IMG/VR virus record: IMGVR_UViG_3300020438_002867
Location: 1 to 23,431 of that record
Length of the DNA: 23,431 bases
DNA from: a virus
Strand: one strand, 5' to 3'
Part shown: in pieces, positions 1-23,431 of the stretch
Position numbering within the stretch: position 1 is the stretch's first letter
How the letters are laid out: each line of letters begins with the position of its first letter
Position numbers and translations under genes: made by a program
Notes under the pieces: generated by a model
The model's input: only the letters and a program-made list of their open reading frames with translations
The model's database searches: none
Told to the model about the DNA's origin: nothing

Positions 1-548
1 TAACGACTGTCAAGTATTTCAACAATAGTTTCTACTTTTTCACCAACAGGCTCGATGTGCTTGCTGTCACGATACTCAACACGAATAGTTTTCTTTAGTC
101 CTGTTTCGTGTTGATCACGTTTTACAAACTCTGGAATAAATGCTACACGCCCGAGGTTATTTACTGGTACTGTATCTTCTGATACACTGTCAATCATATC
201 ACGCTTGAAGTCGTCTAAGTCAGCAAGTCCTAACATTACATATCTACGCATCCACTTGTGAATTTGTGCTACTTCTGCGTAGTCTTCTGCTGTAGGCACA
301 GGACACTCAAAATCAGTAGGCAAGTATGTAGGATTCTCATGAAACGCAAACTTCACAATCTCTTTGTTGCTAAACTGTGTTTTGTTTTCTTCACAGCTAA
401 ATCGACGAGTGTCTTTGATATAACTACCATTAATGCGTTGTGCCGCTACTGCAACAGCTAGTGCTTCCTGCGTAGGTACTGTTTTTAATGGTACTTTTTT
501 CACCCTGTTTGCCCAACCTATTGGATTATAAACTGTTGCTGCTGACAT
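1..548 (-). CDS. Unknown protein, 3' part cut off by window edge
   Basis: An open frame runs from an ATG at 548 off the left edge: about 182 residues, starting MSAATVYNPIGWANRVKK. The frame has no stop, and codon use resembles the neighbours. Residues 1-60 are basic and Ala-rich; the remainder is acidic/mixed with no membrane segment or signal peptide. I do not recognise a family. It is the first gene behind a consensus sigma70-type promoter (587-615), so it is probably expressed early from host RNA polymerase. The opposite-strand frame here is a shadow. Confidence 0.8.
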   Translation of the reverse strand, partial: MSAATVYNPIGWANRVKKVPLKTVPTQEALAVAVAAQRINGSYIKDTRRFSCEENKTQFSNKEIVKFAFHENPTYLPTDFECPVPTAEDYAEVAQIHKWMRRYVMLGLADLDDFKRDMIDSVSEDTVPVNNLGRVAFIPEFVKRDQHETGLKKTIRVEYRDSKHIEPVGEKVETIVEILDSR

Positions 549-586
549 ATTGTGTGCCTCTGTGTGTTTGCCTAATTAATATAACT

Positions 587-615
587 ATTATAGCATCATG
601 GCAGATGTCTGTCAA
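587..615 (-). promoter_or_regulatory. Early-type sigma70 promoter, perfect consensus
   Basis: On the minus strand, TTGACA (615-610), a 17-base spacer and TATAAT (592-587). Both hexamers match the consensus exactly. It reads into the truncated gene starting at 548, with a leader of about 30 bases. Confidence 0.85.
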
Positions 616-618
616 CCA

Positions 619-1077
619 CTATCTGCTATCGTTATTAATAGCTGTTTTGACCCAATGACAAAAGGTACAATACGGATTGATATTTTCAGCACTATCATTG
701 CCTTCATCTGCTTTCCGCATGTCGTGATCACCGTGATTATAGCGTCTTTTCACTTCGTGTATTTCTCGCTTAGTTAGTATATGACCAAAGTAGTCTTGCG
801 CTAGTTTCCATCGAGGATCATCATTGATATCCTGTCCGCAACATTGACATACATCCGAACGATGAAAGGTATGTTCCTTTCCGTGTCGTCCGTACCCCCC
901 GTAGGGGATACCTTCAAGTTGATGTTCACGACAATATAGATCAGCACTTGGGCCTTTGAAGAATGTAATTAACTCGTCACATCCGGGTATACTACAGCAT
1001 ATGTTGTCTTTGATAATCTTAGCACGATCATACTTAGACTTCATAACGTCATTGTCGCCTAAACGATCCATTACCAA
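619..1077 (-). CDS. HNH endonuclease-like zinc protein
   Basis: 152 residues. The C-terminal 40 residues have an HNH layout: His118 in GDHDMRKADEGN, Asn132 in ENIN, then CTFCH (Cys137, Cys140, His141), where the Cys residues would bind structural zinc together with the earlier VCQCC (77-80). An N-terminal C28-x4-C33...C49-x2-H52 group suggests a second zinc knuckle. HNH proteins cut or nick DNA; in phages they act in packaging, in homing or in host DNA attack. The start is ambiguous: the ATG at 1077 overlaps the upstream gene by seven bases, and the ATG at 1071 would form a TAATG stop-start. Either way it is translationally coupled to the ParB-like gene. The family call is confident; the target is unknown. 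Confidence 0.75.
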   Translation of the reverse strand: MVMDRLGDNDVMKSKYDRAKIIKDNICCSIPGCDELITFFKGPSADLYCREHQLEGIPYGGYGRHGKEHTFHRSDVCQCCGQDINDDPRWKLAQDYFGHILTKREIHEVKRRYNHGDHDMRKADEGNDSAENINPYCTFCHWVKTAINNDSR

Positions 1078-2189
1078 AGATCCTTTTCATCAGGAGTAAA
1101 GCCATTGTTAGCAAAAAAGTCTGGTACTTTACGACCTAAACTCTTAATAATTTGTGCATTTAGAAATGGTATACCATGACTTGGCATCTTCTGCATTGAC
1201 GGTTCTTGCCAAGCACTCTGTGGCGTTCCTTGGTACCAGTTTTCATATGCTGTTTCGCATTTAGCCCAAAAGCCGCCGCCTGGTGCAAAGTTAGCATCAA
1301 ACAAACCTAAGTTCATGTCTGCAAGGTCTAACAAGTAATCTTCATCAATGTCAATATTTTGCATTTCTGCAATCATCAACCAAGTCATCATCATAAAGAT
1401 TTCTTTAGCATCAACTGCACGTTGCTTGCGTATTGCACTCCAGTAAATGCCAAACTGTTCAACTACTGCTGGGCTTGCTTTATCAAGCTCTGCCATACGT
1501 GAAATAGCGCCTACTTCGTCTGTGTTGTCAAACTTTTCTGCTGTAGCAAATAACTTATGTCGTTCTAACATAGTTTGCTTTTTCTCTGCTATGATCCAAT
1601 CATCCTTAATGCTACCATCAACACGTACACCAAAGATCTTTTGCTGAAACATGTCAATTGCATCTAGTGGCAACTTATCTTCGCCATTAAGGCCAACAAA
1701 GTTTTCACGTATTTCTGCTTTAGTAGTTACGTCATAGATAGCAACTGGAATTTCTAATTCGCTTGTTGGGATTTCAAATACTAATACAGCAAGTACGTAT
1801 AACAAAATTGCTGTATGTTGGCCGTCCCATGCAATATACTTACCCGGACGTTCTGGATCTTCGTATACTTGAATTGGTTGTACTTTAGTTGCTTTAAAGT
1901 TTTCTAACATGCCTAATACATGTTCTAGGTTAAGCAACCGTTGCATTGTAGTATCAATTTCAATGTCGCTTAGTTGTGCTGGTAATGCGCGGGACATACG
2001 CTTTCGTACATCTTGTATTGTTTTAAAGTTTGGATTGCGTCTACGAAACTCTCGTGTCATCATACGGAATTCGATTGCTTTGCTTTCACTACAAAACGTA
2101 TCAAAACGTGTTGCTAGATCTACAAAATGACTGTCGCTTTTAACGTACTGGCCGTTAAATGTATCAGCGTAGGTGTTTGTGTTACTCAT
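1071..2189 (-). CDS. ParB/DGQHR-type domain protein
   Basis: 372 residues. Residues 100-165 look like a ParB N-terminal fold: VQPIQVYED, then IAWDGQHTAILL with D122-G123-Q124-H125, followed by IPVAIYDV. In this superfamily the DGQH or GERR motif lies in a nucleotide- or DNA-binding pocket; members include ParB CTPases, nuclease-like proteins and DndB/DGQHR proteins. The rest is helical with no recognised partner domain. It starts just behind its own promoter (2222-2249) and overlaps the HNH gene downstream, so the two form a bicistronic unit. Chromosome partition is unlikely for a lytic phage; DNA modification, host takeover or nuclease activity is possible. The exact activity is unknown. Confidence 0.7.
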   Translation of the reverse strand: MSNTNTYADTFNGQYVKSDSHFVDLATRFDTFCSESKAIEFRMMTREFRRRNPNFKTIQDVRKRMSRALPAQLSDIEIDTTMQRLLNLEHVLGMLENFKATKVQPIQVYEDPERPGKYIAWDGQHTAILLYVLAVLVFEIPTSELEIPVAIYDVTTKAEIRENFVGLNGEDKLPLDAIDMFQQKIFGVRVDGSIKDDWIIAEKKQTMLERHKLFATAEKFDNTDEVGAISRMAELDKASPAVVEQFGIYWSAIRKQRAVDAKEIFMMMTWLMIAEMQNIDIDEDYLLDLADMNLGLFDANFAPGGGFWAKCETAYENWYQGTPQSAWQEPSMQKMPSHGIPFLNAQIIKSLGRKVPDFFANNGFTPDEKDLW

Positions 2190-2221
2190 GTTGCATGCCT
2201 TTTTTAGTTGCCTATGTTGTT

Positions 2222-2249
2222 AATATAACATCAAGATAATAAATGTCAA
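2222..2249 (-). promoter_or_regulatory. Early-type promoter of the ParB-like/HNH unit
   Basis: TTGACA (2249-2244), 16-base spacer, TATATT (2227-2222). The -35 overlaps the TGA stop of the SprT-like gene at 2246-2248, so the next transcription unit begins right where the previous one ends. Confidence 0.7.
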
Positions 2250-2713
2250 CCATTAATATCTTGTGTCCACTTATATTTGCCATAATCGTTTTGTTCTGCA
2301 TATTGTATAAACAAGCCTGATTCACGACCGTGTGCTTCTATTTCCCATGGATGATCCCAGTAGTTAACATTTTCGCTCATCCACTTACCTTGCCAACGGT
2401 GCTTTGCATTACGGGCGCCTACATATAATTCACCTCGAGCATACTGCTTCACATGAACCATTTCATGTGCAAGAACTTCTAGTATCCTACGAAGGCGCAT
2501 TTTACGATGTACTTCAATCTCAAAAGTACGTGGCCTATCAGTCCATATTTCCTCATTTGATAAGCAATAGCCGTAAGCATCAGTAAGATTGGTCATCTTT
2601 ACTGTGATGTCTAAATTTTTTATTCTGGGCATTAGTTTCTTTGCACAAAATTTTACCATTGCAGTAATGTGCTTTTTTTGACTAGCAGTTGCTCCAACAA
2701 TCTTGACTCTCAT
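2246..2713 (-). CDS. SprT-like zinc metallopeptidase
   Basis: 155 residues. The zincin motif LAHEMVHVKQY gives His83, Glu84 and His87, and PWEIEAHGRE at 122-131 likely supplies the third ligand (Glu126). This pair (HExxH followed by WEIEA) is typical of SprT-like proteases found in many tailed phages. Eukaryotic relatives (SPRTN) degrade DNA-protein crosslinks; the phage substrate is not known. It is the first gene behind a perfect-consensus promoter (2746-2774) with a leader of about 30 bases. The N-terminus (MRVKIVGATASQKK) is cytosolic in character, without a signal peptide. Confidence 0.8.
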   Translation of the reverse strand: MRVKIVGATASQKKHITAMVKFCAKKLMPRIKNLDITVKMTNLTDAYGYCLSNEEIWTDRPRTFEIEVHRKMRLRRILEVLAHEMVHVKQYARGELYVGARNAKHRWQGKWMSENVNYWDHPWEIEAHGRESGLFIQYAEQNDYGKYKWTQDING

Positions 2714-2745
2714 AGCTACCCTCGCTTGTTACATAATATACATAT

Positions 2746-2774
2746 ATTATAGCAAGAATAGCTATGATTGTCAA
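2746..2774 (-). promoter_or_regulatory. Early-type sigma70 promoter, perfect consensus
   Basis: TTGACA (2774-2769), 17-base spacer, TATAAT (2751-2746), both exact. It drives the SprT-like gene. The 43 bases between it and the stop at 2818 are AT-rich, with a T-run in the minus direction but no GC-rich hairpin. Confidence 0.85.
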
Positions 2775-2817
2775 TCAAAACGTTTCTTTATAAATCAATG
2801 ACTTACAAAAAAACTTT

Positions 2818-3156
2818 TTAGTCGTCCTGCACTTTTAGGTTAGAATCTACTGTAGAAACAGGTACAGGAGTCTTATCTTTGGGCTGACTTTCGATCATTA
2901 ATGACAAACGAGCGCCTCTAGACTGAGCAATATACGTTCGAATGGTGTCAACTGATCCGGGTCCTTCCCAGACCGCATTTAATGCTTCGTTGATAGTTTC
3001 CATTGAAATATTGCTTAACTGATGTTTTCTAGTAGAAAGCCATTTGCTATCAATTTTATCGTAAAAATACTCAGTTAAATATTCAACCAAAACTTCTGGT
3101 ATCCTATTATGATCTGATATTGCAAACGTGCCTTCAAATTTATCTAATGTGTGCAT
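2818..3156 (-). CDS. Hypothetical protein
   Basis: 112 residues, not recognised. Residues 1-75 are probably helical (IPEVLVEYLTEYFYDKID), with a GPGSVDT turn. The C-terminal 30 residues are polar and Pro/Asp-rich and probably disordered. It is the last gene of the long operon that starts at 5211 and follows infA after 12 bases, so it is expected to be co-expressed with IF-1. Confidence 0.7.
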   Translation of the reverse strand: MHTLDKFEGTFAISDHNRIPEVLVEYLTEYFYDKIDSKWLSTRKHQLSNISMETINEALNAVWEGPGSVDTIRTYIAQSRGARLSLMIESQPKDKTPVPVSTVDSNLKVQDD

Positions 3157-3168
3157 AAGTGTTGCCTC

Positions 3169-3384
3169 TTATAGTCTGTAAGTGATCCGACCTTTAGAAA
3201 GATCGTATGGTGACATTTCTACTTTAACTCTGTCAGCCATTACTAATCTTATCTTATGTTGACGCAACTTGCCGCCGGTATAGCAAGTTACAACATGTTC
3301 ATTGTCAAGTTTAACTTTAAACATCTGATTTGGTAAAACTTCTTGTATTTCACCTTCAATTTCAAGTATGCCTTCTTTACTCAT
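3169..3384 (-). CDS. infA: Translation initiation factor IF-1
   Basis: 71 residues, exactly the usual bacterial length. It aligns by eye along the whole IF-1 chain: KEGILEIEGEIQEVLPN, MFKVKLDNEHVVTCYTGGK, then the C-terminal VEMSPYDLSKGRITYRL, nearly identical to the family signature. IF-1 is an OB-fold protein that binds the ribosomal A site on the 30S subunit with IF-2 and IF-3. The ATG overlaps the stop of the AbrB-like gene as ATGA, so translation is coupled. A phage copy could bias initiation toward phage mRNAs or replace the host factor late in infection (inference). Family assignment is very secure. Confidence 0.95.
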   Translation of the reverse strand: MSKEGILEIEGEIQEVLPNQMFKVKLDNEHVVTCYTGGKLRQHKIRLVMADRVKVEMSPYDLSKGRITYRL

Positions 3385-3557
3385 GTATCCTTCTTAGTCA
3401 AACTTAATTGACCGTCTTTTACTTCAACAACCACAGTGTCTCCTGGTTCCCATCCCATCTGTTCTAAAACTTCGGGAGGTATTGTCATGTTTACATTTTT
3501 ATCATCGCCGTCAATGTCGTGAAATATATCTTCAGCCTTATATATTATATTTTTCAT
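3381..3557 (-). CDS. AbrB/MazE-like swapped-hairpin protein (58 aa)
   Basis: A 58-residue frame from ATG at 3557 to a TGA overlapping the infA start. The core MTIPPEVLEQMGWEPGDTV followed by VVEVKDGQLSLTKKD fits the SpoVT/AbrB/MazE pattern (PxxxLxxxGxxxGDxVxv). Such proteins are dimeric DNA-binding regulators or antitoxins. No toxin gene lies beside it: the upstream 80-residue neighbour is acidic and unlike MazF, and downstream is IF-1. The preceding gene stops at 3558, directly abutting the ATG. Its placement suggests autoregulation of the operon or a phage regulator (inference). Confidence 0.8.
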   Translation of the reverse strand: MKNIIYKAEDIFHDIDGDDKNVNMTIPPEVLEQMGWEPGDTVVVEVKDGQLSLTKKDT

Positions 3558-3800
3558 TTATTTTTTTCCTAGTAGTTTTAAATTTAGTACAAAATTTTCT
3601 ACCATAAGTTTTACTATAATAGACTTATTCACAGTAGGATTATCGTCCATCTCCATAACATGTGAAGCCATCATTATATAAGCTTCTTTTTCTGATATGT
3701 TTAATTCACTCCAATCTATAGGATCAGTAATTTCGTTATCCATAGCTAGTTCTACAAGTACTTGCAATTCTTTGCTACTTGGCTCAAACATATCTGTCAT
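3558..3800 (-). CDS. Hypothetical acidic helical protein
   Basis: 80 residues, acidic (SSKELQVLVELAMDNEITD, MASHVMEMDDNP), with no membrane segment or motif I recognise. It overlaps the upstream gene by four bases (ATGA) and abuts the AbrB-like gene with no gap, so the whole block is tightly co-translated. Its general look is that of small conserved proteins in T4-like marine phages. Confidence 0.7.
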   Translation of the reverse strand: MTDMFEPSSKELQVLVELAMDNEITDPIDWSELNISEKEAYIMMASHVMEMDDNPTVNKSIIVKLMVENFVLNLKLLGKK

Positions 3801-4042
3801 TGATCTGCAAATCTTCCCATTGCTATCTTAAATTTCTGTGCTGGCTCGCTGTGTTCAAAATGAAATGTATGTTCATAATTGTCCGTCCATGTTGTACAAC
3901 TCCATTCGTGTCGCTTACATTGACGTTTGCAAAACGTTTTGCCTTTGTCTGCAAGGTCACTGTGCAATCTTACAGTGAAGCCAGGTTTCCAACGTTGTTT
4001 ATATTCAAATACTTCTTGTGGTGTCATTGCTATATTATTCAC
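3797..4042 (-). CDS. Hypothetical Cys/His-rich small protein
   Basis: 81 residues. It begins MNNIAMTPQEVFEYKQRWKPG; an internal Met at residue 6 is an alternative start. The middle carries FCKRQCKRHEWSC and aromatic residues (TTWTDNYEHTFHFEH), so a small metal-binding or compact fold is possible. It resembles a conserved hypothetical seen in marine T4-like phages, function unknown. It overlaps the 2OG oxygenase-like gene upstream by eight bases. Confidence 0.7.
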   Translation of the reverse strand: MNNIAMTPQEVFEYKQRWKPGFTVRLHSDLADKGKTFCKRQCKRHEWSCTTWTDNYEHTFHFEHSEPAQKFKIAMGRFADQ

Positions 4043-4601
4043 AAAGGTTAAATGCTATTGTTGATCTTATTGCGCCTTGATTACTCGGCTCAACTGCATG
4101 ATCTAACCACGCAGGCCATAATACTATTGTTCCTTTTTTAGGATGTAACCCAAAAAGTCCATGTGTTGCATCAGTTTCCTTCATACGTTTTGCGTTCCTA
4201 AGATAAGGATTAGGACTTTGGAATATTGTCATGCCTGCGGCATCATTTGCTCTTACCCAATATATTCCACTTACTCCATGAAACCCATGACTGTGTAACG
4301 GATGATAGTCTGCACTTCTACTGTAGTCTTGAGCCCATGAACTAAACTCCATTTTATCATCTACACCTATACCTGTCATTTCACAGAACGTTTTTATATT
4401 ATCCATTATTTGTTTTTTTAGTTCAGGCAAGTCTTTTTCTAAGTCTAATATTGTAGTTTGCTCATGAAAGTCAGTTTTATGAATTGCATGCTGTGGAATT
4501 TGTTCTAATCTGCTTACAAACAAATCTTCAACTTTGTTTGCCAAACTAGCATCTACATTGTTCCAATATAAAGGAGTTGGGAATAAAGGTTTAAGTTCCA
4601 T
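4035..4601 (-). CDS. 2OG-Fe(II) oxygenase-like protein
   Basis: 188 residues. The double-stranded beta-helix signature is visible: DYHPLHSHGFHGVSGIYWV with His103/His105 as candidate iron ligands, GTIVLWPAWLDHAVEP with the distal His168, and IRSTIAFN with Arg179 as the likely 2-oxoglutarate anchor. This spacing matches the phage family of putative 2OG-Fe(II) oxygenases (TIGR02466-like), which starts, as here, with LFPTPLYW. The substrate is unknown; hydroxylation of protein, DNA base or small molecule is possible. Its ATG overlaps the stop of a second oxygenase-like gene (TAATG at 4601), so the pair is coupled. Confidence 0.8.
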   Translation of the reverse strand: MELKPLFPTPLYWNNVDASLANKVEDLFVSRLEQIPQHAIHKTDFHEQTTILDLEKDLPELKKQIMDNIKTFCEMTGIGVDDKMEFSSWAQDYSRSADYHPLHSHGFHGVSGIYWVRANDAAGMTIFQSPNPYLRNAKRMKETDATHGLFGLHPKKGTIVLWPAWLDHAVEPSNQGAIRSTIAFNLCE

Positions 4602-5155
4602 TAAAAATCCAAATCTGCAGCTACAACAAATCTATTATCAAAGGATTGTAGTTTGCCTGGTCTGTGATAAATTTTACCGGGATAAATCATCCAATTAGCT
4701 GTTTTCCATTCAGCATAATATTTAGAATCTTGTTCTGATAGTGGGCCATCTGGTGCCATTTCTGTTCCTGCTGATTCTAAATCATTAACATCGTCTGGAA
4801 TTTCTAAATAAAATACTCCACTGATAGTTTCATTGTTACTAACAGCATGTTGATGCCAAAGTATATTTGGATCTTCAACATGTTTCAACGAAGTCTGAAC
4901 TCCCCAGCTACCTACCTTTTTAATTTGTACTTCCTTACCAAGATACGCAAAGACACTCCAAATAAAGGCCATTTTAAGTTTACTCCAGTGTGGTCCTGGA
5001 TGTCCAAAAATATTAATATTGGTTTGAAACTTAGGACTATTTTCCCAGTACTGGCCTTTTTCAATTAGTGTGTTTATATCTTTAACGAGCAGCCGGCGAT
5101 CATCTTGTGTGATTAGATTAGACCAGTCATAATGTTTGTGATGTTTTTCTGACAT
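4601..5155 (-). CDS. Second 2OG-Fe(II) oxygenase-like protein
   Basis: 184 residues. Cupin-like strands carry ILWHQHAVSNNETISGVFYL (His101/His103), then WMIYPGKIYHRPG with His164, and NRFVVAADLDF with Arg175. The order His..His...His....Arg fits a 2OG-Fe(II) dioxygenase; the first half (GHPGPHWSK) has no recognised motif. It is the first gene of the operon, about 30 bases behind the promoter -10, with AAAGGTAAG before the ATG as ribosome binding site. It differs clearly in sequence from the next gene, so this is not a recent tandem duplication. The substrate is unknown. Confidence 0.72.
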   Translation of the reverse strand: MSEKHHKHYDWSNLITQDDRRLLVKDINTLIEKGQYWENSPKFQTNINIFGHPGPHWSKLKMAFIWSVFAYLGKEVQIKKVGSWGVQTSLKHVEDPNILWHQHAVSNNETISGVFYLEIPDDVNDLESAGTEMAPDGPLSEQDSKYYAEWKTANWMIYPGKIYHRPGKLQSFDNRFVVAADLDF

Positions 5156-5182
5156 ACTTACCTTTCCTAACAGCTTTATATA

Positions 5183-5211
5183 ATAATAACAGCAAATTGA
5201 CTATCTGTCAA
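5183..5211 (-). promoter_or_regulatory. Early-type promoter of the oxygenase-infA operon
   Basis: TTGACA (5211-5206), 17-base spacer, TATTAT (5188-5183). It precedes eight coupled genes (5155 down to 2818), with no terminator seen inside. Confidence 0.75.
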
Positions 5212-5228
5212 GTGGTAATTTAAGTGTT

Positions 5229-6416
5229 TTAAGATACTTTGGCGTACTTATTGTAGCCTGGGCCAGTAGATACCACAAGGGTATATCGCAAACTTCTATA
5301 AATTGCAGCATCTTTACTACTTGGCACGCCGCCCGTAGTTTTTAGTCTTACTTGAATTATTGCGTCTTGTTCTTTTGTTTCTTGGTTATACGCATAAATG
5401 TAGAACAGTTGTTGTTTAGGTACATGTTTAGCTGATATTTCTAATTTAGGAGCAAGCTCTGCAAACCTCTCTACTGTGCTGGTGTATACATCAGATTTAC
5501 CAATAGTTAAAAGCTTTAGTCCTTCCTCATTTTTATTAATGTGGACTTTTAAAAAGTTAATTAGATCTTCAAAGAACGCTCTTTCTTCAGCATCACTGTT
5601 TACTCTATTATTAATTTGCTCTACAGCTTTTGCCATATTGTCATTCATGTCTGAATTAACTTCGCCAGCTTTACGTAGAATCTTAGCTTCTTCAGTTTTA
5701 CCTAAAGAAAATCGATCTTTAATTTCTTTGTTTAATTGTGCAGCCGCATCGTATATAGGTTCTTTAATTTCTTTTATGCCTAAATCACTAAAAAAGTCAA
5801 CTACACTCCTGCCGGTACCTCTTGCTGATTTAACACCGGGATTTTGACCAACTGGCATAAATTTAGCATCTTTGTCATTTGTTTTAAGACTGTATCCTAA
5901 GTGTATAGTTTCAGTTGCGCCTGCTATTTTATGTGTAATAGCTACATCAACTTTGGTACCTTTTTGATCTGCGCCGCCTTGCGCTCCAATTACAATATTG
6001 TCTGCTTTACCGTTTGCAAAAATTTCTTTTAAGTCTAACCCTGCTGTTTTAACTTGTATGTTAGCATCTTTAATAACATTTGCTGTCACAATGTCAATTC
6101 TTGAACTAGGAAATTTAGAGTGTGGCCAATTTTTGATATCTGATAAATGTTCTTTCATTGCAATTTGATTAACAAAAGAAATACTATCGGTCATAGCACT
6201 TTCAAGACCGTCTGCTCTAGTTTTACTGTAAGAAAGATTTTTTAAACTTGACATGATTCTGTTAACATCAGCCGGCTGTGCAGGATTTGGATAATTTTCA
6301 AATGCAGCTGTAACTGCTGCACCCCATAGTGTCTCTGCAATATCACCGATAGTATAGCCTTCATTAAGCTGTTGTTTTTGTTCGTTGAGTGGCTGTTTAA
6401 TTTCAGTGAAACGCAT
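5229..6416 (-). CDS. Late protein, possible capsid-internal protein with nuclease-like core
   Basis: 395 residues, not recognised as a named family. The N-terminus MRFTEIKQPLNEQKQQLNEG contains LNE twice; the T4 prohead protease gp21 cuts after (L/I)xE, and T4 internal proteins carry a short capsid-targeting leader of this kind. An exact late promoter box TATAAATA lies 24 bases before the ATG, as expected for a virion gene. In the middle, GTKVDVAITHK and IHLGYSLKTNDKDAKF resemble a PD-(D/E)xK nuclease core (Asp...SxK), but I cannot confirm the fold. The second half is helical and charged. Inference: a protein packaged with the DNA and injected into the host. A simple late hypothetical remains the alternative. 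Confidence 0.6.
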   Translation of the reverse strand: MRFTEIKQPLNEQKQQLNEGYTIGDIAETLWGAAVTAAFENYPNPAQPADVNRIMSSLKNLSYSKTRADGLESAMTDSISFVNQIAMKEHLSDIKNWPHSKFPSSRIDIVTANVIKDANIQVKTAGLDLKEIFANGKADNIVIGAQGGADQKGTKVDVAITHKIAGATETIHLGYSLKTNDKDAKFMPVGQNPGVKSARGTGRSVVDFFSDLGIKEIKEPIYDAAAQLNKEIKDRFSLGKTEEAKILRKAGEVNSDMNDNMAKAVEQINNRVNSDAEERAFFEDLINFLKVHINKNEEGLKLLTIGKSDVYTSTVERFAELAPKLEISAKHVPKQQLFYIYAYNQETKEQDAIIQVRLKTTGGVPSSKDAAIYRSLRYTLVVSTGPGYNKYAKVS

Positions 6417-6439
6417 TGTTAATTCCTATGTCTTTTTAA

Positions 6440-6447
6440 TATTTATA
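6440..6447 (-). promoter_or_regulatory. T4-type late promoter box
   Basis: TATAAATA on the minus strand, an exact match to the T4 late promoter element, 24 bases upstream of the ATG at 6416. It overlaps the last codons of the bilin reductase gene. Confidence 0.6.
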
Positions 6448-7129
6448 CGATTTTAGGAAACAACATGTCTGTGCAAAACTTGTCTACATCAGCTTCGTCT
6501 AGTCCTAAACTTTTCATTGTCCGCGGAGTATGTGGATTCTGTTGCTGATTATGACAGTAATAGTTTTGTGCGGCAATAACTTCGTCTCTGTTGCCGTAGC
6601 CTGTAAACTCACCTACTTCGTCAAAGTATGCACGTAAGTTGTTTTGTGCTAGTTCTATAATCGCAACTGCTTCTTCTTCTGTGTTTACATTGCCTGCGGC
6701 CAGCATCTTGTCAGTAAAAATGTTGGTTGCCCATTCTGGCAGTTGTCGTTGCTTCTTAGGGATAAAGTCTGCGACTGCTTCTTTGTAGCCGTCAATCATA
6801 GGATGATCAAATGTAGAACTTGCTGAAAAGTCATGAAAGGCACCTGTCATTTTAGTCTTGCCTGCAATAACGTCAAAGCCGTATATTGGGCCATCGTTGT
6901 TAAGTACAGGAAACACGCATACGTGCATCATCCATAAACCTTTAGAGTCACGTGCATCTACAACATCAATATGCGCTCTACGAACATCGTTGTTCCGCCA
7001 TACACGATTAATCCACAAATTGTTATTAAAATAGGCAAGACCCGGTTCATCAAATTCTGTTGCATTTTCTTCAAAAATATTAATAATTTCATCTTTACAC
7101 TCTATTAGTCTATCCCAAATTACACTCAT
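6443..7129 (-). CDS. pcyX: Ferredoxin-dependent bilin reductase, PcyX-type
   Basis: 228 residues, normal for ferredoxin-dependent bilin reductases (PcyA, PebA, PebS, PcyX). Family core: GLWMMHVCVFPVLNNDGPIYGF, with His69 and Asp86 at positions matching the catalytic His88 and Asp105 of PcyA; then VIAGKTKMTGAFHDFS, YKEAVADFIP, and the C-terminal VDKFCTDMLFPKIV. These enzymes reduce biliverdin IXalpha using ferredoxin electrons; viral PcyX makes phycoerythrobilin, while PcyA makes phycocyanobilin. The gene directly follows heme oxygenase (2-base gap), which supplies the substrate. The subtype is inferred from the likely non-cyanobacterial phage background; PebS is the alternative, and sequence alone does not settle the product. 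Confidence 0.85.
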   Translation of the reverse strand: MSVIWDRLIECKDEIINIFEENATEFDEPGLAYFNNNLWINRVWRNNDVRRAHIDVVDARDSKGLWMMHVCVFPVLNNDGPIYGFDVIAGKTKMTGAFHDFSASSTFDHPMIDGYKEAVADFIPKKQRQLPEWATNIFTDKMLAAGNVNTEEEAVAIIELAQNNLRAYFDEVGEFTGYGNRDEVIAAQNYYCHNQQQNPHTPRTMKSLGLDEADVDKFCTDMLFPKIV

Positions 7130-7131
7130 GT

Positions 7132-7671
7132 TTATTTACACTCATCCATTTGTTGAAATAATTTTGTAGCAAAGTCAAAGCATATCTTAGCTTCATCTGC
7201 CATACTATCATTTGTTTTTGCTCTGATAGCTTCTTTAATTTTTTCTTGATCTCCGTCGAATTGATAAACACGCCCTTGTCCAGGTACACGTTTAGCAATC
7301 ATTTGTCCTCCACTTAAATCACCCATATGCCTTACATAGATATGTGCCATAAGTTTGTTAGGGTCATCTTTGATTGACATTATGTGATTCATATATTCTT
7401 TTACAACAGGAAGTAAAGGGGGTTGATTAGCATTGCCTATTCCCCAAAGCTCTTGATAGTCTTCATGTATTGCTGGTGCCCGTCTAATAGGCAAGTCGTC
7501 TAATAAACCTAGTGCCATAGCAAACATTTCAACAATGTTATATTGCGGGTGCTGATTAAAAAGAAAAGTAGCATAGCGTTCTTCCGATATGCCGCCAAGT
7601 AATTCTTTTACAAAGGCTTGCCTTTCTGCATTTTTATGATGTTCCCATGTGAGCTCTTTAAGGTTAGACAT
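7132..7671 (-). CDS. ho1: Heme oxygenase (biliverdin-producing)
   Basis: 179 residues. It opens heme to biliverdin IXalpha, CO and Fe2+ with ferredoxin or another reductant. The proximal heme ligand is seen in WEHHKNAER (His12, HxxAE pattern), and the distal helix motif GDLSGGQMIAKR at 117-128 carries the conserved Asp118 and Gly pairs. The length is shorter than plant-type HO1 (about 240) because the C-terminus stops soon after the last core helix. The ATG lies one base after the clpS stop, and the bilin reductase follows, so clpS-ho1-pcyX form one unit. Released iron could also matter in an iron-poor ocean (inference). Confidence 0.92.
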   Translation of the reverse strand: MSNLKELTWEHHKNAERQAFVKELLGGISEERYATFLFNQHPQYNIVEMFAMALGLLDDLPIRRAPAIHEDYQELWGIGNANQPPLLPVVKEYMNHIMSIKDDPNKLMAHIYVRHMGDLSGGQMIAKRVPGQGRVYQFDGDQEKIKEAIRAKTNDSMADEAKICFDFATKLFQQMDECK

Positions 7672-7974
7672 TTATTCCTCTTCTATTTTTACCTGCAAAG
7701 GAAATCCAGCATCACGTGCCCTATTGACAGTTTCGATACCTTTCATCTCTGCTATTTCGTAGTTATACGTTCCAACAACTACTGAGTCTTCATTATGAAT
7801 TGTCATAGTTAAATATTCAGCTCTTTCGTGTGTATGCTTAAACACTGTTGTCAATATCTCTATTACAAACTCTACTGGTGTAAAGTGATCGTTGATCATT
7901 ATAACATTGTACTTTGGTGGAATCAAATTTGTAATTTCAATTTTTTCGTCGATTACAACTTCTGCTTCTGACAT
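7672..7974 (-). CDS. clpS: ClpS, Clp protease N-degron adaptor
   Basis: 100 residues, usual length. ClpS binds proteins with bulky N-terminal residues and delivers them to ClpAP. The core is clear: PPKYNVIMINDHFTPVEFVI, ERAEYLTMTIHNEDSVVVG and FPLQVKIEEE. The binding pocket residues Asn28, Asp29 and His60 match E. coli Asn34, Asp35 and His66; Asp36 is replaced by His30 and the gatekeeper Met40 by Val33, which may change the preferred N-terminal residue. A ribosome site AAGGAG lies directly after a terminator-like hairpin (7987-8014). The downstream genes are heme oxygenase and bilin reductase. No clpA or clpP lies in the window, so host ClpA/ClpP would be the partner. Confidence 0.93.
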   Translation of the reverse strand: MSEAEVVIDEKIEITNLIPPKYNVIMINDHFTPVEFVIEILTTVFKHTHERAEYLTMTIHNEDSVVVGTYNYEIAEMKGIETVNRARDAGFPLQVKIEEE

Positions 7975-7986
7975 TTTTTACTCCTT

Positions 7987-8014
7987 AAAAATGGGGGAGA
8001 TATTCCACTCCCCC
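7987..8014 (-). terminator. Intrinsic terminator after hsp20, just before clpS
   Basis: Stem GGGGGAG / CTCCCCC (8014-8008 and 7999-7993) with an 8-base loop, followed on the minus strand by ATTTTT and then AAGGAG, the clpS ribosome site. It likely ends most hsp20 transcripts while letting some pass into clpS-ho1-pcyX. Confidence 0.75.
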
Positions 8015-8024
8015 TAGACTTTTG

Positions 8025-8480
8025 TTACTCAATTTTGCCTTCAATGACTGAACTGTCTTGAATTTCAATCGTTTTAGGCTTCAGTGCTTCCGGCACTTCT
8101 CTTTTTAGGTGTACGTTAAGCATACCTAAGTTTAGAGTGGCACCTTCTACTTCCACATGATCTGCTAGAGTAAACTCTCTACGGAAGTTGCGGCCGCCAA
8201 TACCTTTGTGTAGGTAGTTGACATTTTCATCTCCTTTAGGAGCATTTCCTTCTACTTTTAGAATGTTACCATCTTTAGTAATTTCTAAGTTATCCATACC
8301 AAATCCAGCGACAGCAATACTAATCATGTATTCGTCATCGTTGATTTGTGCAATATTATAGGGTGGGTAACCTTGTGATTTACTATTTGCAAACTGTTGA
8401 TTCAGTTCATTGAACATTCTATCAAAGCCAATAGTTGCTCTGTTGAAGTTGGGTAGGTCTAGAGTTGTTAGTCTTGTCAT
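8025..8480 (-). CDS. Small heat shock protein (Hsp20/IbpA-like)
   Basis: 151 residues, with an N-terminal arm (LDLPNFNRATIGFDRMFNEL), an alpha-crystallin domain from about residue 38 to 130 (YMISIAVAGFGMDNLEIT, YLHKGIGGRNFRREFTLAD, GMLNVHLKREVPE) and a C-terminal IEI motif in KPKTIEIQ, as in bacterial IbpA-type holdases. It keeps unfolding proteins soluble; T4-like marine phages often carry one, possibly as a scaffold helper for virion assembly. A strong ribosome site AAAGGAG precedes the ATG. A late-type box lies about 89 bases upstream, and a terminator follows, so it may be a single-gene late transcript. Confidence 0.93.
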   Translation of the reverse strand: MTRLTTLDLPNFNRATIGFDRMFNELNQQFANSKSQGYPPYNIAQINDDEYMISIAVAGFGMDNLEITKDGNILKVEGNAPKGDENVNYLHKGIGGRNFRREFTLADHVEVEGATLNLGMLNVHLKREVPEALKPKTIEIQDSSVIEGKIE

Positions 8481-8568
8481 TTTGTTTCTCCTTTAAAAAA
8501 GCAAGATTTATGTATGGATCCTTTCGGCATCCGTTTAAATGTACTCAGGTTCATCCTTTGTACACATT

Positions 8569-8576
8569 TATTTATC
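8569..8576 (-). promoter_or_regulatory. Late-promoter-like box before hsp20
   Basis: GATAAATA on the minus strand (7 of 8 to the T4 late box). It lies between the guaC stop (8582) and hsp20 (start 8480); no TTGACA-type promoter is visible in this roughly 100-base gap, which otherwise holds nothing I recognise. Confidence 0.4.
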
Positions 8577-8581
8577 ATCTG

Positions 8582-9706
8582 TTATTTGCCAACAGTTGAT
8601 TTTTCATATACACCATTGTGCGTTTGTGTGCAACGAACAAATGTTGTACACTTACTAAGTTGCTTTAGTTTTAACGCACCAGCGTATGTACAGGTTGACC
8701 TAATACCCCCGAGTACTTCTTGTACGGTATCCGCTACAGATCCTCTGTAGGGTACTAGGACAGTCCTGCCTTCTGATGAACGATAATCTTTCAATCCACC
8801 AAAATGCTTGTCGTTTGCACTTTCACTACTCATGCCGTAGAACTGCACAAACTGTTTTTGTTCAACTTTTCGTTTATGATTTTCTAAATGATCTTGAAAT
8901 TCGTATTCTAATTCATTTGTTTCATAAAACTTTGTAATTACTTCGCCACCGCCTTCATCATGGCCAGCAAGCATGCCACCGAGCATAACAAAATCTGCTC
9001 CAGCTGCAAAGGCTTTAGCGACATCTCCAGGGCAAGTACACCCACCGTCAGCAATAATGTGACCGCCAAGTCCATGGGCGGCGTCCGCACATTCGATAAC
9101 AGCAGATAACTGCGGGTATCCAACACCAGTTTGAATCCTAGTAGTGCAAACAGAGCCGGGACCAATGCCCACTTTAACAATAGATGCTCCACTTAATATT
9201 AACTCCTCTGTCATTTCTCCAGTAACTACATTACCTGCTATAATTACTAAGTTTGGAAACTCTTCTCTTACTTTACTAACATGTTTTGCAAAGTGATCTG
9301 AATATCCATTAGCAATATCCATACACACATATTTTAAGTTATCGTCAACTAATGCTACAACTTGCTGTAGTTTACAATAATCATCGTCACTAGTGCCAAT
9401 GCTCATTGCTACGTTGTTAGTTCGTAAGTAATCATCTGTATTAAAAAAATCAATAAGCTGGTTTGAAGTGTATGTTTTAACTAGACATGTAAAAATGTTT
9501 TGTTTGGCTAATTTATCTGCCATTTCAAACGTACCAACACCATCCATATTACTTGCCATAATAGGAATGCCTTCATAATCTTGTTTACTGTGTCTAAATG
9601 TAAATTTACGATCAAGTCTAACTTGACTACGACTTTTAAGTGTGCTACGCTTTGGACGAATAAGAACGTCCTTGTAATCTAATTTGACATCTTGTTCGAT
9701 GCGCAT
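8582..9706 (-). CDS. guaC: GMP reductase
   Basis: 374 residues. It converts GMP to IMP and ammonia with NADPH. The match to GuaC is strong from the start ([21 protein letters not shown]) through [39 protein letters not shown] and the active loop [13 protein letters not shown] with catalytic Cys187. The reductase-type SNMD and [10 protein letters not shown] segments favour GMP reductase over IMP dehydrogenase, and there is no CBS domain. Relative to E. coli GuaC (347 residues) there is an insertion of about 20 charged residues just before [11 protein letters not shown], in the flap region. It probably recycles host guanine nucleotides. It is co-transcribed with rpsU (5-base gap). Confidence 0.93.
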
Positions 9707-9711
9707 TTTGT

Positions 9712-9984
9712 TTACCTTTTCTTTTTTGCGTGGTATGGTTTAGTAAGTTCTGTTTCCATCTTAGATAGTTTTTTCAACCATCTAGCTCTTGCGGCTGCTT
9801 TTGCTTTTTTTCGCTTCAAGCTAGGTTTTGTATAAAACTCACGCTCACGTAGTTCTTGTAGAATTCCATCTTCTTGAACTTTCTTTTTAAACTTACGTAA
9901 TGCATAATTAAAGTCGCCGTTACGTACTTCAACATGCAAACCTTTATGCTGTGAATCTTTGTTATATGGTTTTTTGCGGATCAT
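9712..9984 (-). CDS. rpsU: Ribosomal protein bS21
   Basis: 90 residues, very basic. The bS21 core is plain: [20 protein letters not shown], then [19 protein letters not shown], then [10 protein letters not shown]. bS21 sits on the 30S platform near the anti-Shine-Dalgarno end of 16S rRNA and affects initiation. Phage-encoded bS21 has been reported from pelagiphages. A host-type bS21 is about 65-75 residues; here extra residues occur at both ends (N-terminal [15 protein letters not shown] and a C-terminal [10 protein letters not shown] tail). A GGAGG ribosome site (AGGAGGACAC before ATG) is perfect. It is the first gene behind promoter 10004-10032. Confidence 0.95.
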
Positions 9985-10003
9985 GTGTCCTCCTATTTGT
10001 TAT

Positions 10004-10032
10004 ACTATAGCACAGTTATGTGTTGTTGTCAA
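10004..10032 (-). promoter_or_regulatory. Early-type promoter of rpsU-guaC
   Basis: TTGACA (10032-10027), 17-base spacer, TATAGT (10009-10004). The -35 includes the TGA stop of the upstream gene (10029-10031). Confidence 0.8.
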
Positions 10033-10409
10033 TCATCTTTTGGTAAAAAATTTAAATCATAAATATGATTACTGCTAAGATGTTTGTATATTGATTTATC
10101 AGACTTACTAAACCAATAAGAATTTTGCCTTGCGATTATAAAAGATAGCAACGGACGAAAAAATTCTATTGTATTATCTGTATCAATAATTGTATAGTCT
10201 GCAGATTTTGAAGCAGTAAGCACCCAATTTATTTCATCAGTATCTTGAACTAATCTATCAAACAAATAAAGATTAACATCATTATTATAGTCTGTTAGAA
10301 ATTCCGATTGCAAATGATCAAGTATATTTTTTTCTGGGTAAATTAAAACAATGTTTAATGCGTTGTTGTGTAACACATCTGGGTAGGTAATAATGTTAAT
10401 TTTGCTCAC
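10029..10409 (-). CDS. Hypothetical protein, GTG start
   Basis: 126 residues. It begins with GTG (codons read as MSKINIITYPDV), with AATAGG as ribosome site. It contains a Rossmann-like alternation of strands and helices (ALNIVLIYPEKNILDHL, SADYTIIDTDNTIEFF) but no nucleotide-binding motif. Its overall look is that of a small conserved protein of T4-like marine phages; function unknown. It follows the coiled-coil membrane protein with a 7-base gap. Confidence 0.75.
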   Translation of the reverse strand: MSKINIITYPDVLHNNALNIVLIYPEKNILDHLQSEFLTDYNNDVNLYLFDRLVQDTDEINWVLTASKSADYTIIDTDNTIEFFRPLLSFIIARQNSYWFSKSDKSIYKHLSSNHIYDLNFLPKDD

Positions 10410-10416
10410 TCAGCAC

Positions 10417-12660
10417 CTATTTGTTAAGTTTGTTAAATAGACTATCTTCGCTTTGCTCTGCATTTTGTTGGTATTCATCTTTTTCCCATGGCAATTTATC
10501 TATCTTACCATGTATATATAAGTTTTTGTAGTGTTTTAGAGTCTCTTCTGGATTATCTTCTTTCCATGCTGTCTTAGCATCAACATAGGTTTGATCGTCA
10601 TCTTTTTTATCGTATTCTACTTCTCTAGCTTTAATATCTAGATTAGACTTACGTGGCTTAAAAGTTACGGGTGTAGGACCTATTGGTCCGTTGTCATGTA
10701 TAACTTCTTCTAATTCCTCTTCAGATGTTGTAGCACTTCCTCCGGTGTCCTGCCCGGTATTAGTTTGCTCTTGGGTTTTGTCACTGTTAGGAACTTGTTC
10801 TTCTGCAGGTTCCACATCGCCCCGTCCTGATAGACTTTCCTCATCATCGGCTTCTCTATCTCGTTCATTATGTTCCACATCACCATCTTGTATATCGCTG
10901 TCTGTAGGTTCCACCACTGTTCCATCTATTTCTCCTTTGGTCTGGTCCACTTGTCCATCGTCGTCTTCTCTGGCCACAGCCATTCCGCTGGCAGCGGTTC
11001 CTCCAGGTTGTTCGGTTCCAATGGCAGGTTCCCCATTAGGTCCTTCAACTTTTGATTCCGATCCGGTGTTGTCTCCGTTATCATTTATTTCTTCCTTTTG
11101 TTCCGCAGGCGGCGCAGGAGTGTCAATATTATAAACAGGGTTGTCAATTATACGTTGTGCTCTTGCTCGTTCGTATTCAGCTCTTTCGAGCCGAAGACGT
11201 TCACCGTCGTCATCTTTGGGCTTTCTATTAAAGTCAAAGGTATATTGTGCGGCTATTAACAGTAGAACGGCAAGTGGATCAAACACAAAGATAATAATAA
11301 TAATTACCCAACGTACAGCTTCTTCGAGCATGTTATTGTCTGCTTGTTCGCCATATACAAACTCAGCAATGTATTTGATTGGTCCTACTTCTGCTTCTAG
11401 TTTACGGTACTCCGCTTCTAGTTCTATTTTTTCTTCTGTAAGTGTGTCAATTTCTGTGTTAGCAGATTTGATACGGTCTTGTTGTTCGTCAATGTCTGCT
11501 TCTAATTCTTCTGCATTTGTTTTGTCGCCTAGCTGACTGCGTAATCTTTCTATCAACACTTGTGACTGTGCTACTTGTGCTTCTGCACTCTCGCGTAGTC
11601 TTTGTATTTCATTTCTAGCAGTAGAGATAGAAGGTGATTCTGTTTGGCGTACTTCATCGATCTTAGCAAGCATTGTAAGCTCTCTGTCTTTCAATGCAGG
11701 TATTTGTGTTGTGCGAATATCTTTAACTACTTCCGCTAATCTTGTACGTTCTTCATCTACAGTTGTTGTGGCTCCTTGACGTATATTAGATATTTCTAGT
11801 TGTATTTGTGTTATGCGTGATCGTTGTGCTTCGACCCATTTAGCGAGAGCAGTTCTAGTGTTGCCGCCAAACAGTCCATCACTTGTGACGCCAATGATTG
11901 CTTGTCCTGCACGAATTTGCCCTTGTTCTGTTGATTGTAGTTGGTTAGTAACACGTATAATTTCTTGTTCTATATCTGCAATACTTTGTGTAAGAGGCTG
12001 AGTTGCAGTTGTGTCAGCTTCTAGTGTACTAATCTTTTGTTCATAATCTCTTGCGCTTTGTTCTAAACGCAATACTTCTGCTTGTATGTTAGCAAGCTGA
12101 TCTTCGTATGGTTTAGTTCTTGTGTTATCACTTGCTCTTGCATCTGAGATAATTTGGTTCTGTTGTGCAATGGCAGGATTAATGCGTTCAAATGCTTTAT
12201 CAATGCGTCCTTGTTCTTTATCAATCTGTGCTTGCATAGTCGCATCAGCACCAGTCTCGCTATTTTCTAGTTGTCCAATACGTGTGTTAGCACGAGTAAC
12301 AATAGCGTTCTGTCTTTCAATTTCGCTTGTAATACTAGCTACTCTAGCAATGCTTTCTTCGCTTGCACTTGTTTGTTCAATGTGTGCTTTTGATAGGAAG
12401 CCAAAGATACCCATGCTTGTAATAAACATGAGTACAACAACTGCAATAGAAAGATAACTTTTAAGCCACCACGTTGCTCGTTCCCAGTACTTGTGTAACC
12501 ACACTGCGGTTACAAGTTTTGCTATTTCTAATGTGCCGCCCATTATCATAATAGGTATTGCCGCGGCTGCAAATATAGCTACAAGTCCTGCGACAGAGTA
12601 GTATATTGCCACAGCACTGATGCACAATGCTGTGATTAATGTAAGTATTCCAAAGATCAT
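10417..12660 (-). CDS. Large membrane-anchored coiled-coil protein
   Basis: 747 residues. At least three hydrophobic segments lie near residues 5-30, 32-55 and 68-90; another (WVIIIIIFVF...AVLLLIAAQY) at about 460-490. Between them, residues 95-455 form a long charged coiled coil (EIERQNAIV, EQEIIRVTNQLQ, LEADIDEQQDRI). Inside it, residues 255-279 (IIGVTSDGLFGGNTRTALAKW) resemble the DGxFGxxTxxAL pattern of peptidoglycan-binding repeats. The C-terminal 260 residues are Glu/Asp/Gln-rich, low-complexity and likely disordered. Such coil-containing proteins recur in marine T4-like phages, function unknown. The neighbouring SleB hydrolase points to an envelope or lysis role (inference). Confidence 0.8.
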   Translation of the reverse strand: MIFGILTLITALCISAVAIYYSVAGLVAIFAAAAIPIMIMGGTLEIAKLVTAVWLHKYWERATWWLKSYLSIAVVVLMFITSMGIFGFLSKAHIEQTSASEESIARVASITSEIERQNAIVTRANTRIGQLENSETGADATMQAQIDKEQGRIDKAFERINPAIAQQNQIISDARASDNTRTKPYEDQLANIQAEVLRLEQSARDYEQKISTLEADTTATQPLTQSIADIEQEIIRVTNQLQSTEQGQIRAGQAIIGVTSDGLFGGNTRTALAKWVEAQRSRITQIQLEISNIRQGATTTVDEERTRLAEVVKDIRTTQIPALKDRELTMLAKIDEVRQTESPSISTARNEIQRLRESAEAQVAQSQVLIERLRSQLGDKTNAEELEADIDEQQDRIKSANTEIDTLTEEKIELEAEYRKLEAEVGPIKYIAEFVYGEQADNNMLEEAVRWVIIIIIFVFDPLAVLLLIAAQYTFDFNRKPKDDDGERLRLERAEYERARAQRIIDNPVYNIDTPAPPAEQKEEINDNGDNTGSESKVEGPNGEPAIGTEQPGGTAASGMAVAREDDDGQVDQTKGEIDGTVVEPTDSDIQDGDVEHNERDREADDEESLSGRGDVEPAEEQVPNSDKTQEQTNTGQDTGGSATTSEEELEEVIHDNGPIGPTPVTFKPRKSNLDIKAREVEYDKKDDDQTYVDAKTAWKEDNPEETLKHYKNLYIHGKIDKLPWEKDEYQQNAEQSEDSLFNKLNK

Positions 12661-12702
12661 AATATATTTAACCCCATACGATCTTCAAATTATAGTGTAG
12701 TA

Positions 12703-13212
12703 TTAATCTGTCCATCTATAATATATGTGATCGCCTATTTTTCCAACTAATTGTAATGAACTAGCCCACCGTGGGCTAACATATCCTGCGTGATAGTGTG
12801 TTGCACCTTCTGTAAGTCCACGAAACTCTCCGTAATTAATTATTCTGTATGCAGATACTTGTGCCGACTGCCAAGCGTCAGTGTCTTTTGGTTCGTCGGG
12901 TTTCCCATCACAGTACCAACTAAACTGACAACGATTTCTAATAGGAATAGGTTTACCTGTTTTCCAACTTGCCTTATGTTCGCCCTGATATACTACATTA
13001 CACACTGTTTGCGGATAACGAGTATCTTGTACTCTATTAAGAACTACATCTGCAACTGCCATTTGGTCTGCAAAATTTGAGCCCCTAGCTTCATAATAGA
13101 TGTTTAAAGCTAGACAATATTCTTCTGGGTATTCTTCTTTAGCATACAAGTTTTCGCCTAGTGTAACAGTCGCAAAGACGGCTAGTATTCCTGCTATAAA
13201 AAATGTTTTCAT
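12703..13212 (-). CDS. SleB-type cell wall hydrolase (putative endolysin)
   Basis: 169 residues. Residues 1-24 form a signal peptide or signal-anchor (MKTFFIAGILAVFATVTLG). The Hydrolase_2/SleB domain follows: CLALNIYYEARGSNFADQMA with the candidate catalytic Glu41, AVADVVLNRVQD, CQFSWYCDGK, GATHYHAGYVSPRWA and the final GDHIYYRW. SleB-family enzymes are peptidoglycan lytic transglycosylases. With a signal sequence the enzyme could be exported by the host Sec system and would not strictly need a classical holin (inference). It is preceded by a basic protein gene with a 14-base gap and followed by the coiled-coil membrane protein. Confidence 0.88.
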   Translation of the reverse strand: MKTFFIAGILAVFATVTLGENLYAKEEYPEEYCLALNIYYEARGSNFADQMAVADVVLNRVQDTRYPQTVCNVVYQGEHKASWKTGKPIPIRNRCQFSWYCDGKPDEPKDTDAWQSAQVSAYRIINYGEFRGLTEGATHYHAGYVSPRWASSLQLVGKIGDHIYYRWTD

Positions 13213-13226
13213 GATTACCTCTGTTG

Positions 13227-13664
13227 TTAGCGCCGCATGGCGGAGATGTCTTTAGCTTGTGTTGTACCACGCATGACCGGTACAGCATTTGACTTGTGCA
13301 TTGTAGCAATGCCTACAATTAAATCGCCTGTATACTTAGGATGTTCTTTCTTAGGCGCTGTGCCAACACCATCTCCGTGACTAGGAATGTGTGCTGTAGA
13401 ACGATGGTTGACACTAGGTGTTGATACATACTGATTGTTTTTTGTAGCGGGTTTCTTTTTAGGTTTATATTCGCCGCGAGTGTATGCAATATAGTCGTCT
13501 AACGTATCATACTGCGATGAATGGCAATTGATTCTACGCATCTGTTTGTTGTGCGCTCGCCAATCTTGTTCTAGTTTGAGTCGTTGTTTATCTGTAATCT
13601 TTTTTGCCTTACGTTTCTTATAATTAGTAGTTGTTAGGTAAGGACCTACCAGCGACATTGTCAT
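13227..13664 (-). CDS. Hypothetical basic protein
   Basis: 145 residues, rich in Lys, Arg, Thr and His, largely disordered in appearance (YKPKKKPATKNNQ, HIPSHGDGVGTAPKKEH), ending with GIATMHKSNAVPVMRGTTQA. A similar Pro/Lys-rich protein ending in HKSNAVPV is, to my memory, common in T4-like marine phages; its role is unknown. The start is ATG at 13664, or ATG two codons later. GGAG in front is part of the 3' arm of a terminator stem (see 13665-13713). Confidence 0.75.
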   Translation of the reverse strand: MTMSLVGPYLTTTNYKKRKAKKITDKQRLKLEQDWRAHNKQMRRINCHSSQYDTLDDYIAYTRGEYKPKKKPATKNNQYVSTPSVNHRSTAHIPSHGDGVGTAPKKEHPKYTGDLIVGIATMHKSNAVPVMRGTTQAKDISAMRR

Positions 13665-13713
13665 AAAAAAACTCCTGCTATTTGTTACTGTCTATACAGT
13701 ATAACAGGAGTTT
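13665..13713 (-). terminator. Terminator hairpin containing a promoter and the next RBS
   Basis: Arms AAACTCCTG (13713-13705) and CAGGAGTTT (13677-13669) enclose a second stem, TACTGT / ACAGTA (13701-13696 and 13691-13686). A run of seven T follows the stem on the minus strand (13671-13665), directly before the ATG at 13664. The AGGAG of the 3' arm is the ribosome site of that gene. Confidence 0.75.
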
Positions 13714-13726
13714 AGGTGTGTGTCAA
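13698..13726 (-). promoter_or_regulatory. Early-type promoter nested in the terminator
   Basis: TTGACA (13726-13721), 17-base spacer, TATACT (13703-13698). The expected start near 13691 lies downstream of the 5' arm of the outer stem, so RNA from here would leave the ribosome site unpaired. It drives the gene at 13664 and probably the SleB gene. Confidence 0.75.
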
Positions 13727-13735
13727 CCTTTTATT

Positions 13736-14755
13736 TTACAAGCCTGATGCACCAGTACTTGCCCACTCGCGAGCACCATTTGGCAATGTTTGCTCACATG
13801 CTAACTGTGCTACTAGTGTTGTTACGATACCTGCAACAACTGCCGCACAACTCTGTGGAACGATCATAGCACCTGCGGCTTTGTCCATAGATTTAGCAAG
13901 GGTAAATGCAATTGCGTCTGTTAGTATTTGCTTGTTCTTTTTACCAATTGCTTTACGTACATCAGCTGACATCCAAATCAAATCAACAAATGCTCCAGCT
14001 GTTAAATCACATGCTGTTCCCATAGCGGCAGCGCCCACTGTGTCTTTAGCTGCCAAGTATAAGATAGCTGTTGAGCTTAGAGGTGCTGTTGCTGCCGTAG
14101 TAGTTGCCTGACTGCTCGGCTCTGGACGATACAATATGGCTGCAAAAATTGTGCCTAGTGCAACGCTTACACCAATTTGACAGTAGTTGGCTTCTGCCCA
14201 TTCTGCAATAAGTTCGCCAGCATCAACTGCATACTCGCCTACTTCTTCTAGTCCTTGTAGTGCAAGTTTACTACCTGCTTCAATTTCATCCATTGCGGCT
14301 GTAGCTACATTTGCTGTTGCCATTGCGCTTTGGGTTGCGGCGACTTTAGCTTTATTAGCTGTGCTAACAGTTTCCTTTGCGATTGCATTTGCTGTATCTT
14401 CAGCAAACTTAATACCATCTTTAGTAACTGCGCCAGTTGTATCAACAATTACTTTTCCTGCATCTGTAACATTTTTTGCAGCGTCTTTGGCTGCTTTGTC
14501 TGCGGCTTTTTTAGCTGCTTTGGCGGCATCGTCAGCGGCTTTCTTTGCATCTTTAGCAGCTTTGTCAGCGGCTTTCTTAGCGGCTGCGGCCTGTTTGGCT
14601 GCGGCATCTGCTTGCCGTTTTGCTTCTGCTGCCGCTTGATCTGCTGCCTTCTTAGCAGCCTTTGCCGCTTCGTTAGCTACATCGACCGGGTTTGGTATTT
14701 TAACCTTTGGCGGCTTCGGCAATTTGATTTTAGGTTTTTTAATTTTCCAACCCAT
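13736..14755 (-). CDS. Ala/Lys-rich TolA-like protein with membrane segments
   Basis: 339 residues. Residues 1-25 are Pro/Lys-rich (KIKKPKIKLPKPPKVKIPNP). Residues 28-95 consist of repeated Ala-Ala-Lys/Asp heptad-like units (KKAADKAAKDAKKAADDAAK), as in the TolA rod: a long single helix. Residues 195-215 (IGVSVALGTIFAAILY) look like a membrane segment, and another hydrophobic stretch lies near 305-325 (AAVVAGIVTTLVAQLAC). Four Cys residues lie in the C-terminal half. Function is not recognised; envelope spanning or membrane disruption near the lysis gene is possible. Several long antisense frames here are shadows of the repeat. An AGAGATATAAC leader precedes the ATG. Confidence 0.75.
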   Translation of the reverse strand: MGWKIKKPKIKLPKPPKVKIPNPVDVANEAAKAAKKAADQAAAEAKRQADAAAKQAAAAKKAADKAAKDAKKAADDAAKAAKKAADKAAKDAAKNVTDAGKVIVDTTGAVTKDGIKFAEDTANAIAKETVSTANKAKVAATQSAMATANVATAAMDEIEAGSKLALQGLEEVGEYAVDAGELIAEWAEANYCQIGVSVALGTIFAAILYRPEPSSQATTTAATAPLSSTAILYLAAKDTVGAAAMGTACDLTAGAFVDLIWMSADVRKAIGKKNKQILTDAIAFTLAKSMDKAAGAMIVPQSCAAVVAGIVTTLVAQLACEQTLPNGAREWASTGASGL

Positions 14756-14777
14756 GTTATATCTCTCCGTTGTTAGA

Positions 14778-15251
14778 TTACTTTTTTTCCATTAATGCCA
14801 CTGCGGCATTATATGCTTCTGTACTTATTATACCTTCACGTAATAACTTCTGTCTATTGGCTTCGTGCTTTAGAGCAATCTCTTGTTTGCTGCCGCCAAA
14901 GTATGCTACAGCGTGGCCTTCTGCTATCATAATGTCAGTTACTAAGTCGCCATTAGGAGCTCTAAAGTCTCCTAAGATACGTCCAAACTTGCCTTTCATA
15001 TCTTCACCGTGTTTGTTTTCTGTAGTAATCAATTTGGCGCCATCTTTCATAAGTTCTTTTAGTCTTGCTTTTGCAGCTTCGCCAAACAAGTCTTCTACTT
15101 TGTCTCTTGTGCGTGACTCTGGTGTGTCTATACCCATAATACGAACACGTTCGTCTCTAAGTGTTACTCCAAATCCTAGATCAATATCTACATCTACTGT
15201 GTCGCCATCGATTACTTTGACAACTACTACGTCATACTCGTTTTGTTGCAT
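14778..15251 (-). CDS. Staphylococcal-nuclease homologue (thermonuclease)
   Basis: 157 residues, one SNase OB-fold domain without a signal peptide. Active site residues are in place: VIDGDTVDVDI (Asp17/Asp20), VRIMGIDTPESR (Arg37, Asp42, Glu45) and FGRILGDF (Arg91). These correspond to Asp21, Arg35, Asp40, Glu43 and Arg87 of the S. aureus enzyme. It cuts DNA and RNA with Ca2+. Absence of an export signal suggests action in the host cytoplasm, for example on host DNA or RNA for nucleotide recycling (inference). The neighbours are a two-TM protein and the TolA-like protein. GAGGGAAAC precedes the ATG. Confidence 0.92.
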   Translation of the reverse strand: MQQNEYDVVVVKVIDGDTVDVDIDLGFGVTLRDERVRIMGIDTPESRTRDKVEDLFGEAAKARLKELMKDGAKLITTENKHGEDMKGKFGRILGDFRAPNGDLVTDIMIAEGHAVAYFGGSKQEIALKHEANRQKLLREGIISTEAYNAAVALMEKK

Positions 15252-15269
15252 TTTGTTTCCCTCATTGTT

Positions 15270-15611
15270 TTATTCATCTAAGTCTAGTGCTTGATGACCC
15301 CATTCTTCCATCACAAACTCTCCAAACGCTGTTCCAAAGAGCCACATAAGTGTAAGAATTACTCCTACTACGCATATTGTCATTGTCCATACCCAGATTT
15401 GTAGTAGTGGATGTTTGCCTTCTGTCCAATGTATTAATCTTTTAATCTTGTTCTTTAGTCCGTCTAACATAAACTTGCCTACAAACCAACGTAATAATCT
15501 CATTACAATTAATATAGGCGAACTTAGTACATCAAACAATATTAAGAACAGATCAACAGTGATGTCTATAATATTATCAATGTTAAACCATTTGCGTAGT
15601 TTTTCTCGCAT
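15270..15611 (-). CDS. Small two-helix membrane protein
   Basis: 113 residues with hydrophobic segments at about 16-48 (ITVDLFLILFDVLSSPILIV) and 72-98 (IWVWTMTICVVGVILTLMW), a basic stretch between them and an acidic C-terminus. That is the size and shape of a holin, and it sits in the run that leads to the SleB gene, but no sequence family is recognised, so holin is only a suggestion. A late-type box (15638-15645) and GGGCAGGG ribosome site lie in front. Confidence 0.65.
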   Translation of the reverse strand: MREKLRKWFNIDNIIDITVDLFLILFDVLSSPILIVMRLLRWFVGKFMLDGLKNKIKRLIHWTEGKHPLLQIWVWTMTICVVGVILTLMWLFGTAFGEFVMEEWGHQALDLDE

Positions 15612-15637
15612 TTGCCCTGCCCTTAATGTACTACGTT

Positions 15638-15645
15638 TATTTAGT
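15638..15645 (-). promoter_or_regulatory. Late-promoter-like box
   Basis: ACTAAATA on the minus strand (core TAAATA of the T4 late box), 27 bases before the ATG at 15611 and just after the terminator of the upstream gene. Chance matches are common in AT-rich DNA. Confidence 0.3.
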
Positions 15646-15653
15646 CACAAATA

Positions 15654-15675
15654 AAGGGGCGTCGAAACGCCCCTT
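15654..15675 (-). terminator. Intrinsic terminator with UUCG loop
   Basis: Nine-base stem AAGGGGCGT / ACGCCCCTT closed by TTCG on the minus strand (15675-15654), followed by TATTTG. It ends the outer-membrane protein transcript. Confidence 0.85.
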
Positions 15676-15700
15676 GGTGCCGTGTTTTTATTTTTAGTTA

Positions 15701-16081
15701 TTAGAAACTAAACGTTGTCATTAATTTGATTTCGCCGCGTGTTTCTGCTTCTAGGTCATATGATGTCGTTGCTTCTAATTCAACGCTGTCTGTCAACCCA
15801 TAAGTTACACCAAAATCAATCACTGGAAGATGATCAAACTCATTATCAAGTGTTACTTTATTGTCATTGTCCCAAATATTCAACATTGTGCCCATTGTGA
15901 AGTTAGCCATGCCAAATGCATAACCTAATTCTGGCTCAACTGTCATTGTTGTTGTTTCTGCATCCACCATATGTGTTGCTACAACGTCTGTGTTAAGAGT
16001 AACACCAGTTGTACCTAAGTCAACTGCTCCTGCTACTGTTGCTGATGCAGCCAATGCTGCCGCGATAAATACTGTACGCAT
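15701..16081 (-). CDS. Small outer-membrane beta-barrel-like protein
   Basis: 126 residues. I choose the ATG at 16081 because it starts a clean Sec signal peptide (MRTVFIAAALAASATVAGA, cleavage near residue 19); the in-frame ATG at 16132 lies inside a terminator stem. The mature part alternates polar and non-polar residues in roughly ten-residue strands (TTTMTVEPELGYAF, ANFTMGTMLNIW, SVELEATTSYDLEAE) and ends in phenylalanine (KLMTTFSF), the signature for BAM-assembled outer-membrane proteins. Six to eight strands fit. Possible roles: superinfection exclusion, receptor masking or nutrient uptake (inference). It is followed by a strong terminator, so it is a one-gene unit. Confidence 0.7.
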   Translation of the reverse strand: MRTVFIAAALAASATVAGAVDLGTTGVTLNTDVVATHMVDAETTTMTVEPELGYAFGMANFTMGTMLNIWDNDNKVTLDNEFDHLPVIDFGVTYGLTDSVELEATTSYDLEAETRGEIKLMTTFSF

Positions 16082-16114
16082 TATAATAATATACCTTTCA
16101 AATTGTACTGTCGT

Positions 16115-16143
16115 AAAAAAGGGCAAGTTCACGCTTGCCCTTT
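16115..16143 (-). terminator. Intrinsic terminator of the pseudoazurin operon
   Basis: Stem AAAGGGCAAG / CTTGCCCTTT (ten bases, six-base loop) at 16143-16118, with a run of six T on the minus strand (16120-16115). It lies between the 71-residue gene and the outer-membrane protein gene. Confidence 0.85.
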
Positions 16144-16233
16144 GACTTTCTATTTACACTAGTAATCTATGTTGTTGTTCACTTTAGAGCGTGTTTTAAA
16201 AAGTTTACACACATTTGTTACTTATTTACAACA

Positions 16234-16449
16234 CTATCCGCCCGGTACAAATCCTTTAGGTCTAAACCAAACTTTTTGGTCGTGTAATTTACCTAGTAGA
16301 TCTTGTATTTCTATCATCTCTTGATGTAGTTGTGTCGATACATTACCTTCGGCAATAGCCATACCTCTGCGTCCAGCCTTTGCTCTTAGTGCTGATTCAA
16401 TAACTTCGATGTCACGAATTGATAATTCAAAATTATTATTTGGTTTCAT
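16234..16449 (-). CDS. Hypothetical protein
   Basis: 71 residues, helical and charged (FELSIRDIEVIESALRAKAG), ending in VWFRPKGFVPGG. Not recognised. It overlaps the gene before it by 14 bases and is the last gene of the pseudoazurin operon. Downstream, 16144-16233 holds no gene; it carries two TGTAAATA boxes and then the terminator. Confidence 0.65.
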   Translation of the reverse strand: MKPNNNFELSIRDIEVIESALRAKAGRRGMAIAEGNVSTQLHQEMIEIQDLLGKLHDQKVWFRPKGFVPGG

Positions 16450-16645
16450 AGTCTGTACTCAATCCTGAGGGGTTATACTGTCCGCCATTATAGCCAGGAT
16501 AGGTGTTGTCCTCTACCCCAAAGTTGCATGATGCAACAATAAACAAAAATGCTATTGAAGCATACGTTGTACGTTTGCTCCACAAGATGAAACCGTCAAA
16601 TGCAATTTCAGCTTGCTTCTGTGCATCTTCTGTTACCTTGTTCAT
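16436..16645 (-). CDS. Small single-TM protein
   Basis: 69 residues from ATG 16645, chosen because it overlaps the previous stop as ATGA; a longer frame to 16663 exists but lies inside the upstream gene. The N-terminal helix MNKVTEDAQKQAEIAFDGFI is followed by a membrane segment (TTYASIAFLFIVASCNF), then a Gly/Tyr/Asn-rich tail (YPGYNGGQYNPSG). The ASC before the tail resembles a lipobox-like end of a signal peptide, but the long N-terminal part argues against a lipoprotein. Confidence 0.6.
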   Translation of the reverse strand: MNKVTEDAQKQAEIAFDGFILWSKRTTYASIAFLFIVASCNFGVEDNTYPGYNGGQYNPSGLSTDYETK

Positions 16646-16803
16646 TTCTCTAAACCTATACACGGAATAAGAATGGACTGTTTACAGTTGTCTGGATAAG
16701 CAATTGCCGATCCAAGAATAGGCATCCCTACCATACCAATAATAATGATTAAGAAAGCCCAACCTAAACCTTTGGTTGTGCAATATTGTGTTTGTTCGCT
16801 CAT
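16642..16803 (-). CDS. Small membrane protein (53 aa)
   Basis: 53 residues from ATG at 16803, which overlaps the pseudoazurin stop (CTATGA). Sequence MSEQTQYCTTKGLGWAFLII continues into a second hydrophobic part (GMVGMPILGSAIAY) and a Cys-bearing end (DNCKQSILIPC). No separate ribosome site; translation is coupled on both sides. Function unknown. It may anchor or partner the copper protein (inference from coupling only). Confidence 0.65.
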   Translation of the reverse strand: MSEQTQYCTTKGLGWAFLIIIIGMVGMPILGSAIAYPDNCKQSILIPCIGLEK

Positions 16804-17219
16804 AGATCAGCCAACAATGCTTTTAGTTTTTTCTTTGACTTACCTTTTACTTTGGCACCTGAGATATCGTTGTCTCCATCACCTACAACTACAATACCAA
16901 TCATTCCCATTGATTTGTGCGGGGAACATTGATATAGATATACGCCTGGTGTATCAAATGTCATTTCAACTTCTTTGTTTAGTTTTGATTTACGTGGTGC
17001 TTTCCAACCATCTGGACCTGCAATAAATTCTACATTGTGACCTTTTGCTGTTGGTACCCAAGTAATTGTGTCGCCTACGTCAATGCGTGTGATATCTTCT
17101 GAGTACACCATCTTGGCGCCGTCATCACGTTTGTTTAACATTTCGACTGTAGTGTCAGCTGCAAAAGCTGTAGTTGAGAGAGTAGCCAGTACTGCTACTG
17201 TTAATAGTAAGTTTTTCAT
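16800..17219 (-). CDS. Pseudoazurin-like blue copper protein
   Basis: 139 residues from ATG 17219, chosen for the AAAGGA ribosome site and the signal peptide MKNLLLTVAVLATLSTTAFA (cleaved before ADTT). The type 1 copper site is complete: His61 in KGHNVEF, Cys98 and His101 in YLYQCSPHKSMGM, and Met106. The order and spacing C-x2-H-x4-M, and the start VEMLNK, match pseudoazurin rather than plastocyanin or amicyanin. It acts in the periplasm as a one-electron carrier, in bacteria often to nitrite or nitrous oxide reductases or the respiratory chain. It has its own promoter and heads a four-gene unit. Confidence 0.88.
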   Translation of the reverse strand: MKNLLLTVAVLATLSTTAFAADTTVEMLNKRDDGAKMVYSEDITRIDVGDTITWVPTAKGHNVEFIAGPDGWKAPRKSKLNKEVEMTFDTPGVYLYQCSPHKSMGMIGIVVVGDGDNDISGAKVKGKSKKKLKALLADL

Positions 17220-17250
17220 TTTATTTCCTTTGTGTATGTGTTGTATATTA

Positions 17251-17279
17251 TATATAGCACGTATTTTATCGGAAGTCAA
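17251..17279 (-). promoter_or_regulatory. Early-type promoter of the pseudoazurin unit
   Basis: TTGACT (17279-17274), 17-base spacer, TATATA (17256-17251); one base off consensus in each hexamer. Confidence 0.7.
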
Positions 17280-17310
17280 CTAAATTCAGTGCGCTAAAGT
17301 GTAGCAGATA

Positions 17311-17336
17311 AAAGAAAAGCACCCGAGGGTGCTTTT
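17311..17336 (-). terminator. Intrinsic terminator of the tmRNA gene
   Basis: Stem AAAAGCACC / GGTGCTTTT (17336-17315) with a four-base loop, followed on the minus strand by CTTTTA. It lies directly after the coding piece of ssrA. Confidence 0.85.
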
Positions 17337-17339
17337 CCT

Positions 17340-17507
17340 GCTATGTTTGGTAACAAGGTCTAACTACCCCGTAACAGCCTAAGCTGCTAATGCCATCTCT
17401 GGCGCATAATTGTCATTTGCAATTATAAGTTTCGTTCGCGTTAACCGAGCTTACATCCGGGCAACTCCACTCTCCTATTAACTAACAGTCGATCCTATTT
17501 CGACCCC
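17340..17507 (-). ncRNA. tmRNA coding piece
   Basis: Starts with the acceptor strand GGGGTCG, followed by AAATAGGATCGAC, the D-arm analogue of tmRNA; then P2, a GC-rich region likely forming the first pseudoknot (GCCCGG...CGGTTAACGCG), and the tag frame. The 3' end is placed before the terminator. Confidence 0.8.
17379..17420 (-). other. tmRNA proteolysis tag frame
   Basis: GCA at 17420-17418 is the resume codon; thirteen codons read ANDNYAPEMALAA, then TAG. With the alanine carried by the tmRNA itself, the tag is AANDNYAPEMALAA. The ANDN start and ALAA end are those of typical tags recognised by ClpXP and the SspB/ClpA systems. Confidence 0.92.
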
Positions 17508-17561
17508 ATCAAAAGCACACCCTTCAACTTGCAACCAACCTGCTCTTCCAGGATGTACTTA

Positions 17562-17622
17562 TGGTGGAGTCGCCGGGTACCGCCCCCGGGTCCTGTCTAG
17601 CGTTTGAATTGCTTCAACGTTA
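17562..17622 (-). ncRNA. tmRNA acceptor piece
   Basis: Ends in CGACTCC-ACCA, with CCA encoded. The T-arm reads CCGGG-GGCGGTA-CCCGG: five perfect pairs and a seven-base loop that lacks the usual TTCGA sequence. The 5' end is estimated from the promoter at 17629-17659. Confidence 0.8.
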
Positions 17623-17628
17623 CAAGTA

Positions 17629-17659
17629 TATTTATAACACAAGTAATACTAGATGTCAA
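17629..17659 (-). promoter_or_regulatory. tmRNA promoter, overlapping early and late elements
   Basis: TTGACA (17659-17654), 17-base spacer, TATAAA (17636-17631). The -10 is embedded in TATAAATA (17636-17629), an exact T4-type late box. Confidence 0.75.
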
Positions 17660-17841
17660 CTTCTATTTCAATAATAGATGTTTGTTCACCTTTCTTTTTT
17701 AGTCTAACCATTTCTGGATCTTCATCGATACACCAGAAATATAAAAGAAGTACTATATTTGTGAGTATTCGTTTATATGGATAGGAGAAGTCCTAAACAC
17801 GATAAACCAACAACAAATTCTATCTTTTCAAATTTAGTCAT
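17649..17841 (-). pseudogene. Small membrane protein gene split by a +1 shift
   Basis: An ATG at 17841, after GGGAGATAAG as ribosome site, opens MTKFEKIEFVVGLSCLGLLLSI and stops at 17773. The +1 frame, open from about 17786, continues (YKRILTNIVLLLYFWC, then IDEDPEMVRLKKKGEQ, ending IEIEVDI) to TAG at 17649-17651. That second part has no start codon of its own before its middle, yet its composition looks coding. Joined by one skipped base after TCC, the product would be about 66 residues with two membrane segments. Possible reasons: a sequencing or assembly indel, a decaying gene or programmed frameshifting. The tmRNA -35 overlaps its last codons. Confidence 0.45.
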
Positions 17842-17860
17842 ATCTTATCTCCCTAATTGT

Positions 17861-17879
17861 TATGTTATATTATAACATA
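17861..17879. repeat. Perfect palindrome over a promoter -10
   Basis: TATGTTATA-T-TATAACATA: nine-base arms around one central base, covering the TATAAT at 17869-17874. Its shape is that of an operator for a dimeric repressor. Confidence 0.5.
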
Positions 17880-17897
17880 GTTTGATGAGTTTGTCTA
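17869..17897 (-). promoter_or_regulatory. Early-type promoter of the small membrane gene
   Basis: TAGACA (17897-17892), 17-base spacer, TATAAT (17874-17869). The -35 includes the TAG stop of the upstream gene (17895-17897). Confidence 0.7.
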
Positions 17898-18110
17898 CCA
17901 TCCTTGTCTTTTTATTTTTAAAGAATTTTTTGTAGATCGAACTGCGTTCATTAAACGTAGTGTTCTTGAAGATTTATGGTTTGAACTCCAGGCATTTTTT
18001 GTTTGGAAATTCTTTGCATATTCGCACTCTTGTGAAAATTTTTCAGCGAGCATTTTTTCTAAATAATATAGATCTTCTTCGCTAAGTGATTCTATTCCAG
18101 TAGTAGACAT
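17895..18110 (-). CDS. Hypothetical basic protein
   Basis: 71 residues. An acidic N-terminal helix (SLSEEDLYYLEKMLAEKFSQ) is followed by a basic half (SSRTLRLMNAVRSTKNSLK, IKRQGW). Not recognised; a small DNA- or RNA-binding protein is possible from charge alone. The ribosome site is AAAGGGG before TTGCAAC-ATG, and a late-type box TGTAAATA lies 28 bases upstream. Confidence 0.6.
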   Translation of the reverse strand: MSTTGIESLSEEDLYYLEKMLAEKFSQECEYAKNFQTKNAWSSNHKSSRTLRLMNAVRSTKNSLKIKRQGW

Positions 18111-18137
18111 GTTGCAACCCCTTTCGTCTAGTGACAG

Positions 18138-18145
18138 TATTTACA
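18138..18145 (-). promoter_or_regulatory. Late-promoter-like box
   Basis: TGTAAATA on the minus strand (7 of 8 to the T4 late box), 28 bases before the ATG at 18110. Confidence 0.35.
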
Positions 18146-18177
18146 CTAAACTAAAAGTTGAGGCGCTAACATGATAC

Positions 18178-18384
18178 TTAGAAAAATATTGTCTTTATGT
18201 TGCCTGCTATTATCATAAAACATGTAAAAACGTGCAAGACGATCCAGAATGTTCTAGCTGCCAATGCACGTTTTACACTTGTTTGCGAAATTGGAAGAAA
18301 TGTTGGTTCGTCGTCATCGGTTATTCCTATTGGCATTCCAATGGTACGAGCCCATGTCTTAATCCACTTTCGCTGTCCGGACAT
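18178..18384 (-). CDS. Small single-TM protein
   Basis: 68 residues. The N-terminal part contains GMPIGITDDDEPTFLPISQ, a stretch I remember from conserved small proteins of T4-like marine phages; then a membrane helix (FWIVLHVFTCFMIIAGNI). Function unknown. The ATG shares one base with the end of the preceding gene (18384), so it is translationally coupled in the HAD unit. Confidence 0.7.
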   Translation of the reverse strand: MSGQRKWIKTWARTIGMPIGITDDDEPTFLPISQTSVKRALAARTFWIVLHVFTCFMIIAGNIKTIFF

Positions 18385-18569
18385 TACATTGCGTTCTTTT
18401 TGTCTTGAATTTCTGCTCTACGAGTCTTAGATAATTTACCTAAGTCACCTAGTGCTTTACGTGCTCTTGTAGCAGCGGCTTTAACACCCTTGCCTTCGAA
18501 CGTGTCGTGCTCTGTAAGGTATTGTTGAAATGCTTGAACAATTTGTTCATGTTGTGTTTGATCACTCAT
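18384..18569 (-). CDS. Small basic protein, histone-H1-like composition
   Basis: 61 residues. An N-terminal acidic helix (EQIVQAFQQYLTEHDTFEG) precedes KGVKAAATRARKALGDLGKL and RRAEIQDKKNAM. The Ala/Lys/Arg-rich helix recalls histone H1-like tails and suggests nucleic-acid binding, unproven. A good AGGAG lies nine bases before the ATG. Similar proteins occur in T4-like marine phages, as far as I remember. Confidence 0.65.
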   Translation of the reverse strand: MSDQTQHEQIVQAFQQYLTEHDTFEGKGVKAAATRARKALGDLGKLSKTRRAEIQDKKNAM

Positions 18570-18574
18570 AATTT

Positions 18575-19177
18575 TTATTCTCCTATAATGTGATTATAAA
18601 GTTCTTTCCAGCCGACTACCTTAGTCATACCATCTGGAATATCATCGTGCATGTTGTATCCATGCTCAATTAGAATTGCAGTAAGACCTAAATCTAGTCC
18701 ACAAACTGCGTTTGTTAGTTTATCTTCGATCCAATACAATCCTGAATCTTTATATGGTGCTAGCGCATCATCTTTGTCTGCACCAGTATCTAGACAAACT
18801 AAATCATCAATAGCTGTTTCGCCAAACAACTTTTGAAGGTTCATTAACCGTAATTTATAAGCATTTTCATCTGTACTCATGCTTGTAATACAACGGAAAA
18901 CAAATCCATGTTCTTCGTGTAGCCGTTTTACATAATACACTGCATCTCGTAATGCAGGTAAGAATCCCATTGCAGCACTTTCATTGAACTGCTTTACTAA
19001 TTTATGTCCAATATTGTTTGAATCTAAATCAAATCGTTTTGCAATATCGTATTGCAGATTTGCATCTTTGCTTTGAGTGTGTCCATGTTGTTCCATCCAA
19101 CATGTAAATGCGTATTCCCAATTTAACAGAACTCCGTCCACGTCTGTTAAAATTACTTTATTATGATACTTCTTCAT
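18575..19177 (-). CDS. HAD-superfamily phosphatase
   Basis: 200 residues. Motif I is ILTDVDGVLLNW with nucleophile Asp12 and acid Asp14; motif II is the Ser/Thr of RCITSMS; a later acidic pair in YWIEDKLTNA matches motif IV, which binds Mg2+. The cap between motifs I and II is helical (about residues 20-85), type C1. Substrates may be a nucleotide or sugar phosphate; nucleotidase-like relatives are common in T4-like marine phages. It is first behind a perfect-consensus promoter and followed by two small coupled genes. Confidence 0.82.
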   Translation of the reverse strand: MKKYHNKVILTDVDGVLLNWEYAFTCWMEQHGHTQSKDANLQYDIAKRFDLDSNNIGHKLVKQFNESAAMGFLPALRDAVYYVKRLHEEHGFVFRCITSMSTDENAYKLRLMNLQKLFGETAIDDLVCLDTGADKDDALAPYKDSGLYWIEDKLTNAVCGLDLGLTAILIEHGYNMHDDIPDGMTKVVGWKELYNHIIGE

Positions 19178-19213
19178 ACTGCCTCTTGTGCCTATATTGT
19201 TAATTTATACTGT

Positions 19214-19242
19214 ATTATACAATCAAATAAAGTGTTTGTCAA
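19214..19242 (-). promoter_or_regulatory. Early-type sigma70 promoter, perfect consensus
   Basis: TTGACA (19242-19237), 17-base spacer, TATAAT (19219-19214), both exact. It drives the HAD gene. It lies five bases after the PAAR stop. Confidence 0.85.
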
Positions 19243-19247
19243 CCACT

Positions 19248-19562
19248 TTATTCATTATGTTCTGTGTCTGGTGAGCCTGTAATAATTCTTGCCTTATATA
19301 TTCCGTCGCGACCTACTTGATCATCTACTCTTGCCTCTAATTTTCCATTTACTTCAACTGTGCCGCTACCTGTAATAATATAATCTTTATGCCCGCAATC
19401 AGTTTCTACACAATCGCCTACTCTAGCCGCAAGTTTACCATTTATTTCAGTATCAGGACTGCCTGTAATTATTCTTCCTTTTGTAGGGAACGGCTCGTTA
19501 TGATCTGGGTGATAACAGATTCCATCTGTTTTATCGTCTATTCTTGCACTAGGTTTAGCCAT
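19248..19562 (-). CDS. PAAR-motif spike-tip protein
   Basis: 104 residues, with three similar repeats of the pattern GRIITGSPDTEINGKLAARV, DYIITGSGTVEVNGKLEARV and ARIITGSPDTE. That is the beta-strand layout of PAAR proteins, which form a cone capping the central spike of contractile tails (T4 gp5.4). His17... and Cys/His residues (ICYHPDHNE, VETDCGHKD) are candidate zinc ligands at the tip. The ATG overlaps the stop of the large protein as TAATG, so the two are coupled and probably both belong to the baseplate or spike. Confidence 0.88.
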   Translation of the reverse strand: MAKPSARIDDKTDGICYHPDHNEPFPTKGRIITGSPDTEINGKLAARVGDCVETDCGHKDYIITGSGTVEVNGKLEARVDDQVGRDGIYKARIITGSPDTEHNE

Positions 19563-22500
19563 TAACTAGGTATCCTGCCGCCGCTTGTTATGTCATAAGG
19601 GTCGGGTAAAATAGGAGGCTCTTGTCTTGCAATCAATTGTTCGTTCTCTGGAAACGCTGTAGAGGATACAGGTATTACAGATGTTCGAGCATTGCTCATT
19701 AGAGACGTACCTGCTTCTGCAGCAGACTTCACAGATAATGCTGTTGATGTTGCAGTAACACTTGTTAAATTTTCTGTAACTGTTGCAAAATCAAATTTAG
19801 CTTTATCTTTTTCATCCTCTGCTGTGTTTACTATTTTTTTAACGTCTTCTGTAACAGCTTCTGCAAGTTTTTTTGCATTTACCTTTTCTTCATCAAATCC
19901 GCCTAGGCCAGCCGTATTAATTGTAGCAACGGTTTGACTATTTTCCACAACGTCTACAAAAGGTGTTATGTCTTCAAAATGAGCCTTAGTTGCTCTTTCA
20001 TACGCATCTGCGCCGCTAATTAAGTCTGTGAAAGGATGCATAGGACCTAAGTCAACAGTTCTATCTCCTAATGTTATTGTTTTAGATGTAGGTGGTTTTT
20101 CAAAGGCGGGCATACTTGGTTTTGCAGATGCAACATCAAGAGGTTCGGGTCTTAAACCTATTACATTGTTTATTACTTCATAATGACTTTCTACATCAAC
20201 ACCTGTTCCTGTTTTTTCTCTCCATGCTTGTTCCCACTCGTTTACCGGCATCCAATTAACGCCTTCAACAATAAACAATTCTCCTAGACCAACTTCTTCA
20301 CTTCTTCTAAAATTGTTTACACGTATTAGTCTTTCATTCGTATAAATGCCAGCTTCAAAGTCTGCTGTTGCTCTTTCAGCTGTATCATATGTAAGAACAC
20401 TGTCAGTTGCTATAAATGGTTGCTGCCCCAATGTCCCTGCGGCGTTTTCGTTTGCTTCGTCCTGAGCTTGTTCTTCTGCTGTTTTTTCTTGCGCAATAAC
20501 AAGTCCTGTATTCGAATTAAATGCGCCGCTGAATGTGCCGTTATTATTATTACTATTGCGTTCAAAAAACAGTCTATAAGCTGGCTGACCTGCAAATTTT
20601 ACATATTGAAGCCTTTCTGGTTTTAAATAGTCGTGATGATAATCGTTTGCTACACTAATATTTGACGCTTGTGATATAAAAATACTATCGTCTTTAATTT
20701 TTGCCGGAGCGCCCCAGGGGTCAAAATCTTTGGCTGCTTTCCATGGCAGATATTCTATGTTTTCTACATCACTTGCATCTACATAACCAAAATAATAGTT
20801 TGAAACAGTATAAATTTTTATAGGTCCAAATGATTCATCTATTGCTATGGTGCTGTGCGAATTGGGATATCCTTGGTCCTGGTTATGATATATCAAAAGT
20901 CTAATATATTTGACGCCGTTGAAAGTGAAGCTATCACCTTGTTTAATTGCTTGGCCATCCATGTAATCAACACCATCGAGGCTGCGAAATTTATACTCAA
21001 TATCCTTTCCGTTTTCACGAGCCGGTGCAAATTTGCCTGTGCCTGCGATTCTAGGGTCATGTACTGTGACATTCCTAAGAAAGAAATCCGTAGCGGTTCG
21101 ATCCCATTGATTTAATTGATCTGTATTGTAAAAAAACTCTATAAGTTCTTCTTCAGTTACACGTACCATTGAAAATCTGTTATTTGTAAAAGAATTTGTA
21201 CTTGAATTAGTTGGTTCTTCTATTAATTCGTATGCTCCTAACTGAACATCAAATCTAATATTTGTAAAAGTACCTTCAGCTGCAGTTGCTCTTAGCTGTC
21301 GTTGATTCTTAAAACTTTTTGGATTTTCAATTCCGCCGCCGGTGGTTAGTGGTGGTGGCTCAAGTGTAACTTTATTTGTAGATATATAATCATCAAAAGA
21401 TTTAATTCGGAATTGGTCCAGCTCATCATCACCGCTGACGTTTGATCTTCTTATTATAAAACCTGAGGGCAATTGTTTCGTGATATTGCGAACACCTTCA
21501 AAGGCTTCTACGTCAATTACTGTTAATTCTTGAGCTGTGGGTGCTCTACCTTTAATATTTGTCCGACCTATTCCAACAGTAATAAGTGCATCACCTAACG
21601 CCATAGGAACTGTAACAGTGTTGAGAAACATTGTTTGATTAACTATAGGAATTACTATTTTGCCGCGATTGAGTTGGGGGTTAGTATCAATAAAACGTTC
21701 TTCACCCTTATCGCGGTCTGTCACTGAATAAAGTTGATAGAAAGAGTCTTGAGGCCCTTCCGCTTGACTAATCACAACTGGCATGCCGTTTACATCTTTC
21801 ATTGGTTCACCACCTGGGAGCCAACTATACCAATGAATAGTACGGTGTCCGCGGCTTACCGGGCCGCCGGCAGGCGAATTATATGCTTGATCATAACGTT
21901 CATTACCAAGGATAAACTTGTTGCTTAACACTATAGGGTACGCATGTATTTTTCCATCTACAGGCTGGGGAAGCCACCTCATGCCGCCTCTGACATAACC
22001 TGGCACTAATTCTTGTACATTTGGATAGTTAGGCTGATAAATGTGTGTTGTTGTAGGTCCAAACTCCATCACACTAAATTCGCCAGCTGAGTTATAAGAA
22101 ACACTTGCAATCTGGGTCTTTCTAAGTTCGACATGAGGTGGAACTGTTACTCCGTCCCATACTGGTCCTAAAAATTGTTGGGTATCTTTTGCTCCACGGA
22201 AACTCGGCCAGCCTGTTAAATCAATGCTGCCGCCTCCACCGATATCAGCTGGCGAGTCTACTGGAGCCATAATATTTGAATTTTCTGCAATATCGCCAAT
22301 TGCCTGTGTAACAGCAGCACTGGCTGTTTTTGCTAGCGTTTTTGCAATTAAAGCAGCGTTGTCTAACATCATTGACTTACTACTAGTAATATAACCATTT
22401 GATGTTGTAATTGCTGTTTTTGCGGCGCCGAACGCAGACCTAACAGGCGCCATAATAGTATTAAAGGTGCTTATAATATCATCTATTACAGCTTGATGAT

Positions 22501-23080
22501 AATCATTAAAAGTTTGCCATTCTGCCCTATTGTTTGCGAGATCAACAACTTCATTAGCATAATTATCTAGGTTGATTTGGGCTGTAACAATATTTGAGGT
22601 TGCATTTCCTATAATATTATTTTGAACAGCAGCGTCAGTTGCATAGGTTGGAGAATTTGAATCCAATGCATCTAATGCAGCTTGTGCGTTATCGCGGTCG
22701 ACAATAGCCGCGTCTCTTTCAGCTTCTTCTAGAGGAATGTTAGTAGCATACCAATTTTCTGAATCTGTTATTTGTGCAAATTCATCTTGTGCTCTTTGTA
22801 CTTTTTCTTCATAGGGACGAAGTTTTGCGTTTATTCTTGCTACAATATCTACAAACTCATTTTTAATTGGTATTAATAATTGTGTAAGATCACCTAAAGT
22901 TTTGAAGGTTTCGCTACTTGCTTCAATTGCGTTAGTTTGTGCAATTTTTGAATCAAGGTTTGTTTGGGCACCTGTACTTTTTCCCGTATTAGATATATCG
23001 CCAGTGTCGAGATTCATAGGGTCGCAAGAATCGATAGCAAGCTGGGTGGTTTCTAAAATTAATGGTATACTAACTGGCAT
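19562..23080 (-). CDS. Large probable virion/baseplate protein (1172 aa)
   Basis: 1172 residues, not matched to a named family. Residues 30-270 are coiled coil and Ala/Asn-rich (IEASSETFKTLGDLTQLLIP, RDAAIVDRDNAQAALDAL). From about 275, a Gly-rich linker (GGGGSIDL) leads into a beta-rich domain with WHY-rich strands (RGAKDTQQFLGPVWDGVTV, TIHWYSWLPGGE). The last 200 residues are again helical and Pro-rich. Coiled coil plus beta domain and coupling to a PAAR tip suggest a structural tail or baseplate protein, perhaps spike-associated or receptor-binding. GAGGATTGCA precedes the ATG, and GCTAAATA (23126-23133) is a possible late box 46 bases upstream. Confidence 0.7.
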   Translation of the reverse strand: MPVSIPLILETTQLAIDSCDPMNLDTGDISNTGKSTGAQTNLDSKIAQTNAIEASSETFKTLGDLTQLLIPIKNEFVDIVARINAKLRPYEEKVQRAQDEFAQITDSENWYATNIPLEEAERDAAIVDRDNAQAALDALDSNSPTYATDAAVQNNIIGNATSNIVTAQINLDNYANEVVDLANNRAEWQTFNDYHQAVIDDIISTFNTIMAPVRSAFGAAKTAITTSNGYITSSKSMMLDNAALIAKTLAKTASAAVTQAIGDIAENSNIMAPVDSPADIGGGGSIDLTGWPSFRGAKDTQQFLGPVWDGVTVPPHVELRKTQIASVSYNSAGEFSVMEFGPTTTHIYQPNYPNVQELVPGYVRGGMRWLPQPVDGKIHAYPIVLSNKFILGNERYDQAYNSPAGGPVSRGHRTIHWYSWLPGGEPMKDVNGMPVVISQAEGPQDSFYQLYSVTDRDKGEERFIDTNPQLNRGKIVIPIVNQTMFLNTVTVPMALGDALITVGIGRTNIKGRAPTAQELTVIDVEAFEGVRNITKQLPSGFIIRRSNVSGDDELDQFRIKSFDDYISTNKVTLEPPPLTTGGGIENPKSFKNQRQLRATAAEGTFTNIRFDVQLGAYELIEEPTNSSTNSFTNNRFSMVRVTEEELIEFFYNTDQLNQWDRTATDFFLRNVTVHDPRIAGTGKFAPARENGKDIEYKFRSLDGVDYMDGQAIKQGDSFTFNGVKYIRLLIYHNQDQGYPNSHSTIAIDESFGPIKIYTVSNYYFGYVDASDVENIEYLPWKAAKDFDPWGAPAKIKDDSIFISQASNISVANDYHHDYLKPERLQYVKFAGQPAYRLFFERNSNNNNGTFSGAFNSNTGLVIAQEKTAEEQAQDEANENAAGTLGQQPFIATDSVLTYDTAERATADFEAGIYTNERLIRVNNFRRSEEVGLGELFIVEGVNWMPVNEWEQAWREKTGTGVDVESHYEVINNVIGLRPEPLDVASAKPSMPAFEKPPTSKTITLGDRTVDLGPMHPFTDLISGADAYERATKAHFEDITPFVDVVENSQTVATINTAGLGGFDEEKVNAKKLAEAVTEDVKKIVNTAEDEKDKAKFDFATVTENLTSVTATSTALSVKSAAEAGTSLMSNARTSVIPVSSTAFPENEQLIARQEPPILPDPYDITSGGRIPS

Positions 23081-23125
23081 TGCAATCCTCAGCAGACATA
23101 CGGAACTCCTCGTTTTATACTAATA

Positions 23126-23133
23126 TATTTAGC
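23126..23133 (-). promoter_or_regulatory. Late-promoter-like box before the large protein
   Basis: GCTAAATA on the minus strand (core TAAATA), 46 bases upstream of the ATG at 23080. No TTGACA-type promoter is seen in this 60-base gap. Confidence 0.3.
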
Positions 23134-23140
23134 TGAGGTT

Positions 23141-23431
23141 TTATACCATTTGAATACTACTGGTGCTGGAGGTGTACTGTTTTGCTATATCTGATTCTGT
23201 TTTAGCGATACAACTTACCGTAGATGCCAAAACATTAAATTTGGCATCGGGCGATACACTATACATATACGGTGCTAGTCCTAGGCCTTGCTGTTGCATA
23301 ATCAATACCATAGGTTTATGTAGTATAAATTTTGTATCTGATTCATCTTCAAGACGAGCAACAATCTCTTCGCCTGAACTTAGTTTTAGAGACACGGTGT
23401 CTCCGGTTTTGTATGGAGTTTCAATTAACAT
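23141..23431 (-). CDS. Conserved small phage protein, start at window edge
   Basis: 96 residues from an ATG at the last base of the window; whether this is the true start cannot be told, although MLIETPYKTGDTVSLKLSSG looks like a natural beginning. The first half is Sm-like or SH3-like beta (VSLKLSSGEEIVARLEDES, FILHKPMVLIMQQQ); then LGLAPYMYSVSPDAKF. I remember similar sequences as conserved hypotheticals of T4-like marine phages. Function unknown. Confidence 0.75.
   Translation of the reverse strand: MLIETPYKTGDTVSLKLSSGEEIVARLEDESDTKFILHKPMVLIMQQQGLGLAPYMYSVSPDAKFNVLASTVSCIAKTESDIAKQYTSSTSSIQMV

Follow-up and report, generated by a model that had tools for sequence, protein, structure and literature searches.

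A two-enzyme bilin cassette behind clpS in a probable jumbo-phage lineage with a likely alphaproteobacterial host

Phages of non-photosynthetic bacteria that make plant-like pigments are an open puzzle in the published literature, and the same question is raised by a locus in a 23,431-bp IMG/VR virus record, which was analyzed over its whole length and is called here the window. Genes for a heme oxygenase (HO) and a ferredoxin-dependent bilin reductase lie there behind clpS. The hemO-pcyX core of such cassettes is already known, also from the isolate Pelagibacter phage Mosig EXVC030M (MT647606). The hemO-pcyX and hemO-pcyA/X-valaS cassettes reported for pelagiphages and metagenomic phages (PMC11480375, Nat Commun 2024) resemble the one studied here in that HO adjoins PcyX, in the residues Asp55, His69 and Asp86, in the 5-aminolevulinate (ALA) synthase that is found in relatives of the window, and in being carried by a non-cyanobacterial phage. 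In contrast, the lineage of the window has a probable jumbo-phage carrier, fixed clpS, hsp20, guaC and S21 neighbors, and an FdxA-type ferredoxin in its relatives. In that study the contigs were assigned to pelagimyophages by gp13, and neither jumbo phages nor ClpS appear in its main text (PMC11480375). Our contribution is therefore the fixed HSP20-clpS-HO-PcyX block, its jumbo-phage carrier, and the ALA synthase and FdxA genes of the relatives. In the reading that we favor, with a probability of about 0.6, the window holds a two-enzyme bilin cassette of a jumbo myophage, probably of an alphaproteobacterial host, and the bilin is the likely selected product.

The heme oxygenase and the bilin reductase

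On the minus strand the genes for Hsp20 (8025..8480, a small heat-shock protein recognized with Pfam), ClpS (7672..7974, 100 aa, ClpS 1.6e-24), HO (7132..7671, 179 aa, Heme_oxygenase 2.5e-21) and the bilin reductase (6443..7129, 228 aa, Fe_bilin_red 4.9e-15) follow each other head to tail; in the window ORFs no base separates clpS from the HO gene, and 2 bases separate the latter from the reductase gene. The initial annotation had described ho1 and a bilin reductase with catalytic His69 and Asp86 behind clpS; the ORFs, the 2-base gap and both residue numbers are exactly as it gave them, and the family matches are far beyond chance, so that the arrangement is confirmed with the active-site residues intact. 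ClpS, the N-degron adaptor of ClpAP, keeps the equivalents of E. coli Asn34, Asp35 and His66. The three genes are under purifying selection, with a median dN/dS of about 0.10 for PcyX, the lowest of the three, 0.19 for HO and 0.22 for ClpS.

The proximal His12 and the distal-helix motif G-D-x-S-G-G are kept in 28/28 HO sequences, that of Mosig included. Although the protein is short, its AlphaFold model is confident (pLDDT 94.8), and the best PDB matches are solved heme oxygenases. By sequence and model the gene encodes an HO-1 type heme oxygenase, which is predicted to cleave heme to biliverdin IX alpha, Fe2+ and CO.

The reductase was matched to the PDB with phmmer, and its best hit was 5owg, the structure of PcyX_EBK42635 (4.8e-80, 272 bits), while the PcyA structures gave about 1e-13 or weaker (best PcyA 55 bits). 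The tree called for by the initial annotation was built with PcyA from cyanobacteria and cyanophages, and only its PcyX/PcyA split was used, the PebS branch being very long. In it, the window reductase, its relatives, Mosig and 5owg form one clade (support 99/97) apart from PcyA and PebS, which bears out the earlier assignment to the PcyX type. Asp55, His69 and Asp86 are invariant in 83/83 PcyX sequences, and Asp55 occupies the place of PcyA Glu76, a residue that none of the 83 has. Asp55 is PcyX-specific and is absent from the enzyme of freshwater phage CB_2, which makes phycocyanobilin (PMC11480375). Within the clade 5owg pairs with Mosig (100/100) and the window enzyme lies outside this pair, so that the characterized enzyme stands for the Mosig side of the clade; from these features we infer that the window reductase most likely converts biliverdin to phycoerythrobilin.

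A cassette of cyanophage type, which would uphold phycobilisomes in a cyanobacterial host, would use the same two reactions as ho1 and pebS/pcyA of cyanophages P-SSM2, P-SSM4 and P-TIM40, but it is scarcely credible here. Both enzymes are closest to those of Mosig (52% identity for the reductase, 46% for HO) and are only 24-32% identical to cyanophage-type genes, the values for HO being 28-32% against one cyanophage and marine single-cell viruses with cyanophage-like HOs. Furthermore, ho1 and pebS of P-SSM2 are not adjacent, the cyanophage hosts have phycobilins, the window has a tmRNA of alphaproteobacterial type, and none of the window genes searched was recognized as a photosynthesis gene. 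With the reductase clustering with neither PebS nor cyanobacterial PcyA, a cyanophage bilin cassette is refuted for practical purposes, in agreement with the earlier claim of a non-cyanophage origin.

A cellular source of PcyX was also considered and rejected, the gene being phage-exclusive in these searches: outside phages, the genome collection yielded only two short contigs of 7-8 kb binned to unrelated MAGs, and none was found in plasmids. These two contigs, in public MAGs of Pirellulales and Halobacteroidaceae, are most likely mis-binned phage fragments.

Carrier phage, host and conserved block

The longest related record, of 357,559 bp, encodes a terminase with 58% identity to those of PA5oct-like Pseudomonas jumbo phages, 50-52% to those of Agrobacterium phage Atu_ph07 and Sinorhizobium phage Phosso, and 34-36% to that of Mosig; PcyX and HO were not detected in the PA5oct-like and Atu_ph07/Phosso phages. 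The window shares 17 of its 34 ORFs with this 357-kb phage and 6 of 34 with Mosig, and in six further large IMG/VR records with the block, 49-69% of the ORFs are common to the 357-kb phage and 10-24% to Mosig. Because the contigs resemble the 357-kb phage and its terminase is of the PA5oct-like type rather than of the Mosig type (about 35%), the carrier is probably a jumbo-phage lineage. The jumbo terminase and genome size were seen in the 357-kb relative, no terminase being recognized in the 23-kb fragment. As group markers, the Mosig terminase had no match in the fragments and matched only in the 357-kb record, and the 1172-aa protein of the window had no phage match. With only a minority of its ORFs shared with Mosig, which served as the reference, the window was not taken to come from a Mosig-type pelagimyophage. 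Of the "SAR11-type phage" proposed in the initial annotation, what stands is that Mosig, the only cultured carrier found, infects SAR11; the phage type does not.

The window encodes a permuted tmRNA (17288..17658, minus strand; RF01849 alpha_tmRNA, 103 bits), and since it is of the alphaproteobacterial type the host is probably an alphaproteobacterium; by analogy with Mosig, SAR11 is a plausible host of the jumbo lineage. Of the other host indicators named earlier, bS21 (9712..9984, minus strand) is present by Pfam, while the pseudoazurin, scoring 102 bits where the cut-off is 110, is better called pseudoazurin-like. A complete infA gene, for translation initiation factor IF-1, lies at 3169-3384 of the window (minus strand; 103 bits, cut-off 61); with bS21, this single phage fragment thus encodes two translation factors. 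The 357-kb relative has a 24-tRNA array as well as a permuted tmRNA.

A scan of IMG/VR found 265 stretches encoding relatives, of which the best 80 were kept, a sample biased to close relatives. HO adjoins PcyX in 74 of these 80, and in 74/74 the four genes HSP20-clpS-HO-PcyX occur together (one ClpS, that of L069, was found by tblastn). In the 74 contigs the commonest spacing is -4 for both ClpS-HO and HO-PcyX, which is consistent with an ATGA-type overlap and translational coupling. Hsp20 is a constant neighbor upstream of clpS and guaC a near-constant one (8582..9706, minus strand; GMP reductase/IMPDH family, by Pfam); the block includes guaC in 72 contigs and S21 in 65. Two further conserved block proteins are encoded on the minus strand of the window, one of 126 aa (10029..10409; from the ORF list and the block comparison) and one of 747 aa (10417..12660), whose N-terminus is common to several jumbo phages and Mosig. 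One contig (L008) ends at PcyX, and five short ones (L010, L013, L014, L018, L019) carry PcyX without HO beside T4-like replication genes (DNA polymerase, UvsW); their PcyX is 85-86% identical to that of the window, an apparent transfer between phage lineages, and the absence of HO there counts against the reading as a two-enzyme cassette. In some relatives GroES/GroEL or DnaK is inserted upstream of the cassette. With these chaperones and with ClpS and Hsp20 as neighbors, the cassette may be expressed within a host-takeover or stress block.

Mosig has the HO-PcyX pair too, with the two genes overlapping, as well as its own ferredoxin, S21, Hsp20 and a permuted tmRNA. It differs in its genome of 141 kb, in lacking ClpS at the cassette and in having a neck-protein gene downstream.

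Supply genes and the use of the bilin

In the reaction sequence that we propose, HO would open heme, of host origin or boosted by the phage, to biliverdin, with Fe2+ and CO set free, and PcyX, taking electrons from reduced ferredoxin, would carry out a four-electron reduction of biliverdin that most likely yields phycoerythrobilin; phage ALA synthase would supply the precursor, and phage FdxA presumably the electrons. An ALA synthase above the equivalog cut-off of TIGR01821 (NCBIfam) was found in 8/33 IMG/VR records, including the 357-kb genome, and in only 1/14 control genomes. A phage ferredoxin, for which the initial annotation had suggested a search, is present as an FdxA-type ORF in 9/23 large IMG/VR records, again including the 357-kb genome, and its identity was verified in three of them by tblastn and in another two with equivalog NF045490 (152-157 bits, threshold 135); the 23-kb window itself contains neither gene. 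In the fragments FdxA was seen 8 times against 5.3 expected, and ALA synthase 7 times against 6.1, if the genes were near-universal; given the fragment lengths, these counts fit genes carried by nearly every member. Near-full-length FdxA is otherwise rare, with two cases among 50,697 phage records. Against a link with the bilin, those two records, of 328-378 kb, have an FdxA 57% identical and no PcyX or HO match; against a donor role, about 89 kb separate FdxA from the cassette in the 357-kb genome, and the ferredoxin may work in other reactions. Neither flavodoxin genes nor a Fer2 ferredoxin were found in the relatives, except for one Fer2 in Mosig. In Mosig no ALA synthase was found; this phage has a ferrochelatase gene upstream of HO, at a distance of five genes, and in place of FdxA a 2Fe-2S ferredoxin unrelated to it.

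These supply genes bear on the main rival reading, iron or heme control, in which the HO step is selected, Fe2+ is provided to phage iron enzymes and host heme is lowered, and PcyX merely clears biliverdin off HO. An iron-supply role has been proposed in print (PMC11480375), and in cyanophage P-RSM6 an HO alone lies exactly between nrdA and nrdB, the genes for ribonucleotide reductase subunits A and B (13164-19772), which hints at iron supply there. The Mosig cassette comes after three 2OG-Fe(II) oxygenases, and two genes of this type lie downstream in the window; local clustering of these oxygenases was nevertheless discarded as support for iron release, given that it holds at Mosig but that the large jumbo records show no enrichment of them up to 5 kb from PcyX. 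PcyX is also under tighter constraint than HO, and some contigs carry it without HO. Moreover, ALA synthase in the relatives and ferrochelatase in Mosig would lead to more heme and return the iron into it, the wrong direction for iron release, while an added ferredoxin would supply the reductase. We consider iron control unlikely, although it has the best claim among the alternatives, and because the relatives bring ALA synthase and FdxA, the bilin rather than the freed iron is likely to be selected.

A host bacteriophytochrome or bilin-binding globin could also take up the bilin as its chromophore, which would reset light responses. In this regard, PcyA of phage CB_2 is able to provide a phytochrome with a working chromophore, and in Bradyrhizobium ORS278 the genes hemO-pcyA-alaS stand next to bphP (PMC11480375). 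Against a photoreceptor chromophore, a search of 24-35 phage records for a bilin-binding partner found no gene of the PHY, GAF or phycobilisome families, in line with the earlier claim that the bilin has no phycobilisome to serve; this negative result also weighs against the reading that we favor. SAR11 is not known to have bacteriophytochromes, and we regard the chromophore use as improbable. Under the preferred reading of bilin production, our guess is that the bilin may act as a soluble small molecule (as antioxidant or photoprotectant, or bound as ligand by a host protein) and not as an antenna pigment.

That the main carriers found in our search belong to a jumbo lineage, with a fixed block and its own precursor enzyme and ferredoxin, tips the balance away from iron scavenging and towards deliberate bilin production. 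A wider proposal, which we put forward tentatively and at slightly under even odds, is that two unrelated non-cyanobacterial phage lineages, whose hosts are without phycobilisomes, have each built a near-complete, self-supplied phycobilin pathway, comprising a tetrapyrrole-synthesis enzyme, HO, PcyX and an own ferredoxin, the first and last parts being non-homologous between the lineages. If so, phage-made phycoerythrobilin would have a role unrelated to photosynthesis. FdxA, ALA synthase, HO, PcyX and ClpS can be tested together.

Variable genes around the cassette

Between HO and PcyX some relatives carry a tryptophan halogenase, a nitrilase or a 2OG oxygenase; in L072-L074 (L072 8484-10004), L065, L003-L005, L042 and L044 the insert encodes a protein of the tryptophan-halogenase family (1.7e-89), a carbon-nitrogen hydrolase or both. 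Directly behind pcyX there is a variable slot, which in the window holds a gene for a 395-aa protein (5229..6416, minus strand) with the N-terminus MRFTEIK and a low-confidence AlphaFold model (pLDDT 59). In most loci (L003-L082) the slot protein begins with MR[FY]x[ED][FI]K or similar, and the bodies belong to several families without detectable similarity (in the profile comparison 22 and 34 were related, as were 27 and the window, with 28 apart); the shared start may be a leader that targets the capsid, and the bodies its changing cargo. Downstream of pcyX, about 40 IMG/VR loci encode CsgF, CsgG, a curlin-like repeat protein, a FecR-domain protein and a CHASE2-adenylate cyclase, with examples of these downstream genes at L033:12964-13899, L076:12142-12609 and L061:8288-10333.
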